Source: an uncultured Clostridia bacterium (GTDB taxonomy: Bacteria; Bacillota; Clostridia; Oscillospirales; Oscillospiraceae). Taken from it: 64,000 nt of DNA. Below, in pieces: positions 1 through 64,000 of this stretch (position 1 is the stretch's first letter; each line of letters opens with the position of its first letter). A model generated the notes under the pieces. That model saw only the letters and a list, made by a program, of their open reading frames with translations. It was not told the DNA's origin and did not search any database. The position numbers and the translations under genes were made by a program. The stretch is from contig CAMWFH010000001.1 in assembly GCA_947173485.1 (NCBI GenBank), positions 1 through 64,000 on the forward strand, given 5' to 3'.

Positions 1-2
1 AC

Positions 3-77
3 ATTGGCCTGTTTCATATCGCTCAGGCTTTTGCCAATTATCTCTTGACACATACATGGGCAGCCCGGTCTGAATAA
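3..77 (+). CDS. 3' end of an upstream gene (partial, unidentified)
   Basis: An open frame enters from the left edge and ends in TAA at 75-77; the last 24 residues (ending LLTHTWAARSE) read like ordinary protein, while the other two forward frames end earlier or look random. It stops just before the promoter at 82-110. Too little is present to name a family, and chance coding is possible. Confidence 0.3.
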   Translation: MGLFHIAQAFANYLLTHTWAARSE

Positions 78-81
78 AGAG

Positions 82-110
82 TTGAAAAAGGTACAGAACT
101 GTGCTATACT
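82..110 (+). promoter_or_regulatory. Promoter of the DUF1349 gene
   Basis: TTGAAA at 82-87 and TATACT at 105-110 are separated by 17 bases, a good sigma-A type match. Transcription would begin near 117, so the frame's in-frame TTG at 82 cannot be the start codon and the ATG at 136 is preferred. Confidence 0.7.
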
Positions 111-135
111 TTGGAGTAATAAGCTAGGGGAATCC

Positions 136-750
136 ATGGAGGAAGATATCGTGGATATGACCGTCTTTCAGTGGACACGGGAGCCAAAGCTCTATCACAT
201 CGACAACGACCGCGCGGAGATCGTCACAGAGCCCTACACCGACCTGTGGCAGCGGACATACTATCATTTTCAAAACGATAACGCCCCGGTCTTACAGATG
301 GAGACCGACGAGCGGTTTTTTAGCTTCGTGGTGAAAACAGATCTCTCTGACAGCCATCACCGCTTTGACCAGTGTGGCATCGTTATGTACTTAGACAGCG
401 AGAACTGGCTGAAAGCTTCCATCGAGTATGAAAACGAGACGTTCCAACATTTGGGCAGCGTTGTGACGAACGACGGGTATTCCGATTGGGCAACGGTCGT
501 TATCCCCGCCTCCGTGCGGACCATGTGGTATCGTTTCAGCCGCCGGGAGGACGATTATCGCATCGAATGCGCTGAAGATGGTGTGCATTTCCGCCAAATG
601 CGCATTTGTCATATGAAGAAAGGGGGCGGCACGATTCGCTTCGGTCTCTATGCCTGCTCCCCAGAGGGCTCTTCCTTCAAAGCTGTTTTTACAGACATGG
701 AGATGATGGACTGCCAATGGAGCGCCCATGACGGGCAGCAGCCTGACTAA
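136..750 (+). CDS. DUF1349 domain-containing protein
   Basis: A 204-residue protein without signal peptide or membrane segment. The composition and motifs (FFSFVVKTDL, DQCGIVMYLDSENWLKASIE, GYSDWATVV, then an RMCHMKKGG-like stretch and FGLYACSP) match the DUF1349 family, a concanavalin-A-like beta-sandwich seen in YoaP/regulation-of-enolase-like proteins, usually about 180-200 residues. No enzymatic role is established for the family; sugar binding is only suggested by the fold. The ATG at 136 follows AGGGGA and lies downstream of the promoter at 82-110. It appears to be a single-gene unit, with the next gene 44 bases on having its own ribosome site. Confidence 0.75.
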   Translation: MEEDIVDMTVFQWTREPKLYHIDNDRAEIVTEPYTDLWQRTYYHFQNDNAPVLQMETDERFFSFVVKTDLSDSHHRFDQCGIVMYLDSENWLKASIEYENETFQHLGSVVTNDGYSDWATVVIPASVRTMWYRFSRREDDYRIECAEDGVHFRQMRICHMKKGGGTIRFGLYACSPEGSSFKAVFTDMEMMDCQWSAHDGQQPD

Positions 751-794
751 GGATATCTTTATATTTTTTACGGGAACAGAAAGGAGATCACGAC

Positions 795-1832
795 ATGAAG
801 AAACAGCTGACAGCGCTTTTGGCGCTGCTGCTGTGCGCAGCCCTGATGGGGGGCGCATGGGCGGCAGACGGCGGACGGGACATCACATCGGAGAGCATCA
901 TGGCCTCTCAGCTCCAATACTTGGGCCTGTTGCGGGGCGTAGGCAAGAACGAGGACGGCTCCACCGACTTCGCACTGGGCCGCCCCATGAACCGGGCGGA
1001 GGCGGTGACCATGCTGGTGCGGGCCCTGGGACAGGACGCCGCCGCCAAGGACGCCGGCAAGACCCATCCCTTTACGGACGTGCCCGCCTGGGCGGACGGC
1101 TATGTGTCCTACGCCTATGACAACGGCCTGACCAAGGGCGTCTCCAAGGACCTCTTCGGCGCGGACCAGACCGTCTCCGGCGAAATGTATGTCACCTTCA
1201 TGCTCCGGGCCCTGGGCTATCAGGACAAGACGGATTTCGAATGGATCGACCCCTGGTCCCTGGCGGATGTCTGCGGCATCCCCGAGCTGCGGACGGAGGA
1301 CTTCCTCCGGGCCGACGCGGTGACCGTGACCTATCACGCCCTCACCGCTGTCTGCAAGGACAGTGAGACCACGCTGCTGCAAAAGCTGTTTGACAGCGGC
1401 GCGCTGACGGAGGCGCAGTATACCTATGCCGCTGCGGTCACCGGTCTTTTGACCGCGCACTACAACGACAAGTCCTTCACCCGGTTCCTCAGCCAGCAGG
1501 AGACTGCGTACTGCATCGTGCTGAAGTCGGCGCTGGCCGGGGTCCCCCATGGACCCACCTACTTCCTGACTGTGGTCTATACCGCTGATACCATCGGCCA
1601 CAAGGCCGGGGATGTGGTAGAGCTGCCGCTGCCCCGTGCCAACTTCATCGGCACCCCGGCTGAGCCGGAAGATCTGAAGATCGAGGGCGATACCCTGACC
1701 TACACCTGCACCACCGAGGTGCCGGAGACCTATGAGGACGGACAGATCCTCCACGAGGCGGGCCTGTTCGAGTACAGCGCCTACCTGCCCACCGGGATCA
1801 CCGCGCTGGCCCCGGTCCAGCTGCCGAAATGA
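795..1832 (+). CDS. Secreted S-layer homology (SLH) domain protein
   Basis: A 345-residue exported protein. Residues 1-23 form a signal peptide (KK, then a hydrophobic stretch, AWA before the cut). Residues about 30-170 hold SLH-type repeats: the phrases MNRAEAVTMLVRALG, FTDVPAWADGYVSYAYDNGLTKG and a second MYVTFMLRALGY. SLH domains bind pyruvylated secondary wall polymers, so the protein is probably held non-covalently on the cell surface. The C-terminal ~170 residues are unrecognised, rich in charged and hydroxyl residues. The start follows AAAGGAGATCACGAC. No neighbour suggests a specific substrate. Confidence 0.85.
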   Translation: MKKQLTALLALLLCAALMGGAWAADGGRDITSESIMASQLQYLGLLRGVGKNEDGSTDFALGRPMNRAEAVTMLVRALGQDAAAKDAGKTHPFTDVPAWADGYVSYAYDNGLTKGVSKDLFGADQTVSGEMYVTFMLRALGYQDKTDFEWIDPWSLADVCGIPELRTEDFLRADAVTVTYHALTAVCKDSETTLLQKLFDSGALTEAQYTYAAAVTGLLTAHYNDKSFTRFLSQQETAYCIVLKSALAGVPHGPTYFLTVVYTADTIGHKAGDVVELPLPRANFIGTPAEPEDLKIEGDTLTYTCTTEVPETYEDGQILHEAGLFEYSAYLPTGITALAPVQLPK

Positions 1833-1871
1833 CCCGCGCCATGAGATAAGCTCGCCGCAAAGCGGTACGGA

Positions 1872-1899
1872 CGGCCCTGGCTCACAAAAGCCAGGGCCG
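1872..1899 (+). terminator. Stem-loop after the SLH gene
   Basis: An 11-bp perfect stem (CGGCCCTGGCT with AGCCAGGGCCG) around a six-base loop, 40 bases after the stop. No T-run follows, so it is a probable but incomplete intrinsic terminator. Confidence 0.5.
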
Positions 1900-1978
1900 C
1901 GCTGCATAAAGAGATCGTCTGTTCATCGAAAAAGTGTAGACGTATTGGCAGGGGTGTGGTAGAATAAATGGAAGGAAG

Positions 1979-2986
1979 GTGAGGCTGGTGGAGATCATGG
2001 ATATAGAGACGACGATCGCCCAGGGGCTGCGGGTCACAGACGACAGCGCGGGCTATGATGCCGCCTGCAAGCGGGTCCTGTCGGAGAAGGCTATCTTAGC
2101 GCGTATCATGAAAGCTTGTCTGGAGGAATATAAGGACTGCGATGTAAACGACATCGCGGAGAAGTATATAGAGGGCCAGCCCCAGGTATCCACGGTGCCG
2201 GTGTTGCCAGACGAGGACAGTCCCATCATCCAGGGCATGGATACGGAGGATAAGTCCGTACATGAGGGGACAGTCACCTATGATATCCGCTTCCGGGCCA
2301 TCGTCCCTGGTACCAGGGAACGGGTCACCATCATCATCAATGTGGAGGCCCAGAACGACTTCTATCCCGGCTACCCGCTGCTCAAACGGGCGGTATACTA
2401 CTGTTGCCGGATGGTCTCTTCCCAATATGGCCGGGAGTTCACCGCTTCCCATTATGAAAAGATCAAGAAGGTCTATTCCATCTGGATCTGCATGGCGCCG
2501 CCCAAGTACCGGGAGAACACCATCACCCGGTATCGCCTGGTGGAGGAGCATCTGGTGGGCGAGGCCGTGGAGCCGGTCGAGAACTACGACCTGCTGTCTG
2601 TTATCGTGCTGTGCTTAGGCGATGCGGATGAGGAAAACTATGGTGGTATCCTGCGGATGCTGGACGTACTGCTCTCCCACGAGACCAGCGAGGCGGAGAA
2701 ACGAAAGATCTTGCAGGATGAATACGATATCCAAATGACGCAGACGATGGAAGAGGAGGTGTCGGTCATGTGCAATTTGAGCAAAGGCGTAAGAGAAAAG
2801 GGCATCGCCGAGGGCATGGCCAAAGGTATGGCCAAAGGCATGGCTAAAGGCATGGCAGACGGCATCCTGCTGTCTATCAAGAACCTTATGGAGACTATGG
2901 GCCTATCCACTGAACAAGCGATGGCCGCACTGAAGGTCCCAGAAACCGAGCAGCAAAAATATCGTGAGCTGCTGGAGCAGCAATAG
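1979..2986 (+). CDS. Rpn/PD-(D/E)XK nuclease family transposase-like protein
   Basis: A 335-residue protein of the Rpn / PD-(D/E)XK nuclease transposase family, common in multiple copies in gut Clostridia; relatives cut DNA and promote RecA-independent recombination. The nuclease core is visible around residues 100-130: an Asp in VTYDIRF followed by the INVEAQND strand (E-x-Q form of the PD-ExK signature). The C-terminal part carries the charged linker typical of the family, here four near-identical MAKG units, then an amphipathic tail. The GTG at 1979 is preceded by GGAAGG; an ATG at 1997 is an alternative start. A TAGAAT box at 1960-1965 may be the -10. No terminal inverted repeats were seen, so a complete mobile element cannot be claimed. 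Confidence 0.8.
   Translation: MRLVEIMDIETTIAQGLRVTDDSAGYDAACKRVLSEKAILARIMKACLEEYKDCDVNDIAEKYIEGQPQVSTVPVLPDEDSPIIQGMDTEDKSVHEGTVTYDIRFRAIVPGTRERVTIIINVEAQNDFYPGYPLLKRAVYYCCRMVSSQYGREFTASHYEKIKKVYSIWICMAPPKYRENTITRYRLVEEHLVGEAVEPVENYDLLSVIVLCLGDADEENYGGILRMLDVLLSHETSEAEKRKILQDEYDIQMTQTMEEEVSVMCNLSKGVREKGIAEGMAKGMAKGMAKGMADGILLSIKNLMETMGLSTEQAMAALKVPETEQQKYRELLEQQ
2816..2863 (+). repeat. Four 12-bp tandem repeats inside the Rpn-like gene
   Basis: Units ATGGCCAAAGGT, ATGGCCAAAGGC, ATGGCTAAAGGC and ATGGCAGACGGC follow one another without gaps. Each encodes MAKG (last one MADG), so a unit gain or loss keeps the reading frame. Confidence 0.9.
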
Positions 2987-2991
2987 AACGC

Positions 2992-3028
2992 GAAACGCCA
3001 TGGACAAAGACCGTCCATGGCGTTTCTT
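2992..3028 (+). terminator. Intrinsic terminator after the Rpn-like gene
   Basis: A perfect 14-bp stem, GAAACGCCATGGAC (2992-3005) with GTCCATGGCGTTTC (3013-3026), seven-base loop, ending in a short T-rich stretch, six bases after the stop codon. Confidence 0.8.
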
Positions 3029-3120
3029 CCCAGCAGCCCTAAGGGAGATCCCCCCTCCATTTGTACGGAACAGCGAAAGACTCCCCTGTCCGCCAGTGAA
3101 AAACAGGCAAAATGCCCTCT

Positions 3121-3149
3121 TGCATCCAGGGCCTATTTATGGTAAGGTA
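3121..3149 (+). promoter_or_regulatory. Promoter of the lysine-riboswitch/dap operon
   Basis: TTGCAT at 3121-3126 and TAAGGT at 3144-3149 with a 17-base spacer. The expected start point (about 3156) coincides with the 5' edge of the riboswitch P1 stem, which supports the assignment. Confidence 0.55.
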
Positions 3150-3156
3150 AAGAAAA

Positions 3157-3320
3157 CAAGATAGAGGTTGCGAAAACGACCATGCCGCGGGAGCCGACGG
3201 GCCATGAACGCGGCGGAAGCAATTTCGCCGAATCTCCCGGACAGGTATGGCCGGGGGGTGGGGGCGGGGAGAATATCTCCGTCACTGTCCGCGGGAAAAG
3301 CTCCCGTGGTTGCGCTATCT
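3157..3320 (+). ncRNA. Lysine riboswitch (L-box)
   Basis: The leader matches the L-box pattern: 5' AAGATAGAGGTTGCG (from 3158) pairs by its AGATAG with CTATCT at 3315-3320 to close P1; internal segments GGCGGAAGC, CGCCGAA, TATGGCCGGGG and ACTGTCC-GCGGGAAAAGCTCCCG correspond in order to the conserved junction elements known from lysC leaders. Lysine binding would stabilise P1 and let the terminator at 3339-3370 form, reducing dapA-dapB-dapH transcription. This fits the diaminopimelate/lysine genes downstream. Confidence 0.85.
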
Positions 3321-3338
3321 ACTAACTGGACGTGTTCT

Positions 3339-3370
3339 AAGTCGGTAGAGAGCCTACCGGCTTTCTTGTT
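3339..3370 (+). terminator. Riboswitch-controlled leader terminator
   Basis: A 10-bp stem (AAGTCGGTAG with CTACCGGCTT, one G-T pair) and five-base loop, followed directly by TTCTTGTTTT. It lies between the L-box aptamer and dapA, the position expected for the expression platform. Confidence 0.8.
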
Positions 3371-3480
3371 TTGAGCCCCTGTCCGTGTTCTGGTCCCGCT
3401 CCCTTTGGTCAAAAAGCGGCGCGAGTTGTGTAGAAACGGACGGGGCGCTATTCAAAATGGACTTTTGGAGGAAACAAGGT

Positions 3481-4374
3481 ATGAACAAGCTGCAAGGACT
3501 GCGGGGCTCTATCGTGGCCCTGGTCACCCCCTTCCACGCCGACGGCACCGTCAACTTCGAGGAGCTGCGCCGCCTAGTCGATCGGCAGATCGAGAACGGC
3601 ACCGACGCGATCCTGACCCTGGGCACCACCGGCGAGAGCTCTACCATGACCCACGAGGAGGACGACGAGACCCTCCGGTGCGTCATCGAGACCACCGCGG
3701 GCCGGGTGCCCGTCATCGCCGGCACCGGCTCCAACTGCACCGAGACCATGCTGGAGAAGAGCCAGCGGGCGGAGCGCATGGGGGCCGACGGCCTCCTGCT
3801 CATCACCCCCTACTACAACAAGGCCAACGCCGAGGGGATGTACCGCCACTTCGCCACTGTGGCCGATGCGGTGAACATCCCCAGCATCCTCTACAACGTC
3901 CCCGGCCGGACCAGCTGCGCCATCTCCCCCGCCGTGCTGGAGCGGCTGTGCGGTCACCCCAACATCGCCGGCATCAAGGAGGCCAGCGGCGACATGGGCT
4001 ACGCCATGAAGATCGCCCACTGCATCGGCCCCGACTTCGCCCTCTGGTGCGGCAACGACGATATCACCATCCCCCTGCTGTCCATCGGCGGCAGCGGCGT
4101 CATCTCCGTCTGGGCCAACATCATGCCCCGGGAGTGCCACGAGATGGTGATGGACTACCTGGAGGGCCGGCAGGAGAAGGCCGTGGCCACGGCTGTCAAG
4201 TATCTGGACCTGATGAACGGCCTCTTCATGGAGGTCAACCCCATCCCCGTCAAGACCGCCCTCAATATGATGGGTTGGCAGGCCGGCCCCTTCCGTCTGC
4301 CCCTGGCGGAGATGAGCGGAGAGCACCAGGCCGCGCTCCGGGCCCTGCTGGAGAAGGCGGGGCTGCTGGCATGA
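3481..4374 (+). CDS. dapA: 4-hydroxy-tetrahydrodipicolinate synthase
   Basis: A 297-residue cytoplasmic aldolase-type enzyme that condenses pyruvate with aspartate semialdehyde, the first committed step to diaminopimelate and lysine. The (beta/alpha)8 barrel motifs are in place: TLGTTGES (residues 47-54), the proton-relay tyrosines near 112 and 138 (YNVPGRT), and the Schiff-base lysine 166 in AGIKEASGD. Length is normal for the family. The ATG at 3481 follows GGAGGAAACAAGGT; the open frame extends upstream to 3385 but that part overlaps the leader and is not protein-like. Its stop overlaps the dapB start (ATGA), so the genes are translationally coupled, under the lysine riboswitch. Confidence 0.96.
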   Translation: MNKLQGLRGSIVALVTPFHADGTVNFEELRRLVDRQIENGTDAILTLGTTGESSTMTHEEDDETLRCVIETTAGRVPVIAGTGSNCTETMLEKSQRAERMGADGLLLITPYYNKANAEGMYRHFATVADAVNIPSILYNVPGRTSCAISPAVLERLCGHPNIAGIKEASGDMGYAMKIAHCIGPDFALWCGNDDITIPLLSIGGSGVISVWANIMPRECHEMVMDYLEGRQEKAVATAVKYLDLMNGLFMEVNPIPVKTALNMMGWQAGPFRLPLAEMSGEHQAALRALLEKAGLLA

Positions 4375-5096
4375 AGATCCTGCTGATCGGACATGGCCGC
4401 ATGGGCCAGTTGATCGAAAAGACCGCCATCGCCGCCGGCGATACAGTGGAAAAGATCATCGACATCGACAATATGACCGACCTGGAGACTCTGGGACGGG
4501 TGGCGGACGTGGCGATCGACTTCTCCGCCCCCGCCGCCCTGCCGGCCACCGCCGCCTACGTCCGGCGCACCGGCACCCCCCTCCTCTCCGGCATCACCGG
4601 GCTGACCGCGGAGCAGCTGGATGTATTCAGCGAGCTGGGTGCGTTTGCCCCTGTGATGCACAGTGCCAACTACTCCGTGGGGGTGGCGGTGTTCCGCCGG
4701 GTGCTGGAGGAGATCAGCGAGGTGCTGAAGCCGGATTTCGATATCGAGATCACCGAGACCCACCATAACCAGAAGGTGGACGCCCCCAGCGGCACCGCCA
4801 AGCTGCTGCTGGAGGCCATCGACCCCCGCCACGAGATGACCCCGGTCTATGGCCGGCAGGGCCTCTGCGGCAAGCGGGGAGAGCGGGAGATCGGCATCCA
4901 CGCCCTCCGGGGCGGCACCATGGCCGGCCAGCATACGGTCCACTTCTTCGGGGTAGACGAGGTGCTGGAGATCACCCACACCGCCAACTCCCGGCAGATC
5001 TTCGTCAACGGGGCCCTGCACATGGCCCGCAAGCTCTATAAGCTGCCCAAGGGGCGGTACGACCTGCAAAAGATCTTATTTGGAGGTAAGGGATGA
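4371..5096 (+). CDS. dapB: 4-hydroxy-tetrahydrodipicolinate reductase
   Basis: A 241-residue NAD(P)H-dependent reductase forming tetrahydrodipicolinate. The N-terminal Rossmann motif is GHGRMG (7-12); the catalytic and substrate-binding signature [13 protein letters not shown] begins at His131, with the catalytic His-Lys pair at about 131/135. It is somewhat short next to the ~265 residues of the E. coli enzyme but typical for Clostridia. Start ATG overlaps the dapA stop by four bases and its own stop overlaps the dapH start by four, giving a tightly coupled dapA-dapB-dapH operon. Confidence 0.95.
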
Positions 5097-5788
5097 ACGC
5101 CCAGGAGATCATCGACTATATCAGCCAGTCCGAGAAAAAGACCCCGGTGAAGGTCTATGTGAACCTAACGGAGGATGTGGACTTCGGCTCCGCCCAGGTC
5201 TACGGCACGCGCCTGAGCCAGATCGTCTTTGGCGACTGGGGCGAGCTGGGCCCCATCCTGGAGGCCAACCGGGACAAGATCGTAGACATGGTGGTGGAGT
5301 GCGACCGGCGGAACTCCGGCGTGCCGCTGCTGGACATCAAGCCGGTGCGGGCCCGCATCGAGCCGGGGGCCATCATCCGGGAGAAGGTGGAGATCGGTGA
5401 CGGGGCCGTCATCATGATGGGGGCCATCATCAACATCGGGGCCGTCATCGGCGAGGGCACCATGATCGACATGGGCGCCATCCTGGGGGGCCGGGCCACC
5501 GTGGGCAAGCGGTGCCACATCGGGGCCGGGGCGGTCCTGGCCGGTGTGGTGGAGCCCGCCAGCGCCACGCCGGTGATCGTCGAGGACGGCGTGCTGGTGG
5601 GGGCCAACGCGGTGGTCATCGAGGGGGTCCATGTGGGCAAAAACGCCGTGGTGGCCGCCGGGGCAGTGGTCATCGAGGACGTGCCGGAGAACGCCGTAGT
5701 GGCCGGGACCCCGGCCCGGGTCATCAAGATGAAGGACACCGGCACCGAGGAAAAGACCGCCCTGATCGATGCCCTGCGGACGCTGTGA
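5093..5788 (+). CDS. dapH: Tetrahydrodipicolinate N-acetyltransferase
   Basis: A 231-residue acetyltransferase of the left-handed beta-helix class. An N-terminal ~90-residue region is followed by many hexapeptide repeats (forms such as [36 protein letters not shown]), then [22 protein letters not shown] and the typical PARVIK end. Presence of this enzyme indicates the acetylase branch to meso-diaminopimelate, used by Bacillus-like Firmicutes, rather than the succinylase or aminotransferase branch. The usual DapH length is about 235. The AAGATCTTATTTGGAGG ribosome site lies inside the end of dapB. Confidence 0.93.
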
Positions 5789-5861
5789 GCCGGGGCGATA
5801 CATTCCAAATCGTAGAATAGCCCCCAGACACTACAAAATGATATAGCGATATAGAAAAACT

Positions 5862-5896
5862 ATGGCGGACAGTCCCGGGACTGTCCGCCATTTTTT
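5862..5896. terminator. Bidirectional terminator between dapH and the helicase gene
   Basis: A perfect 30-base palindrome (ATGGCGGACAGTCCC and its complement, 5862-5891) followed by TTTTTT on the plus strand; on the minus strand it is followed by AGTTTTTC. It can serve both convergent genes. Confidence 0.85.
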
Positions 5897-5901
5897 CACG
5901 C

Positions 5902-7059
5902 TCATGGCACCGGGGTCACGGTCCCGTCCTCCTCCAGACGGACCTTCGCAATCGTGTTCCGGGTGTTCTTGCTGATGTTGTCCAGCCGGACCCGGCTGGG
6001 GTAGTCGGAGACGAAGGTGTAGGCCACACCGTGGCGCTTGGCCCGGCCGGTCCGGCCGATGCGGTGGACGTAGTACTCGTTCTCATCGGGGACATCGTAG
6101 TTGAACACCGCGTCCACATCGTCCACATCGATGCCCCGGGCGGCCACATCGGTGGCCACCAGCACCCGCAGCTTCCCCTGCCGGAAGGTGCGCATGACCT
6201 GCTCCCGCTTGGCCTGGGGGATATCCCCGTGGATGCACTGGGCGTCCACCCCCCGCAAACGCAGCAGGTACGCCGCCCGCTCCACGCTGCCCTTGGTGTT
6301 ACAGAACACCATGACCCGCTCCAGCTCCTGGGAGCGCAGCAGCTTGTCCATGGCGTCCACCTTCTCGTCCATGGCCACCTCCAGCCGGTACTGGAGGATG
6401 TCCGGCTTGTTCTCCTCCTCCGCCCGGACGGTGATCTCCGCCGCGTCCCGCTGGTAGACCCAGGCGATGTCCATCACCTCCCGGGAGATGGTGGCGGAGA
6501 AGAGGCCCAGGTTCCGCCGGCGGGGCATCTTATCCAGGATATGGGTGACCTCCTGGACGAAGCCCATGTCCAGCATCCGGTCCGCCTCGTCCAGCACCGC
6601 CGTCTGCACCTTGTCCAGCCGGACGGTCCGCCGCTTCATGTGGTCCCCCAGCCGGCCCGGCGTGGCCACCACGATCTGGGGCCGCTTCTTCAGGGCCTCG
6701 ATCTGCTTGCCGATGGGCTGGCCGCCGTAGAGGCAGACCATCCTGATGCCGGGGGTGAACAGGGCAATGTCCCGCATCTCGCTGGTGATCTGGAGCGCCA
6801 GTTCCCGGGTGGGGGCCAGGATCGCCGCCTGGACCTCCTCCAGGGAGGGGTCTATATGGGCGATGATGGGGATGCCGAAGGCAAAGGTCTTGCCCGTGCC
6901 GGTGGGGGCCTTGGCCACCACGTCCTGCCAGGCCATCATCGGCGGGATGCACCCGGCCTGGACCGGGGTAGACACCTCGTAGCCCTTCTTTTGCAGCGCC
7001 TGCATGATCCCCTCCGGCAGGCTCAGCGTGTCGAAACGCACGCCCTCTGTAATATCCAT
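5902..7059 (-). CDS. DEAD/DEAH-box ATP-dependent RNA helicase
   Basis: A 385-residue helicase made of the two RecA-like domains only. Visible motifs in order: Q motif STPVQ (30-34), Walker A APTGTGKT (51-58), PTREL (83-87), TPGR, VLDEAD (155-160), SAT, and in domain two ATDVAARGID and HRIGRTGR. It lacks the basic or RRM-like C-terminal tail of DbpA/CsdA types, ending soon after motif VI, so its RNA partner cannot be guessed; rRNA or mRNA remodelling is likely. The ATG at 7059 has AAGGAG seven bases upstream and a strong promoter at 7088-7116; the longer open frame to 7185 crosses that promoter and is not coding. Confidence 0.93.
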   Translation of the reverse strand: MDITEGVRFDTLSLPEGIMQALQKKGYEVSTPVQAGCIPPMMAWQDVVAKAPTGTGKTFAFGIPIIAHIDPSLEEVQAAILAPTRELALQITSEMRDIALFTPGIRMVCLYGGQPIGKQIEALKKRPQIVVATPGRLGDHMKRRTVRLDKVQTAVLDEADRMLDMGFVQEVTHILDKMPRRRNLGLFSATISREVMDIAWVYQRDAAEITVRAEEENKPDILQYRLEVAMDEKVDAMDKLLRSQELERVMVFCNTKGSVERAAYLLRLRGVDAQCIHGDIPQAKREQVMRTFRQGKLRVLVATDVAARGIDVDDVDAVFNYDVPDENEYYVHRIGRTGRAKRHGVAYTFVSDYPSRVRLDNISKNTRNTIAKVRLEEDGTVTPVP

Positions 7060-7087
7060 GTCTATTCTCCTTGTTCGTTGTACCGCA

Positions 7088-7116
7088 AGTATACCACAGG
7101 ACGGCTCTGTCCGCAA
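7088..7116 (-). promoter_or_regulatory. Promoter of the helicase gene
   Basis: Read on the minus strand: TTGCGG (7116-7111), 17-base spacer, TATACT (7093-7088). It lies 29 bases upstream of the chosen ATG. Confidence 0.7.
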
Positions 7117-7156
7117 GAGACAAACAGTCCAGATCCGCACAGATCTGGCCCCCTCT

Positions 7157-7196
7157 AAAAAGGCGAACGGCATGACCTGCCACAAGGGTCATGCCG
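7157..7196 (-). terminator. Terminator of the thiolase operon
   Basis: On the minus strand a 10-bp stem (CGGCATGACC with GGTCATGCCG, 7168-7196) is followed by TTCGCCTTTTT, forty bases after the thiolase stop codon. Confidence 0.75.
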
Positions 7197-7235
7197 CTCA
7201 GGGATATCTCGATCTTCAAAGAGAGGGGCGCGCTT

Positions 7236-8420
7236 TTATGCCTTGGTGAAGTACATGCTGATGCCCTGGCCGCCGCCGATGCACATACTGATCATGGCAT
7301 CGCGCTTCTCGGTGCGCCGGAGCTCATAGAACACCTTGGTAGCCAGCACGCAGCCGGTGGCCCCGATGGGGTGGCCGATGGAGATGCCGCCGCCGTAGAT
7401 GTTGACCTTGCTCATATCCAGCCCCAAGTCCCGGGACACGGCCACGCTCTGGCTGGCGAAGGCCTCGTTGATCTCGAACATATCGATTGCCTTCAGGTCC
7501 AGCCCCAGCTTGGCCGCCAGCTTCTCGCTGGAGAGCTTGGGGGCATAGCCCATGATGTCGGCGGCGATGCCGGCCACGGCGTAGCCCTCGATCTTCAGCA
7601 CCGGCACGATGCCCAGGGCCTCGGCCTTCTCCCGGCTCATGACCACCACCGCGGATGCGGCGTCGTTGAGGCTGGAGGCGTTGCCGGCGGTGACGGTACC
7701 GGTGCCGTCAAAGACGAAGCAGGGCTTCAGGCGGGCCAGCTTATCCATGGTCAGACCGGCCCGGGGGCCCTCGTCGGTGTCGAACACGGTGACGTTGCCC
7801 TTCCGGTCCTTCAGCTCGATGGGCAGGATCTCCTCCTTGAACTTCCCATCGGCGATGGCCTGGACCGCCCGGCGGTGGCTCTCCAGGGCGAAGGCGTCCT
7901 GCTCCTCCCGGCTGACGTGGAACTGCTTGGCCACGTTCTCGGCGGTGACGCCGTTGTGGCTCTCGCTGAGGGGCCAGGTCAGGATATCGATGACCCCGTC
8001 CTCAAAGGACTTGTGGCCCATCCGGGCGCCCCAGCGGGCCTCCCGCACATAGTAGGGCAGCTGGGAGATGCTCTCCGCGCCGGCGGCCACCACCACGTCG
8101 GCGAAGCCGGTCTGGATCTCCATCACCGCGTCGGCGATGGCCTGGAGGCCGGAGCCGCACTGGCGGTTGACGGAGTAGGCGGTGGTCTTTTCCGGCATAC
8201 CGGCCTTCAGGCTGATGGCCCGGGCGATGAACCCGTTCTCCGCCACCTGGCCCACCTGGCCCACGATCACCTCATCCACGTCCTCCGGTGCGAGGCCGGC
8301 CCGGCGGACGGCCTCCGCCACGACCAGGGCGCCCATATCGATGGTGCGCATATTTTTGAGACTGCCGCCGAAGCTGGCGATGGGGGTGCGCACCGCGCTG
8401 ACGATGACACATTCTTTCAT
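7236..8420 (-). CDS. Acetyl-CoA C-acetyltransferase (thiolase)
   Basis: A 394-residue biosynthetic-type thiolase that condenses two acetyl-CoA to acetoacetyl-CoA or runs in reverse. The catalytic triad is complete: Cys88 in NRQCGSG, His350 in GHPIGATG and Cys380 in CIGGGQG; NEAFA is also present. Length is exactly typical. It lies 34 bases downstream of the SDR gene on the same strand, with its own GGAGG site, so the pair plausibly links acetyl-CoA to 3-hydroxybutyryl-CoA. In butyrate-forming Clostridia the same enzyme starts the butyryl-CoA route, but the other bcs genes (crt, bcd, etf, hbd) are not in this window. Confidence 0.93.
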   Translation of the reverse strand: MKECVIVSAVRTPIASFGGSLKNMRTIDMGALVVAEAVRRAGLAPEDVDEVIVGQVGQVAENGFIARAISLKAGMPEKTTAYSVNRQCGSGLQAIADAVMEIQTGFADVVVAAGAESISQLPYYVREARWGARMGHKSFEDGVIDILTWPLSESHNGVTAENVAKQFHVSREEQDAFALESHRRAVQAIADGKFKEEILPIELKDRKGNVTVFDTDEGPRAGLTMDKLARLKPCFVFDGTGTVTAGNASSLNDAASAVVVMSREKAEALGIVPVLKIEGYAVAGIAADIMGYAPKLSSEKLAAKLGLDLKAIDMFEINEAFASQSVAVSRDLGLDMSKVNIYGGGISIGHPIGATGCVLATKVFYELRRTEKRDAMISMCIGGGQGISMYFTKA

Positions 8421-8454
8421 GCTCTGTTCCCTCCTATATCTTGTCTCGACCGCG

Positions 8455-9198
8455 TCACACGATCATGCCGCCGCCCACGTTGATCACCTCGGAGGTGATG
8501 TAGGCGGCCTCGTCGGAGGCCAGGAAGGCCACCATATTGCCCACGTCGGAGGGCTTGCCGGCGTAGCCCATGGGGACACGGGCGATCATGCTGTCCCAGG
8601 CAGCGCCGCCGTTGACTTCCTTCAGCTTGCTGGTCATGTCGGTCTCGATGAAGCCGGGGCAGATGATGTTGCAGGTGATGCCCTTCTTGGCGTTCTCCCG
8701 GGCGGCGGACTTGGTCAGCCCCACCACGCCGGCCTTGGAGGCAGCGTAGTTGGCCTGGCCGATGTTGCCCAGCCAGCTGCCGGAGGAGATGTTGATGATC
8801 CGGCCGTACTCCTTCTGGCGCATATACTTCAGGGCCTCCTGGGTACCATAGAAGGTGCCGTTGAGGTTGACGTTGATGACCATGTCCCAGTTCTCTTTGC
8901 TCATCTTGTGGAGCATCCCGTCCCGATTGATGCCGGCGTTGTTGACCATGATATCCAGGGTGCCGTAGGTCTCCACGGCGAACTGCACCAGCCGGGCCAC
9001 CTCCTCCTGCACGGACATGTTCACGCAGAAGTAGCAGGCGGTGCCGCCGGCGGCGGTGATCTCGCTCACGGCCTCCTCCGCGGGGAGCATATCGGCGATG
9101 ACCACCTTTGCGCCCTCCTCGGCCAGCTTCTTTGCGATCCCCTTGCCCAGCCCCCGGCTGGCCCCCGTCACGATCGCGACTTTGTTTTCCAGACGCAT
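8455..9198 (-). CDS. FabG-like short-chain dehydrogenase (3-oxoacyl/acetoacetyl-CoA reductase type)
   Basis: A 247-residue classical SDR. Cofactor motif TGASRGLG (11-18), NNAG (86-89), catalytic Ser138/139, Tyr151 and Lys155 (YAASK), and the PGFIETDM region are all present. FabG-type enzymes reduce 3-oxoacyl-ACP; next to a thiolase, reduction of acetoacetyl-CoA to (R)-3-hydroxybutyryl-CoA is the better guess. The ATG at 9198 has GAGAGG upstream; the open frame continues further 5' but crosses AT-rich regulatory DNA. First gene of a two-gene operon with the thiolase, divergent from the LacI regulator. Confidence 0.88.
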   Translation of the reverse strand: MRLENKVAIVTGASRGLGKGIAKKLAEEGAKVVIADMLPAEEAVSEITAAGGTACYFCVNMSVQEEVARLVQFAVETYGTLDIMVNNAGINRDGMLHKMSKENWDMVINVNLNGTFYGTQEALKYMRQKEYGRIINISSGSWLGNIGQANYAASKAGVVGLTKSAARENAKKGITCNIICPGFIETDMTSKLKEVNGGAAWDSMIARVPMGYAGKPSDVGNMVAFLASDEAAYITSEVINVGGGMIV

Positions 9199-9224
9199 AG
9201 TACACCTCTCAAAAATTTTATTAG

Positions 9225-9266
9225 TTGCGCAAATTTTAGAAAATATTTGCGTAAAATTTGCGTAGG
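9225..9266. promoter_or_regulatory. Candidate operator cluster (TTGCG repeats) upstream of the SDR-thiolase operon
   Basis: In the 333-base divergent intergenic region (9199-9531) the AT-rich part holds TTGCGCAA (9225-9232, a perfect palindrome), TTTGCGTAAA (9246-9255) and TTTGCGTAGG (9257-9266, 11 bases on); a further TTTTGCGCAC lies at 9419-9428. Central CpG palindromes are the hallmark of LacI-family operators and a LacI-family gene lies next door, so these are candidate sites. No convincing -35 for the minus-strand operon was found. The rest of the region shows nothing else beyond the lacI promoter. Confidence 0.45.
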
Positions 9267-9458
9267 ACCTTTTGCTATTTATCAGTTTAGCAGAGGAGCA
9301 CCCCCCTTGTAAATTGGCAATCATCACGAATTTTCCAGGAAAACTCTGTCATAACTGTCTATTGCCACGCAATAAAAACTCTGGTATCATGAACGTGGGT
9401 AAAGCAAAAATCACAGAAATTTTGCGCACACCGCCACCTGTACGGAGCGCCATTTTCC

Positions 9459-9487
9459 TTTACGAAAGCCGCCGCCTGTGATACACT
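9459..9487 (+). promoter_or_regulatory. Promoter of the LacI-family gene
   Basis: TTTACG (9459-9464), 17 bases, TACACT (9482-9487); 44 bases before the ATG. Confidence 0.55.
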
Positions 9488-9531
9488 TGCCTAGCAGACA
9501 CCCATAAACAAACGAAAAGGTTGGCTTTTGT

Positions 9532-10590
9532 ATGAAAAAGAAAAAGGTTTCCATCACCCAGGTGGCACAGGAGCTGGAGATCTCCGCCTCCACCGTATCC
9601 AGAGCGCTCAACGACCTCCCGGGGGTCAGCGAGGAGCTGCGGAGCAAGATCAAGAGCTACGCCCAGTCCATCGGCTACCTGCCGGGCACCGCCACCAAGA
9701 ACGGCTCCACCGGCAAGCAGAACATCATCGGCATGATTCTAGGGGATATCCGCAACCCCTTCTACGCGGACCTGGTGTTCGCGGTCCAGCGGCAGCTGGA
9801 CGAGAACGGGTACCTGCTCACCGTGTTCAACAGCCGCTACAGCGAGCAGGAGGAGCTGCGCTATATGCACCTCGCCGAGCGGTTCAACTTCGCCGGCATC
9901 ATCCAGGTGACGGTGACCACGGAGCGCATGGGCGAGGCCATGCGGAAGCTGAGCATCCCGGTGGTCATGGTCAACCGGATGCTGGACAGCTTCGAGACCG
10001 ACGTGGTGCTGCTGGACAACTACGAGGCCGGCTACATCGCCACCCGGCACCTCATCGAGCGGGGCCACTCCCGCATCGGTTTCCTGCTGGGGCAGCAGAA
10101 CTCCTCCTCCTCCGGCCTGCGCTTCAAGGGCTTCCAGCAGGCCATGGCCAACTACAACCTGACCATCGAGGAGAGCGACATCCTCCAGGGGGACCTGACC
10201 ATGGGCACCGCCTACGAGCTGGCCAAGACCTTCATCCACCGGCAGGAGGAGCTGCCCACGGCCATGGTCATCTCCAATGACATCGCCGCTCACGGCTTCA
10301 TGTCCTGCTGTCTGGAGGCGGGACTGGAGATCCCCCAGATGATGTCGGTGGTCAGCTTCGACAACATCCGCTTCAGCTCGGCGGGCACCGCGCCCCTGAC
10401 CACCATCGACGCCCATGTGGACGATATGGGGCGGATCGCCGCGGACCTGATGGTGGACCGGATCCGCCGGCCCAACAAGGACACGGACCGGATCGTCCTC
10501 AGTCCCCGGCTGGTGGAGCGGAAGTCCACGATCCCCTACCGGGAGACCAAGCGGTGGCAAAAGCCGGAGCGACCCAAAGAGCATTCCTAG
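9532..10590 (+). CDS. LacI-family transcriptional regulator
   Basis: A 352-residue repressor. Residues 6-55 form the LacI helix-turn-helix and hinge (VSITQVAQELEISASTVSRALN, then GVSEELRSKI and IGYLPG), followed by a periplasmic-binding-like effector domain (IIGMILGDIRNPFYADLV, VVSFDNIRFSSAGTAPLTTI). The family senses small sugars or sugar acids. It stands between the divergent SDR-thiolase operon and the SDR-liv genes on its own strand and may control either. Start: ATG at 9532 after an AAAAGG site. The last ~15 residues are lysine/proline-rich and probably disordered. Confidence 0.9.
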   Translation: MKKKKVSITQVAQELEISASTVSRALNDLPGVSEELRSKIKSYAQSIGYLPGTATKNGSTGKQNIIGMILGDIRNPFYADLVFAVQRQLDENGYLLTVFNSRYSEQEELRYMHLAERFNFAGIIQVTVTTERMGEAMRKLSIPVVMVNRMLDSFETDVVLLDNYEAGYIATRHLIERGHSRIGFLLGQQNSSSSGLRFKGFQQAMANYNLTIEESDILQGDLTMGTAYELAKTFIHRQEELPTAMVISNDIAAHGFMSCCLEAGLEIPQMMSVVSFDNIRFSSAGTAPLTTIDAHVDDMGRIAADLMVDRIRRPNKDTDRIVLSPRLVERKSTIPYRETKRWQKPERPKEHS

Positions 10591-10680
10591 AACATTCCTA
10601 AAGCGTTCCAAAAAGCGTCCCAGGACGGCCGCTTTCAAGAGTTTGGAGAAGAGATAAGAGTAATAGGAGGGGATGGCAGT

Positions 10681-11442
10681 TTGTTTTCACTAGACAGCTT
10701 CAGCCTGGAGGGGAAGAGAGCCATCGTGACAGGCGGGACAAGGGGGCTGTGCCGGGAGATCGCCCAGGCCTACCACGACCTGGGGGCCCAGGTGGTGCTG
10801 TGGGGCCGCAGCGGCGGCGCGGCGGAGGAGATGGGAGCGGCGGGCGCGCCGGTGTGGTCCGTCTCCTGCGACCTCAGCCAAAGCGGGCAGATCCAGCGGG
10901 CCATGGAGGAGAGCTTAGAGCACCTGGGCGGCCGGCTGGACATCCTGGTCAACGGCGCCGGGCTGCAGCACCGCGCCCCCGCCCTGGAGTTCCCGGAGGA
11001 GCAGTGGCGGCGGATCATCGAGGTCAATCTGACGGCGATGTTCCTGGTGTCCCAGCAGGCGGGGCGGCTGATGTGCGCCCAGGGGAGCGGACGGATCATC
11101 AACATCGCCTCCATGTGCTCCTTCTTCGGCAGCGTGCGCATCCCCGCCTACTCCGCCAGCAAGGGCGGCGTGGCCCAGCTGACCAAGGCCCTGAGCAATG
11201 AGTGGGCCGGCCAGGGGGTCACGGTGAACGCCATCGCCCCCGGCTATATGGCGACCGAACTTACCCGGAGCATCCAGGAGACCGACCCGGCGCAGTACGA
11301 CCAGATCACCGCCCGCATCCCCATGGGCCGGTGGGGCCGGCCGGAGGACCTCCAGGGGCTGGCTGTTTTTCTGGCCTCGCCGGCGGCGGCGTACATCTCC
11401 GGCGCGGTGATCCCGCTGGACGGCGGATACTTGGGGAAATAG
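10681..11442 (+). CDS. Short-chain dehydrogenase (KduD/gluconate 5-dehydrogenase-like)
   Basis: A 253-residue SDR with Ser144, Tyr157 and Lys161 (YSASKGG) as catalytic residues. Sequence flavour (FSLEGKRAIVTGGTRGL, IINIASMCSFFG, PGYMATELT, FLASPAAAYISGAVIPLDGGY) resembles 2-deoxy-gluconate 3-dehydrogenase and gluconate 5-dehydrogenase. Two deviations: the third glycine of the cofactor motif is Cys (TGGTRGLC) and NNAG reads NGAG. The start is TTG at 10681 preceded by AGGAGGGG; the nearby ATG at 10673 runs to a stop after six codons. It precedes livH by 15 bases and probably belongs to the same transcript; the true substrate is unknown. Confidence 0.82.
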   Translation: MFSLDSFSLEGKRAIVTGGTRGLCREIAQAYHDLGAQVVLWGRSGGAAEEMGAAGAPVWSVSCDLSQSGQIQRAMEESLEHLGGRLDILVNGAGLQHRAPALEFPEEQWRRIIEVNLTAMFLVSQQAGRLMCAQGSGRIINIASMCSFFGSVRIPAYSASKGGVAQLTKALSNEWAGQGVTVNAIAPGYMATELTRSIQETDPAQYDQITARIPMGRWGRPEDLQGLAVFLASPAAAYISGAVIPLDGGYLGK

Positions 11443-11457
11443 GAGGGAAGTCGAGCA

Positions 11458-12333
11458 ATGAATTTCAACGTTATCTTCCAGGCGATCGTCAACGGACTGA
11501 TGATCGGCGGCATCTACTCACTGATCGGTATGTCCCTGACCATCATCTTCGGCGTGATGAAGGTCATCAACTTCTGTCAGGGCGAGCTGCTGATGCTGGG
11601 GATGTACTGCACCTATGTGCTCAACAGCAAGCTGGGGATGGACCCGTTCTTGGCGATCCCCATCGTGGCGGTGATCATGTTCCTCTTCGGCGTGCTGCTC
11701 CAGTCCCTGCTGATCACCCGGTCCATCCGGGACGGGGACGACGATACCAACGTGCTGTTCCTCACCGCCGGTCTGGGGATCCTGTTCAGCAGCAGTATGC
11801 AGGTGATCTTCGGCACCAACTACCGCAGCGTGGAGAGCCACTTTGCCAACCAGACCGTCTCCATCGCCGGCGCGGCCCTCAGCGTCAACCGGCTGATCAG
11901 CTTCCTGATTCTGATCGCCCTGACGGTGCTGCTGTTCCTGTTCCTGAAGAAGACCCGGATCGGCAAGCAGATACGGGCCACCTCCCAGAACCGGACCGGC
12001 GCCAGCGTCTGCGGCATCCAGGCCAAGCTGGTCTACGCCTGCACCTACGGTCTGGGCGCCGCCATCGCCGGCGTGGCCGGGGCGTGCCTGATGACCTACT
12101 ACTATGTGTTCCCCAACGTGGGCAGCGTATATGGCACCCGCTCCTTCATCGTGGTCACGATCGGCACCCTGGGCAACATCGTCGGCGGCTTCTTCGGCGG
12201 CCTGGTCTTAGGCTGCCTGGAGACCCTGGGGGCTCTGGTGGTCACCTCGGCGTATAAAGAGACCCTGGTCTATGTGTGCTTCGTCATCATCCTGGTGGTC
12301 AAGCAGCGGCTCCAGGCAAAGAGGAGGGCTTGA
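11458..12333 (+). CDS. livH: Liv-type ABC transporter permease (LivH family)
   Basis: A 291-residue multi-spanning inner-membrane protein, first permease of a hydrophobic amino acid transporter (HAAT) type importer. Start region FQAIVNGLMIGGIYSLIGMSLTIIFGVMKVINFCQGELL is diagnostic of LivH; about eight hydrophobic segments follow. The GVMKVINFCQGE phrase matches the conserved early loop. AGGAGGGAAGTCGAGCA precedes the ATG. It is followed after three bases by livM, and the five liv genes are in the usual HMGF-receptor order. HAAT systems also import amides, urea and aromatic or short organic acids, so the Liv name describes family, not proven substrate. Confidence 0.9.
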   Translation: MNFNVIFQAIVNGLMIGGIYSLIGMSLTIIFGVMKVINFCQGELLMLGMYCTYVLNSKLGMDPFLAIPIVAVIMFLFGVLLQSLLITRSIRDGDDDTNVLFLTAGLGILFSSSMQVIFGTNYRSVESHFANQTVSIAGAALSVNRLISFLILIALTVLLFLFLKKTRIGKQIRATSQNRTGASVCGIQAKLVYACTYGLGAAIAGVAGACLMTYYYVFPNVGSVYGTRSFIVVTIGTLGNIVGGFFGGLVLGCLETLGALVVTSAYKETLVYVCFVIILVVKQRLQAKRRA

Positions 12334-12336
12334 ACC

Positions 12337-13374
12337 ATGGAAAAACTGAAACGCTATGCCAAGAACAACCCCATGGCGGTGGTCATGGTGGTGCTGCTGG
12401 TGCTGGGCGTGCTGCTGCCGCTGTTTTTGAACAAGGCGTACGTCCTGTCGATCCTGTGCATGACGGTCTATGTGGCCGGCTGCTCCTTAGCGTGGAGCAT
12501 CCTGGGCGGCATGATCGGTCAGATCTCCCTAGGCCACGGCGCTTTCGCCGCCATCGGCGCCTATATCGGCACCGTGTTCATCACCTACTTCAACACCTCC
12601 CCCTGGATCGCCATGGCCGTCTCCTTCGTGGTGGTGGGGGCCACGATCACCCTGCTGATGACCCCCTGCTTCGGCCTGAAGGGCGCCTACTTCTCCCTGA
12701 CCACCATCGCCTTCGGCGAGGCCTTCCGCAACATCTTCACCAACTGGGAGTATGTGGGCGCGGGCCAGGGCATGATGCTCCCGCTGGTCCGGGCGAAGGA
12801 CGAATCCCTGTGGATGCTGGCCTTCCGCTCCAAGGCGTCCTACTACTATGTGGGGCTGGTGCTGCTGGTGGTGTTCTACCTCATCGTCAAGTGGATCGAC
12901 GGCTCCAAGCTGGGCTACGCCCTCAAGACCATCCGTGAGGACGAGGGCACCGCCGAGGCCATCGGCATCAAGCCCATCAAGTACAAGCTGATCGCCACCT
13001 TCATCAGCACCGGCATGGTGTCTGTGATGGGCGTGTTCTACGCCACCTACATCCGCTACATCAGCCCCGAGCTGATGCTCCAGAGCAAATCCCTGGAGTT
13101 CGTGCTCCCCGCCGTCATCGGCGGCATCAGCACGGTGGAGGGCCCGGTGCTGGGCTCCCTCATCATCGTCCCGCTGTCCCAGTATCTGAACTCCGCCCTG
13201 GGCAGCAAGCTGCCCGGCTCCAACCTGGTGGTCTACGCGCTGATCCTGATCGTGGTGGTCCTGTTCCGCCCCTCGGGCCTTCTGGGCTGGTGGCAGGAGC
13301 AGCGGCAGAAGAAGCGCATCGCCGCCGAGAAGGCGGAGCTGGGCGAGGAAGGAAAGGAGCAGGTCAATGGGTAA
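12337..13374 (+). CDS. livM: Liv-type ABC transporter permease (LivM family)
   Basis: A 345-residue integral membrane permease, partner of LivH. It has the LivM-typical ISLGHGAFAAIGAY motif and the cytoplasmic EAA-like loop in ALKTIREDEGTAEAIGI, with roughly eight to nine hydrophobic spans. The C-terminus ends in a charged tail (QRQKKRIAAEKAELGEEGKEQ) that is longer than in many relatives. Stop overlaps the livG start by eight bases. Confidence 0.9.
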   Translation: MEKLKRYAKNNPMAVVMVVLLVLGVLLPLFLNKAYVLSILCMTVYVAGCSLAWSILGGMIGQISLGHGAFAAIGAYIGTVFITYFNTSPWIAMAVSFVVVGATITLLMTPCFGLKGAYFSLTTIAFGEAFRNIFTNWEYVGAGQGMMLPLVRAKDESLWMLAFRSKASYYYVGLVLLVVFYLIVKWIDGSKLGYALKTIREDEGTAEAIGIKPIKYKLIATFISTGMVSVMGVFYATYIRYISPELMLQSKSLEFVLPAVIGGISTVEGPVLGSLIIVPLSQYLNSALGSKLPGSNLVVYALILIVVVLFRPSGLLGWWQEQRQKKRIAAEKAELGEEGKEQVNG

Positions 13375-14101
13375 TATCCTTTCGATCTCCGGCCTGAGCA
13401 AGTCCTTTAGGGGCCTGCAGGCGGTCAACAACGTGAGCTTCAACGTGCGGGAGGGCGGCATCACCGGGATGATCGGCTCCAACGGCGCGGGCAAGACCAC
13501 CGTGTTCAACATGATCAGCGGCGTCCTGGTCCCCACCGCCGGCACCATCACCTACCGGGACCAGGACATCACCGGCAAGCCCTCCTACTGCTATACCGAC
13601 ATGGGCATCGCCCGGACCTTCCAGATCATGAAGCCCCTGCGGCATATGTCCGTGCTGGACAACGTGATCTCCGGCGCTCTCTACGGCCGCAAGCACTACA
13701 AGAGCGCCAAGGAGGCCAAGGAGTACGCCGAGGAGATCCTACAGTTCACCGGCCTCTACGAGCGGCGCAACTGGCTCCCCGGCGAGATGGGCACCCCCTT
13801 CAAGAAGCGGCTGGAGGTGGCCCGTGCCCTGGCCACGGACCCGGACCTGCTGCTGCTGGACGAGGTGATGGCGGGGCTGAACCCCACGGAGACAGACGAG
13901 GCCATCGAGCTGTTCCGGGCCATCAACGCCCGGGGCACCACCATCCTGCTGATCGAGCATATCATGCACGCGGTGGCCACCCTCTGCGAGGAGGTGGTGG
14001 TGATGCACCACGGCGAGAAGGTGGCCGAGGGCACGCCGGAGCAGGTGATGAACGACCCGTATGTGATCGAGATCTATCTGGGCAAGGGGGATGATGACTG
14101 A
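13367..14101 (+). CDS. livG: Liv-type ABC transporter ATP-binding protein (LivG family)
   Basis: A 244-residue ATPase. Walker A GSNGAGKTT and Walker B LLLLDEVMAGLNP are intact, as is the switch His in LLIEHIM. The signature region, normally LPYGxQRRLEIARAL in LivG proteins, reads EMGTPFKKRLEVARAL, so it is degenerate even for this family and could weaken one of the two ATP sites. It works as a heterodimer with LivF on the cytoplasmic face. Stop and livF start overlap (TGATG). Confidence 0.9.
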   Translation: MGNILSISGLSKSFRGLQAVNNVSFNVREGGITGMIGSNGAGKTTVFNMISGVLVPTAGTITYRDQDITGKPSYCYTDMGIARTFQIMKPLRHMSVLDNVISGALYGRKHYKSAKEAKEYAEEILQFTGLYERRNWLPGEMGTPFKKRLEVARALATDPDLLLLDEVMAGLNPTETDEAIELFRAINARGTTILLIEHIMHAVATLCEEVVVMHHGEKVAEGTPEQVMNDPYVIEIYLGKGDDD

Positions 14102-14820
14102 TGGCAGACCGGTTTCTGGAGGTAACGGACCTGGAGGTCAAATACGGCGACATCCAGGTCATCTGGAAGGAGAGCTTTTATGTGGACCGGGGCGAGATCA
14201 TCGCCATCGTCGGCTCCAACGGCACCGGCAAGACCACCACGGTCAGCGCCTGCGCCGGCCTCATCCACCCCTGCGGCGGCAGCATCAAGGTGGCCGGCAC
14301 GGAGATGGCGGGGCAGACGGCCCGGAAGTACATCGACCAGGGGGTGACCCTGGTACCGGAGGGCCGGCAGCTGTTCCCGGAGATGACGGTGCTGGAGAAC
14401 CTGGAGATGGGCTGCACCAGCAAGGAGGCCCGGGCCAAGAAGAAGGAGAGCCTGGAGAAGGTGTTCGCCTGGTTCCCGAAGCTGAAGGACCGGGCCAAGC
14501 AGCTGGCCGGTTCCCTCTCCGGCGGCGAGCAGCAGATGGTGGCCTTCTCCCGGGGCATGATGCAGCTGCCGCGGCTCCTCATCATGGATGAGCCCAGCCT
14601 GGGCCTGGCCCCCAACATCGTGGACAACATCTTCGCCATCTCCAAGTCCATCGCCCAGGACGAGGGGCTGTCCATCATCCTGGTGGAGCAGGACGTGCGC
14701 AAGGCGCTGAAGGTGGCGGACCGGGGCTATGTGATCGAGAACGGCAGGATCACCATCCAGGGCTCCTCCCAGCAGCTGCTGAACGACCCGGAGGTGAAGA
14801 AGGCCTACCTGGGCTTCTGA
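14101..14820 (+). CDS. livF: Liv-type ABC transporter ATP-binding protein (LivF family)
   Basis: A 239-residue ATPase with canonical motifs: Walker A GSNGTGKTT, signature LSGGEQQMVAFSRGM, Walker B LLIMDEPSLGLAP and switch His replaced by Gln in LVEQDV, as usual in LivF. Full-length. Forms the second nucleotide-binding subunit with LivG. The receptor gene follows after 77 bases holding only a weak GC-rich hairpin. Confidence 0.92.
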   Translation: MADRFLEVTDLEVKYGDIQVIWKESFYVDRGEIIAIVGSNGTGKTTTVSACAGLIHPCGGSIKVAGTEMAGQTARKYIDQGVTLVPEGRQLFPEMTVLENLEMGCTSKEARAKKKESLEKVFAWFPKLKDRAKQLAGSLSGGEQQMVAFSRGMMQLPRLLIMDEPSLGLAPNIVDNIFAISKSIAQDEGLSIILVEQDVRKALKVADRGYVIENGRITIQGSSQQLLNDPEVKKAYLGF

Positions 14821-14897
14821 TCGGTATTTGCGGCGGGAGCGCCGTAGATATAGGCACTTTACACATCATCAAAGATCAAAAAAGATTGGAGAAGCGT

Positions 14898-16184
14898 ATG
14901 AAAAAGGTATTATCTCTTATCCTCGCGCTGGCAATGGTCCTGTCCCTGGCCGCCTGCGGCGGCGACAACGATGACAAGAAGCAGCCGGATGGTCCGAGCG
15001 GCGACGGCGGCAAGGTCATCACCATCGGCGGCCTCTATCCCCTCACCGGCTCCGCCGCCAGCTCCGGCAAGACCATGCAGTACGGCATCGACTACGCCAT
15101 CAAGTGCATCAACGACGCCGGCGGCATCAACGGCTACAAGCTGGACGTGGTCTGGGGCGACACCCAAGGCGACGCAGCCGTGTCCGTCACCCAGGCGGAG
15201 AACCTGATCACCGAGAACGATGTGGACATCGTCATGGGCTGCTATCAGTCCGGCGTGACCCTCACCGCCTCCGCGGTGGGCGAGCAGTACGGCTGCCCCT
15301 TCATCACCGCCAACGCCACCTCCGAGGCGCTCACCGCCCAGGGCTATGAGTACTTCTTCCGTCTGGCTCCCACCAACATGATGTTCCTCCGTGACATGGT
15401 GGAGTTCTGCAAGAGCTACAGCGACGAGAAGGGCCTGGATCTCAAGACCGCCGCCATCTGCGTGGACAACACCGAGGTGGGCCAGCAGACCATCAGCTAC
15501 GCCAAGTATTGGGCGGAGCAGTACGGCATCGAGATCGTGGGCGTGGTGACTCACCCCTCCGGCGCCGCCGACCTGTCCTCTGAGGTCCTGCAGCTGAAGG
15601 ACTATGACGCCGACATCCTGATCGTGGACCAGTACGTCTCCGACGCCATCCTGCTGACCAACACCCTGGTGGAGCAGAACTACAAGCCCGGCATCATGAT
15701 CGCCAAGGGCAACGGCTACACCGAGGCCGACTATGTGGCCTCCATGGGCAGCAAGCTCAACGGCATCATGCTGGCCACCGAGTTCATCGAGGGCTCCAAG
15801 GGCCAGGCCATCTCCGACGGATTCAAGGCCTTCTCCGGCGAGGCCATGAACGGCCACTCCGCCGAGGCGTACACCGTGGTGTACACCATCGCCGAGGCCA
15901 TCTACAACATCTCCAGCCGGGGCGAGGAGGTCGACCGGGAGAGCCTGAAGAACGAGCTGAGCCAGATCTCCATCAAGGAGAAGTTCTTCGACGGCAGCGA
16001 GATCATCATGCCCTATGACGTGATCGAGTTCTGCGAGGCCACCACCGTCATGGACACCGAGTATCTCCACACCAACCTGGCCGGCTGCCTGACCGTGGCC
16101 CAGTACCAGGATGGCAAGCTCTACGCCGTGTACCCCGAGTCCGCCGCCCAGAAGGATGTCGTCTATCCCGCGACCTTCAACTGA
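14898..16184 (+). CDS. Liv-type ABC transporter substrate-binding lipoprotein
   Basis: A 428-residue receptor. Residues 1-20 form a lipoprotein signal with lipobox LSLAACG, so the mature protein is anchored by Cys. The fold is Peripla_BP_6 (amide/branched-chain amino acid receptor): GGLYPLTGSAASSGKTMQYG, INDAGGINGYKL and the DTQGDAAVSVTQAENLI helix are recognisable. The ATG at 14898 follows GGAGAAGCGT; the TTG at 14886 would place the ribosome site inside the gene. A strong terminator follows. The ligand is unknown; flanking CoA-transferase, ligase and dehydrogenases favour an organic acid or amino acid used for carbon. Confidence 0.9.
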   Translation: MKKVLSLILALAMVLSLAACGGDNDDKKQPDGPSGDGGKVITIGGLYPLTGSAASSGKTMQYGIDYAIKCINDAGGINGYKLDVVWGDTQGDAAVSVTQAENLITENDVDIVMGCYQSGVTLTASAVGEQYGCPFITANATSEALTAQGYEYFFRLAPTNMMFLRDMVEFCKSYSDEKGLDLKTAAICVDNTEVGQQTISYAKYWAEQYGIEIVGVVTHPSGAADLSSEVLQLKDYDADILIVDQYVSDAILLTNTLVEQNYKPGIMIAKGNGYTEADYVASMGSKLNGIMLATEFIEGSKGQAISDGFKAFSGEAMNGHSAEAYTVVYTIAEAIYNISSRGEEVDRESLKNELSQISIKEKFFDGSEIIMPYDVIEFCEATTVMDTEYLHTNLAGCLTVAQYQDGKLYAVYPESAAQKDVVYPATFN

Positions 16185-16200
16185 TCGGAACGTTTTGAAA

Positions 16201-16240
16201 GGAAGGGAGTTTCAGGAAGGTCTGAAACTCCCTTCCTCTT
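16201..16240 (+). terminator. Terminator of the liv operon
   Basis: A perfect 15-bp stem, GGAAGGGAGTTTCAG (16201-16215) with CTGAAACTCCCTTCC (16222-16236), six-base loop, followed by TCTTCT. Confidence 0.8.
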
Positions 16241-16290
16241 CTGGATAAAAAAATACCGGCCGCCACCGGCGGCAGAAAGGCAGCTCGACT

Positions 16291-17880
16291 ATGAGAAAAC
16301 CAGCATTCGTCAGCGCGAAAGAGGCGGTGGATCTGATCCAAGACGGCTCCACCCTCTGCACCATCGGCATGACGCTGATCTCCGCCAGCGAGACCATCCT
16401 GAAGGAGATCGAGCGGCGGTTCTTGGAGGAGGGCCACCCCCGGGATCTGACCTTCGTCCACTCCTGCGGCCAGGCGGCCATGAAGATGCCCGGCGGCATG
16501 ACCCATCTGGCCCATGAGGGCCTGCTCAAACGGGTCATCGGCGGCCACTGGGGCCAGTCCCCCATGATGATGGACCTGATCGCCGGGAACAAGATTGAGG
16601 CGTTCAACCTGCCCCAGGGGCAGATGGCCAATATGTACCACAGCATGGCCCTCCGGGAGCCGGGGAAGCTGAGCAAGGTGGGCCTGGGCACCTATGTGGA
16701 CCCCCGGATCGAGGGGGGCAAGATGAACCAGCGGACCAAGGACTGCGGCGACGAGCTGGTGGCCATCGTGGAGGTGGACGGGGAGGAGTACATCCAGTAC
16801 AAGCCCATCCCCATCCACACCCTGGTGATCCGGGGCACCTACTGCGATGAGAACGGGAACCTGTCCACCGAGGAGGAGGGCATGGTGCTGGAGGTCCTGC
16901 CGGCGGTGATGGCCGCCAAGCGGTGGGGCGGCAAGGTGATCGCCCAGGTGAAGCAGGTGGTGAAAAACGGAACCATCAAGACCAAGGAGGTCACGGTGCC
17001 CGGGGTGCTGATCGACGCGGTGGTGGTGTGCGAGAACGTCTTTGAGGAGCACCGGCAGACCTTCTCCTGGTACTACGACCCCTCCTACTGCGGCCTTATA
17101 CGGGTGCCGGAGGCGGCGCTGAAGCCCATTCCCCTGAACGAGCGGAAGGTCATCGGCCGGCGGGCCCTGGAGCTGCTGGAGGCCGATGCCATCATCAACA
17201 TCGGCACCGGCATCCCCAACGACGTGGTGGGCCCCATCCTGGCGGAGGAGGCGGCCAGCGACTGCGTGTCCGTCACGGTGGAGAGCGGCGTCTACGGCGG
17301 CACCCCGGCGGCCACCATCGACTTCGGCATCTCCTGCAACGCCGAGGCCCTGATCGGCCACGACCGGCAGTTCGAGTTCTACAGCGGCACCGGCGTGGAC
17401 TACACCTTTATGGGCGCCGGCCAGCTGGACCGGCACGGCAACGTCAACGCCACCCGGATGGGTGATAAAGCCCCCGGCGCCGGCGGCTTCATCGACATCA
17501 CCTCCACGGCGAAGAACGTGGTGTTCTGCTCCACCTTCACCGGCGGCGGGCTGAAAGTGCGCTTCGATGAGGAGCGAGGCGTGGAGATCTTGCAGGAGGG
17601 CAAGTTCCAGAAGCTGGTGGACGAGGTGCAGCAGATCAGCTACAACGGCAAGCTGGGCCTGGAGCGGGGACAGAACGTCTGGTACGTCACCGAGCGCTGC
17701 GTCTTTGCCCTGCGGCCGGAGGGGGTCACCCTGGTGGAGATCGCCAAGGGCGTGGACCTAGATCGGGACATCTTGGCCCAGATGGCGTTCCGGCCCCTGA
17801 TCGACCCGGCGCTGCAAGTGGCCGATACGGCTATCTACCGGGAGGGCCGGTTCGGCCTGCGGGAGGTCCTTGGCCGGTAA
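16291..17880 (+). CDS. Fused acyl-CoA:acetate/3-ketoacid CoA-transferase (Pct/YdiF family)
   Basis: A 529-residue enzyme with alpha and beta CoA-transferase domains in one chain, moving CoA between acyl-CoA and a free acid such as acetate or propionate. The N-terminal half carries the alpha domain (KEAVDLIQDGSTLCTIGM); the C-terminal half holds the catalytic glutamate in VTVESGVYGG (about residue 331) and the GTGIPNDV glycine loop, with GAGGFIDI. Length fits propionate/acetate CoA-transferases (~520). It lies between the liv terminator and the glycerate-kinase promoter, so it may be a separate unit. Likely role is activating the imported acid or recycling acetyl-CoA; specificity cannot be read from sequence. 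Confidence 0.9.
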   Translation: MRKPAFVSAKEAVDLIQDGSTLCTIGMTLISASETILKEIERRFLEEGHPRDLTFVHSCGQAAMKMPGGMTHLAHEGLLKRVIGGHWGQSPMMMDLIAGNKIEAFNLPQGQMANMYHSMALREPGKLSKVGLGTYVDPRIEGGKMNQRTKDCGDELVAIVEVDGEEYIQYKPIPIHTLVIRGTYCDENGNLSTEEEGMVLEVLPAVMAAKRWGGKVIAQVKQVVKNGTIKTKEVTVPGVLIDAVVVCENVFEEHRQTFSWYYDPSYCGLIRVPEAALKPIPLNERKVIGRRALELLEADAIINIGTGIPNDVVGPILAEEAASDCVSVTVESGVYGGTPAATIDFGISCNAEALIGHDRQFEFYSGTGVDYTFMGAGQLDRHGNVNATRMGDKAPGAGGFIDITSTAKNVVFCSTFTGGGLKVRFDEERGVEILQEGKFQKLVDEVQQISYNGKLGLERGQNVWYVTERCVFALRPEGVTLVEIAKGVDLDRDILAQMAFRPLIDPALQVADTAIYREGRFGLREVLGR

Positions 17881-17934
17881 CTGGTCAAAGAAGTAAAAAG
17901 TGCTTGTTCTCCAGCACAAAAATGCGCTTGCCCC

Positions 17935-17963
17935 TTCCCAACCTCTCTCTTTTGCGGTATACT
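17935..17963 (+). promoter_or_regulatory. Candidate promoter for the glycerate kinase-ligase genes
   Basis: TTCCCA (17935-17940), 17 bases, TATACT (17958-17963). The -35 is a 4/6 match. A TTGACA at 17965-17970 has no suitable -10. Confidence 0.45.
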
Positions 17964-18015
17964 CTTGACAGAAGGCGGGATACAGCCGATCAACTATTTG
18001 CAAGGAGTGTGACTC

Positions 18016-19251
18016 ATGGATAAGATCCTGCGCGGCCACGCGGAAGAGATCATGCGGGCCTCCATCCAGGCGGTACAGCCAGACGACGCGGTGCGCCGGG
18101 CCCTGGAGGGCCGGCAGTTCCCCGGACAGGTCGTTTTGGTAGCGGCGGGCAAGGCCGCCTGGCAGATGGCTAAGGCCGCCTACGACTGCCTGGGCGGTAC
18201 GATCAGCCGGGGAGCCGTGGTGACCAAATACGGCCATGTCAAGGGCCCCATCGGCCCTCTGGTCTGCTGCGAGGGAGGCCACCCGGTGCCGGACGAGAAC
18301 TCCTTCGCCGGCACGGAGCGGGCCCTGGCCATGGTGGAGGGGCTGACGGCGGAGGACACGGTCCTGTTCCTCCTCTCCGGCGGGGGCAGCGCCCTCTTCG
18401 AGAAGCCCCTGGTCTCCGGCGAGGCCCTCCGGGACGTGACGGACCAGCTCTTGGCCTGCGGCGCGGACATCGTGGAGATGAACACTATCCGCAAGCGGCT
18501 GTCCGCCGTGAAGGGCGGGCGGTTCGCCCAGCTCTGCGCCCCGGCCCAGGTGTTCACCATCGTCCTCTCCGATATCCTGGGGGACCCCCTGGATATGATC
18601 GCCTCCGGTCCCGCCTGTCCCGACAGCTCCACCTGCGCCCAGGCCAGGGCCATCGCGGAGAAATATCATCTGCGGCTGACGGCGGAGATGGAGGCGCTGC
18701 TGGACCGGGAGACTCCCAAGGCGCTGGACAACGTGACCACCCAGATCACCGGCAGCGTCCGCCAGCTGTGCGCGGCGGCGGCGGACGCCTGCCGGCGGCT
18801 GGGCTATGAGCCGGTGCTGCTGACGGACCAGCTGTGCTGTCAGGCCAAGGAGGCGGGCAGCTTCCTGGCCTCCGTCCTGCGCACCCACGCCGGCGGGGAC
18901 CGGTCCCTGGCCTTCCTGGCCGGGGGGGAGACGGTGGTCCAGCTCACCGGCCATGGTCTGGGGGGACGGAACCAGGAGCTGGCCCTCTCCGCCGCGGCGG
19001 GACTGGACGGCCTGCCGGGCGCAGCGGTGTTCAGCGTAGGCAGCGACGGCACCGACGGCCCTACCGACGCCGCCGGCGGCTATGCCGACGGGGAGACGGC
19101 CGCCGCCCTTCGGGCAGCGGGGGTGGATATCTTCCAGACCCTCCGGGAGAACGACGCCTACCACGCTCTGGAGAAGGCCGGCGGGCTGCTGATCACGGGC
19201 CCCACCGGCACTAATGTCAACGATGTAGCCGTGGCCCTGCTGCGCCGGTAA
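18016..19251 (+). CDS. Glycerate 2-kinase (MOFRL/DUF4147 family)
   Basis: A 411-residue ATP-dependent kinase that makes 2-phosphoglycerate from D-glycerate, feeding lower glycolysis. Family marks are VLVAAGKAAWQMAKAA near residue 40, EGGHPVPDENS, LFLLSGGGSALFEKP and the C-terminal MOFRL domain with GETVVQLTGHGLGGRNQELALS and SVGSDGTDGPTDAAGG. Length is usual for class II glycerate kinases. The start ATG follows AAGGAG. Its stop is 36 bases before the ligase start. Presence beside a KduD-like SDR hints at sugar-acid or hydroxy-acid breakdown, which is inference. Confidence 0.9.
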   Translation: MDKILRGHAEEIMRASIQAVQPDDAVRRALEGRQFPGQVVLVAAGKAAWQMAKAAYDCLGGTISRGAVVTKYGHVKGPIGPLVCCEGGHPVPDENSFAGTERALAMVEGLTAEDTVLFLLSGGGSALFEKPLVSGEALRDVTDQLLACGADIVEMNTIRKRLSAVKGGRFAQLCAPAQVFTIVLSDILGDPLDMIASGPACPDSSTCAQARAIAEKYHLRLTAEMEALLDRETPKALDNVTTQITGSVRQLCAAAADACRRLGYEPVLLTDQLCCQAKEAGSFLASVLRTHAGGDRSLAFLAGGETVVQLTGHGLGGRNQELALSAAAGLDGLPGAAVFSVGSDGTDGPTDAAGGYADGETAAALRAAGVDIFQTLRENDAYHALEKAGGLLITGPTGTNVNDVAVALLRR

Positions 19252-19287
19252 AGGCGGAGCTATGTGTGTGGAGAGGAGACGATCGCC

Positions 19288-20856
19288 ATGATACAGGTAT
19301 TCCTGCTGGAGGAGGTCACATCAGGGGGCGTGGGCTATACCGGGTACCGGATGCCCTTCGCCAATCTATATGATATGCTGGCCGCGTCCGCCCGCCGCTT
19401 CCCGGATAAGACGGCGCTGATCGACGCGGAACGGGAGATCGCTTTTTCGGCCCTCCAGGAGGAGGTAGACGCCTTGAGCGCCTATCTGGCCGGGGCGCTG
19501 GGCATCGGGACCGGCAGCCGGGTGGGGCTGATGATGGTCAACAGCATCGAGTTCGCGGCGGCCTTCTACGCCGTGGTGAAGCTGGGGGCCACGGTGGTAT
19601 CGGTGAACACCAAGCTCTCCGCCGATGAGGTCTGCTACATCCTCCGGGACTCTCAGGCCGGCTGCCTGATCACGGACCGGCGCTGGCAGGAGAAGGCGGC
19701 GGGCGCCGGCGTGGAGCGGGTGCTGGTGACGGAGGAGCTGGCGGCGGCCATGGCCGCGGGCCGGCAGATGGCACCGGTCCCGTCGGCCACGGACGACTCC
19801 CTGCCGGCGGAGATCATGTACACCTCCGGCACCACGGGCCGGCCCAAGGGCGCGGTGATGACCCATTTCAACCTGATGCAGGGGCTGTACGCCTACGCGG
19901 TGGACAACCGGATGGACGACACGGAGAGCACCGTGCTGGCCGTGCCGGCTTTCCATATCACCGGGCTGAACTGCGTGCTGACCCTGTTCATCTTCCTGGG
20001 CGGGCTCGTCGTCATGTCCCCCTTCTTTGACGCAGTGGACGTGCTGGACAAGATGACCCAGTACAAGGTCACCCACTTCCACGCGGTGGCCACGGTCTTT
20101 ATCCTGTTAGAGAGCGCCATGCTCCCCCGCCACGACCTCTCTTCCCTGCGCACGGCCCTCTGCGGCGGGGGCTTCATCTCCCGGGAGACGGTGGAGCGGT
20201 TCTGCCGCAAGGCCCCCAACTGCGCCTTCCACCCGGTATACGGTATGACGGAGACCTCCGGCGCGGGGACCTACTTCCCCGTCCACTGCCTGGCCTCCCC
20301 GATCGAGAACTCCTGCGGGCGGGCCACGGCCAACTGCGCCATCCGGGTGGTGGACCCCGAGGGGCGGGAGGTGCCGCCCCAGGTCAGCGGGGAGATCTGC
20401 TTCAAGGGCCCCTTCATCATCCGGGAGTACCTCCATGGACGGGGCCAGGAGAACATCACCGACGGCTGGCTCCACAGCGGCGATATCGGCTGCTTTGACG
20501 GGGAGGGGTACCTCTACATCAAGGACCGCATCAAGGATATGATCAACCGGGGGGGCGAGAAGGTCTTTTCCCTCCCGGTGGAGGACGCGATCATGGCCTA
20601 TCAGGGCGTGAAGCAGGCCGCCGTCTTTGCCGTGGACGATCCCCTCTACGGGGAGGTGCCCGGAGCGGTGGTGATCCCCGCCGCCGGGGCCGTGGTGGAC
20701 CTGGAGGGCCTACGGGCCTTCCTCCGGCAGCACCTGGCCCACTACAAGGTACCTGTGTACATCGAGCTGCGGCAGGAGATGCCGGTCACCGCCAACGAGA
20801 AGGTGCAGAAGTTCCAGCTCCGCCAGGAGTTCAACCAGCGCTACGCCCATCGATAG
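19288..20856 (+). CDS. AMP-forming acyl-CoA ligase (class I adenylate-forming)
   Basis: A 522-residue ANL-superfamily ligase that adenylates a carboxylic acid and transfers it to CoA. Visible: P-loop YTSGTTGRPKGAV, aromatic gate region VPAFHITGLN, YGMTE, HSGDIG, hinge KDRIKDMINRGGEKV and the C-terminal catalytic lysine in PVTANEKVQK. Overall flavour resembles crotonobetaine/carnitine- or medium-chain acyl-CoA ligases; substrate is uncertain. The ATG at 19288 has GGAGAGGAG nine bases upstream; a GTG at 19264 is an unlikely alternative. With the CoA-transferase it gives two routes to activate the acid that the Liv importer may bring in. Confidence 0.88.
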   Translation: MIQVFLLEEVTSGGVGYTGYRMPFANLYDMLAASARRFPDKTALIDAEREIAFSALQEEVDALSAYLAGALGIGTGSRVGLMMVNSIEFAAAFYAVVKLGATVVSVNTKLSADEVCYILRDSQAGCLITDRRWQEKAAGAGVERVLVTEELAAAMAAGRQMAPVPSATDDSLPAEIMYTSGTTGRPKGAVMTHFNLMQGLYAYAVDNRMDDTESTVLAVPAFHITGLNCVLTLFIFLGGLVVMSPFFDAVDVLDKMTQYKVTHFHAVATVFILLESAMLPRHDLSSLRTALCGGGFISRETVERFCRKAPNCAFHPVYGMTETSGAGTYFPVHCLASPIENSCGRATANCAIRVVDPEGREVPPQVSGEICFKGPFIIREYLHGRGQENITDGWLHSGDIGCFDGEGYLYIKDRIKDMINRGGEKVFSLPVEDAIMAYQGVKQAAVFAVDDPLYGEVPGAVVIPAAGAVVDLEGLRAFLRQHLAHYKVPVYIELRQEMPVTANEKVQKFQLRQEFNQRYAHR

Positions 20857-20882
20857 GACCGGGATATCCGATATCCCGACAT

Positions 20883-20933
20883 AGAAGGACGCCGGACCTG
20901 CCCCCAGGAGGGGGACGGGCCCGGCGTCCTTCT
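20883..20933 (+). terminator. Stem-loop after the acyl-CoA ligase gene
   Basis: A 13-bp stem, AGAAGGACGCCGG (20883-20895) with CCGGCGTCCTTCT (20921-20933), and an inner G/C-rich extension. No T-run follows, but position 26 bases after the stop suits a terminator. Confidence 0.65.
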
Positions 20934-21004
20934 GCGCGGGAAAAAGCGGCTGTAAAAACAGGATGGGTGCGGCTATCCGGCACATCACCGCAAAAAATCG
21001 CTAT

Positions 21005-21032
21005 TTCCATAGGGAAAGATCTGTGCTATAAT
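21005..21032 (+). promoter_or_regulatory. Promoter of the C11 protease gene
   Basis: TTCCAT (21005-21010), 16 bases, TATAAT (21027-21032) with an extended TG at -14/-15. The in-frame ATG at 21031 lies within the -10 box, which is why translation must begin at 21085. Confidence 0.7.
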
Positions 21033-21084
21033 GGGGAGCGTGTTTATCCCGGTATACCGAACTGACCGAAAGGAACATAGGACG

Positions 21085-23400
21085 ATGGAAAACAACAGAC
21101 CCAGGGGTCGTGAAAAGCATGTGACAGGCCCCGCCAAGAGCGTACAGAAACGGGGCGAGGGACTGGGCTCCGGCCCGGTAGGCAGCGATCACCAGGACCG
21201 CCAGCCCTCCGGCGGCGGGACCCGGACCAAACGGCAGAGCGGCGGCGGACGGCTGATCGCCCTGCTCCTGGTCCTGCTGCTGGGAGGGGGCGGCGGTCTG
21301 ACGGCCCTGCTGGGCGGCCAGCAGGACAGCACGCCCCCCAGCCAGCAACAACAGCAACAGACCCAGCCCAGCAGCGTCGATTGGGCCCAGCTTTTGGGGG
21401 GACTAGGGGGCAGCGCCTCCTCCGGCTGGCAGACCGAGGCCAACACGGGCCGGCTGGATACCTCCGTGGCCCCCGGCTCTCGGGACAAGTACACCCGTCT
21501 CGCGGGCGGCGGGCGGGATACCGTCACCATCATGGTCTATATGTGCGGCACGGACTTGGAGTCCCGCAGCGGCATGGGGACCTCGGACCTCCAGGAAATG
21601 CTGAACGCCCGGTTCGGAAAAAGCATCAACCTATTGATCTACACCGGCGGCTGCAAGGCCTGGAAGAACAACGCCGTCAGCAGCACCTCCAACCAGATCT
21701 GGCAGGTCCGCGGCGGCGAGCTGGCCTGCCTGCAAAAGGACCTGGGCAGCGTCTCCATGACCTCCCCCGACACCCTGGCCGGTTACATCCGCTGGTGCGC
21801 CAAGAACTACCCCGCCAGCCGCTACGAGCTGATCCTCTGGGACCATGGCGGCGGCTCGGTCAGCGGCTATGGCTATGACGAGAAGTTCGCCTCCAGCGGC
21901 TCCATGAGCTTAGCCGGCCTGGACTCCGCCCTCCGGTCCGCCGGGGTGCGCTTCGACTTCATCGGCTTCGATGCCTGCCTCATGGCCACAGTGGAGACCG
22001 CCCTGACCATGTCCCAGTACGCCGACTACCTCATCGCCTCAGAGGAGACCGAGCCCGGCGTAGGCTGGTACTACACCGACTGGCTCACCGCCTTGGGCCA
22101 GGACCCTTCCATGCCCACCCTCCAGATCGGGCAGAACATCGTGGACAGCTTCGTGGACACCTGCGCCCAGAAGTGCCCCGGCCAGCTGACCACCCTGTCC
22201 GTCATCGACCTAGCGGAGCTGGAGCATACCCTGCCCAAGGCCCTGACGGACTTCTCCAACGCCGCCTCCCGGCTGATCCGGGACCAGCAGTACCAGACCG
22301 TCTCCAACGCCCGGAGCGACACCCGGGAGTTCGCCCAGTCCAGCAAGATCGACCAGGTGGACCTGGTCCATCTGGCCCAGAACCTGGGCATCCGGGAGGG
22401 CCAGGCCCTCCGGGATGTGCTGCTGGGCGCGGTGAAGTACAACCGTACCTCCTCCAATATGACCAACGCCTACGGCCTGTCCATCTACTTCCCCTACCGC
22501 AAGACCGCCGCGGTGGACCGGGCGGTGTCCACATTTGAGCAGATCGGTATGGACAGCTCCTACACCCAGTGCATCCGCCAGTTCTCTGACGTGGTGGCCA
22601 GCGGCCAGGCCGTCTCCGGCGGCGCCAGCTCTCCCCTGCCGGCCCTGCTGGGGATGCTGGGGAGCAGCGGCGGCAGCATCGATGCCCAGGACGTGGCCGC
22701 CCTGCTGGGCCAGCTCCTGGGCGGCAGGAGTTTGGAGATGGAGGACCCGGCGGCCTATCTGACCAGTCACCGCTTCTCCCCGGAGGCCCTGGTCTGGACC
22801 ACCGGCCAGGACGGCCAGCCGGTGCTGCGCCTCAGCGAGGAGCAGTGGGGCCTGGTGCAGACCTTGGAGATGAACCTGTTCTACGACGACGGGGAGGGCT
22901 ATATCGACCTGGGCCTGGACACCGCCTACGACTTTGACAGCAACGGCGGCCTGCTGGGGGACAGCGGCAGCACCTGCCTGGCCATCGAGGGCCAACCGGT
23001 GGCCTACTACCACACCGCCACCCTGGACGATGGGACGGACTGGTCCATCACAGGCCGGGTCCCGGTGCTCCACAACGGCAGCCGGGCGGAGCTGCTGCTG
23101 GTGTTCGACAACGACCACCCCTACGGCTTCGCCGCCGGCGTCCAGCCCGTCTATCTCCAGGGGGAGACGGACACCGTCGCCAAGAGCCTGACCGGCCTCC
23201 AGACCGGCGATACCCTGGAGTTCCTCTGCGACTACTACGGCTATGACGGGACCTATCAGGACAGCTACCGGCTGGGGGACCCGCTGACCGTCACCGGGGA
23301 GCTGACCATCAGCGATGTCCCCTTAGAGGGCAGCACCCGGGTCACCTACCGGTTCACGGACCTGTATGACCAGCACTACTGGACCCCGGCGGTCCCCTGA
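21085..23400 (+). CDS. Membrane-anchored clostripain-family (C11) cysteine peptidase
   Basis: A 771-residue protein. Residues 1-55 are basic and Gly/Arg-rich (cytoplasmic), 56-78 form one membrane segment, and a Gln/Pro-rich linker (about 79-98) leads to an extracellular C11 peptidase domain. Catalytic residues are His254 in LILWDHGGG and Cys298 in DFIGFDACLM; C11 enzymes cut after Arg or Lys and often self-process. The part after about 540 is an unrecognised beta-rich domain. ATG at 21085 follows GAAAGGAACATAGGACG and lies downstream of the promoter. It may process surface or host proteins; the solute-binding gene starts 25 bases later. Confidence 0.88.
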   Translation: MENNRPRGREKHVTGPAKSVQKRGEGLGSGPVGSDHQDRQPSGGGTRTKRQSGGGRLIALLLVLLLGGGGGLTALLGGQQDSTPPSQQQQQQTQPSSVDWAQLLGGLGGSASSGWQTEANTGRLDTSVAPGSRDKYTRLAGGGRDTVTIMVYMCGTDLESRSGMGTSDLQEMLNARFGKSINLLIYTGGCKAWKNNAVSSTSNQIWQVRGGELACLQKDLGSVSMTSPDTLAGYIRWCAKNYPASRYELILWDHGGGSVSGYGYDEKFASSGSMSLAGLDSALRSAGVRFDFIGFDACLMATVETALTMSQYADYLIASEETEPGVGWYYTDWLTALGQDPSMPTLQIGQNIVDSFVDTCAQKCPGQLTTLSVIDLAELEHTLPKALTDFSNAASRLIRDQQYQTVSNARSDTREFAQSSKIDQVDLVHLAQNLGIREGQALRDVLLGAVKYNRTSSNMTNAYGLSIYFPYRKTAAVDRAVSTFEQIGMDSSYTQCIRQFSDVVASGQAVSGGASSPLPALLGMLGSSGGSIDAQDVAALLGQLLGGRSLEMEDPAAYLTSHRFSPEALVWTTGQDGQPVLRLSEEQWGLVQTLEMNLFYDDGEGYIDLGLDTAYDFDSNGGLLGDSGSTCLAIEGQPVAYYHTATLDDGTDWSITGRVPVLHNGSRAELLLVFDNDHPYGFAAGVQPVYLQGETDTVAKSLTGLQTGDTLEFLCDYYGYDGTYQDSYRLGDPLTVTGELTISDVPLEGSTRVTYRFTDLYDQHYWTPAVP

Positions 23401-23425
23401 ACCAGTCTCATAAGAAGGGCCTGCT

Positions 23426-24655
23426 ATGATGAAAAAGAAGTATTTGTCCCTGCTCCTAGCGATCGGGATGCTGCTCTCCGCCTGCGGCCAGGCGCCGGAG
23501 CCGCCGGTGAGCGGCGGCGGCATCGAGACGGTGGAGCTGACGGTCTGGGGCGCGGCGGAGGACGAGGCGCTGCTCCAGGAGATCTTCGCCTCCTTCCAGT
23601 CCTGCTATGCCGGCCAGGCCTCGATCCATATCACCTACCAGCCCCAGAGCGAATCCAGCTGCAAGGACGCCCTGCTGGCCGACCTGGAGGGGGGCGCGGA
23701 TGTCTTTGCCTTTGCTGACGACCAGGTCGCCGCCCTGGCGGCCGCCGGCGGGCTGGACCCCATCCAGGACCCCGGCCCGATCCGGGCCGCGTCCCTCCCC
23801 GCGGCGGTGGAGGCGGCCAGCGTGGGGGGCACCCTCTACGCCTACCCCCTCACCGCGGACAACGGCTACTTCCTCTACTACAACAAGGCCTACTTCTCCG
23901 AGGAGGATGTCCAGCGCCTGGACCGGATCCTGGAGGTGGCCGCCAGCGCCGGGCGTCTGGTGACGATGGACTGGTCCTCCGCCTGGTACGTCTACGCCTT
24001 CTTCGGCAACACCGGCCTGGAGGTGGGCCTGAACGAGGACGGCCTGACCAACTACTGCACCTGGAACAGCACCGAGGGCCCCATCACCGGCGTGGACGTG
24101 GCCCAGGCCATGCTGTCCATCGCCGCCAGCCCGGCCTTCTCCGACCGGACGGACCCCGCCTTCCTGGAGGGGGTGCAGGACGGCTCGGTGATCGCCGGGG
24201 TCAGCGGCGTCTGGAACGCCGCCGCCGTCCAGGACGCCTGGGGCGAGGACACCGGCGCGGCCAAGCTGCCCACCTATACCTGCAAGGGGGAGCAGGTGCA
24301 GATGGCCTCCTTCTCCGGCTGCAAGCTGATCGGCGTGAACGCCTACTCCGCCCATCCCCAGTGGGCGACCCGGCTGGCGGAGTGGATCTGCAGCGAGGAG
24401 AACCAGCGCCTGCGCTTCGCCCGCCGGGGCCAGGGGCCCGCCAACGTCAGCGCCGCCAACTCCCCGGAGGTCCAGTCCGCCCCCGCCATCGCGGCGCTGC
24501 TGGCCCAGTCCGGCGCCTCCCAGCTCCAGCGGGTGGGGAGCAAGTTCTGGAGCCCCGTGGCGGAATTTGCCGGCAGCTGCGCCCTGGGCAACCCCTCCGG
24601 CGCGTCCCTCCAGGCCCAGCTGGACCATATGGTAGAGGGCATCACGGCGCGCTGA
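23426..24655 (+). CDS. Extracellular solute-binding lipoprotein (family 1), no permease nearby
   Basis: A 409-residue lipoprotein: signal peptide with lipobox LLSACG, cut at Cys about residue 20. The fold is SBP_bac_1 (maltose-type receptor): VELTVWGAAEDEALLQEI at the start, GADVFAFADDQVAAL, and LYAYPLTADNGYFLYYNKAYF in the middle. Such receptors normally serve CUT1 sugar importers, but no permease or ATPase genes adjoin. Instead the next gene, 24 bases on, is a chemoreceptor, so this protein may present ligand to it. Start ATGATG follows AAGAAGGGC. Confidence 0.85.
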   Translation: MMKKKYLSLLLAIGMLLSACGQAPEPPVSGGGIETVELTVWGAAEDEALLQEIFASFQSCYAGQASIHITYQPQSESSCKDALLADLEGGADVFAFADDQVAALAAAGGLDPIQDPGPIRAASLPAAVEAASVGGTLYAYPLTADNGYFLYYNKAYFSEEDVQRLDRILEVAASAGRLVTMDWSSAWYVYAFFGNTGLEVGLNEDGLTNYCTWNSTEGPITGVDVAQAMLSIAASPAFSDRTDPAFLEGVQDGSVIAGVSGVWNAAAVQDAWGEDTGAAKLPTYTCKGEQVQMASFSGCKLIGVNAYSAHPQWATRLAEWICSEENQRLRFARRGQGPANVSAANSPEVQSAPAIAALLAQSGASQLQRVGSKFWSPVAEFAGSCALGNPSGASLQAQLDHMVEGITAR

Positions 24656-24679
24656 CGCGCCATCCTTGGGAGGCAACAT

Positions 24680-26266
24680 ATGAAAGGCAAGCTCACATTG
24701 CAGCAGCGCCTGCTCCTGCCCATCATCCTGCTGGGACTGGTGACGCTGCTGTCCGACCTGCTGGCGGTGTACAGCATCCACAACGTCCACACCAGCGCCG
24801 GGACGATCGTCGATACCTATATGGCCGGTGAGGCGGGGCTGGAGGATATCCGCCGGTCTATGATGGATATCCACCGCCTGGCCCTCAGCCACATCGTGGC
24901 GGCGGACCACGCCTCGATGATCCGCCTGGTCCAGGAGATCAAGGCGGAGGAGACGGCCCTGGACGGAAAGCTGGCCAGCCACGCGGCATTCATCGGCCAG
25001 GAGGACGAGGCGGTCTACCGGGCGCTCCTGGCGGACTATGACGCCTTCAAGCACGCCCTGGTCCATCTGGTCTGCGCCAGCGCCGACAGCAAGACCCAGG
25101 AGGCCTACGCCATGGCCAACGGGGAGGTGTCCGCCCGGTCCACCGCCATCGAGCAGGGCCTGGACGCCCTCTCCGGCTCCATCTCCAACCAGGCCGCGGC
25201 GGCCCGGGAGCGCCTCTCCTGGGTCTACGCCTTCGCCCTGGCTGCCAGCGCCGCCGCCCTGGCGGTGGGAGCGGCCCTGATCTGGGCGGCGCTGCGGATC
25301 GTCCGGCGGTCCGTCATCACCCCGATCCAGGGCGCTATGGACACGCTCCAGAGCAGCTCCCAGCGCATCACCGGCGTGGTGGGCGAGGTCCGCCGGCGCA
25401 CCCACACCTCCACCGCCAGCGCCCGCTCCCTCTCGGGCCTGACCCAGCACCTCTCCGCCGCCCTGGAGGAGATCGCGGGGAACACCGCCGCCATCAACGC
25501 CAGCGCCAGCCGCACCCAGGGCGCGGCGGCCGGCATGGCGGAGGAGTGCGCCGCCATCACCGCCTACTCCGCCCAGATGCGGTGCCGTGCGGAGGAGATG
25601 GAGCAGTCCGCCCTGGCGGAGAAGGAGGCCGTGCGGGCCAAGACGGCGGAGATCCTGTCGGTCCTCCAGCAGGCCATCGAGAAGAGCCAGAGCGTGGACC
25701 GGATCGGGATCTTGACCGAGGACATCCTCTCGATCTCCTCCTCCACGGACCTGATCGCCATCAACGCCTCGATCGAGGCCACCCGGGCCGGGGCGGCGGG
25801 GCGTGGCTTTGCCGTCGTGGCCCAGGAGGTCCGGCGGCTGGCCGATTCCTGCGCGGAGACCGCCAGCCATATCCAGGAGGTGAGCGGCGTGGTCACCAGC
25901 GCGGTCCGCTACCTCTCCGGCAGCGCCCAGGAGCTGGCGGACTACCTGGGCCAGTCCCTGCTGGAGCAGCTGGAGCGGTCCGTCCGGTCCGGCCAGCAAT
26001 ACCGGGACGACGCGGCGTACATCGAGCGCTCGATGGAGGACTTCAACCGGCAGGCGGACCAGTTCCGCGCCGCCATGGCGGAGATCGCCGGGGCCCTCTC
26101 CGGCATCTCCGGCGCGGTGGACGGCGCGGTCCAGGGGGTCACCGGGGTCACCAGCAGCACCCAGGTCCTGGCGGAGGACATGGCGGGGATCGCCGCCGGC
26201 ATGGAGACCAACCAGGCGATCGTCGGCGAGCTCCAGCGGCAGGTGGATATCTTCGCGAAGCTGTAG
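24680..26266 (+). CDS. Methyl-accepting chemotaxis protein
   Basis: A 528-residue chemoreceptor. A first membrane span at about residues 10-35, a helical four-helix-bundle-like sensor of about 150 residues, a second span near 185-212, then a long cytoplasmic coiled coil. The hairpin tip is recognisable in DLIAINASIEATRAGAAGRG followed by FAVVAQEVRRLADSC, the CheA/CheW contact. A canonical HAMP is not obvious after the second span; the linker RRSVITPIQGAMD may replace it. Co-location with an orphan binding protein suggests the pair senses a solute together. No che genes are in the window. Confidence 0.9.
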   Translation: MKGKLTLQQRLLLPIILLGLVTLLSDLLAVYSIHNVHTSAGTIVDTYMAGEAGLEDIRRSMMDIHRLALSHIVAADHASMIRLVQEIKAEETALDGKLASHAAFIGQEDEAVYRALLADYDAFKHALVHLVCASADSKTQEAYAMANGEVSARSTAIEQGLDALSGSISNQAAAARERLSWVYAFALAASAAALAVGAALIWAALRIVRRSVITPIQGAMDTLQSSSQRITGVVGEVRRRTHTSTASARSLSGLTQHLSAALEEIAGNTAAINASASRTQGAAAGMAEECAAITAYSAQMRCRAEEMEQSALAEKEAVRAKTAEILSVLQQAIEKSQSVDRIGILTEDILSISSSTDLIAINASIEATRAGAAGRGFAVVAQEVRRLADSCAETASHIQEVSGVVTSAVRYLSGSAQELADYLGQSLLEQLERSVRSGQQYRDDAAYIERSMEDFNRQADQFRAAMAEIAGALSGISGAVDGAVQGVTGVTSSTQVLAEDMAGIAAGMETNQAIVGELQRQVDIFAKL

Positions 26267-26302
26267 GGCGCGCCATCACATCGGAGAAAGGAGAGCCAGG
26301 TC

Positions 26303-27310
26303 ATGCGGGAGGTGACCATCGGAAAGAACGACGCCGGCCAGCGTCTGGACCGGTTCGTCTCAAAAAAGCTGCCGCTGCTGCCGGCGGCGCTGCTGCAAAA
26401 ATATCTCCGGCGGAAGCGGATCAAGATCAACGGCCGCCCCAGCAAGGGGGACGCCCGGCTCCAGGAGGGGGACGTGCTCCAGCTGTATATCAACGACGAG
26501 TTCTTCGACGCCCCCCAGGAGAGCAGCCTGTTCCTGGCCCAGTTCAAGCCCCAGCTGACGATCGTCTACGAGGACGAGAACCTGCTGCTGCTGGACAAGC
26601 GGCCCGGCCTGGTGGTCCACGCCGATGAGAGCCAAAAGGTCAACACCCTCATCGACCACATCCAGGCCTACCTCTACCAGAAGGGGGAGTGGGACCCCCG
26701 GGCGGAGAACGCCTTCGCCCCCGCCCTCTGCAACCGGATCGACCGCAACACCGGCGGCATCGTCATCGCCGCGAAAAACGCGGAGGCCCTGCGGATCCTC
26801 AACGACAAGATCCGGGACCGGGAGATCTCCAAGAAGTACCTCTGCGCCGTCCTAGGGCAGTTCGAGCCGGCGGAGGGCCGGCTGGAGCGGTTCTTGCTGA
26901 AGGACGAGGCCAAGAACCAGGTGGCGGTCTACCGCCGCCCGGTCCCCGGCGGCAAGACGGCGGTGACGCTGTACCGGACCTTGGCCGTCCAGGGCGGGCT
27001 GTCCCTGGTGGAGGCGGAGCTGCTGACAGGCCGGACCCACCAGATCCGGGCCACCTTCGCCGATGCCGGACACCCTCTCCTGGGGGACGGCAAATACGGC
27101 CGCTACGAGGTCAACCGGCGGTACGGCGAGACCCGCCAGGCCCTCTACAGCTACTTCCTCCGCTTCGACTTCCCCACCGGCGCCGGGGCGCTGGACTACC
27201 TCCGGGGCCGGTCCTTCCAGGTGGCCCGGGTGCCCTTCGCGGAGAAGTATTTCCCACAGACAGAAAAAGGCCCCAAGGGCGGGGCCCCAGACAAGGGAGC
27301 AAGATCATGA
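26303..27310 (+). CDS. RluA-family pseudouridine synthase
   Basis: A 335-residue RNA-modifying enzyme that isomerises uridine in rRNA or tRNA. Residues 1-60 form an S4 RNA-binding domain (GQRLDRFVSKKLPLL, RRKRIKINGR); the catalytic aspartate is Asp147 in CNRIDRNTGGIV, and GRTHQIRATFADAGHPLLGD is the conserved C-terminal motif. It could be RluC/RluD-like, but the modified position cannot be deduced. AAAGGAGAGCCAGGTC precedes the ATG. Its stop overlaps the phosphatase start by four bases. Confidence 0.92.
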   Translation: MREVTIGKNDAGQRLDRFVSKKLPLLPAALLQKYLRRKRIKINGRPSKGDARLQEGDVLQLYINDEFFDAPQESSLFLAQFKPQLTIVYEDENLLLLDKRPGLVVHADESQKVNTLIDHIQAYLYQKGEWDPRAENAFAPALCNRIDRNTGGIVIAAKNAEALRILNDKIRDREISKKYLCAVLGQFEPAEGRLERFLLKDEAKNQVAVYRRPVPGGKTAVTLYRTLAVQGGLSLVEAELLTGRTHQIRATFADAGHPLLGDGKYGRYEVNRRYGETRQALYSYFLRFDFPTGAGALDYLRGRSFQVARVPFAEKYFPQTEKGPKGGAPDKGARS

Positions 27311-27768
27311 CCAGCATCTTATTCGTCTGCTTAGGCAACATCTGCCGCAGTCCCACGGCGGAGTTCATCATGAAGGCCCTGGTGCGGGAGGCGGGGCAGG
27401 AGGACCAGTTCACCATCGCCTCCGCCGCCACCAGCCGCAGCCAGTGGGGGGAGCCGGTCTATGCCCCCGCCGCCTTCCAGCTGGCCCGCCATGGCATCTC
27501 CTCCAAGGGCAAGTTCGCCATCCCCATGACAGCGGCGGACTACGACAAGTACGACCTCCTGATCGGCATGGACAACGGCAACATCCGCCAGATGCGGCGG
27601 ATCGTGGGGGATGACCCGGCGGGGAAGATCCGCCTCCTCCTCTCCTTCGCCGGCCGGGAGGCGGAGATCGACGACCCCTGGTACACCGGAGACTTCGAGA
27701 CGGCCTACCGGGAGATCCTGGAGGGCTGCGAGGGGCTCCTGCGGTACTTACAAGATCACCAGGCTTGA
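27307..27768 (+). CDS. Low-molecular-weight protein tyrosine phosphatase
   Basis: A 153-residue cytoplasmic phosphatase. The signature C-x5-R loop is CLGNICRS (Cys8 to Arg14) right at the N-terminus, and the general acid is in DDPWYTGDF near the end. Length matches LMW-PTPs (~155). These enzymes act on phosphotyrosine, sometimes on capsule/exopolysaccharide kinases or phospho-arginine (YwlE-like); no kinase adjoins here. Translationally coupled to the pseudouridine synthase through an ATGA overlap. Confidence 0.92.
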   Translation: MTSILFVCLGNICRSPTAEFIMKALVREAGQEDQFTIASAATSRSQWGEPVYAPAAFQLARHGISSKGKFAIPMTAADYDKYDLLIGMDNGNIRQMRRIVGDDPAGKIRLLLSFAGREAEIDDPWYTGDFETAYREILEGCEGLLRYLQDHQA

Positions 27769-27778
27769 TACGGCGGCA

Positions 27779-27817
27779 AAAGGCCCGGCGCTGTTTGGCA
27801 GACAGCGCCGGGCCTTT
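27779..27817. terminator. Bidirectional terminator between the phosphatase and YchF genes
   Basis: A perfect 16-bp stem, AAAGGCCCGGCGCTGT with ACAGCGCCGGGCCTTT. It lies 10 bases after the phosphatase stop and 21 bases beyond the convergent ychF stop; a short T-run is present on the minus side. Confidence 0.85.
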
Positions 27818-27838
27818 CCCGTATCATCGACCGTTAAA

Positions 27839-28930
27839 TCACACATTGAAGCGGAACAGGATGATGTCCCCATCCTTCACCACATACTCCTTGCCCTCGG
27901 ACCGGATCAGCCCCTGCTCCCTGGCGGCGGCCATGGTGCCCACCCGCATCAGGTCCTCATAGGCGATGACCTCCGCCCGGATGAAGCCCCGCTCGAAGTC
28001 AGTGTGGATCTTCCCGGCGGCCTGGGGGGCACGGGTGCCCCGGGTGATGGTCCAGGCGCGGCACTCGTCCTCGCCGGAGGTCAGGTAGGAGATCAGCCCC
28101 AGGAGGGTATAGCTGGCCTTGATCAGCCGGTCCAGGCCGCTCTCCTCCACCCCCAGATCCTCCAGGAACATCGCCTTCTCCTCCTCGGGCAGCTCGGCGA
28201 TCTCCGCCTCCAGCTTGGCGCAGACCGGGATGACCTGGGCCCCCTCGGTCCGGGCCCGCTCCGCCACCTTCTGGTAGTAGGGGCAGCTCTCATACTGGCG
28301 GAAGCCCTCCTCGTCCAGGTTGGCGGCGTAGATCACCGGCTTGAGGGTGAGCAGGTCGCTGGTGGCGATCAGGGCCCGGTCGTCCTCATCGCAGCCGTAG
28401 GTCCGGGCGGGGCTGCCGTCGTTGAGCCAGGCGCGCAGGGCGGTGAACACCTCCACCTCCCGCAGGAACTTCTTGTCCCCCTTGGCGGCCTTCTGGGCCT
28501 TGTCGATCCGCCGGTCCACCATCTCCACATCGGCCATGACCAGCTCCAGCTCGATGATGTCGATATCCCGGATCGGGTCGGTGCTGCCCTCCACATGGAT
28601 GACGTTGTCGTCATCGAAGCACCGCACCACATGGACGATCGCGCTGGTCTCCCGGATATTGGCCAGGAACTTGTTGCCCAGCCCCTCGCCCCGGCTGGCC
28701 CCCTTCACGAGGCCCGCGATATCCACGAACTCCACCACCGCCGGGGTGGTCTTTTTGGGATGATACATCTCGCTGAGCTTATCCAGCCGCTCGTCCGGCA
28801 CCGCCACCACGCCTACATTGGGGTCGATGGTGCAGAAGGGATAATTGGCGCTCTCGGCGCCGGCGTTGGTGATCGCGTTGAACAGGGTCGATTTGCCCAC
28901 ATTGGGCAGGCCCACGATGCCTAATTTCAT
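27839..28930 (-). CDS. ychF: Redox-regulated ATPase YchF (Obg family)
   Basis: A 363-residue P-loop protein of the universal YchF/OLA1 branch that binds ATP more readily than GTP and associates with ribosomes and stress control. Walker A is GLPNVGKST at residues 7-15; [10 protein letters not shown] forms the switch II region, followed by a coiled-coil insertion and the C-terminal TGS domain ([29 protein letters not shown]). Length is the family standard. AAGGAG lies about a dozen bases before the ATG. Single-gene unit. Confidence 0.96.
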
Positions 28931-29005
28931 ATTGCTTTACATCTCCTTAAAAAGTCCTGATTTTTCAAGGGTCTCCGGGTGTCGGCCCTTTGACGCTGCA
29001 CCATT

Positions 29006-29035
29006 ACTGTACCATGTTCCCGATTCAAAACTCAA
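29006..29035 (-). promoter_or_regulatory. Candidate promoter of ychF
   Basis: On the minus strand TTGAGT (29035-29030), 18 bases, TACAGT (29011-29006), about 75 bases upstream of the ATG. Confidence 0.4.
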
Positions 29036-29299
29036 ACCACGCGTCTACCGTCATATCAGGTGACGCAGAGTTTTCCTCTTGAACCTCAGCGCCCTGTCCT
29101 CCTGCCTGTCGAGGACCCGTGCTTCCTCCAGCCAGTTTTTGGCTTCTGGAAGCTTTCGGAAACATTTGGATCCGGCTCCTTTCTCGCAAAGAAAGAGAGC
29201 GCACTGCCACACCATGAGTATAGCAGATACAGCCCTCTTTCTCAAGCGTTATTTTGCCGCTCTTTTTGATAGGTCATATGAGGCGATCTTGCGGTCAGT
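29036..29299. other. Intergenic stretch without a supported gene
   Basis: 264 bases between ychF and the FtsX-like permease. Minus-strand frames of 61-64 codons exist (the longer contains KCFRKLPEAKNWLEEARVL) but have no ribosome site and unbalanced composition. It may be a remnant or a dispersed intergenic repeat. No RNA gene or promoter was recognised beyond the one for ychF. Confidence 0.4.
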
Positions 29300-31783
29300 T
29301 CAAATCCAGTTTTCACGTAGCCTCTGGACGATGCTGCCGGTCCCCGCCTTTTGGTAGATCACCGCCGGAATCATGCCGCAGAGGGCCAGAGCCAGCAGTA
29401 TATACAGCGCAAAGGGGACTGCCGGATAATGGAACGCGCCAAAACCCAGGGTATTTTGAATCGCGACAAACAGAAGAACATCTGCGGCGGAGCCAACAGT
29501 CAGCGCCAAGGCCATCGTTGACGCAAAGTACCAGAGACCCTCCCATACGATCATCTCTCGCACCTGCCGTCTGGTTGCGCCCACTGCCTCCATGGAGGCA
29601 AATTCCTTTTGCCGGTTCAGAATATTGGCGCTCATGGTGTTGATAAAGTTCAGGATACCGATGGAAAACAGCACGATAGTAAGAAATGCGGAGAGCTTGG
29701 ACAGGGAACTTTTCGCCTCGGCCAGCGACTCCGCCAGCTCGATCTTGGATGTCCTGGATATGGCGGGGATATGCTCCGTCAGTGACTTTACCTGATTCAA
29801 AATGCTCTGCGCATAGTCCGGGTCGCTGTCGATCTTGATGGAGTAGATAATGGCATCCGGCCTGTATTGGTCAATGACCTTGTTGGAGACCACCAGCCAG
29901 GGGGCCGCGCCGCCGTTCATGCCGTCCCGCTCCAGCGGGATCTGGCCCCCGATGGGCAGCTGAAACTGCTGATCCGTATCCATGACGAAAAAGGTCATGG
30001 TGTCCCCCTGATGCAGTCCATTCCCGTTCATTTCTGTGGTCAGCAGGAACTCCCCGCGCTCAAAGGCGTCAATGTCTACCGGCGTTTCCGCTGACTGGTC
30101 GTAAGCATCGATCACATCGCTGTCCACGCCTACCAGCAGGCTCCAGAACGCCGCGCTTGGACTGTCGATCCAAACCTGTGGATCTGTCAGCTCCATACCG
30201 CTTGCCTTCTCAAAGTCACTTTTGATCTGATACCAGTCTCCGTATACTTCTTCAGAATACTGCTCATAGACGGGAACGACTTTCGTGACGCCAAAGGCTT
30301 CCACGCCCTCCATCTGCCGCAGCTGGGCCATCATCTCCGGCGTGAAGGACTGCTCCTCCTGGGGCGAGAAGGATGCCCGGCTCATGTGGTTATAGAGAGC
30401 GATGTCATGGGCCGTGTTGAAGTCGACGTATTCATCTACCGACAGGCCGTTCAGCACCGTCATACAGAGCAGGAACGTCACACTGCTTAAAAAGAAGGTC
30501 CCGATCACAAAGAACGCCTTTGCGGGATGCCGGAAAGCATTTTTTATCCCCATCCAAGGCAGCGTAGCGTGGCCGGTGGAGCGGCTGGTTTGACCCTTGA
30601 CGCCCTCCTCCGTGTACCGCAGCGCAGCCATGGGAGAGATGGAGAGGACTTTCCGGGCGGTCATGGCGAAGCTGACAAAGATCATCCCGCAGGAGAACAG
30701 GGCTGACACAACGGAGACCGCCCAGTGAAGATCCGCCTGGGTAAAGCCCTCCAGCAGATCGCCCAGCAGCAGCGGGACGATCCACTGGGTCACGGCGCAG
30801 CCCAGCAACAGGCCGGCGGGGAGCGCCAGCAGCAGGACCCGGCCCATCCGGTAGTAGATGACCCGTTTCAGCTGCCTGGGGGAAATGCCAATAGTTTTCA
30901 GCAGTCCATAAAACTGGACATCCTTGGTGACGGAAATGGAGTTGATGTTGTAGATGATCAAAAAGCCGTCCACCATGAAAAACAGGATGACCGCCAGGGC
31001 CAGAGCCATATCCCGGAGGGACATCTGCCGCCCGGACAAAACCGTGACCGACTGCTGCTCCGTAAGGCCAAGCTGTTCTGAGATCCGATCCAGGTCCTTC
31101 TGAATGCCGCCGGAGGAAAAGGAAAAACCAACTATCGCCGCTGGAAGATCGTGCTGTGACAATACGGCGGTGGACAGGAAGACCTGCTGTCTGGATGCTG
31201 TATCGATGTAAGAGGTATCGGTGTAGAAGCCGGAGAGATAGAAGGTCTCATCCTGTACTGCGTCGCAGTCATCCCAGCCCACGGACAGGGTGATCTCCGT
31301 ACCAACTGCCGGGTCAATACCAAATCGTTTCAACAGCCAGGTGGACATCATGACTTCATTGGCCTTTATGGGATAGTGCCCCTGAAGATCATCCACCAGC
31401 GGACTGCCCCAAGTGTCCCAGTTGTCAACTGCGTACAGGTCGATGCTGAGGCCGGACTGTCCGGTGTTCCCGATCAGCCGTCCCAGCTTGTAGGAGACAT
31501 ACAGCGGTTTCCGCACCTGTTCATTTTCCTCCAGTTGGGCCAGCTGTTCGGCGGTGGGGCTGGAAATGATCACATCTGTAGTCGTCCCATAGCTTTTCAA
31601 GTCTTGCAAGGCGGAAAAGCTTTGCAGGTCGAAAAAGACGCTGCAAGTAGCCGTGATCAGGATCACCACGATGATGGCCGCAGCAGCGATCAGCCGGTTA
31701 GAGCTACGGCTGGCCCTGTAGGATCGCTGGCCGATGACCTGGACTGCTGCTTGTGAATGGGCAACTCGTTTTCCCTGACTCAT
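29300..31783 (-). CDS. FtsX-like ABC transporter permease (MacB/Bce-like)
   Basis: An 827-residue membrane protein. It has an N-terminal span (about 31-52), a large extracytoplasmic region, three spans with the FtsX core ([22 protein letters not shown]), a second long external domain, and three C-terminal spans with the repeated core ([20 protein letters not shown]). Two FtsX cores in one chain are typical of BceB/LolC-type exporters that remove or sense peptide antibiotics or lipoproteins. Its ATG overlaps the ATPase stop by four bases. With the adjoining response regulator and kinase this is a self-regulated resistance-type module; the actual substrate is unknown. Confidence 0.9.
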
Positions 31784-32454
31784 TGCCTGACCCTCCCATC
31801 CTCGATACGGATGATCCGGTCTGCCATCTGGGCAATGGCATCATTGTGGGTGATCATGATGGTAGTCTGGTGGAATTTGACACTGGTGGCCTTCAGCAGA
31901 GCGAGCACATCCTCACTGGTCCTGCTGTCCAGGTTTCCTGTGGGCTCATCGGCCAGGATGATCTCCGGCTTCGTGAGCAGAGCGCGGGCAATGGAGACCC
32001 GCTGCTGCTGCCCGCCGGAAAGGTTGTTGGGGAGGTCCTGGAGCTTGTCCTGGAGGCCCAGGGAGCGGACGATCGCCTCCATAAACGCCTTGTCCGCCTT
32101 TCTTCCGTCCAACTGCACCGGCAGGACGATGTTCTCATAGACGTTCAGAATCGGCACCAGGTTGTAATTCTGGAACACAAAGCCGATGTGACGGCGGCGA
32201 AACACCGCCATCTGTTCCTCGCTTTTTTTCGAGAGCCGCTTCCCGCCGATGATGACATCCCCGGAGGTGGGCGTGTCCAGCCCGCCCAGCATATTGAGCA
32301 GGGTGGATTTGCCGGAGCCGGAGGTGCCAACGATCGCCACGAACTCCCCGGCGTTGACCGAGAGGGTCACTCCATCCAGGGCCTTTGTGACATACTCCCC
32401 CTGCCGGTAATACTTTTTCAGATCAACTGTTTGCAAAATGGGTCCTGCTGGCAT
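31780..32454 (-). CDS. ABC transporter ATP-binding protein (LolD/MacB/BceA type)
   Basis: A 224-residue ATPase with Walker [10 protein letters not shown], signature [15 protein letters not shown], Walker [12 protein letters not shown] and switch His in ITHND. Length and the [13 protein letters not shown] phrase are characteristic of the type VII (MacB) ABC class. It partners the downstream permease, with which it overlaps by four bases. The ribosome site is weak (AAAGGCGG) and an inverted repeat lies upstream at 32480-32508. Confidence 0.93.
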
Positions 32455-32479
32455 TCAAAAGACCGCCTTTCTTAAGAAA

Positions 32480-32508
32480 ATACTCCCCATGGGTCCCATG
32501 GAGAGTAT
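32480..32508. promoter_or_regulatory. Inverted repeat upstream of the exporter genes
   Basis: Arms ATACTCCCCATGGG and CCCATGGAGAGTAT around one central base, one mismatch. It fills the 74-base gap between the kinase stop and the ATPase start. It could be the operator for the neighbouring response regulator or an RNA hairpin that lets the exporter be expressed independently of the regulator genes. Confidence 0.5.
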
Positions 32509-32528
32509 AAAAGGAAAATTTCAACACT

Positions 32529-33695
32529 CTATCTACTTTTGAAAAAAGCGGCCACTCTGGCCCCGGGACCGGTGTTCTCAAGGCGCAGCCAGCCGCCGTG
32601 ATGCTCGCAGAGCATCTTGCTGGTATAAAGGCCCAGGCCAAAGTGGTCCGCTTTTTCCCGGGTGAAATATGGATCGACCGCTTTTTCCAGGCTGGTTTTA
32701 TCAAAACCGGGACCATCGTCCGATACGGTCAATATCAATCCCTCCGGTGTCTCATCCAGGCAAAGTTCAACCTGTAAGGCAGCGTATCGAGTGGCATTCG
32801 CTATCAAATTGCCATATACCTGGGAGATCAAGTCTCCATCCAATGACAGAGCCGGCGAAGCCGTCCTGTTTTGCATAGAAAGATGTTTTTCTGCCCGTTC
32901 GCAGAGGATCGTCCCGCTTTCATACAAAGAGGCCGCTAATGCTTTCAGCGGTGTCTGCCGGTAAACGGGTCGTGTGTCCTCCAGCCGGCGCAGCTGGCTC
33001 ATGGTGTCCACATAATGCTCCAGCCGGGAGATATGCCGCTGCATGGTGACGGCGGTGGCCCGGGTCTGTTCATCCCCGCTGGTTTGGAGCATTTCATCGT
33101 ATCCCTTCAAAACGGTGAGCGGTGTCCGAAGATCATGGGCAAAGGCAGCGTTCAGCCGCTTGCGCTCCTCCATCTGCCGCCACATCTCCGAGAAGTTCTG
33201 GGCCAGGGCCGCCCGCATGGTCTCAAAGGAGGCGCAGAGCTGCCCCAGCTCATCCCTGCTGTGGGCGGTGACGGTAAAGTCCAGATCGTTTTGGGAGATC
33301 TTTTCCGATGCCAGCCGCAGCTCTGCCAGGGGCCGTTTCAGCTTGTTCCGGTAGAAAAGCAGCACCGCCCCCAGGATGCAGAGGGCGGACCACACCGGCG
33401 CCGTCACCATGGGCAGGGCCCGGAGGATGTCCACTGTCCGCTGGTCCTTGGGGGACAAGGGGAACGCATCGGTGCCGATGTAGGTCCCCTCCCCCATCCG
33501 CTCCCCTCGCTCGTTGGTGAGGTAGTATTTTTCCATGCTGTCCAGGTAGCCAGCGTGGATCTCCCTGATCCTCATGCCGCACAGGTCGTTGGTCATTTCA
33601 CAGAGGACCAGGGCCAGAAGGGCGGCGGCGGTGATATAGACCACCAGGGTCTTCCGAAGGGAAAGATCGCGCCACCGGCGTTTCAACGGCTCCAT
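32529..33695 (-). CDS. Sensor histidine kinase
   Basis: A 388-residue two-span kinase: membrane segments near residues 15-35 and 96-115 flank a ~60-residue extracytoplasmic sensor, then HAMP, HisKA with phospho-acceptor His187 (AAFAHDLRTPLTVLKGY) and HATPase_c with N box NLIANATRYA, SDDGPGF and GLGLY. It phosphorylates the regulator encoded just upstream; start overlaps that gene's stop by 13 bases. The sensor is larger than the tiny loop of BceS-type kinases, so it may detect the ligand directly. Confidence 0.92.
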   Translation of the reverse strand: MEPLKRRWRDLSLRKTLVVYITAAALLALVLCEMTNDLCGMRIREIHAGYLDSMEKYYLTNERGERMGEGTYIGTDAFPLSPKDQRTVDILRALPMVTAPVWSALCILGAVLLFYRNKLKRPLAELRLASEKISQNDLDFTVTAHSRDELGQLCASFETMRAALAQNFSEMWRQMEERKRLNAAFAHDLRTPLTVLKGYDEMLQTSGDEQTRATAVTMQRHISRLEHYVDTMSQLRRLEDTRPVYRQTPLKALAASLYESGTILCERAEKHLSMQNRTASPALSLDGDLISQVYGNLIANATRYAALQVELCLDETPEGLILTVSDDGPGFDKTSLEKAVDPYFTREKADHFGLGLYTSKMLCEHHGGWLRLENTGPGARVAAFFKSR

Positions 33696-34357
33696 TTATA
33701 GCCGCACCCCCAAACTGTTTCAATATAAGGCCGGTCTGTGTAAGCGGCGATCTTTGTCCTGATCCTGCGGATATGCTCCGCCACCACGCTGCTGTCCCCC
33801 TCGCTGTCATAGCCCCAGATCTTCTCGTAGATCCGTTCTTTGTCAAACACCTGCCCAGGATTTTGGGACAGCAGCTCCACGATCTCAAATTCCTTTTTCG
33901 GCAAAGGAATCTCCTCTTTCCCATAGAACAGCTGACGCTGGGTATAGTCTATCGCAAGCTCTCCGGCAAACCTCACCCAAGTATCCGCCTTATGCCGTGC
34001 CTCCCGCCGCAGATGGGCACGAACTCTCGCATCCAGCTCTATCAGCGAAAAGGGTTTCAGGATATAATCGTCCCCGCCGGCGGAAAAGCCTTTCACCTTA
34101 TCGGCGTCCTCGATTCGGGCCGTCAGGAAGAGGATAGGGCAGGAGACACGATCCCGGATCAGCTCACAGACCTCTAAGCCGTCCATATCCGGCATACTGA
34201 TGTCCAGCAGGATGATGTCCGGGGCCTGCTCGATTTTTCTGAGCGCTTCCGTTCCACTGTGGGCCGTCAGGATCTGATAGCCTTTTCCGGTAAAGAAACT
34301 GGCAAGCATGGAGACGATATCCGGTTCATCGTCTACGATCAATAGCTTATAGTCCAT
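33683..34357 (-). CDS. OmpR-family response regulator
   Basis: A 224-residue regulator. Receiver domain with acidic DD at 9-10, phospho-acceptor Asp52 (ILLDISMPDMDG) and Lys in KPFSL; C-terminal winged helix (IPLPKKEFEIVELLSQNPG, VVAEHIRRIRTKI). It heads the regulator-kinase-ATPase-permease series on the minus strand. The stop codon of the small gene at 34380 lies only 22 bases upstream, so it could be co-transcribed with the immunity-like genes. Confidence 0.93.
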   Translation of the reverse strand: MDYKLLIVDDEPDIVSMLASFFTGKGYQILTAHSGTEALRKIEQAPDIILLDISMPDMDGLEVCELIRDRVSCPILFLTARIEDADKVKGFSAGGDDYILKPFSLIELDARVRAHLRREARHKADTWVRFAGELAIDYTQRQLFYGKEEIPLPKKEFEIVELLSQNPGQVFDKERIYEKIWGYDSEGDSSVVAEHIRRIRTKIAAYTDRPYIETVWGCGYKWSR

Positions 34358-34379
34358 AGCGGCACCTTCCTTAAAATAT

Positions 34380-34742
34380 CTACCCCATATGCTCGTCTAT
34401 GTAGTCGGCCACATCGGACCATCCTTTAATAGAGGTATCCGGGTCGTCACCCTCGTCAGTATCTACCTCGCCATCATACTGCTTGTAGGCCCGGAGGCAG
34501 ATGCCATCCTTGACATGGATAAACTCTGCGTTCATATCTTCATCGTAATAGGCGTAGATCAGCTCATCCTGGCCGGCAAGCTCCACCCAGCCGGAGACGC
34601 CCCATCCGAAGAGCTGGGTGCCGGAGAGATCCTCCACCAGCGTCCAATCCCCCCGCTTCTCGAACTCTATGTCCTCATAGTCCGGGAACCGAGCCTTTAC
34701 CTCTTTCTTGGGGGCTCTGATCATCACTTTGCAGTCTGACAT
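34380..34742 (-). CDS. Small acidic protein, immunity-like by context
   Basis: A 120-residue soluble acidic protein, not recognised with confidence. It contains aromatic and acidic patches (LFGWGVSGWVELAGQDELIYAYYDEDMNAEF) and a C-terminal DEGDDPDTSIKGWSDVADYID. No signal or membrane segment. Such compact acidic proteins in runs with SUKH and DUF4240 genes are commonly immunity factors against secreted toxins; here that is an inference. The start has an AAGGACGG-like site. Confidence 0.6.
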   Translation of the reverse strand: MSDCKVMIRAPKKEVKARFPDYEDIEFEKRGDWTLVEDLSGTQLFGWGVSGWVELAGQDELIYAYYDEDMNAEFIHVKDGICLRAYKQYDGEVDTDEGDDPDTSIKGWSDVADYIDEHMG

Positions 34743-34778
34743 ACGATCCGTCCTTTTCTGTCAATAATTTTAAGCTGT

Positions 34779-35225
34779 TTATTTCCAGCCTTCCTCATTG
34801 CTGCCTGTTTCATAGCTCAAAGGAGAACTATGGGGGTAATCGTCAGCGGAACGCCGGTGCTTTAACGCCCACGCCTTCCTCGGAACATAGAGCAGAGCTT
34901 CAAAATCCATGCTCCATACCTTTTTCATTCTCCCCCGCTTGACTTTCTCATAGAGATCCGGCCCGTTGATCAAAGCGACGCACCTGGAATATAAAAATGT
35001 GTCGTCACACATGAGCGGGGCGACCTTCTCGCATTGCTCCGCCAGCTTTTTCGTGTCCAGGTCATACAGCAGTTCCGTCATAAGATCATCGAACGCAAAA
35101 ATGATCTGGTCATCCTGTTTTGACAGGTACCGGATCACTGGCCGGAGGACCTTGTCATCGTTCCATTCATCTTTCCAATCGCACAGCTCCATCGTCGTCC
35201 AAAAGAGATCGAATTTTCCGGGCAT
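34779..35225 (-). CDS. DUF4240 domain-containing protein
   Basis: A 148-residue cytoplasmic protein matching the DUF4240 pattern: an N-terminal FDLFWTTMEL, then VIRYLSKQDDQIIFAFDDLMTELL and the DDTFLYSRCVALINGPDLYEKV region. The family's function is unknown but its genes recur in polymorphic-toxin immunity clusters. The ATG at 35225 follows GGAGGATGAAACAGAT; the open frame extends further upstream over the neighbouring broken gene in another frame and that part is not coding. Confidence 0.7.
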   Translation of the reverse strand: MPGKFDLFWTTMELCDWKDEWNDDKVLRPVIRYLSKQDDQIIFAFDDLMTELLYDLDTKKLAEQCEKVAPLMCDDTFLYSRCVALINGPDLYEKVKRGRMKKVWSMDFEALLYVPRKAWALKHRRSADDYPHSSPLSYETGSNEEGWK

Positions 35226-35280
35226 ATCTGTTTCATCCTCCTCCTGGAAAATTTCATTTATATATGACTGCCTGTTTTGC

Positions 35281-35623
35281 TTATGGATAAAGCCCGCACA
35301 CCTTTGGGTCCAGCTCCTCGACCCACTCCGTGAACGCCGGCCCCGACAGCTCGCTGTCAAAAAAACAGCGCAACGGCCTTGCCGCCGTCCAGCCAGGAGA
35401 GCAGACATCCAGTGCCTCCCTGTCCCCAGACCTGGAAGGGGAAATGGCTCCGGGTACTGTCACAAAGGGTCTCCACATCAGAGTACAGCACCAACTGCTG
35501 GAACAGATCCCAACTCTCCAAATCTCCCAGCTTTTCGATGTGGACGGCCCCGGTTGTCCGGTCTGCCTCCGCAAAGACGGCGATGCCGTTCTCCTTCATA
35601 AATGTAAGGATTTTCTGCTCCAT
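35281..35623 (-). pseudogene. Small immunity-like gene broken by a frameshift in a T7 run
   Basis: A protein starting MEQKILTFMKENGIAVF (ATG at 35623, GGAGG upstream) runs for 88 codons and meets TGA at 35357-35359 immediately after CTG TTT TTT. In the neighbouring frame the text continues as FFDSELSGPAFTEWVEEL and ends naturally with KVCGLYP at 35281. One base fewer in the seven-base run at 35359-35365 restores a single 113-residue protein. Family not recognised. The break may be a real mutation, a phase-variable or slippage site, or a sequencing error. Confidence 0.7.
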
Positions 35624-35642
35624 CTGCATTTCCTCCCGTTGT

Positions 35643-35990
35643 TCATTCTGGTATCGTAATGATATATTCCTCGTCAAATTCATCGTTTTTATCATCGCAG
35701 GTCATGCGGAACTGATTTTCCGAAAGCCATTCCACACCAAAAGATACAGTCTCCATAAAGCCACCGCCCGGATAGGTCCAGATCTCCCGCTTCCCACACC
35801 AGGTCTTTTGGTAGACATACGGGCGGCATACATGGTCGTACTCGATGATGATGGTGTTTGTTCCCTGGGGCGAGACGAAGATCTCCCGGTTGGCAACAAA
35901 CAAGGTGTCACAGCAGCCCCGAAAGAGACAGATCACCAGAAGGAGCGCCGCTGATCCGGCTATGTATTTGAGCTGCTTACTCTTCATCAT
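35643..35990 (-). CDS. Small membrane-anchored protein of unknown function
   Basis: A 115-residue protein with an N-terminal hydrophobic segment (about 9-24: YIAGSAALLLVICLF) followed by CC and a mainly beta-rich exterior domain (IIIEYDHVCRPYVYQKTW, EEYIITIPE). It resembles DUF5412-like small exported proteins but is not firmly assigned. The ATGATG start overlaps the end of the SUKH gene by 14 bases and has GGAGG directly upstream, so translation is probably coupled. Confidence 0.6.
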   Translation of the reverse strand: MMKSKQLKYIAGSAALLLVICLFRGCCDTLFVANREIFVSPQGTNTIIIEYDHVCRPYVYQKTWCGKREIWTYPGGGFMETVSFGVEWLSENQFRMTCDDKNDEFDEEYIITIPE

Positions 35991-36468
35991 CCTCCAGATC
36001 ATCCTCTTCGTCATCCTCATTCTCGGTCAGAGCATTGATAAACGCTGTGATGGATTCCGCCAGATAGGTGATATGCTCCTCCGGGTCCTCGCCGTATTCA
36101 AATTCGTGATCGTAATAGTAGATGGCGCCAAGGTCAGATTCTCTTACGCTGAAGCAAAAGAGGTTTCCCCCGCCCTCCTCGGCGAAAGGGATCAGCCAGT
36201 CCGGGATGACGCCGTCGTCCTCTCTCAAAAGGCTCAGCGTTTTCTCCAGGGGCCGCTTTCTTCCGTCCCGCACGGGGATGAACAGGTCTACCATGTAACC
36301 GTCGCCGTTTTTGTCTGTAAAAACGGTCCTTTCCGGGCATCCGCCATTATAGACCAGATAGTGTTCCCGCATCTCCCTAGGGATCTTTACATGAAATTTC
36401 CGCTCTATGCGGTCTAAGTCCTCTTCCTTTGCCGTTCCATCGGCGTACAGAATTGGGTTGTCGTACAT
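35977..36468 (-). CDS. SMI1/KNR4 (SUKH) family protein
   Basis: A 163-residue protein. The SUKH signature is clear: DLDRIERKFHVKIPREMREHYLVYNGG near residues 16-45, then IPFAEEGGGNLFCFSVRE and the IYYYDHEFE strand. SUKH proteins are the most common immunity superfamily against polymorphic toxin nucleases and deaminases, acting in the cytoplasm by toxin binding. The tail is a run of Glu/Asp. No toxin gene adjoins. First gene of the small-gene series; AAAAAGGAGACATGAACG precedes the ATG and TATAAT lies at 36527-36532 on the minus strand. Confidence 0.85.
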   Translation of the reverse strand: MYDNPILYADGTAKEEDLDRIERKFHVKIPREMREHYLVYNGGCPERTVFTDKNGDGYMVDLFIPVRDGRKRPLEKTLSLLREDDGVIPDWLIPFAEEGGGNLFCFSVRESDLGAIYYYDHEFEYGEDPEEHITYLAESITAFINALTENEDDEEDDLEDDEE

Positions 36469-36606
36469 CGTTCATGTCTCCTTTTTAGAAAATCGCGGGG
36501 GAATTTTTACCTTATTTTGCGCTGATATTATAAAGGGTGATCTTCAACTTTTTATCTACTCTTGCTACTAAAGCTGCCAAAGTCCCAATTCTTCATTCCT
36601 TATTTC

Positions 36607-37608
36607 TCACCCCACCGGCATATATTTGTTCAAATATTCCTCAACTGTCGCCATCCACTGCTTGTAGAGCGCATGGTCATTCTGTGATCCGTGGCCGGAG
36701 TGGGGCATCTCAAAATATTTGTGATCCACACCGTTTTCTTCCAGCGTCGCCTTCAGCCGTAGGGACGCCTTAAATGGCTGCACCCGGTCATAAGTCCCAT
36801 AGGCGACAACGGTGGCCGGGGCGTCGGTCGTGATCCAGTCAACGGCGGAGATAGGCTTCATTTTCTTCAGATAGGAGCCGTCCTTGATCTCCTCCACCGA
36901 AAGCATCTCGCCCAGCATAGCGCTGAAAATACCCGCCGCCCCCTGATAGCTCTCCTCTGTCTCCCGGTCAAAGCCGTAGTTGTCCCAGTCCTCCCGATGG
37001 AAACAGGATGGTCCCACCGCGCCGAAGGTCAGCTTCACGGGGACAGGTGCCTGGGCGGCATCCCGATAGGCATAGATCATAGCCAGAGCGTGACCCGCCG
37101 AGCCGCCGGCGATGGCCATACTGTCGATGTGGTAGCCCTCCTTTTCCGCCGCCTCGATCACCTTGGGGATGGCGTTTTTGATCTCGTTGGACTGGGTCAG
37201 CACACTTGCGCCGTTGGTGGCCCCGCCCTCCAGCTCCGCGAACAGGGTGTAGTTGATACCTGCCGCCACATAGCCCTTTTTGCACAGCCAGGAGAGCATT
37301 TCCACATCCCCGCTCTTGTCCCCGGCGGTGAAGCCCCCGGCGTGGAGGTAGACCACCAGACCATAGCTCCCCTTCCCGCTGTCGGCGGGCAGATACAGGT
37401 CAAACTTGTTGGCCTCCCCGTCCCCATAGGGCAGATCGACCATGCGTGTCCCCAGCTCGTCGCTCCACGCCACGCTGTATTCCTTTGCCCACCCTGGCTG
37501 GATCACAACTTTAGAGGCAGCTCCGGCCCCAAACGCCAGAACGAAAACAAGGATACCCATCCAGATCGGCACAGTCCTCACCCTCTTTTCTTTTGCGGCC
37601 TTTCTCAT
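36607..37608 (-). CDS. Alpha/beta hydrolase (esterase/lipase-like), membrane-anchored
   Basis: A 333-residue protein with one N-terminal membrane segment (about residues 14-32) and an extracellular alpha/beta hydrolase domain. The oxyanion motif is VVYLHAGGF, the nucleophile elbow GGSAG in IAGGSAGHALAMIYAY, and the catalytic His is likely in MPHSGHGS. This matches the hormone-sensitive lipase/acetyl-esterase group. ATG at 37608 follows GGAGGGG; the longer open frame upstream is out of frame with the real small gene there. It is translationally coupled to the 44-residue gene at 37605 and controlled from the promoter-operator at 37754-37836. Confidence 0.85.
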   Translation of the reverse strand: MRKAAKEKRVRTVPIWMGILVFVLAFGAGAASKVVIQPGWAKEYSVAWSDELGTRMVDLPYGDGEANKFDLYLPADSGKGSYGLVVYLHAGGFTAGDKSGDVEMLSWLCKKGYVAAGINYTLFAELEGGATNGASVLTQSNEIKNAIPKVIEAAEKEGYHIDSMAIAGGSAGHALAMIYAYRDAAQAPVPVKLTFGAVGPSCFHREDWDNYGFDRETEESYQGAAGIFSAMLGEMLSVEEIKDGSYLKKMKPISAVDWITTDAPATVVAYGTYDRVQPFKASLRLKATLEENGVDHKYFEMPHSGHGSQNDHALYKQWMATVEEYLNKYMPVG

Positions 37609-37739
37609 AAGAAATCCCCTCCAAACAGGGTGCCGCCGATCAGCAGGTCCATAGCGGCCCGCGCCGCCAGCCGCCCCAGGACAAAGGCCACTACAGCGAT
37701 GATGAGCAATATCAACAACCGTTTCTGCGTCAATGTCAT
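37605..37739 (-). CDS. 44-residue single-span membrane protein
   Basis: ATG at 37739 with a strong AAGGAGGGAG site encodes a 44-residue peptide: a basic start (MTLTQKR), a hydrophobic segment LLILLIIAVVAFVLG, then a Gly-rich end. Its TGA overlaps the hydrolase ATG (ATGA). It is the first gene of the TetR-controlled operon. Function unknown; it could be an accessory subunit of the membrane-bound hydrolase. Confidence 0.7.
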   Translation of the reverse strand: MTLTQKRLLILLIIAVVAFVLGRLAARAAMDLLIGGTLFGGDFL

Positions 37740-37753
37740 ATGGAACTCCCTCC

Positions 37754-37782
37754 TTGACAGACTTTTTGTTGTATGCTATGAT
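37754..37782 (+). promoter_or_regulatory. Promoter of the TetR gene
   Basis: Consensus TTGACA (37754-37759), exactly 17 bases, TATGAT (37777-37782). Predicted start near 37789, inside the palindrome at 37783-37800. Confidence 0.8.
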
Positions 37783-37800
37783 CTGTAACGATCGTAACAG
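37783..37800. promoter_or_regulatory. Candidate TetR operator
   Basis: CTGTAACGATCGTAACAG is an 18-base palindrome except for one symmetrical A/A position. It abuts the -10 of the plus promoter and lies at the start site of the minus promoter, so one bound dimer could block both. Confidence 0.7.
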
Positions 37801-37807
37801 CAACACA

Positions 37808-37836
37808 AGTGTAACAGCAGGAAATGATCTTGTCAA
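37808..37836 (-). promoter_or_regulatory. Promoter of the small-protein/hydrolase operon
   Basis: On the minus strand TTGACA (37836-37831), exactly 17 bases, TACACT (37813-37808); predicted start near 37801. It faces the TetR promoter, the two start points being only about a dozen bases apart. Confidence 0.8.
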
Positions 37837-37850
37837 TGGGGGCAGCAAAA

Positions 37851-38375
37851 ATGGAACAAAAGGCGAAAAATGTTTCACCGTTCAGCAACGAGAGCCGCAA
37901 CGCCTATGTGGTGGAGCATCTTACCAGCTCTATGCTGGCGCTGCTGAAAGAAAAGCCGATCAGCGAGATCTCTATCAGTGGATTATGCGGCATGGCTGGA
38001 GTAGGGCGGACATCCTTTTACCGCAATTACGAAAAAAAGGAAGATATCATCAAAGCATACATTGAGTATTTATTTCAAGATCGGGTGGACAGATGGAAAG
38101 AGACCCCTGACCTCCCGGTAAAAGAAGTGGTGCGAATCGTGTTTTCCCATTTTGAAGCAAACCGAGAGTTCTACACCCTGTTAAACGAGAGAGGCTTGGT
38201 TTATCTTCTCAAAGACATCATTTTAGATTTGTGCGGCTTTGATCCGGAGCAGGAGATGCCCGCCGCATATTCCTCCGCTTATGTTGCATTCTTTTTGTAT
38301 GGCTGGATCGAAGTCTGGTTCCGGCGGGGAATGAGGGACACAACGGAGGAGTTGATCGCTTACCTGCCCCAATAG
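37851..38375 (+). CDS. TetR/AcrR-family transcriptional regulator
   Basis: A 174-residue regulator (from ATG 37851; ATGs at 37836 and 37824 are alternatives, GGGGGC precedes the one chosen). Helix-turn-helix at about residues 30-60: PISEISISGLCGMAGVGRTSFYRNYEKKEDII is TetR-type. The ligand domain has the DUF/TetR_C pattern LVYLLKDIILDLCG and FFLYGWIEVWFRRGM seen in many Firmicute regulators. It probably represses itself and the hydrolase operon through the palindrome at 37783-37800. The gene is less GC-rich than the flanking chromosome. Confidence 0.88.
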   Translation: MEQKAKNVSPFSNESRNAYVVEHLTSSMLALLKEKPISEISISGLCGMAGVGRTSFYRNYEKKEDIIKAYIEYLFQDRVDRWKETPDLPVKEVVRIVFSHFEANREFYTLLNERGLVYLLKDIILDLCGFDPEQEMPAAYSSAYVAFFLYGWIEVWFRRGMRDTTEELIAYLPQ

Positions 38376-38389
38376 AAGGTCCATCAAAA

Positions 38390-38423
38390 AGCGGAGCTTC
38401 TGAATTTTTCCAGAAACTCCGCT
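38390..38423. terminator. Terminator between the TetR gene and the convergent ABC-2 operon
   Basis: Stem AGCGGAGCTTCTG with CAGAAACTCCGCT (one mismatch) around AATTTTTC, located 14 bases after the TetR stop and 13 beyond the convergent permease stop. Confidence 0.7.
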
Positions 38424-38435
38424 CAGCCCAAATGA

Positions 38436-39446
38436 TCAGATCGATCGTTTTTCTCGCCGGGTGGCGAGCAGAACATACAGTGCAAACCATGCAATGCAGT
38501 GAACAGCCAGGATCCCAATATCCTTCAACGCTGTTTTTGTGTTTCCGGCGGACAGGGCCATGATGCCCTCAAAGGCAGGCTGGGACGGGACGATATTGCA
38601 AATGACCGCCAGCGGCCCGCTCACCCCGATCAGGGCGCACACAAGGGGTACGGCCAGGAACAGCAGCATGACGATCTTGATATAGACCACGCCGGTCATC
38701 AGTCCCTCGGAGAGCTTGCCGATGAACAGTCCGATCATCGCCGCCACAAAAGCAGACAGGACGATCAGCACCAGCATCGTTTCAAAATGCAGTCCAGACA
38801 TCTGGAAACAGATACACGCCGTTACGAAAGAGGACAGGCTGCCAAACAGGAACCCCACCACGACCTTCTGAAAAGTGTACTGGCTGGGCGTCATGGGCAG
38901 GATCTCATTGACGAAGGCCACGCCGTCCTCTTTTTCAGAGATGATGTTCATGGCGTTGAAGGTACAGCCCATGAACATGGCGACGATCAGCACAGCGGGG
39001 ATGAAGATGCCTTGCAGACTTTCCAAAATGTCCGGGCGTTCCAACATTTGGACCTCCACCTGTTCCGCCGTCTCCCGCCGCTCATAGAGGGCCGGGAGGG
39101 TAGCCGCCGCCTGCTGGAAAATATCCAGCTCGTCACCGCTGATCGCGGTCCTGAGACTGTCCCCGTCCGCCTGCACGCCGATGACGTTGGTGGACGGCTC
39201 GTTGATGGCGGCGGTCAGCTCCTCCTGAGTCTCATAGGCCGTCACCGGGCCGTACCGCTCCAACCAAGTGACCGTCTGTGGGGACAGGCCGTTTTCCAGT
39301 ACGCCGAAGTGCAGTTCTCCCAGGCTGGACATATCAATGGAACCCATAAAGTTCAGCGCCACTGCTGCCAGGATGGGCAGCAGGAAGGTCATCAGACAGA
39401 ATTTATCCCGCAGGACGCTTTTCAGCTGATATTTTAAGCCTTTCAC
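38436..39446 (-). CDS. ABC-2 type transporter permease
   Basis: A 336-residue permease with an N-terminal span (about 18-36), a ~120-residue exterior segment and five or six C-terminal spans (e.g. LQGIFIPAVLIVAMFMGCTFNAMNII and ALIGVSGPLAVICNIVPSQPAFEG). This topology is ABC2_membrane_3, exporters of lipids, peptides or antibiotics. It follows another permease by three bases; together with the ATPase at 40442 they form a heteromeric exporter under the adjoining two-component system. Confidence 0.85.
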   Translation of the reverse strand: MKGLKYQLKSVLRDKFCLMTFLLPILAAVALNFMGSIDMSSLGELHFGVLENGLSPQTVTWLERYGPVTAYETQEELTAAINEPSTNVIGVQADGDSLRTAISGDELDIFQQAAATLPALYERRETAEQVEVQMLERPDILESLQGIFIPAVLIVAMFMGCTFNAMNIISEKEDGVAFVNEILPMTPSQYTFQKVVVGFLFGSLSSFVTACICFQMSGLHFETMLVLIVLSAFVAAMIGLFIGKLSEGLMTGVVYIKIVMLLFLAVPLVCALIGVSGPLAVICNIVPSQPAFEGIMALSAGNTKTALKDIGILAVHCIAWFALYVLLATRREKRSI

Positions 39447-39449
39447 GCC

Positions 39450-40442
39450 TCACCCCTCCTTTCCGATTTCCCGGCGGAACGCAAGCTGTACCGCCAGAAA
39501 CAGAAGCACGATTGCGCCCGCAGCGCCGGCATAGTAGACAGGGGAAATGGCTGTTCCAAAATAGGCGTTTTTCAGGCCCATGTAGACGTGATAAAACGGG
39601 TGCCAGTTGATCCAGTCAAACTTCACCGATGTGTTGGCGGACAGAAATACCGGCGTCGCGGCAAAAATGGCGATGACCAGATAGGCCAGTGTAAACTGCC
39701 GGAGATCCTTCAGCAGCAGGGCACAGAGCAAACCTACCAGAGCCATCATCAGCGACAGGATGGCCGTCTGGAGCAGGACCACAGGCAGCACCGCCGCCCC
39801 TTCTGCAGATCCCACGTTCAGCAGGGTGAGCAATATGGCGAAGACCAGATCGGAGAGCAGGAACACGGTCAGCTTGGACAGGATAAACAGATCTTTTCGC
39901 AGCGGCAGAATGGCGTGGACACGGATCACTCCAATCCCTTTTTCCTTGAACAGCACGGCGGCGATCCCCAAAAATCCTACGGCGGTCAGCTCAAAAAACA
40001 GCATTTCGCAGGTGATCTCTTTCCTCGCTTTTTGTTCTGGCGTGTTCGTGCCAAGCACCTCTGGGGCAGGGCTGGCCGAGAGTTCCAGCAGGGACAGGGC
40101 ATAGTCGGCCCGGTGGCGGTCAACGTGTTCCGCTCCTTCGTAGAGTACCACCCGCACCTCCCCGGTGCTGGCGTCCAGCCCCACGCCGTTGGCATCGGAA
40201 AGCAGAGCGGCGTCCATGGCCTCCATAGAGGAAACAGTCTGCACCAGGGGCGATCTTTCTGTCTGTGTCCCCGCCGGGTCGTACAGATACACGTTGTAGG
40301 GCGGCATCTGCATAAAGCGGATATAGCCCAGGTCCACATAGGCTGTATAAAGGGCAAGAAACCCTATTGCCATCAAGAAAAATTTCCCCGATACCAGCAT
40401 CCGGCAGTCCTTTTTGAACAGAGCGCGAAAACTGTTTCCCAT
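39450..40442 (-). CDS. ABC-2 type transporter permease
   Basis: A 330-residue permease, again with one N-terminal span (FLMAIGFLALYTAYVDLGYI), a soluble loop and several C-terminal spans (MLFFELTAVGFLGIAAVLF, VFAILLTLLNVG, AVLPVVLLQTAILSLMMALVGLLCALLL). The start coincides with the end of the ATPase gene (one-base overlap), implying coupled translation. Confidence 0.85.
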   Translation of the reverse strand: MGNSFRALFKKDCRMLVSGKFFLMAIGFLALYTAYVDLGYIRFMQMPPYNVYLYDPAGTQTERSPLVQTVSSMEAMDAALLSDANGVGLDASTGEVRVVLYEGAEHVDRHRADYALSLLELSASPAPEVLGTNTPEQKARKEITCEMLFFELTAVGFLGIAAVLFKEKGIGVIRVHAILPLRKDLFILSKLTVFLLSDLVFAILLTLLNVGSAEGAAVLPVVLLQTAILSLMMALVGLLCALLLKDLRQFTLAYLVIAIFAATPVFLSANTSVKFDWINWHPFYHVYMGLKNAYFGTAISPVYYAGAAGAIVLLFLAVQLAFRREIGKEG

Positions 40443-41290
40443 CAGGACAGCCCCCTCCCTGTGTACTGGATGAACACATCCTCCAAAGTCGGTTCTTGGG
40501 AGTGGATGCTGATGATCTCATCATGGGCAAAGGGGATGCCCGCCTCCAGTTCCGGTGCCTCTATGGTTTTCGACTCCCGCTGTCCCTGGTACAGATAGTC
40601 GATCACGACCCGGTGATCACTGTTTTTCTCCTTCAGACGTTTGGGCGTATCCAGAGCCACCAGGTTCCCGTTGGAGATGAACGCCACCCGGTCGCACAGG
40701 AGGTCAGCGTCCACCATGTTATGGGTGGTGACAAAGACCGTTGTCCCCTTTTTGCGCTCCTGCTCAATGATCTTGCGGAACAGCACCGCACCGGAGGGGT
40801 CCAGGCCGCTGGTGGGCTCGTCCAGGAACAGCAGCCGGGGATCATTCACCAACGCACGGGCCATGCTCACCCGCTGGCGCATCCCCTTGGAGTAGGAGGA
40901 CACCGGCTTTTTCAGAAAGTCCGGCTTAAATTCCAGCGCATCCAGCAGTTCCCCCACATCCCGCCGCTGCTCCTTAGGGTAGAAAGAGGCGAAGTAGTTC
41001 AGATTATCCACGGCGCTCAGATCGGCATACAAGTAGGGAAACTCAAACAGGACGCCGATCTTCTGGAAAAACTCCTGCTCGTGGAGGTTGGAGATGTCCC
41101 GCCCGAACAGAGAGACCTTACCGCCGTAGCCCTGCAAGATCCCAGTGAGGATCTTCTGGGTGGTGGACTTCCCGGAGCCATTTGGCCCCAGGAAGCCGAA
41201 GATCTCCCCGTCCTCCACCGTAAAATCCAGCCCATGGAGGGCCTGCTTGTCCTTGCTGTAGGAGAACGTCAGGTCCTTGACCTCGATCAC
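40442..41290 (-). CDS. ABC transporter ATP-binding protein (ABC-2 exporter)
   Basis: A 282-residue ATPase. Walker A GPNGSGKST, signature YSKGMRQRVSMARAL, Walker B LLFLDEPTSGLDP and switch His VTTHNM. The C-terminal ~70 residues form the extra domain common to drug/antibiotic exporters of the CcmA class. Start overlaps the stop of the 48-residue gene by four bases (ATGA). Confidence 0.92.
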   Translation of the reverse strand: MIEVKDLTFSYSKDKQALHGLDFTVEDGEIFGFLGPNGSGKSTTQKILTGILQGYGGKVSLFGRDISNLHEQEFFQKIGVLFEFPYLYADLSAVDNLNYFASFYPKEQRRDVGELLDALEFKPDFLKKPVSSYSKGMRQRVSMARALVNDPRLLFLDEPTSGLDPSGAVLFRKIIEQERKKGTTVFVTTHNMVDADLLCDRVAFISNGNLVALDTPKRLKEKNSDHRVVIDYLYQGQRESKTIEAPELEAGIPFAHDEIISIHSQEPTLEDVFIQYTGRGLS

Positions 41291-41433
41291 TCTTCGTCAC
41301 CCCACTTTCCCCGCTGGTCCTTCTCCTGCTGGCGCTTGCTCCACCACTTCATGAACTTGACCTTGAAGGGGATGGAGATGGCCAGCACCGCCGCGATCAC
41401 CAGCCACCAGTACCACGCTAAACCTAAGAACAT
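41287..41433 (-). CDS. 48-residue single-span membrane protein leading the exporter operon
   Basis: ATG at 41433 after AAGGAGGGTTTTT. The peptide has one hydrophobic segment (LAWYWWLVIAAVLAISIPF) and a basic, hydrophilic tail with KWWSKRQQEKDQRGKWG. Its position at the head of the ABC-2 operon, just after the repeat array, and tight coupling to the ATPase suggest an accessory subunit. No function is established. Confidence 0.7.
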   Translation of the reverse strand: MFLGLAWYWWLVIAAVLAISIPFKVKFMKWWSKRQQEKDQRGKWGDEE

Positions 41434-41472
41434 AAAAACCCTCCTTATATAAGATAAGGAGAGTTTAGAGGG

Positions 41473-41516
41473 CTGGTGTGAAATTCGTGTGAGGTCTCTG
41501 TGAGATTCGTGTGAAA
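41473..41516. repeat. Four 11-bp direct repeats, probable response-regulator box
   Basis: On the minus strand TTTCACACGAA, TCTCACAGAGA, CCTCACACGAA and TTTCACACCAG are contiguous with an exact 11-base period, a face-of-the-helix spacing typical of OmpR/PhoB-type regulators binding in tandem. They end the kinase gene exactly (its stop is at 41517) and lie about 40 bases before the 48-residue gene, with AT-rich TATCTTATATAAG as a possible -10. They probably mediate activation of the exporter by the regulator at 42584. Confidence 0.75.
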
Positions 41517-42587
41517 TTATTCGATAATAGGGATGGAAAACCAGAACCGCACTCCGTCCGCTTGATTTTCCGCTCCATAGGGAAGATCCTGCATGGACAA
41601 AATTTGTGCCACGATAGACAGTCCCAGCCCGGAGCCGCTGTATGACCCACCACTGCCTCGATAGAACTTTGTCCATATTTTAGGCAGGTCACTTTCTGGA
41701 ATGGGCCTGCCCTGATCGAAAATGGAGAAATGCAGCGTCCCATCATCCACTGTCAGTTCTAGTCGCAGGACGCCGCCGGGATACACATTTTTCTTGGCGT
41801 TGATGAGCAGGTCGTCCAAGACCTGCTCCATGCGCCGCTGGTCTGTCCTCACAAAAACCTTTTGGTCCGGCAGCTCATATTGCAGTTCAAAATCGGTATC
41901 CAGGGCGTCGATCAGAAGCCGCCCGGCTACTGTTTCCGCCAGCTCTACAAAGTCAAACCGGGAAATGTTCAGGCTTGCGGCCCCGCTCTCCAGAGCCGAC
42001 AGATCCAGCAGAGTCACGATCAGGCCATTCATGCGCTCCACTTCGGAAACGATCACCTGGGCGTATTTCCGCTGCTGGGCTTCATCTGTCTCGTCTTGCA
42101 GACCCTCGGCATAAGCCCGAATGATGCCCAGCGGGGTCTTCATCTCATGGGATAGACTGTCCACCAACTCCTTGCGTTCAGCCAGCAGATGCCGTTCCTT
42201 TTCCACGTCCCGTTCAAGCTGGGCATTTGCGTCCTCTAAACGGGCAAGGGCCTGTTGGAGATTTTCAGCCATCGTGTTCAGGCTGACAGACAATTCCCCA
42301 AATTCATCGGACGAAACAAGGTCGCAGGGTGCTGAAAAGTCCAGTTCCGCCATGCGCTTTGCAGAGGCGTTCAGTTTGCCGATCGGCCTTGTGATAAAGC
42401 GGCCCATAAAAAAGTCAATGCCAAAGACCAACAGCAGGACAGATCCCAGCCAGATCAGGAGGGAGGCGTCTTTGCTGACTGGCAGACCGGTAGAGAGAAT
42501 GTAAAAAAAGAGCAGCGCGATTCCCGCCAGCTTGGAGAGCATCAAGATCTTTTTCCGCACAGTGCGCAGGGAAAACAATTCCTTCAT
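41517..42587 (-). CDS. Sensor histidine kinase
   Basis: A 356-residue kinase with two membrane segments close together (about 20-33 and 43-60), so almost no external sensor: an intramembrane-sensing type often linked to exporters. HAMP (62-115) is followed by a coiled coil, HisKA with His147 (LVDSLSHEMKTPLGIIRAY) and HATPase_c with GSGLGLSIV. Start overlaps the regulator stop by four bases. Confidence 0.92.
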   Translation of the reverse strand: MKELFSLRTVRKKILMLSKLAGIALLFFYILSTGLPVSKDASLLIWLGSVLLLVFGIDFFMGRFITRPIGKLNASAKRMAELDFSAPCDLVSSDEFGELSVSLNTMAENLQQALARLEDANAQLERDVEKERHLLAERKELVDSLSHEMKTPLGIIRAYAEGLQDETDEAQQRKYAQVIVSEVERMNGLIVTLLDLSALESGAASLNISRFDFVELAETVAGRLLIDALDTDFELQYELPDQKVFVRTDQRRMEQVLDDLLINAKKNVYPGGVLRLELTVDDGTLHFSIFDQGRPIPESDLPKIWTKFYRGSGGSYSGSGLGLSIVAQILSMQDLPYGAENQADGVRFWFSIPIIE

Positions 42588-43252
42588 ACCGCCACCTCGA
42601 ATTTATAGCCGGAGCGAATCAGGGTGACGATATGCCGGCCCTCGTCTCCCAGCTTTTGCCGCAGGGTCTTGATGTGGGTGTCCACGGTACGGGTCGTTCC
42701 CTCGAAGTCGTAACCCCAAACACGGTTGAGAAGCTGCTCGCGGCCGAAGATCTGCCCGGGGTTTGCCATCAGAAAAGCGAGCAATTCATACTCTTTGTGA
42801 GTCAAAGAGATCTCCTGACCGTCCAAATAGACCTTGTGGGCGTTGGGCTGGAGCATGATCTTTCCGGCGGTGATCGCTCCGGCAGAAGCGGGGGAGGAAC
42901 GGCGCAGGAGGGCGTTCACCTTTGCCAGCAACACCTTGGGGCTGAAGGGCTTTGTCATATAGTCGTCCGCACCGTAGTCATAGCCTTTCAGCTTGTCGTC
43001 CTCCGCACTTTTGGCGGTGAGCATGATAATAGGCATATCGCTCATTTCCCGCGCCATCTTGCAGACGGAGAAACCGTCCAGATGGGGCATCATCACATCC
43101 AGAATCATCAGATCCATAGGGTGACCTTTCAAAATGACGAGGGCATCTATACCATCGTCGGCAGTAAAGCAGATGTGTCCGCTTTTTCGTATATGATCCG
43201 CAATAATGTCCTGCATAGCCTTTTCATCTTCGACGATCAGTATGTTTGCCAT
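42584..43252 (-). CDS. OmpR-family response regulator
   Basis: A 222-residue regulator. Receiver with ED at 8-9, Asp52 (LMILDVMMPHLDG), T/S in MLTAKS and Lys in KPFSP; winged-helix with EISLTHKEYELLAFLMANPG and TVDTHIKTLRQKL. The ATG at 43252 has GGGAGGAAGCT before it; the open frame extends upstream across the promoter at 43326-43354, so that part is not coding. Likely binds the 11-bp repeats at 41473-41516. Confidence 0.93.
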   Translation of the reverse strand: MANILIVEDEKAMQDIIADHIRKSGHICFTADDGIDALVILKGHPMDLMILDVMMPHLDGFSVCKMAREMSDMPIIMLTAKSAEDDKLKGYDYGADDYMTKPFSPKVLLAKVNALLRRSSPASAGAITAGKIMLQPNAHKVYLDGQEISLTHKEYELLAFLMANPGQIFGREQLLNRVWGYDFEGTTRTVDTHIKTLRQKLGDEGRHIVTLIRSGYKFEVAV

Positions 43253-43325
43253 AGCTTCCTCCCTTGATGGCGAAGTCATGTTTGAAATAACGGCGCCCCA
43301 CGCAACATCCATCCCTGCAAAGCAC

Positions 43326-43354
43326 ATTATACTTCTTTTCCCTAAATAGTACAA
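43326..43354 (-). promoter_or_regulatory. Promoter of the regulator-kinase operon
   Basis: On the minus strand TTGTAC (43354-43349), exactly 17 bases, TATAAT (43331-43326). Confidence 0.7.
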
Positions 43355-43421
43355 GAAGCCAAGCAACTCTCTATTCCCTTGGATGTCTCTTGGATCATCG
43401 TCAATAAAAGAAAAAGCGGAC

Positions 43422-43450
43422 TTCCCTTATCATTAAAGGTATGGTAGAAT
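43422..43450 (+). promoter_or_regulatory. Candidate promoter of the DUF2200 gene
   Basis: TTCCCT (43422-43427), 17 bases, TAGAAT (43445-43450). The in-frame ATG at 43441 overlaps it, favouring the start at 43480. Confidence 0.5.
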
Positions 43451-43479
43451 ACGGTATCATGATCAGGAGCGTATTGAAA

Positions 43480-43830
43480 ATGACCAATGATAAAGTTTTT
43501 CAGATGGATCTTGGAAAAGTGTACGGACTTTTGCTGGATAAGGCCACCCGGAAGGGCCGGACAAAGGCCGAGGTAGATGAAGTCGTCTGCTGGCTGACGG
43601 GGTACAGCCCGGAGCAGCTGGAGGCGTTCCGCCCCTCCGGCCTCTGCTATGGGGACTTTTTCCGCAACGCGCCCCAGCCCAATCCGAACCGGGCGCTGAT
43701 CAAGGGCGTGGTCTGCGGCGTCCGGGTGGAGGAAGTGGAAGACCCGCTCATGCGGGAGATCCGCTATCTGGACAAGTTGATCGACGAGTTGGCGAAGGGG
43801 AAGCCTATGGAGAAGATCTTGCGGAAATAG
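43480..43830 (+). CDS. DUF2200 family protein
   Basis: A 116-residue soluble protein matching DUF2200: [30 protein letters not shown], then [12 protein letters not shown] and a C-terminal [20 protein letters not shown]. The conserved Tyr/Trp-rich core is complete. The biochemical role of the family is unknown. AGGAG lies ten bases before the ATG. The next gene follows after 12 bases, so the two are likely co-transcribed. Confidence 0.85.
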
Positions 43831-43842
43831 GAGGGAGCAGTC

Positions 43843-44244
43843 ATGTGGGTATGTCCCAAGTGCGGGCGGTCATTCAAAAACACGGAGCAGAGCCACTACT
43901 GTGGGAAGCCTCCGGCGACGATTGAGGAGTATATCGCCGCCCAGCCGGAGGAGGCGCAGGACTATCTGCGGCAGATCAACGCCGCCATCAAGGCCGGCAT
44001 CCCGGAGGCCAGGGAGAAGATCTCCTGGAGTATGCCCACCTACTGGAAGGGCCGCAACCTGATCCAGTTCGCGGCCTCCAAGCGGCACATCGGCCTGTAC
44101 CCCGGCCCGGAGGCCGTGGAGGCGTTCGCTGCCCGGCTGACGGAGTACAAGACCAGTAAAGGCACGATCCAGTTCCCGTACAGCAAGCCGCTCCCGCTGG
44201 AACTGATCGGAGAGATCGCGAAGTGGTGCGAAGAAAATAACTGA
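43843..44244 (+). CDS. DUF1801 protein with N-terminal zinc ribbon
   Basis: A 133-residue protein: residues 1-21 form a short zinc-finger-like segment (CPKCGRSFKNTEQSHYC), followed by a DUF1801/YdhG domain (IEEYIAAQPEEAQDYLRQI, KISWSMPTYWKGRNLIQFA, HIGLYPGPEAVEAF, TIQFPYSKPLPLELI). DUF1801 proteins resemble frataxin-like iron-handling proteins, but this is weakly supported. GGAGGGAGCAGTC precedes the start. Confidence 0.85.
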   Translation: MWVCPKCGRSFKNTEQSHYCGKPPATIEEYIAAQPEEAQDYLRQINAAIKAGIPEAREKISWSMPTYWKGRNLIQFAASKRHIGLYPGPEAVEAFAARLTEYKTSKGTIQFPYSKPLPLELIGEIAKWCEENN

Positions 44245-44454
44245 GGCACGCTGTTATGTAACTTCGGTCTTCTCACAGAACCACCTCAGCGGATGTTCCT
44301 CCGCCGCAGGCAGTCTTTAGCAGGGATCTGGAAAGCCGTCTTGATCGAGAAGATCTTCTTTTGGAAAAATCAAAACGAAATAATTTGAAAATTTTATTTT
44401 TTTGATTGCATTTATTGAGATATCGGTTATACTACAAGTGAGGAGGGCACTGTT
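44245..44454 (+). promoter_or_regulatory. Intergenic region with the promoter of the ATPase-RloB pair
   Basis: TTGCAT (44406-44411), 16 bases, TATACT (44428-44433). The segment 44345-44433 is strongly AT-rich compared with the neighbouring genes, a sign of foreign origin. Nothing else is recognised. Confidence 0.6.
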
Positions 44455-45756
44455 ATGCTGATCGAATTCAAATTTTCAAATTATCGCTCTTTCCGTGACG
44501 AGAGCTGCCTGTCTATGGAGCCTATGGGCCTGAGCAGGATGAAGGAATGCCTGATCCCGTATAAAGCAGTTGGCCTTTTGCCGGCGGTCGCTCTCTTTGG
44601 AAAAAACGGGGGCGGCAAAACGAATGTGATCCGCGCCTTCTGGTTCGGCGTAAAATTTATCTGCAATGCCCAGAGGACACAGCACGAAACTGCCCCGATC
44701 CCTGTTCAGCCCTTCCTGCTGGATGACACCTCGCAGAACGAGCCCACCGCGTTTGAGTTTTCCTATATACTGGACAACATCAAATACATCTATGGATTTG
44801 CCGCAACGAAAACGGCAGTTGTGAAGGAATACCTGTACCATTCTCCAAAGGGCCAGAAGGCGATGGTCTTTTTCCGTAACGGCCAGAACTTTGAATTTCG
44901 GGAGGGGCCTGACAAGAAAAAAAGGGAGCTGATCAGTGAGGCGGTAGCCCCCAATCAGCTGTATTTCTCTGTGGCGTGTACGATGAACGAGCAATCCTGT
45001 ATGTCCGCTATGCGCTGGTTCCGGGAGCATCTGCTGTTCTCCCGTGATTATACAGACCTCTCCGACCAGCTGATCGAGCATTCGGAAGATCCCAATATGC
45101 TACAAGCCATCAAGCGCTACGCCATAGAAGCGGACCTGGGGATCCAGGATATGAAATTTGAGGTCAAAAGTACAGAGCTGACAACGGCGGATCAGCTGCC
45201 GGCCGATCTGCCGGCAGGGATCATAGCGGCCTTGAAGCAGTTCGCAAAGGCCCTGTCAGACGACCCCAATGTTTCTGAGCGCAAGCTGCAAATGGGGGAA
45301 GTGAACGTCACCTCCTTCCACTGCGGCCTGGACAAAGAGGGGCGGGGCCATCTGTATGGCCTGCCGCTTTCTGTCGAGTCAGACGGCACAAGACAGCTCA
45401 TGGCTCTGGCCCCGGCCATTGAATATGTACTGTCCTGCGGCGGAGTGCTGCTTGTGGATGAACTGGAGAACCGGATACATCCTCTTCTCATGCAGCTGAT
45501 CATCTCGAAGTTTCAAAACCCGAGATCCAATCCGAACCACGCACAGCTCATTTTTACCACCCACAATACGGAATTGCTGGACGCCGGCCTGATTCGAAAA
45601 GACCAGATCTATTTTGTGGATAAGGATAAAACAAGCGGAAGCTCCTCTCTATACAGCATCAGCGAGTTTTCTACCACCACCAACGAGAATATCCGCAAGG
45701 GCTATCTGCTGGGGAAATATGGCGCTACACCCGAGCTGGATATAGAGGAGGTATAG
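44455..45756 (+). CDS. AAA-family ATPase (RloA/AbiLi-like)
   Basis: A 433-residue SMC/AAA_21-type ATPase. Walker A is FGKNGGGKTNVI near residues 48-59 after the typical start MLIEFKFSNYRSFRDE; Walker B is GGVLLVDELENRIHP and the final motif LIFTTHNTELL. The layout matches the ATPases found with RloB-family proteins (RloAB; AbiLi/AbiLii), which are thought to defend against phage. A ribosome site GAGGAGG precedes the start. The partner gene starts two bases after this gene's stop but is truncated, so the pair may be inactive. Less GC-rich than flanks. Confidence 0.85.
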   Translation: MLIEFKFSNYRSFRDESCLSMEPMGLSRMKECLIPYKAVGLLPAVALFGKNGGGKTNVIRAFWFGVKFICNAQRTQHETAPIPVQPFLLDDTSQNEPTAFEFSYILDNIKYIYGFAATKTAVVKEYLYHSPKGQKAMVFFRNGQNFEFREGPDKKKRELISEAVAPNQLYFSVACTMNEQSCMSAMRWFREHLLFSRDYTDLSDQLIEHSEDPNMLQAIKRYAIEADLGIQDMKFEVKSTELTTADQLPADLPAGIIAALKQFAKALSDDPNVSERKLQMGEVNVTSFHCGLDKEGRGHLYGLPLSVESDGTRQLMALAPAIEYVLSCGGVLLVDELENRIHPLLMQLIISKFQNPRSNPNHAQLIFTTHNTELLDAGLIRKDQIYFVDKDKTSGSSSLYSISEFSTTTNENIRKGYLLGKYGATPELDIEEV

Positions 45757-45758
45757 CT

Positions 45759-46103
45759 GTGGCACGCCAGACGAGAAAGACAAAACCGCTGATCTACGTT
45801 TTCTGTGAAGGGGAGAGCGAACAAGCCTACACCAAATTCCTGAAAGAGCGGTTTTCGGATACCGCGGTCATCAAATGTGTGCCGCAGACCGGCTTGTTCC
45901 AGGAGGCGAAGGACAAATTTGATAAGGAGCCGCGGTATCGGGACAATGTGGATGTGACAGACGAGATCTGGTTTTTCTTCGATGTGGAGGACGATGAAGT
46001 TCCCGCCGGGCCGAGGGCCTCTATCCCCTGTTGGTGTCCTTTGCGTTCGGAAAGACGGCAAAGTATGGGATATCGATCCAGATATGCAGCATACCCGAGG
46101 TGA
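45759..46103 (+). pseudogene. Truncated RloB-family gene
   Basis: GTG start after GAGGAGGTATAGCT. The first ~78 residues match RloB: KPLIYVFCEGESEQAYTKFLKERF and DEIWFFFDVEDDE. Intact RloB proteins are about 200 residues. After DVEDDE the frame runs through unrelated sequence (PAGPRASIPCWCPL) to a chance stop, because from about 46,000-46,020 the DNA is the 3' end of the convergent minus-strand gene. So the C-terminal two thirds of RloB are gone, a deletion or recombination junction. Confidence 0.8.
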
Positions 46104-46458
46104 GCGGCAAGAAGCGTATGGTGGTGGCATAGAGCAGCAGCTTTTGCAGGGTATACATGAACTCATCCCCCCTGAACTCCACATAGGTACACCAGAGCTC
46201 GATGGTGGCCGTGAAAGATGAATAGTCTATGGTCGCTTTGATCTTCCCGCAGAACTCCTTGACGATCGCCTCACAATCCTTGATCAGTCCATCAAAGATC
46301 TGGGGGGCTGGCGGAAAGACCAGATACATATGCTCCCGCATGAAGCGCCGCTGTTTGGCGAGGAGCGCCAGGACCTCCGCCGGGCTGATGGAATCGATCG
46401 CGTCCATCACCTCTTCCCCCATGGGGTATTCCTTCTCATACACATAATTCTCCATCAT
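46021..46458 (-). CDS. Protein of unknown function paired with a SLOG protein
   Basis: A 145-residue soluble protein not assigned to a family. It has an acidic N-terminus, an RRFMREHMYLVFPPAPQIFDG segment and a beta-rich centre (KATIDYSSFTATIELWCTYVEF). ATGATG overlaps the SLOG gene's stop (ATGA) and AGGAGG is placed just upstream, so both are translated together. The 3' end lies at the junction that truncated RloB; whether its own C-terminus is native cannot be decided. Confidence 0.6.
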   Translation of the reverse strand: MMENYVYEKEYPMGEEVMDAIDSISPAEVLALLAKQRRFMREHMYLVFPPAPQIFDGLIKDCEAIVKEFCGKIKATIDYSSFTATIELWCTYVEFRGDEFMYTLQKLLLYATTIRFLPLTSGMLHIWIDIPYFAVFPNAKDTNRG

Positions 46459-46985
46459 CTGCCTCCTGTATGTGTGATATCTCTGGATATGGGGTCGATC
46501 GTGATGACCTCCCGCCCCTGTTCCTTGGCATAGCGCACCGTCATCCCCGTCCCGCTGCGGTAGGCCCCATCGTAGACCGCCAGCAGGCTGGGAGCGACAC
46601 ACACCAGACAGCGGTTGCGCTCCAGCATACAGTTCTTGTGATAAACGCGGCTCACATAGGACGCTTCATCGGCCTGCCCCAGAAGGGAGCGATACCGCTC
46701 CTGCGCCGGGGCGGGCCATTTGCTTTCCTGGCCCTCACAGGGCAGGACGCAGCGGAGCCTGACAGCGGGACGGTCCTTTTTGAGGTCCAGGGCAATCTGT
46801 GCCGCCCAGAGGTCCACTCCCTGGGCCATGCCAGAGAAGAAGTCCGTCATGCCCCGGTCTGCCAATGCTTTCATCTGCCCGGCCAGGACCTGTTTCAGCA
46901 ATACGCAGTCCCGGGCGGCCTCGTTGTAGCCCCAGGGGAAACTTTTGGGCCGGTGGCCCGTGATGGCGCAAGCGCTTTTGTTCAT
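46455..46985 (-). CDS. SLOG-family (DUF1273/YpsA-like) protein
   Basis: A 176-residue Rossmann-like protein: ACAITGHRPKSFPWGYNE near the start, FFSGMAQGVDLWAAQIALDLK and the second nucleotide-binding segment VCVAPSLLAVYDGAYRSGTGMTVRYAKEQG. This is the DUF1273/YspA-YpsA group of the SLOG superfamily, suggested to bind nucleotides or nucleotide-derived ligands and frequent on phages and integrative elements. Together with the downstream unknown gene it forms a two-gene unit divergent from an HTH gene. Confidence 0.82.
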   Translation of the reverse strand: MNKSACAITGHRPKSFPWGYNEAARDCVLLKQVLAGQMKALADRGMTDFFSGMAQGVDLWAAQIALDLKKDRPAVRLRCVLPCEGQESKWPAPAQERYRSLLGQADEASYVSRVYHKNCMLERNRCLVCVAPSLLAVYDGAYRSGTGMTVRYAKEQGREVITIDPISRDITHTGGR

Positions 46986-47112
46986 ATGGTATCAGACCCT
47001 TTCTATTATGAGTATAAAACTATAGTATCTATTTTAATTTCTATTTAGATAATATATATGTAATCATTGATAAAAAATAATGCTATCATGCTTTAGATAG
47101 CAGGTGATACAA
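46986..47112. promoter_or_regulatory. AT-rich divergent control region
   Basis: 127 bases, far richer in A+T than the surroundings. TTTAGATA occurs twice (47044-47051 and 47092-47099), and TATCAT at 47084-47089 could be a -10 for the HTH gene. The HTH protein probably binds here, but the sites are only suggested. Confidence 0.4.
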
Positions 47113-47409
47113 ATGAATCTTGATGTAAGTGCCCGGATAAAAGAATTAAGAATGGCGCGCGGACTGTCCACAAATAAACTCTCTAATATGGCGGGATTAT
47201 CACAAAGTTATGTGCGGAAATTGGAGAGGGGCGAGAGCAAACCAACAGTCGAATCCTTGGAATTGTTGTGTCATGCGTTGGGGATCACATTCGAGGATTT
47301 CGTCAATTATAAGGATAAATCTGTCCTTCAACTCCAAGCGATCAAGATCATCGGCACATTGAGCGACGAGCAACTGGAAGGCTTTTGCAAATTGATGGAT
47401 TCGGACTGA
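47113..47409 (+). CDS. XRE-family helix-turn-helix regulator
   Basis: A 98-residue DNA-binding protein; residues 5-60 form an HTH_3 domain (IKELRMARGLSTNKLSNMAGLSQSYVRKLE, RGESKPTVESLELLCHALGITFEDF). The C-terminal ~35 residues probably mediate dimerisation. AGGTG lies before the ATG at 47113; a GTG at 47104 is possible but less likely. Such small regulators typify mobile elements. Confidence 0.85.
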   Translation: MNLDVSARIKELRMARGLSTNKLSNMAGLSQSYVRKLERGESKPTVESLELLCHALGITFEDFVNYKDKSVLQLQAIKIIGTLSDEQLEGFCKLMDSD

Positions 47410-47535
47410 TCGATCAGGAAGAACGTGGACGAACGCTGTTGCTGTGCCGAACACCGTCTAAATTAGTATATATCAACTTGCGCAATATTGCAATACCAGT
47501 ATTTTTAGGATGGAAGCACTATCTGCGGTGATTAT

Positions 47536-47790
47536 ATGTCGAAACTATTGGGCAGCGAGACATTGGGCAACAACATCAAAAGGATACGCTGCTCTTGTGG
47601 GCTGACACAAGAACAGACTGTAGCTAGATTACAGGTGCTAGGCTCTCCGATCAGCCGCAGCACCTATTCGCTTATAGAAATAGGACGGGGCAACATTTTT
47701 GTAAATGACTTAGTAGGTCTACAAAAAGTATTCGGTGTCAGCTATGACGAGTTCTTTAGAGATATCCCTCCTTCCCGTGACCCTCAATGA
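47536..47790 (+). CDS. Small XRE-family helix-turn-helix protein
   Basis: An 84-residue HTH protein: GNNIKRIRCSCGLTQEQTVARL followed by SRSTYSLIEIGRGNIFVNDLVGLQKVFGVSYDEFF is the XRE pattern. No strong ribosome site is visible (GGTGATTAT), so expression may be low. The 126-base gap upstream (47410-47535) has an AT-rich part with no clear promoter. Confidence 0.75.
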   Translation: MSKLLGSETLGNNIKRIRCSCGLTQEQTVARLQVLGSPISRSTYSLIEIGRGNIFVNDLVGLQKVFGVSYDEFFRDIPPSRDPQ

Positions 47791-47827
47791 CGAGGCTCAG
47801 CGGCCCAACTATCATATCACAGTGAAC

Positions 47828-47861
47828 AGGCCCCCCGGATAAGACCGGAGGGCCTGCTTTG
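47828..47861. terminator. Terminator between the HTH gene and the convergent membrane-protein gene
   Basis: Stem CAGGCCCCCCGG with CCGGAGGGCCTG (one mismatch) around ATAAGA, followed on the plus strand by CTTTGTTTT. Confidence 0.7.
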
Positions 47862-47887
47862 TTTTACATATCAGATCATTTCCGCGG

Positions 47888-48532
47888 TCAGCCCGCCTGG
47901 GCGCCGCCCCACTCCACCACGGTGAAGCCCTCTCGAACGAAGGGCGTGAAGGTCTGGGGCTCGATCTCCACAGGCCGTTCCAGGGGCCGCCAGGCCATGA
48001 ACACCCGGAGGACACTGTCCGGGGCCGGGTCGATCTCCAGCCGGGCGCTCTCCTCATAGGCCGCGCCCTGGAAGGCGATCAGATCGTAGGCGTTCTCCTG
48101 CATCCGTGGCATCCAGTAGGTGATAAAGTCGTTGTACTCCCTAGGCGTCAGCCCCATCTCCGCCAAGACCTCCCGCAGGAACGTCCCGGTGTCCTTCCCG
48201 GCGACGCAGAAGCCCTGGGAGAAGTCCCAGTCCGTGTCAGAGATCCCTTCCCAGAAGAGGTAGCCGTACTCATTCCCGGCTCCATCATAGAGGGTGCCGT
48301 CCGGCCGGGCGGTGACCCGCCAGCCGTCCTCATAGGCCGGCCAGGCGGCGGTCAGCTCCCCATCCAGGTCCAGCCGGACCGTCACCTCTGTCTCTTCCTC
48401 CGGGTAGAGGTAGATCACCGGCTTTTCATCCACCTCGCCGCTGTCACGTTGGAGCAGATACAGTCCGCCCAGGACCAACAGCGCCACGACCGCGATAAAA
48501 GCAACGATCTTCCCAAGTTCCTTTTTATCCAT
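47888..48532 (-). CDS. Membrane-anchored protein with KPVIYLYP motif
   Basis: A 214-residue protein. Residues 8-27 form one membrane segment; then an external beta-rich domain beginning DEKPVIYLYPEEETEVTVRL, a motif seen in many uncharacterised Clostridial surface proteins. Later parts (YGYLFWEGI, FCVAGKDTGTFLREVLAEMGLTPREYNDFITYWMP) agree with that family. Role unknown. The gene stands alone, ending before a shared terminator. Confidence 0.75.
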   Translation of the reverse strand: MDKKELGKIVAFIAVVALLVLGGLYLLQRDSGEVDEKPVIYLYPEEETEVTVRLDLDGELTAAWPAYEDGWRVTARPDGTLYDGAGNEYGYLFWEGISDTDWDFSQGFCVAGKDTGTFLREVLAEMGLTPREYNDFITYWMPRMQENAYDLIAFQGAAYEESARLEIDPAPDSVLRVFMAWRPLERPVEIEPQTFTPFVREGFTVVEWGGAQAG

Positions 48533-48572
48533 ACCGGGATCCCCCTCTGCATTTTACCTGCCTAGACGGAGT

Positions 48573-51125
48573 TTATTTCTTCTTCGCGTAGGGCGTATCC
48601 GCCAGGGGCAGGCTGTAGCGCCGCTGGCCGTCCAGCTGATAGTACGCCTCGGAGATAGCGGGAGCAGTGGGGATGGAAGTGATCTCGCCGATGCCGATCG
48701 CGCCATAGGCCAGATCCAGTCCCGGCTTCTCCACCACGATGGGCACGATCTCCGGGATCTGGTTGGCCCGCAGCAGGCCCAGGGTGCCGAACTTGGCGGT
48801 GGGCTTGCAGTCCTTCAAGGGGAACTGCTCCGTCAGGGCATAGCCCATGCTCATGACGACGCCGCCCTCGATCTGCCCCTCGCAGCTGAGGGGGTTCACC
48901 GCCTTACCCACATCGTGGGCGGCGACCATGCGCTTGATCTTGCCGTTCTCGTCCAGGACGCAGACCTGGGTGGCGTAGCCATAGGCCACATGGCTCACCG
49001 GGTTGGGCACGTTGGCCCCCAGGGGATCCGTCTTGGCCAGATACTCGCCATAATACTCCGTGCCGTTCAGGTCGGAGATGGTCTTGCCCTCCAGGGCCTT
49101 CTTCAGATCCACGCAGGCCCGGCGGCAGGCCTCGCCGGTGATCAGGGTCTGCCGGGAGCCGGAGGTCATGCCGGCGTCCGGCGCGTTATAGGTGTTGGAG
49201 CGCTCATAGACGAACGTATCAGGGCCGATGCCCAGAGTCGTGCAGCAGATCTGGGTCAGCACGGTGCCCAGGCCCTGGCCGATGCAGGAGGCGCCCGCCC
49301 GGATATGGATCTTCCCGTCCTCCACGGTCAGCCGGCAGCGGCCCCAGTCGGGGATGCCCACGCCCACGCCGGCATTCTTCATGCAGCAGGCCAGGCCCAC
49401 ATACTTCTCCCCCTCGATGTAGGGCTTCACTGCCTCCAACGTCTCCACCAGCCCGGTCTCCGGGCCCACGATCTGGCCGTTGGGCAGCACCTCGCCGGGG
49501 CGGATGGCGTTGCGCATACGGATCTCCCAGGGGGAGATGCCCACCAGCTCCGCCATCTCGTTGAGCAGGGTCTCCACGCAGAAGCAGGTCTGGGTCACGC
49601 CGAAGCCCCGGAAAGCGCCGGCGGGGGGATTGTTGGTGTAGTAGGCATATCCGTCCACCTGGAAGTTCTCATAGTGATAGGGGCCGGAGGCGTGGGTGCA
49701 GGCCCGCTCCAGCACCGGCCCGCCCAGGGAGGCATAGGCCCCGGTATCGGTGACCACGTTGGCGGCCACGCCCTGGATGATGCCGTTCTCGTCGCAGCCC
49801 ATGGCAAACTCCATCTCCATGGGGTGGCGTTTGGGGTGGATCAGGATACTCTCCGCCCGGCTGAGCTTGCACTTCACCGGCTTCTTCGTCAGGTACGCCG
49901 CCAGGGCCGCCAGGTGCTGGACCGTCACGTCCTCCTTGCCGCCGAAGCCGCCGCCCACCAGCATATTCTTGACCTTCACCTTCTCCCGGGGCAGGCCCAG
50001 CATGGGCGCGGTCTGGTGCTGGGCATCGTAGGCCCCCTGGTCGGAGGAGAGGATCATCACCCCGTCCCCATCGGGATAGGCCACCGCGCACTCCGGCTCT
50101 AAGAAGGCGTGTTCGGTGAAGGGGGTAGAGAACTTGTGGCTGAGCACATACTTGCTCCGGGCGATGGCCAGGGCCGCGTTGCCCCGCTGGACGTGCTTGT
50201 GGGCGAAGAGGTTGCCGCTCCGGTGGACCAGGGGGGCGTCATAGGCCTTGGCCTCCTCCGGGGAGCGGACGGGCTTCAGCACCTCATACTCCACCAGGAT
50301 CATCCGCTTGGCCTTCTCCACGATCTCCGCAGTCTCCGCTACCACCAGGCAGATGGCGTCGCCCAGGTAGTGGGTGGTGCCGCCTATGGGGATCATGGTG
50401 TCCCAGTCCTGGGTCAGGTGGCCCACCTTGTTCGACCCAGGGATGTCCTCGGCGGTGTAGACCGCCACCACGCCGGGCATCTGCAGCGCCTCCTCGGTGT
50501 GGATGGCCTTGACGATGGCCCGGGGGTAGGCGGAGCGGACGGCGGAGGCGTAGAGCATCCCGTCCAGATAGACATCGTCAGGGTACTGGCCGTAGCCCTG
50601 GACCTTCTCCGCCACGTCCACCCGGTGGACCCGGGAGCCCACGCTCCAGTCGCTCTCCTTCTCTGGGACCTGGCCCTCCCGGAAGATCTGGGCCGCCAGT
50701 TTCACCGCCTTGATGATCTTCACATAGCCGGTGCAGCGGCAGATATTGTTCCGCAGCGCGTAGGCGATCTCCTCCTCGGTGGGGTCCGGATTCGTATCCA
50801 GCAGTCCCTTGGCGCAGATGACCATGCCGGGGATGCAGAACCCACACTGGACCGCCCCCGCCTGACCAAAAGCGTAGGTATAGACCTCCTTCTCAAAGTC
50901 GCTGAGGCCCTCCACGGTCAAGATCCGCTTCCCCTCCAGCTTGTCTGTCTGGAGGACACAGGCCCGGCTGGCCTTGCCGTCCACCAGCACCGTACAGGTG
51001 CCGCAGGCGCCCTCGCTGCACCCGTCCTTCACGCTGGTCAGATGCAGCTCGTCCCGCAGATAGCGCAGCAGCTTCCGGTTGCCCTCGACGCTCACGCTCT
51101 GTCCGTTCACGATAAATGTTGCCAT
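48573..51125 (-). CDS. Selenium-type molybdenum hydroxylase (xanthine dehydrogenase family), single chain
   Basis: An 850-residue oxidoreductase. N-terminal ferredoxin domain with cysteines 36, 41, 44 and 56 (CSEGACGTC), then a four-helix [2Fe-2S] domain with Cys94, 97, 129 and 131 (CGFCIPG, CRCTG). The rest is the molybdopterin domain: GGGFGGKEDV, PPAGAFRGFG, and the catalytic Glu in IGIGEITS near the C-terminus. It has no FAD domain, like aldehyde oxidoreductase Mop, and full-length pattern matches the predicted selenium-dependent molybdenum hydroxylase 1 family. Substrate is unclear; purine or nicotinate-like heterocycles are possible. ATG follows AAGGAGAAAGCATC. Its accessory genes are not in the window. 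Confidence 0.88.
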   Translation of the reverse strand: MATFIVNGQSVSVEGNRKLLRYLRDELHLTSVKDGCSEGACGTCTVLVDGKASRACVLQTDKLEGKRILTVEGLSDFEKEVYTYAFGQAGAVQCGFCIPGMVICAKGLLDTNPDPTEEEIAYALRNNICRCTGYVKIIKAVKLAAQIFREGQVPEKESDWSVGSRVHRVDVAEKVQGYGQYPDDVYLDGMLYASAVRSAYPRAIVKAIHTEEALQMPGVVAVYTAEDIPGSNKVGHLTQDWDTMIPIGGTTHYLGDAICLVVAETAEIVEKAKRMILVEYEVLKPVRSPEEAKAYDAPLVHRSGNLFAHKHVQRGNAALAIARSKYVLSHKFSTPFTEHAFLEPECAVAYPDGDGVMILSSDQGAYDAQHQTAPMLGLPREKVKVKNMLVGGGFGGKEDVTVQHLAALAAYLTKKPVKCKLSRAESILIHPKRHPMEMEFAMGCDENGIIQGVAANVVTDTGAYASLGGPVLERACTHASGPYHYENFQVDGYAYYTNNPPAGAFRGFGVTQTCFCVETLLNEMAELVGISPWEIRMRNAIRPGEVLPNGQIVGPETGLVETLEAVKPYIEGEKYVGLACCMKNAGVGVGIPDWGRCRLTVEDGKIHIRAGASCIGQGLGTVLTQICCTTLGIGPDTFVYERSNTYNAPDAGMTSGSRQTLITGEACRRACVDLKKALEGKTISDLNGTEYYGEYLAKTDPLGANVPNPVSHVAYGYATQVCVLDENGKIKRMVAAHDVGKAVNPLSCEGQIEGGVVMSMGYALTEQFPLKDCKPTAKFGTLGLLRANQIPEIVPIVVEKPGLDLAYGAIGIGEITSIPTAPAISEAYYQLDGQRRYSLPLADTPYAKKK

Positions 51126-51264
51126 GATGCTTTCTCCTTTTTCCCCATCTAAGTGATATATACCATATCAAATGTCCCCATCGTACACTTGTACAAGATA
51201 GAGTATACAATATTTTACTGGAAAATGCAATCACCATTTGTGCGTTCGTATCAACAAAAAACTG
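51126..51264. other. AT-rich divergent region upstream of the hydroxylase
   Basis: A short palindrome CTTGTACAAG (51195-51204) and several TATA-like strings are present, but no convincing -35/-10 pair for the hydroxylase gene could be chosen. Confidence 0.3.
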
Positions 51265-51292
51265 TTGCGTTTTCTATGAGATATGCTATACT
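51265..51292 (+). promoter_or_regulatory. Promoter of the FMN riboswitch-ribU transcript
   Basis: TTGCGT (51265-51270), 16 bases, TATACT (51287-51292) with an extended TG; start point about 51299, just before the riboswitch. Confidence 0.7.
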
Positions 51293-51312
51293 AAGGGTGA
51301 CAACCAAATCAT

Positions 51313-51425
51313 CGTCTTCAGGGCGGGGCGCGATTCCCCACCGGCGGTATAGTCCGCGAGCGGTTTTTCCGCATGAACCGGTGTGACTCCGGTACCGACA
51401 GTGATAGTCTGGATGGAAGAAGACG
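51313..51425 (+). ncRNA. FMN riboswitch (RFN element)
   Basis: All RFN landmarks occur in order: CGTCTTC (51313-51319) pairs with GAAGACG (51419-51425) to close P1; CAGGGCGGGGCG, GATTCCCCACCGGCGGT, AGTCCGCGAGCG, GAACCGGTGTGACTCCGGTA, CCGACAGTGATAGTCTGGAT follow. FMN binding should lower expression of the riboflavin transporter downstream. Confidence 0.96.
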
Positions 51426-51443
51426 TGAAGCTGGGATATGTTC

Positions 51444-51505
51444 CCTCCTTTGCGGACACCTGCGCAAGACGAATGTGCGGTGTCAGAAAAAAAGGAGGTT
51501 TTTTT
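51444..51505 (+). terminator. Riboswitch expression platform: terminator that also hides the ribosome site
   Basis: CCTCCTTT (51444-51451) is the exact complement of AAAGGAGG (51491-51498), with an inner GGACACC/GGTGTC stem; TTTTTTT follows at once. The right arm is the Shine-Dalgarno of ribU, so folding can both stop transcription and block translation. Confidence 0.75.
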
Positions 51506-51506
51506 C

Positions 51507-52193
51507 ATGCAAAAAGCACAAGCGATGCCCAAGTCCCGGGTGGACACCCGGCAGCTGGCCACCATGGCCATGCTGGTGGCCATGGCCTTCGTGGTGATGG
51601 TGGTGACCCGCATCCCCCTGATGGCCTCGGCGGATTTCCTCAAGTACGATCCCAAGGACGTGGTCCTGGTGATCGGCGCGTTCCTCTTCGGCCCCGGCGC
51701 GGGGCTGTGCATGACCGCCGCCGTCTGCTTCATCGAGATGGTGACAGTGGGCACCAGCGGGTTCTACGGCTTCGTGATGAACCTGGTGGCCAGCGCCGCC
51801 TTCGTCTGCCCAGCGGCCCTGCTCTACCACCGGAAGCGGACCATGACCGGGGCCATCTGCGGCCTGGTCCTGGGGGCCGTGGCCATGACGGCGTCCATGC
51901 TGCTGTGGAACTACATCGTGGTGCCCATCTACCGGGGCTGGCCCAGGGAGAAGGTGGCGGGGATGCTGCTGCCGGTGTTCCTGCCCTTCAACGCCATCAA
52001 GGCCAGTCTCAACGCCGCTCTGACCCTGGTGCTCTACCAGCCGGTGACCAACGCCCTCCGCCGGGCCCATCTCCTGCCCGCCCTGCCGGACGGCAGCCTG
52101 CGCCGCCGGATCAACGTGGGGGTGCTGGCCTTGGGACTGCTGCTCCTGCTGTCCTGCGTGCTGCTGGTGCTCTCCCTCCGGGGGATCATCTAA
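51507..52193 (+). CDS. ribU: Riboflavin ECF transporter S component
   Basis: A 228-residue membrane protein with about six hydrophobic spans (ATMAMLVAMAFVVMVVTRIPLM, VVLVIGAFLFGPGAGLCMTAAVCF, GFVMNLVASAAFVCPAALLY, AICGLVLGAVAMTASMLLWNYI). This is the RibU substrate-specific subunit that binds riboflavin and docks on the shared EcfA-A'-T module, which is encoded elsewhere. The FMN riboswitch upstream supports riboflavin specificity. ATG at 51507 follows AAAGGAGGTTTTTTTC; the open frame upstream overlaps the leader and is not coding. Confidence 0.93.
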   Translation: MQKAQAMPKSRVDTRQLATMAMLVAMAFVVMVVTRIPLMASADFLKYDPKDVVLVIGAFLFGPGAGLCMTAAVCFIEMVTVGTSGFYGFVMNLVASAAFVCPAALLYHRKRTMTGAICGLVLGAVAMTASMLLWNYIVVPIYRGWPREKVAGMLLPVFLPFNAIKASLNAALTLVLYQPVTNALRRAHLLPALPDGSLRRRINVGVLALGLLLLLSCVLLVLSLRGII

Positions 52194-52227
52194 ACGGGGA
52201 TCTGAGGAAATATCTGCCCAAAGGGGC

Positions 52228-52256
52228 TTGTGGATTCGGCGCGGCTGGTGTATAAT
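52228..52256 (+). promoter_or_regulatory. Promoter of the HEQEH protein gene
   Basis: TTGTGG (52228-52233), exactly 17 bases, TATAAT (52251-52256). Confidence 0.7.
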
Positions 52257-52303
52257 AGGGAAAAACAGTCCGCGCCCTGGCGCGGCGGAGAGGTGTGGTG
52301 GAT

Positions 52304-53005
52304 ATGATGGGGATCTCGATGTCCGGCTGGCAGTACGCCGGCTATACATACGGCCTGCAAACAGCCCAGAAGGCGGCGGGCACAGGACCGGTCGAGCCGG
52401 TAGAGCGGGCGGTGACCACGCCGGTCCAGCCCGTGGACCCGGTGGGCGCGGTCCAGCCCAAGCAGCCCCAGCTCACCGCCGGCACCGAGCTGCCCCCTAT
52501 CCGAGAGGGCGCGGACCCGGTGGAGATGGCGGTCCGGGGGCGCATCAAGCCCTATTCCCCGGCGGAGGCCCCCCTGTCCCTGGCGGATATGGAAAAGGCT
52601 AAGAACGCGGACGAGACCGGCGAGGCCGTAGAGAAGGCCCCCAGCGCCCAGGAGGTGATGGAGGAGGCCGAGTGCCAGACCTGCAAGGAGCGCAAGTACC
52701 AGGACGGGTCCGACGACCCCGGCGTCTCCTTCAAGACCGCCACCCACATCGCCCCGGAGAACGTAGCCTCGGCGGTCCGGGGCCACGAGCAGGAGCATGT
52801 GGTCCGGGAGCAGGCCAAGGCGGCCCGGGAGGGCCGGAAGGTGGTGGACCAGTCGGTGACGCTCCACACCGCCATCTGCCCGGAGTGCGGCAAGGTCTAT
52901 GTCTCCGGCGGCACCACCCGCACCACCACCAAGGCCGAGCCCCAGGAGGAGCTGGCCCAGCAGGATGACAGCAAAGACCGCAGCGGCTTCGAGGCCGTGG
53001 CATAA
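52304..53005 (+). CDS. SprA-related putative metalloprotease (HEQEH motif)
   Basis: A 233-residue protein. A low-complexity, Pro/Val-rich N-terminal half is followed by a CxxC pair at 124/127 (ECQTCKERKYQDGSDDP), the zinc-protease-like HEQEH at 161-165 in VRGHEQEHVVREQA, and a second CxxC at 192/195 (ICPECGKVYVSGGTTRT). The HExxH and following Tyr/Gly strand resemble SprA-related proteins (annotated as putative metalloproteases), known from spirochaetes and Clostridia; activity is unproven. No signal peptide. The ATG at 52304 has GGAGAGG ten bases upstream; GTG at 52295 is an alternative. Confidence 0.75.
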   Translation: MMGISMSGWQYAGYTYGLQTAQKAAGTGPVEPVERAVTTPVQPVDPVGAVQPKQPQLTAGTELPPIREGADPVEMAVRGRIKPYSPAEAPLSLADMEKAKNADETGEAVEKAPSAQEVMEEAECQTCKERKYQDGSDDPGVSFKTATHIAPENVASAVRGHEQEHVVREQAKAAREGRKVVDQSVTLHTAICPECGKVYVSGGTTRTTTKAEPQEELAQQDDSKDRSGFEAVA

Positions 53006-53014
53006 GCGCAGTAG

Positions 53015-53041
53015 GCCGGTGCGGAGTCCCTCCGCACCGGC
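53015..53041 (+). terminator. Terminator after the HEQEH gene
   Basis: An 11-bp stem GCCGGTGCGGA/TCCGCACCGGC around GTCCC, 10 bases after the stop; no long T-run. Confidence 0.65.
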
Positions 53042-53062
53042 TGTCTCGCATATAGACGCAGC

Positions 53063-53091
53063 AAGGCCCTCCGGCCAGACCGGAGGGCCTT
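53063..53091. terminator. Terminator of the minus-strand sugar operon
   Basis: A perfect 12-bp stem, AAGGCCCTCCGG with CCGGAGGGCCTT, loop CCAGA, 18 bases beyond the dehydrogenase stop. The second of two tandem hairpins between convergent genes. Confidence 0.75.
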
Positions 53092-53109
53092 GTGATTTGT
53101 TCAAGTCAT

Positions 53110-54174
53110 TCAAGGGACCAACATGATCTTCATCGCCGCGGGGTCTTTCTTCGGATAGGCGAACCCCTCTTCCCAGTCCTGGAGCTTAAAGGTGTGAGAG
53201 ATCAGCCCCTCTGTCCGCAGCAGGCCGCTCTCGATCCCACGGATGACCGGCGCGTAGCAGTGGGCGGAGAGATGGGACCCGACGATGGTCAGCTCCTTCC
53301 CATCCCCGATCAGGTTCCAATTCGCCGTCACATCGGTGGGATACTGGCCGAACTGCACGAAGCGCCCATGATTTTTCAATGACCGCAGTCCCTGCATAGC
53401 GCTGCTGGGATGGCCGGAGGCCTCGATATACACATCGCACCCCCGCCCGCCGGTCAGCCGGTGGATCTCCTCCGCCACATCGCAGCGCGCCGGATCCAAC
53501 AGGACCTCCGCCCCGAAGGCTTTGGCCAGCTCCAGGCGGTGTTCATTGCTGTCGATCCCGATGATCAGCTTTGGCAGCGACAGCCGGACCACATTGGTGA
53601 TGGCGCAGCCGATCGCGCCGAGCCCCCCGACAGCCACCACGTCCGTATGCCTCACCGCCGCCCGCTCCGCTGCGTGCATCCCGCAGGCATAGGGCTCCAC
53701 CAGCGCCCCCTGCTCGGTGGTGAAGCCTTTGGGCAGCTTGTGCTTGATGGCGGCCGCGGGGATCTTGACATACTCCGCAAACCCTCCATGGGCGATATTC
53801 TTCAAGCCGAACAGCTGCATCTCGCTGCACATCCAGTATTCTCCGCGCCGGCAGTCCTCACACCGGCCGCAGGGAACGATCTGCTCCGCCACCAGCAGGT
53901 CGCCTAAAGCATAGCCGGTCACATCCGGCGCCATCCCCACGATCTCACCGCAGAACTCATGGCCGGGGATCTCCGGCGGCTCCATCAGCATATCGCCCTT
54001 CCCGGTCCCCCAGGTGTCCGGCAGGCCCGCCAGCTCCTTGATGTCCCCGGCACAGATCCCGCAGCCCTTTACCTTGAGGAGGATATCGCCCTCCCCCAGC
54101 GCCGGACAGGGGAACGGCTCATAGCGGTAATCCCGGGGACCATAGGCCACCAGCGCCATCATCGTCTTTTCCAT
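53110..54174 (-). CDS. Zinc-dependent alcohol dehydrogenase (polyol/threonine dehydrogenase-like)
   Basis: A 354-residue medium-chain dehydrogenase. Catalytic zinc ligands are Cys in GCGICAGDI and His-Glu in GHEFCGEI; the structural zinc lobe is PCGRCEDCRRGEYWMC; the NAD loop is VGGLGAIGCAI. The sequence resembles erythritol/threitol- or sorbitol-type dehydrogenases. It is the last gene of the minus-strand operon, following the yjbQ gene by 12 bases. A likely role is oxidation of an imported polyol to a ketose before or after phosphorylation; this is inferred from context. Confidence 0.88.
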   Translation of the reverse strand: MEKTMMALVAYGPRDYRYEPFPCPALGEGDILLKVKGCGICAGDIKELAGLPDTWGTGKGDMLMEPPEIPGHEFCGEIVGMAPDVTGYALGDLLVAEQIVPCGRCEDCRRGEYWMCSEMQLFGLKNIAHGGFAEYVKIPAAAIKHKLPKGFTTEQGALVEPYACGMHAAERAAVRHTDVVAVGGLGAIGCAITNVVRLSLPKLIIGIDSNEHRLELAKAFGAEVLLDPARCDVAEEIHRLTGGRGCDVYIEASGHPSSAMQGLRSLKNHGRFVQFGQYPTDVTANWNLIGDGKELTIVGSHLSAHCYAPVIRGIESGLLRTEGLISHTFKLQDWEEGFAYPKKDPAAMKIMLVP

Positions 54175-54186
54175 CTCTCCGCCCTC

Positions 54187-54684
54187 CTACTCCCCGATGA
54201 TCTGGATCTGCACTTCCCGCTGCCGCGCCCTGGTCTGGTCCAGGTCCACAAAATAGACCTGCCCAAAGTTCCCCAGATCCAGCCGCCCCTCCGCGATCAC
54301 GATGGACTCGCTCCGTCCCATGAGCACCGAGCGGAGATGGGCATCTGTATTGAGACACATAGGTTTCGTCTCCCCGTGGCTGGCCGCGACCTCTGTTATC
54401 TTGGGACCGGGGTGCATATACTGCCCCTCCCGGCGGCAGGTGGGGATGATCGTCTCCAATACATCCAGCAGGTCCTGCTGCAAATAATCCAGCCCGGTAT
54501 ACGTCTCATCAAAGGAGGGCTCCTGAATCAAGACCGAGCATGTAGTGTGGTGGGAGCAGACTACGCAGACGCCGTTCTGAACGCCGGAGCGCTCCACAGC
54601 GGCCTTCACCTGCTCGGTCACATTGTGAAAGGTGGGGCGCATCCCGGTGGACTGGACACGGAGCGTTTCTCTTTTCACGATCAT
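54187..54684 (-). CDS. YjbQ (UPF0047) family protein, copy 1
   Basis: A 165-residue protein of the YjbQ family, trivially called secondary thiamine-phosphate synthase from an E. coli suppressor effect; the real activity is unknown. The conserved core CVVCSHHTTCSVLIQE (His45, His46), ETYTGLDYLQQDLLDVLE, EGQYMHPGPK (His91), HLRSVLMGRS (His116) and LDLGNFGQVYFVDLDQTR is complete; three or four histidines could bind metal. It differs from E. coli YjbQ in having DxDQTRARxR instead of EFDGPRxR. AGGAG lies seven bases before ATG 54684. One of three paralogues in this operon. Confidence 0.85.
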   Translation of the reverse strand: MIVKRETLRVQSTGMRPTFHNVTEQVKAAVERSGVQNGVCVVCSHHTTCSVLIQEPSFDETYTGLDYLQQDLLDVLETIIPTCRREGQYMHPGPKITEVAASHGETKPMCLNTDAHLRSVLMGRSESIVIAEGRLDLGNFGQVYFVDLDQTRARQREVQIQIIGE

Positions 54685-54707
54685 ATCCTATTCTCCTTTC
54701 GATTCCA

Positions 54708-55235
54708 TCAAACATCCGACAGACACGGCGGGACCGTGCCTCCCGAATCCCTTGCGTTCTGTACCCCTATCACGCAGACCGCAGCCTGCCGCTCCCTGGA
54801 TCTGGTCTGGTCAAAGTCGGCCAGACAGATCCGTCCATGGGCGCCCAGGTCCAGTCTGCCCGCCGCCACCGCCATAGAGACGCTTCGCTTTAGGAGCGAG
54901 GAGCGCAGGTGTCCCTCTGTATTGAGGGCCTCCGGCTTGTCCTCCCCATGCTCCGCGGCGAACCGGGTCGCCTTCTCCCCCGGGTGGAGATACTGTCCCT
55001 CCTTCCGGCAGGTGGGGATGATCTGCTCCAGCACGTCCCACAGATCCTGGTCGATGAATCCGACCCCGTTATAGGTCTCATCCAGGGAGGCAGCCTTCAG
55101 CATCACCGAACAGGTGGTGTGGTGGGTATATACCACGCAGAGCCCCTCGGAGATGCCGGACTGCCGGACCGCCGCCGCCGCCTGCTCGGTGATATCGTGA
55201 AAGGACGGCCTCCCTGCGCAGGAGATGACCTTCAA
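54708..55235 (-). CDS. YjbQ (UPF0047) family protein, copy 2
   Basis: A 175-residue YjbQ homologue with the same core: VVYTHHTTCSVML, DETYNGVGF, PTCRKEGQYLHPGEK, LNTEGHLRSSLLKRS and LDLGAHGRICLADFDQTRSRER. It carries an extra ~10-residue C-terminal tail. The only usable start is TTG at 55235, 15 bases after the TIM stop and without a clear ribosome site, so translation probably depends on ribosomes ending the TIM gene. It is the most divergent copy (LAD instead of FVD/FAD; KRS instead of GRS). Confidence 0.8.
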   Translation of the reverse strand: MKVISCAGRPSFHDITEQAAAAVRQSGISEGLCVVYTHHTTCSVMLKAASLDETYNGVGFIDQDLWDVLEQIIPTCRKEGQYLHPGEKATRFAAEHGEDKPEALNTEGHLRSSLLKRSVSMAVAAGRLDLGAHGRICLADFDQTRSRERQAAVCVIGVQNARDSGGTVPPCLSDV

Positions 55236-55249
55236 ATAGCTGACAGAGA

Positions 55250-55951
55250 CTACGACACTCGCCTCCTCCCCCGCTCGTCAAGGGCACTGCGCACGCTTCG
55301 AATCATCGCCTCCGCCATACCGATAGGATCAGCCGAGCGAAGGACGCCGGAGGCGCTCCCTACGGCCTCCATCCCCGCCAGGACCAGCTCATAGACCTGC
55401 TCCGGCGTCGTGATGCCGCCGGACTGCTCGACGATGATGTTGGGGTCGATGGCCTTGATGGCGCGGACGCTCTCCTGCATATAGTCCATGCCGCTGGCCT
55501 GCTGCCCGCCGATCAGCTCGGTGGGCTCTGGATTGATGATATCCGGCCCCAGGATAGCCACCGCCCGAGCCTCCTCGATGGTGTCCACGCAGACCAGGGA
55601 CAGCAGCCCCAGCTCCCGGGCCCGGCGGATGGTGGCGGAGACAGTGGAGAGAGGGACAGGGCGCTCACAGTGGTTGATGACCACGCCTTGGGCGCCGGCG
55701 GACTGGAGCGCCTCCGGCAGGACATCCGCCATGCCCCGTCCGGGCCGCAGGAGGTCCATATAGGGCGCCAGCACGATCAGCCGCTCCGTCTGCTCAGCGA
55801 CCCGCCGGATCTCTGTATAGGGCGTGATCAGCATGACATCCACGTCATACCGGACAGCCGCGGTGTCCGCGGCCTTGGCGATCCGCAGCACGTCATCGCC
55901 GAAAATGTAATTTTTGATCCCGATCTCAAAATACGGCGTTCTCGGTCTCAT
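55250..55951 (-). CDS. Triose-phosphate isomerase, short archaeal-type
   Basis: A 233-residue TIM-barrel isomerase of the short archaeal class rather than the ~250-residue glycolytic bacterial class. Active-site residues are retained: Lys in IGIKNYIFGD, catalytic His in VINHCERP, catalytic Glu in IINPEPTELIGG and the phosphate loops GGITTPEQVYE and GSASGVL. In tetritol pathways such TIM homologues isomerise tetrulose phosphates, which suits this operon, but triose phosphate cannot be excluded. ATG at 55951 follows GGAGGGAGGACTGCTT and lies inside the end of yjbQ copy 3 (26-base overlap). Confidence 0.85.
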   Translation of the reverse strand: MRPRTPYFEIGIKNYIFGDDVLRIAKAADTAAVRYDVDVMLITPYTEIRRVAEQTERLIVLAPYMDLLRPGRGMADVLPEALQSAGAQGVVINHCERPVPLSTVSATIRRARELGLLSLVCVDTIEEARAVAILGPDIINPEPTELIGGQQASGMDYMQESVRAIKAIDPNIIVEQSGGITTPEQVYELVLAGMEAVGSASGVLRSADPIGMAEAMIRSVRSALDERGRRRVS

Positions 55952-56462
55952 AAGCAGTCCTCCCTCCTTCACAGATGACTGTCACGCGCACTGTCCGCTC
56001 CCTGGCCCGGACCTGGTCGAAGTCGGCAAAATAGATCCTGCCGAACTCCCCCAGCACCAGCTCCCCGTCTACGACCGGGACAGTGACTGAGCGCCCCATC
56101 AGAACAGAGCGCAGATGGGCATCGGTGTTCAGGCTCCAGAAGGGCTCCTCGGACCGCTCTCTGGCGGCGATCTCGATATGCTTGCTGCCCGGATGGAGGT
56201 ATTGCCCCTCGTTCTCGCAGGTGGGCGCGATCTTCGCCAGCGTATTGACCAGGTCACGCATCAGATACTGCTCCCCATAGTAGTCCGTATCATCGGACTG
56301 CTCCTGCACCATGACGGAGCAGGTGGTGTGCTGGGAATAGATCAGGGCGATGCCGCTGACCGCCCCGGCGGCCCTGACGACGCCGGCCACATAGTCCGTC
56401 ATATCGTGGAAGGTAGGCCGGGCCTCCGACCGGATCTGGGTCTGTTCATGTAGGATCCTCAT
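55926..56462 (-). CDS. YjbQ (UPF0047) family protein, copy 3
   Basis: A 178-residue YjbQ homologue: ARPTFHDMTDYV, ALIYSQHTTCSVMVQE (first His replaced by Gln: QH instead of HH), DYYGEQYLMRDLVNTLAKIAPTC, EGQYLHPGSK, LNTDAHLRSVLMGRS, LVLGEFGRIYFADFDQVRARER. So the three copies share a subfamily signature but differ at a key histidine. AGGGGGAATTACT precedes the ATG. It overlaps the TIM start by 26 bases and follows the permease by 48. Confidence 0.85.
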   Translation of the reverse strand: MRILHEQTQIRSEARPTFHDMTDYVAGVVRAAGAVSGIALIYSQHTTCSVMVQEQSDDTDYYGEQYLMRDLVNTLAKIAPTCENEGQYLHPGSKHIEIAARERSEEPFWSLNTDAHLRSVLMGRSVTVPVVDGELVLGEFGRIYFADFDQVRARERTVRVTVICEGGRTAYETENAVF

Positions 56463-56510
56463 AGTAATTCCCCCTCATCGGTCCTTTTTGTTTTGTAGGA
56501 ACGGCCGGTC

Positions 56511-57476
56511 TCAGGCTTTCCCGGTCTTTTTAAGGCGCTGATAGGAGTCGAACCCGACTGCCGCGATCATCAGGGAGCCCTTGACCGCCAGCTGCACATA
56601 GGAGTTGAGACCGATGGCGATCATCCCGTTGGAGAGCGCCGTCATGATCACCACGCCGATGATGGTCTTGGGCAGCTTGCCCTCGCCGCCGGACATACTG
56701 ATGCCGCCGATCACACAGGCCGTCAGCGCATCGATATAGAGCGTGCCGCCAGCCGTGGTCTGGCCGGAGTTCAGCCGGCCCGTCATGACGACACCAGCTA
56801 TGCCGGCAAAAAAGCCGCAGATGCTGTAACAGAACGTCTTGATCTGGAAGGTGTGGATGCCGGACAGCCGGGCGGCCTCCTCATTGCTGCCTACCGCGTA
56901 GATGTTCCGCCCCAGCTTGGTCTTTTCCAGCAGGAACCAGCCCAGAGCCAGCATGATGAACCAGACGATCACCGACTTGGGGATGATGCCGATGGCCCCC
57001 TGCCCCAGCTCCCGGATGGAGTCCGGGATGCCATAGACCGGCAGGCCGCCATGGGCCAAGTAAGCGATGCCCTGCACGATGTTGGACATGCCCAAGGTAG
57101 CGATCAGCGGCGGCATACTGGTCAGGAAGATGGAGGTCCCGCTCAGAAGGCCCAGGGCGGTGGTCAGGACGATACAGAGCAGCGATGCCGCCCAGACCGG
57201 CCAGCCCTGCTCCACAGTGAGGCAACCTAAGATCACGCTGGTCATCGACACCAGCGCGCCGATGGAGAGGTCGATGCCGCCTACCACCAGGACGATCCCC
57301 AGCCCTACCGCCAGGATGCCCGTGCAGGCGCCCTGCCGGAAGATGGTGATGACATTGCTCATAGACAGGAAGTTCGGATTGCGGATCTGGAAAAAAGCCA
57401 TCATAACGAGCAGGATGATCATGATCGCGTTCCGCTTGACGATGCCAGCGGCAGCCGTCCCTACCCTCTTTTTCAT
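56511..57476 (-). CDS. Ribose-type ABC transporter permease (RbsC family)
   Basis: A 321-residue permease with eight to ten spans, family BPD_transp_2: NVITIFRQGACTGILAVGLGIVLVVGGIDLS and the long helices VLTTALGLLSGTS, LGMSNIVQGIAYL, TACVIGGISMSGGEGK. It forms a homodimer with the RbsA-like ATPase. The start overlaps the ATPase stop by four bases. CUT2 systems bring in monosaccharides or polyols. Confidence 0.92.
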   Translation of the reverse strand: MKKRVGTAAAGIVKRNAIMIILLVMMAFFQIRNPNFLSMSNVITIFRQGACTGILAVGLGIVLVVGGIDLSIGALVSMTSVILGCLTVEQGWPVWAASLLCIVLTTALGLLSGTSIFLTSMPPLIATLGMSNIVQGIAYLAHGGLPVYGIPDSIRELGQGAIGIIPKSVIVWFIMLALGWFLLEKTKLGRNIYAVGSNEEAARLSGIHTFQIKTFCYSICGFFAGIAGVVMTGRLNSGQTTAGGTLYIDALTACVIGGISMSGGEGKLPKTIIGVVIMTALSNGMIAIGLNSYVQLAVKGSLMIAAVGFDSYQRLKKTGKA

Positions 57477-58993
57477 TCTCTCATCTCCTCCGTTCCCCTT
57501 TGCTCCGATCCGGCCGGATAGCCGGAGGCCAGCGTCATCACGGCTTCCTGGGAAAAGGCCGCCTTCTCCAGCACGCCCATCTGCCGCCCCTCATACAGGA
57601 CCAGGATCCTATCGGACATCCCCAGGACCTCCTCCATCTCGGAGGAGATCATGATGATGGAGATCCCGCTCTCGGTCATCTCGTTCATGATACGGTAGAT
57701 CTCCTGCTTGGCCCCTATATCGATCCCCCGGGTCGGCTCGTCAAAAATGACCACCTTCACATCGGAGATCAGCCACTTGGCCAGGACGATCTTCTGCTGG
57801 TTGCCGCCGCTGAGGTTCTTGACCAGCTGCCGCAGGGAGGGCGTGGCGATCCGCAGCTTCTCGATCTCCTCCTTCACCACCGCCGTCTGCTTTCGGTCAT
57901 TGACGATGCCGAAGGTACAGAAGCGGCCCACACTGGCGCTGGCGATGTTCCTGTCCACCGGCAGTCCCAAAAACAGCCCGTCCCGCTTCCGGTCCTCTGA
58001 GGCATAGGCGATCCCGGCCCCCAGAGCATCCTTCGGCGTTCGGATCCGGAGGGGGCGGCCCTCCATCAGCACCTCGCCCTTCTCTATGGGGTCCGCGCCG
58101 AAGAGCAGGCGGGCCAGCTCTGTCCGCCCCGCCCCTACAAGGCCGGCGATCCCCAGGATCTCCCCCTTCCGCAGGGCAAAATGGATATCCTGGTCCCCGT
58201 TCCCCCAGAGGTGGCGGACCTCAAAGACCGGCTCTCCCGGCGTCACGGTCCGCCGGGGGAACATATCGGAGATGCTCCGCCCGATCATGCCGGCGATCAG
58301 ATCCTCGCGGGTCAGGCCCTCTATCCCCCGGACATCCACCACTCTGCCGTCCCGCATGATGGTGACCCGGTCCGCCAAGGCGAAGATCTCCTCCAAGCGG
58401 TGGGAGATATAGATCACCGTGGTGCCCTCCTGGCGGAGCCGGCGGACCAGCTGGAAGAGGATGTCCACCTCGCGGACCGTCAGCGGCGCGGTGGGCTCGT
58501 CCATCACCAGCACCTTCGCCCCCCGGTGGATCGCCCGTCCGATCTCCACCAGCTGCTGCTCGGCAACGGACAGCTCCCGCACATACGCCTTAGGGTCGAT
58601 ACGGACCTGCATCCGCTCGAACAGCGCCTCCGTCTCCCGCTCCATGCCCTGCCGGTCGATCCAAAGGGCGCTCCCCTTCAGGTCCCCCGTGAAGATGTTC
58701 TCCGCCACAGTCAAGGTGGCGAATTGATTGAACTCCTGGTAGACGATCTCGATATGCAGCTCATGGGCCCTCTGGGGCGTCATATGGGCAAAGGAGGTCC
58801 CATTGACCACGATCTCCCCGCTATCGGGCACATAGGCACCGGAGAGGACCTTCATCAGTGTGGATTTCCCCGCGCCGTTCTCGCCGACGATCGCATGGAC
58901 CTCGCCTTCGCGAAAGGCGGCTGATACATCGTTCAGGGCACGCACACCTGGAAATTCTTTGGTGATATGCCGCAGTTCAAGGATATTGTGCAA
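57473..58993 (-). CDS. Ribose-type ABC transporter ATP-binding protein (RbsA family)
   Basis: A 506-residue ATPase with two fused domains. First domain: GENGAGKST, LSVAEQQLVEIGRAI, VLVMDEPTAPL. Second: GLVGAGRTE (degenerate Walker A, normal for RbsA), LSGGNQQKIVLAKWL, VVIFDEPTRGID. Length is as usual. The start is TTG at 58993, with GAGGGGAGGACGG directly upstream; the open frame extends ~70 codons further but those overlap the stem-loop and receptor gene. Confidence 0.92.
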   Translation of the reverse strand: MHNILELRHITKEFPGVRALNDVSAAFREGEVHAIVGENGAGKSTLMKVLSGAYVPDSGEIVVNGTSFAHMTPQRAHELHIEIVYQEFNQFATLTVAENIFTGDLKGSALWIDRQGMERETEALFERMQVRIDPKAYVRELSVAEQQLVEIGRAIHRGAKVLVMDEPTAPLTVREVDILFQLVRRLRQEGTTVIYISHRLEEIFALADRVTIMRDGRVVDVRGIEGLTREDLIAGMIGRSISDMFPRRTVTPGEPVFEVRHLWGNGDQDIHFALRKGEILGIAGLVGAGRTELARLLFGADPIEKGEVLMEGRPLRIRTPKDALGAGIAYASEDRKRDGLFLGLPVDRNIASASVGRFCTFGIVNDRKQTAVVKEEIEKLRIATPSLRQLVKNLSGGNQQKIVLAKWLISDVKVVIFDEPTRGIDIGAKQEIYRIMNEMTESGISIIMISSEMEEVLGMSDRILVLYEGRQMGVLEKAAFSQEAVMTLASGYPAGSEQRGTEEMRE

Positions 58994-59015
58994 ACCGTCC
59001 TCCCCTCTTGGATGT

Positions 59016-59045
59016 CCCCAGGAGACGCCTAGGCATCTCCTGGGG
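59016..59045 (-). terminator. Intercistronic stem-loop after the receptor gene
   Basis: Stem CCCCAGGAGA/TCTCCTGGGG with an inner CGCCTAGGCA loop, in the 85-base gap between receptor and ATPase genes. Such hairpins commonly stabilise the receptor mRNA or partly terminate, so that receptor outnumbers ATPase. No T-run is present. Confidence 0.55.
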
Positions 59046-59078
59046 CGCATGGGCTCGTTCGTCTCTTTGTGTATGGGC

Positions 59079-60104
59079 TCACTTGGCCAGGACGCGCTCC
59101 CCTGTCTCCACGTTGTAATACTGTTCGATGTTCTCTGTGCTGACGATGTCGTTGCGGAAGTAGACCAGCCGGGGCTCCTGGAGCTCTCCGCCGCGGATAT
59201 GGTCCACACCCTTGACGAACAGGTCTGTCATCAGCTCCACCAGGCCCAAGTCCACCGTGGCATAGAACACGCTGTCCTCCGCGATGGCCTTGAACTCCTC
59301 CAGGGAGCCGTCGTTGGTGATCACGCCCAGCCCGTCCTTGATACCGGCCGCGGTGTAGGCCTCCGCCACACCGATAGCGGTGTTGGCGCTGTCGGTGGCG
59401 ACGATGGCAGCCACATCGTTATAGGCACTGATCACGCTCTCGCCGATCTGCACGCCGGCGGACTGTCCGCTGCCGCCATAGGCCACCACGTCAAAGGTCA
59501 CGATGTTGGCGTTGGGCAGCTTTTCCTTGATCCTCTCCACCGCCAGGTTGGTGCGGGTGACGCTGTACTCGGTGTTCATAGCGGCAATGATGATGATGGT
59601 ATCGCTGTCGCCCTTGCTGTACTTCTCATAGGCCTGGATCGCCGCGTCGCCCAAGGCATGGCCCAGGTCGTCCATATTGGCCATCGTGCAGTAGATCGCG
59701 CCCTCCACGTCCTCATCGTAGGCCACGATGGTGATGCCCTGGGCCAGGGCCTTCTGTACCACGTCCCGAATCGCCTCATAGCCAGTCCAGTTCTGGAGGT
59801 AGATCATATCTACATCCGAGGCGATGAAGTTCTCCAGGCCCTGGACCATGGATTCCGGGGAGACCTGGCAGTCCCAAGTGATAATCTCCACGTCCATGGT
59901 CTCCGCCACGGCCTTGATGTTGTTGACCGCCTCCACAAAGATGGACGCGCCCATCCAGTCCAGGATCACACCGCACTTCAATGTGCCGTCCTCCTCTGTT
60001 GGGCTGTTGTCAGGAGGTGTGTCGGGCGTTTTGCTGCCCTCCCCGCAGGCCGCCAAGGAAAGCACCATAGAAAGTGCCAGGAGCAGAGCAAAGACCTTCT
60101 TCAT
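59079..60104 (-). CDS. Ribose-type ABC transporter substrate-binding lipoprotein
   Basis: A 341-residue receptor with lipoprotein signal (MKKVFALLLALSMVLSLAAC, Cys20-like lipobox). The mature part starts with an acidic Pro/Thr-rich linker and then is Peripla_BP_4: CGVILDWMGASIFVEAVN, VDMIYLQNWTGYEAIRDV, VAAIVATDSANTAIGVAEAY. The ligand would be a small sugar or polyol. ATG at 60104 follows AAGGGATGGATAACA. Stem-loop downstream at 59016-59045. Confidence 0.92.
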   Translation of the reverse strand: MKKVFALLLALSMVLSLAACGEGSKTPDTPPDNSPTEEDGTLKCGVILDWMGASIFVEAVNNIKAVAETMDVEIITWDCQVSPESMVQGLENFIASDVDMIYLQNWTGYEAIRDVVQKALAQGITIVAYDEDVEGAIYCTMANMDDLGHALGDAAIQAYEKYSKGDSDTIIIIAAMNTEYSVTRTNLAVERIKEKLPNANIVTFDVVAYGGSGQSAGVQIGESVISAYNDVAAIVATDSANTAIGVAEAYTAAGIKDGLGVITNDGSLEEFKAIAEDSVFYATVDLGLVELMTDLFVKGVDHIRGGELQEPRLVYFRNDIVSTENIEQYYNVETGERVLAK

Positions 60105-60174
60105 TGTTATCCATCCCTTTCCATTTATTTGACTGCCGGACGCTGCCGCCCGGCTGCCATACAGATCCATCCGA

Positions 60175-61689
60175 TCAGCCGAACTGATCGGCCAGCGCCT
60201 GGAACAGCGCCTGGTAGCGGCGGTAGCCGCTGGTATAGAGCTGGTGGCGTTCCGGGGAGGGGACATATGTCTGCCGAATCAGTATGGTCTTATCCAGCAG
60301 CGCCAGCACCTGCTCCTCCCCATATTCCGGGAACAGCGAGACAGCGGCGGCCCCCAGGGAGGTGGTCTCATGGTTGACCAGGGAGCAGGCCGGCAGGCCG
60401 CACACATCCGCCTTGATCTGGTTCCAGACGCTGCTGCTGCCCCCACCGCCGCAGCAACGGAGCTGCCGCGGCGTCAGGCCGCACTGCTCCGCGATCATCT
60501 CCACGTTCTCCCGGAGCATGAACGCGATCGACTCCAGGATGCTCCGGGTGATGTCTGACTGGGTGTTCTCTAAGCCCAGGCCAAAGATAACGCCTCGGGC
60601 CTGGGGGCGGAACGAGGGTTGGAAGGAGCCGTTGAAGTAGGGGATCGTGAGCAGGCCGTTGGACATAGGCGGACTTTTCTCCGCCTGCTCATCCAGCAGG
60701 CTGTAGACCGATATCCCTCTGCGGGCCGCCTCCTGCTGCTCCGCCTGACACAGCTCATCCTTGTACCACTTGAGCACCATCCCACCGGTCATACAGATGG
60801 GACAGATCAGATACTTGTCCCGAAGCGCGTGCCAATAGGTGGTGACCGGCCGGGGCGAGAGGAGCGCCTGACGGTCTCCTGTCACCGCGATAGCCACGAC
60901 CGTGCCGGTGGTCTCGGTAAAAACGCCCTCCTGGGCGCTGCCGGACCCGATGGCAGAGGACACCTGGTCCATAGCGGTGGTCACTACTAGTGTATCTGAC
61001 GCGAAGCCCAGGGCGGCGCAGACCGCCGGCTCCACAGTCCCCACCGGGGTCCCGCAGTCCAGGATCTCCGGGATCTTGTCCGGGTCCAGGGCAAACTGCT
61101 CCAGGATCTCTGTCCACAGCCGGTCATGCAGGATATCATAATACCCCGTCGTGCAGCTGACCCCCTTGTTGGAGACGAAGCGCCCTGTGAGGCGCAGGAT
61201 GAGATAGTCCTCCAGCAAGAGAAAATAGGCCGTCCTCTGATAGACCTCCGGCTCATGGCCCTTGATCCACAGCAGCTTGCACAGGGGCCACACCGCCGTC
61301 ATATCGGCGATGCCCGTGTTCCGCCGGAAGATGTCCATATCGATCTGACTGGCGATCATGCAGCTCTCCGCCTGGGCCCGGGTATCCAGCCACACGATGG
61401 CATCCCGCAGGGCTCGTCCGGTCCCGTCTACCGGGATGATGGTCTCCCCCTGAGTCGTGATCCCGATGCGCTCGATCTGGTCCGGCGTCACGCCGCAGTG
61501 CTCACAGATCTGCCGGGTCCCCTGACAGAACTGGGTCCAGTACGCCTCCGGGTCCAGCTCGATCACGCCGTTGGGCAGGGAGCGCAGCTTATACTCCCCC
61601 GCAATGGTGCCCAGACAGCGCAGGTCCCTGGTGAACAGGCTCGTTTTCATGGAAGTCGTCCCAACATCTGCGATCAGGATATATCTCAT
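60175..61689 (-). CDS. FGGY-family carbohydrate kinase
   Basis: A 504-residue kinase of the FGGY family (xylulose, ribulose, glycerol, erythritol kinases). N-domain DVGTTSMKTSLF with ATP loop, ELDPEAYWTQF, TTQGETIIPVDGTGRALRDAIVWLDTRA; C-domain CCGGGGSSSVWNQIKADVCG and AAAVSLFPEYG. A Gly/Ser-rich active loop and length fit. It is the first gene after the consensus promoter at 61740-61768, and its GGGGAGGACGCT ribosome site is strong. In context it phosphorylates the imported sugar/polyol or the ketose made by a dehydrogenase. Confidence 0.92.
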   Translation of the reverse strand: MRYILIADVGTTSMKTSLFTRDLRCLGTIAGEYKLRSLPNGVIELDPEAYWTQFCQGTRQICEHCGVTPDQIERIGITTQGETIIPVDGTGRALRDAIVWLDTRAQAESCMIASQIDMDIFRRNTGIADMTAVWPLCKLLWIKGHEPEVYQRTAYFLLLEDYLILRLTGRFVSNKGVSCTTGYYDILHDRLWTEILEQFALDPDKIPEILDCGTPVGTVEPAVCAALGFASDTLVVTTAMDQVSSAIGSGSAQEGVFTETTGTVVAIAVTGDRQALLSPRPVTTYWHALRDKYLICPICMTGGMVLKWYKDELCQAEQQEAARRGISVYSLLDEQAEKSPPMSNGLLTIPYFNGSFQPSFRPQARGVIFGLGLENTQSDITRSILESIAFMLRENVEMIAEQCGLTPRQLRCCGGGGSSSVWNQIKADVCGLPACSLVNHETTSLGAAAVSLFPEYGEEQVLALLDKTILIRQTYVPSPERHQLYTSGYRRYQALFQALADQFG

Positions 61690-61739
61690 AGCGTCCTCCC
61701 CTTATCCAGCAGCCTGCGTCTTCCTCGTGGCGTAAGTGC

Positions 61740-61768
61740 ATTGTATACGGTCTGATAAACTTTGTCAA
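61740..61768 (-). promoter_or_regulatory. Promoter of the minus-strand sugar operon
   Basis: On the minus strand TTGACA (61768-61763), exactly 17 bases, TACAAT (61745-61740). Confidence 0.8.
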
Positions 61769-61817
61769 TAACTGATAAATATTTTCTCTTTAAGTCACAA
61801 TTTTGAAAAATATTTTC
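61752..61817. promoter_or_regulatory. Direct repeats between the divergent sugar promoters
   Basis: CTGATAAA at 61752-61759 and again at 61772-61779; AAATATTTTC at 61777-61786 and again at 61808-61817. They flank or overlap the minus promoter and lie just upstream of the plus promoter, the placement expected for DeoR-family operators; the regulator gene is in this locus. Confidence 0.5.
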
Positions 61818-61846
61818 ATATGTTTTGACAGATCGCTCAAAAGCAG

Positions 61847-61875
61847 TTGACATTTTGTCGCATCTATCTTATAAT
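61847..61875 (+). promoter_or_regulatory. Promoter of the epimerase-DeoR-dehydrogenase genes
   Basis: Perfect consensus TTGACA (61847-61852), 17 bases, TATAAT (61870-61875). A consensus promoter without visible activator need suggests control by repression. Confidence 0.85.
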
Positions 61876-61921
61876 CTGCTATATCTCCCATCGTATGGGC
61901 ACGGAGAGGAGGTCCGCTGCT

Positions 61922-62722
61922 TTGAAAATTTCTTGCACGAACACGATGATCCCTGGCGCGACCTTGACAGAGAAAGCCAGCCGGCTCCTGGATCTGGGGT
62001 TCGACGGTATCTCAGTCTTTGCGGAGATCGAGAGCTGGACTCCGGAGAAGGAGGAGGAACTGCTCCACTTGACAGAGACCACTGGTATCACCGTCTGTGA
62101 GTTCTGCTTCTCTGGAAAGGACTACGGAAAGCTGATGCACAAGGACCCGGCCACCGCCGCCCGCTCTAAAAGGATCTATGAGCGCGCCATCGCGATCGGC
62201 AACCAGCTGGGCTCTGTCTCGGAGCTGGAGTACCAGTACACGGTCCGGGAGGAGATTCCCCTCCTGTACCCCTATCTGAAGATGGACCCGACGGAACAGG
62301 CGCGCTTCTGCGGCATCTACGCATCCCTGGCCAGTCAGGCGGAGGGGGACTCCTGCCTTCTGCTGGAGCCGATCAACCGGTATGAGTCACCCTATCTGAA
62401 CACCCTGCGGGACAACGCGGAGATCCTGGAGCAGGTAGCCCTGCCCCGGACTGGGCTCTTGTTCGACACCTTCCACATGGCTCTGGAGGAGACGGACCTG
62501 TGTGACGCCTTCCGCCGCTACGCGCCTCTGATCCGCCATGTGCATCTGGGGGACCACAACCGCCTGCTGCCCGGGAAGGGGAACCTGCCCTGGCCCCGGT
62601 TCCTGTCGGTCCTCCAGGAGACCGGCTACCAGGGCTTCGTCAACCTGGAATGCGCGGTGCTGGGCGAGGATGTGCCGGCGCAGCTGGCCAATACGGTCCG
62701 GTTCCTCCGGTCCCTGTCCTAA
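61922..62722 (+). CDS. Sugar phosphate isomerase/epimerase (xylose isomerase-like TIM barrel)
   Basis: A 266-residue protein of the AP-endonuclease-2/xylose-isomerase-like superfamily. The four metal-binding positions are visible: Glu in LLEPINRYESP, Asp in LLFDTFHM, His in HVHLGDHNR and Glu in FVNLECAVLGE. Relatives include tagatose 3-epimerase, L-ribulose-5-P 3-epimerase and tetrulose-phosphate isomerases such as EryC. TTG at 61922 has AGGAGG nine bases upstream and lies after the promoter; an ATG at 61895 is less likely. It probably converts the ketose (phosphate) made from the imported substrate. Confidence 0.85.
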   Translation: MKISCTNTMIPGATLTEKASRLLDLGFDGISVFAEIESWTPEKEEELLHLTETTGITVCEFCFSGKDYGKLMHKDPATAARSKRIYERAIAIGNQLGSVSELEYQYTVREEIPLLYPYLKMDPTEQARFCGIYASLASQAEGDSCLLLEPINRYESPYLNTLRDNAEILEQVALPRTGLLFDTFHMALEETDLCDAFRRYAPLIRHVHLGDHNRLLPGKGNLPWPRFLSVLQETGYQGFVNLECAVLGEDVPAQLANTVRFLRSLS

Positions 62723-62744
62723 AGAGGGATATGGAGGTGGTATT

Positions 62745-63533
62745 TTGAAAGCCAGCGAACGCTATCAGGATTTCTTGGAGCTTTTGGCCCAAAAGGGCCG
62801 GCTGGATCTGGGGGAGATCTGCGAGCATTTCAGCGTATCCGACTCCACTGCCCGCCGCCTGTGCATCGAGGCAGAGAAAAAGGGCAAAGGGATCCGCATC
62901 TATGGCGGCGGCATACAGTCCTTGAAGATACTCGCCGCCCAGGTGGAGTACTCCTTCGAGAACAAGACGGAGGAGCATATGGCGGAGAAAGCGGTCATCG
63001 GACGCTACGCCAGCTCTCTAGTGGAGTCCAACGAGGTGATCTATGTCTCCAGCGGGACCACCACCCAGCAGTTCATGCTCCATCTGGCAAAGCGTATCGA
63101 AAACGGGGAACTCAGCAATGTATCCGTGATGACCAATTCCTTCTCCTTCGTGGAGATGGCCTCTGACAGATTTTCCGTGATCCTGACCGGCGGCCGGTAC
63201 CGGCGGGGCCGGCGGGATTTTGCCGGGGAGGTGGCAGAGGCCTCCCTCCAGGGCGCCCACTTCAGCAAGTGCTTCATCGGCATCGATGGTGTGGAGCTGC
63301 CCCGAGGGACCGTCGCCTCCGATGCGGACACCGTCAACCTGGACCGGATCGCGGTCGCCTGCTCCGATGCCGCCTTTATCCTTGCTGACTACAGCAAATT
63401 CATCTCCCGGTCCTATATCCGCTGCCAGCCGCTGCTGCCGAAGCATATCATCATCACCGACAGCGGTGTGAGCGAGACCTTTGCCCAGCTGGCAGCGGAC
63501 AGCGGGATCTCCCTAAAGATCGTACCGATGTGA
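62745..63533 (+). CDS. DeoR-family transcriptional regulator
   Basis: A 262-residue regulator. N-terminal HTH_DeoR (RYQDFLELLAQKGRLDLGEICEHFSVSDSTARRLC) and C-terminal DeoRC sensor (IYVSSGTTTQQFMLHLAKRI, VSVMTNSFSFVEMAS, ILTGGRYRRGRRDFAGEVAE, CFIGIDGVE, VACSDAAFILADYSKFI). DeoR proteins bind phosphorylated sugars at this domain. TTG start at 62745 with GGAGG seven bases upstream. It likely represses both divergent units until a pathway intermediate appears. Confidence 0.92.
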   Translation: MKASERYQDFLELLAQKGRLDLGEICEHFSVSDSTARRLCIEAEKKGKGIRIYGGGIQSLKILAAQVEYSFENKTEEHMAEKAVIGRYASSLVESNEVIYVSSGTTTQQFMLHLAKRIENGELSNVSVMTNSFSFVEMASDRFSVILTGGRYRRGRRDFAGEVAEASLQGAHFSKCFIGIDGVELPRGTVASDADTVNLDRIAVACSDAAFILADYSKFISRSYIRCQPLLPKHIIITDSGVSETFAQLAADSGISLKIVPM

Positions 63534-63559
63534 TGGCATCGCCAAAGGAGGAAACGCTT

Positions 63560-64000
63560 ATGAAGGCACTGCTGTTCCACGGCCCCCATTCCCTCTCCCT
63601 GGTCGACCGGGAGATCCCCCAGCCGGCGCCTGGTCAGGTCCTCTTGAAGATCGCCGCCGCAGGGATCTGCGGCACAGATGTCCATATCCTTCGGGGCAGC
63701 GCTCCCGCCGGGGCCCCGGTGATCCTCGGTCACGAGGTGTCCGGCGAGGTCGCGGCGGTGGGCAGCGGCGTCACCCACCTCAAAACAGGTGACCGGGTCA
63801 CGGTCGATCCCAACGTATACTGCGGGCACTGCTCCTTCTGCCGGAGCGGCGATGTGCATCTGTGCGTCAACAATCGCTGCTTTGGCATCTACGCCGATGG
63901 CGGCTTTGCCCAGTACGCCGTCATCTCCGCCGATTTCGCCTATAAGCTGCCAGACAGCATGACATGGCTGGAGGGCGCGATGGTCGAGCCCGCCGCCTGC
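63560..64000 (+). CDS. Zinc-dependent dehydrogenase, 5' part (cut by window end)
   Basis: ATG at 63560 after AAAGGAGGAAACGCTT. The first 147 residues show a medium-chain dehydrogenase: GICGTDVHIL with the catalytic Cys, GHEVSGEV, GDRVTVDPNVYCGHCSFCRSGDVHLC (structural zinc) and EGAMVEPAAC. This is the sorbitol/threonine/galactitol dehydrogenase type and is the second such enzyme in the locus. The reading frame continues past 64000. Confidence 0.9.
   Translation, partial: MKALLFHGPHSLSLVDREIPQPAPGQVLLKIAAAGICGTDVHILRGSAPAGAPVILGHEVSGEVAAVGSGVTHLKTGDRVTVDPNVYCGHCSFCRSGDVHLCVNNRCFGIYADGGFAQYAVISADFAYKLPDSMTWLEGAMVEPAAC

Follow-up and report, generated by a model that had tools for sequence, protein, structure and literature searches.

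Why should a single operon carry three genes of the UPF0047/YjbQ family? In the stretch of DNA that we analysed (64,000 nucleotides from an uncultured Clostridia bacterium, hereafter the window), three such copies lie close together on the minus strand, and a first-pass annotation had proposed that they arose by duplication, that they differ at a key histidine, and that they may have split roles or form mixed oligomers, one copy possibly being non-catalytic. To our knowledge the family, though it occurs in bacteria and archaea and its structures have been solved repeatedly, has no accepted function. We therefore asked how the copies are related, whether any of them is impaired, and in what process they might take part. 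The features of the locus are collected in Table 1.

Table 1. Features of the YjbQ locus, with positions in the window.
Feature	Coordinates	Strand	Basis and remarks
YjbQ copy 1, clade A (SHH)	54187..54684	minus	165 aa; PF01894 8.7e-30
YjbQ copy 2, clade A (THH)	54708..55235	minus	175 aa from TTG, start uncertain; PF01894 1.1e-23
Archaeal-type triose-phosphate-isomerase-like protein	55250..55951	minus	ATG at 55951, overlaps copy 3 end; NF003302 147.7 bits vs cut-off 132; 1hg3 TIM 2.1e-30
YjbQ copy 3, clade C (SQH)	55926..56462	minus	178 aa; PF01894 2.6e-27
Zinc-type alcohol/polyol dehydrogenase	53110..54174	minus	PF08240, PF00107
Sugar ABC permease (RbsC-like)	56511..57476	minus	PF02653 2.1e-36
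Sugar ABC ATPase, two ABC domains	57473..58987	minus	PF00005, AraG/RbsA-like
Sugar-binding lipoprotein (Peripla_BP_4)	59079..60104	minus	PF13407 1.3e-22
FGGY carbohydrate kinase	60175..61689	minus	xylulose kinase 2itm 1.8e-45; autoinducer-2 kinase 5ya0 2.8e-43
Ketose 3-epimerase-like TIM barrel, divergent	61847..62722	plus	D-psicose 3-epimerase 7x7w 1.9e-21
DeoR-type regulator		divergent from operon	judged by eye

Membership of the family is clear for all three genes. Their matches to PF01894 (103.7, 84 and 95.8 bits for copies 1, 2 and 3) exceed the curated cut-off of 27, those to TIGR00149 (84.9, 69.4 and 84.8 bits) exceed the cut-off of 67.75, marginally in the case of copy 2, and the whole genome has no further PF01894 gene. 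The motifs listed in the first-pass annotation were borne out by the alignment, in which E86-G87-Q88-Y89-x-H91-P92-G93-x-K95, L111-N112-T113-x-x-H116-L117-R118-S119 and D147-x-D149-Q150-x-R152-x-R154-x-R156 are invariant among the copies; canonical YjbQ relatives have EFDGPR in place of the last of these. Pairwise identity is 56% between copies 1 and 2, 49% between copies 1 and 3, and 45% between copies 2 and 3, and each copy retains the family-invariant residues H46, D71, Y89, H91, N112, H116 and D149. A predicted model of copy 1 (pLDDT 95.2) superimposed on 1vmj (Z 19.6, rmsd 1.4, 139 residues aligned), consistent with a YjbQ fold. A structure search with this model offered no function from remote fold relatives: YjbQ structures were found at Z 15.8-19.6, and the next rows had Z of at most 4.4. 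The copies matched PF01894 alone, with no match to PF00596 or PF01116 (class II aldolase/AraD). They thus have the same fold and invariant residues as known UPF0047/YjbQ members (PF01894, TIGR00149; 1vmj, 2p6c, 1vph, 1vmf, 1xbf), but the subfamily that they represent is distinguished by about 25 extra residues, which lie in two insertions (positions 58-64 and 92-110), by DFDQxRxR in place of EFDGPR, by HTTCSV in place of the usual HTTAG, by H, Q or R in place of P or M at residue 45, and by a neighbourhood of triose-phosphate isomerase (TIM) and sugar genes.

To place the copies among their relatives, we scanned a profile of the three against a genome collection covering 84,980 species, which yielded 55 loci from Clostridia, Spirochaetes, Opitutales, Kiritimatiellae, Chloroflexi and other groups. 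The subfamily is rare within the phylum (12 of 398 sampled genomes), UPF0047 overall being found in 200 of 299. In a tree built without position 45 (support values are given as pairs), the subfamily was monophyletic at 100/99 and stood apart from canonical YjbQ, in agreement with the earlier claim that it is distinct. It splits into clade A, which includes copies 1 and 2, clade B, and clade C, which includes copy 3, with moderate support at the deep branches (A 98/22, B 93/92, C 91/90); proteins added later carry the clade labels of their nearest neighbours in a FastTree tree. Clades A and C are each present in several phyla. Within clade C, copy 3 is sister (100/80) to the copy of Anaerotruncus massiliensis (L007), whose operon has the order C, TIM, A, dehydrogenase, with one A gene.

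The proposal of common origin by duplication held for one pair of copies only. Constraining copies 1 and 2 to group together gave a likelihood 29.7 log units above that of the free quick search (p-AU 0.86), whereas grouping all three, as a local triplication would require, was 65 log units worse, with a borderline p-AU of 0.055. All the copies belong to one subfamily, but copy 3 and copies 1 and 2 sit in separate old clades, and the same three-copy set was found in none of the 60 close relatives searched. These trees point to copies 1 and 3 as ancient paralogues that stem from the old split between A and C, and for copy 2 the most probable origin is an additional, lineage-specific tandem duplication of an A-type gene.

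The histidine difference must be read against this clade structure. Position 45 is indeed H, H and Q in copies 1, 2 and 3, as had been reported, but the description of it as a key histidine is contradicted by its variation. Canonical YjbQ proteins have P at this site in 30 cases, M in six, and A and E in one each (n = 38); the aligned solved canonical structures have P, L or A; clade A has H in 32 proteins and R in 11; clade C has Q in 29 of 32; and relatives linked to PTS genes have P or S. Such variation among canonical and clade-C proteins rules out position 45 as a catalytic switch. Moreover, 11 genomes have no subfamily copy other than a clade-C protein, so QH proteins work there without an HH partner, and comparison of the sequences indicates that QH is a normal functional state. 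Most likely the H/Q difference marks the clade, not a loss of catalysis; it is perhaps linked to substrate fit. H46, D71, Y89, N112 and H116 are invariant in the subfamily, and H46 is also found in 35 of the 38 canonical proteins.

If any copy is impaired, the sequences point to another one. At 35 near-invariant sites, each kept by 92% or more of relatives, copy 1 shows no departure, copy 3 shows one (G164C), and copy 2 shows six (E55A, S44T, D114E, G123K, F140H and F145L). Site 55, where copy 2 has Ala, is acidic in 142 of 144 relatives. The end branch of copy 2 in the tree is 1.98, as against 0.71 and 0.80 for the other copies, and its start is poorly placed: an AGGAGG (Shine-Dalgarno-like) sequence lies 26 nt before a TTG that is the sole in-frame start, with no in-frame ATG or GTG. 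The third-position GC of copy 2 (0.80) is still gene-like, and it is therefore not an old pseudogene; it is a fast-evolving gene that may be losing its function. Given the long branch, E55A and the lack of a well-placed start, copy 2 would be the impaired copy, if there is one. The suggestion that copy 3 is the non-catalytic version did not survive this comparison, and with a single site of 35 lost, in a clade that often supplies the only subfamily copy of a genome, copy 3 can be rejected as a pseudo-enzyme. What is left of the idea of split roles is a plausible division between copy 3 and copies 1 and 2, because these sit in different ancient clades. The clade structure shows which copies to compare, and the invariant residues and copy 2 now deserve more attention than the variable histidine.

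The order of genes in the operon is FGGY kinase, sugar-binding protein, ABC ATPase, permease, copy 3, TIM-like gene, copy 2, copy 1 and dehydrogenase. The TIM-like gene, which lies between copies 2 and 3 within 54187-56462, was absent from the first-pass annotation. Its product retains the catalytic K, H and E, as do the archaeal-type triosephosphate isomerases (PRK04302/NF003302; 1hg3, 2h6r); it differs from them in being encoded in a bacterial sugar operon, with a separate housekeeping TIM elsewhere in the genome, and its substrate may be a different ketose phosphate. The window has the kinase, but an AraA-like gene was not recognised in it, and the genome's PF00596 and PF01116 genes are on other contigs. 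The matches of the kinase and the binding protein did not name a substrate.

This association recurs widely. An archaeal-type TIM gene lies immediately upstream of a subfamily YjbQ gene at 70 of 94 loci, overlapping it in 36, as against none of 38 canonical YjbQ genes; the other 24 loci have no TIM gene directly upstream. Among the 70 TIM relatives the catalytic residues are well kept (K in 64, with six gaps, H in 68 and E in 70). Distances among the TIM and YjbQ proteins are correlated in a mirror-tree comparison (r 0.72, matched in 0 of 1000 permutations), a value that includes shared species history. Other recurrent neighbours are FGGY kinase, AraA-like isomerase, SIS and Rpe-like genes, and transporters, the SIS and Rpe-like genes accompanying B-types. 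The kinase and the AraA-like isomerase, both found in many subfamily loci, recall the araBAD-type pentose operon, but no AraD/class II aldolase-type epimerase was recognised at the subfamily loci, and the isomerase there falls far under the AraA cut-off (140.7 versus 622).

We know of no substrate or reaction for members of the subfamily. The reading that we favour, and consider somewhat better than an even bet, is that the subfamily works in carbohydrate catabolism with a dedicated archaeal-type TIM-like enzyme, copies 1 and 3 acting at different phosphosugar steps and copy 2 being a fast-changing duplicate of A type. Family membership, clades, conservation, gene neighbourhood and the divergence of copy 2 are observed directly; a role as pathway enzymes, the type of reaction proposed below and the assignment of A and C to different steps are inferred from them and seem to us most likely. 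The FGGY kinase would phosphorylate a sugar, the subfamily YjbQ proteins would act after the kinase and around the TIM-like enzyme, with copy 3 and copy 1 at different steps on a phosphorylated ketose, and the TIM-like enzyme would take or supply a triose or ketose phosphate. We consider an isomerase- or epimerase-like proton transfer on a sugar phosphate to be the likeliest chemistry, and retro-aldol cleavage the next likeliest. The putative catalytic set is H46/E55/D71/H91/N112/H116/D149, and such an invariant set of His, Asp, Glu and Asn would suit acid-base or metal-assisted sugar-phosphate chemistry. Association with a TIM-like isomerase, transporters and a sugar kinase narrows the substrates that could be tested to a few. 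A bolder version, which we offer tentatively and hold to be rather less probable, is that the TIM-linked YjbQ proteins make up a new enzyme class acting on phosphosugars, whether as epimerase, isomerase or retro-aldolase, in which A and C carry out consecutive steps of a single undescribed sugar pathway; if true, it would give a real reaction to a function-unknown family of bacteria and archaea.

Thiamin phosphate synthase activity is ascribed to YjbQ family proteins in the title of Morett 2008 (cited in PMC4731195); such an activity of canonical YjbQ differs from the proposed sugar reaction and counts against our reading. The titles and abstracts of the papers searched that name YjbQ or UPF0047 mention no sugar role, and no paper among them was found that pairs YjbQ with TIM and a kinase.

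Retro-aldol cleavage also figures in the alternative that clade A is a new DHAP-releasing aldolase, which would cleave the ketose-1-phosphate made by the FGGY kinase and leave the DHAP to TIM. This rival stays in play because an aldolase of DhnA type was found at the locus in 8 of the 11 C-only genomes but in none of the 38 A genomes; operons with A, FGGY kinase and isomerase have no recognised aldolase within the stretch examined. However, the pattern is confounded by ancestry, since the C-only loci belong to other phyla (Chloroflexi, Syntrophaceae). Aldolases encoded outside the locus could also do the work, and the PTS-type relatives retain both a class II aldolase and YjbQ; we regard this alternative as unlikely.

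Slightly less probable still is an obligate hetero-oligomer of the kind raised by the first-pass annotation, which describes the family as homotrimeric; in it, A and a B or C partner would form a mixed trimer with both contributing to the active site. B or C is also present in 35 of the 41 genomes with an A-type, and the remaining six are all MAGs or bins. Yet C-types occur alone in the 11 genomes noted above and B-types in two others (G068 and G203, 97-98% complete), the partner is encoded on another strand or contig in many genomes, and each clade retains its own full set of invariant residues. That the copies are ordinary 'secondary thiamine-phosphate synthases', multiplied for dosage, is very improbable, for although all three pass the TIGR00149 cut-off, copy 2 does so narrowly, profile matches revealed no thiamine gene in the operon, the genome carries a TMP-TENI (ThiE family) gene at another place, and the genes that recur beside the subfamily belong to sugar metabolism.

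Several observations concern more distant or unusual loci. In the PTS-linked distant relatives, which occur on plasmids of Lacticaseibacillus and Enterococcus as well as in other genomes, the gene order is class II aldolase, TIM, YjbQ. Plasmid PTS operons with such relatives include L077 and L078 (Enterococcus faecium) and L076 (Lacticaseibacillus paracasei); one arrangement combines a class II aldolase with TIM, and another pairs an Rpe-like epimerase with an HxlB-like SIS isomerase. Matches were found in 152 Enterococcus plasmid records. Two apparent gene fusions were set aside. TIM and YjbQ form a single 409-aa ORF in L018 (7269-8495), but the near-identical L021 has two genes, and the fusion is probably a one-base indel. 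In a Treponema MAG (L019, 7965-9482), an A-type YjbQ is in frame with the C-terminal part of an AraA-like isomerase, on a contig that may be chimeric.

Elsewhere in the window, positions 28001-48000 have a GC content of 0.52-0.59 between flanks of about 0.60-0.70 and are possibly an acquired island. On the minus strand at 48573-51125, an 850-aa ORF was judged by eye to encode a fused iron-sulfur and molybdenum hydroxylase (xanthine dehydrogenase-like).
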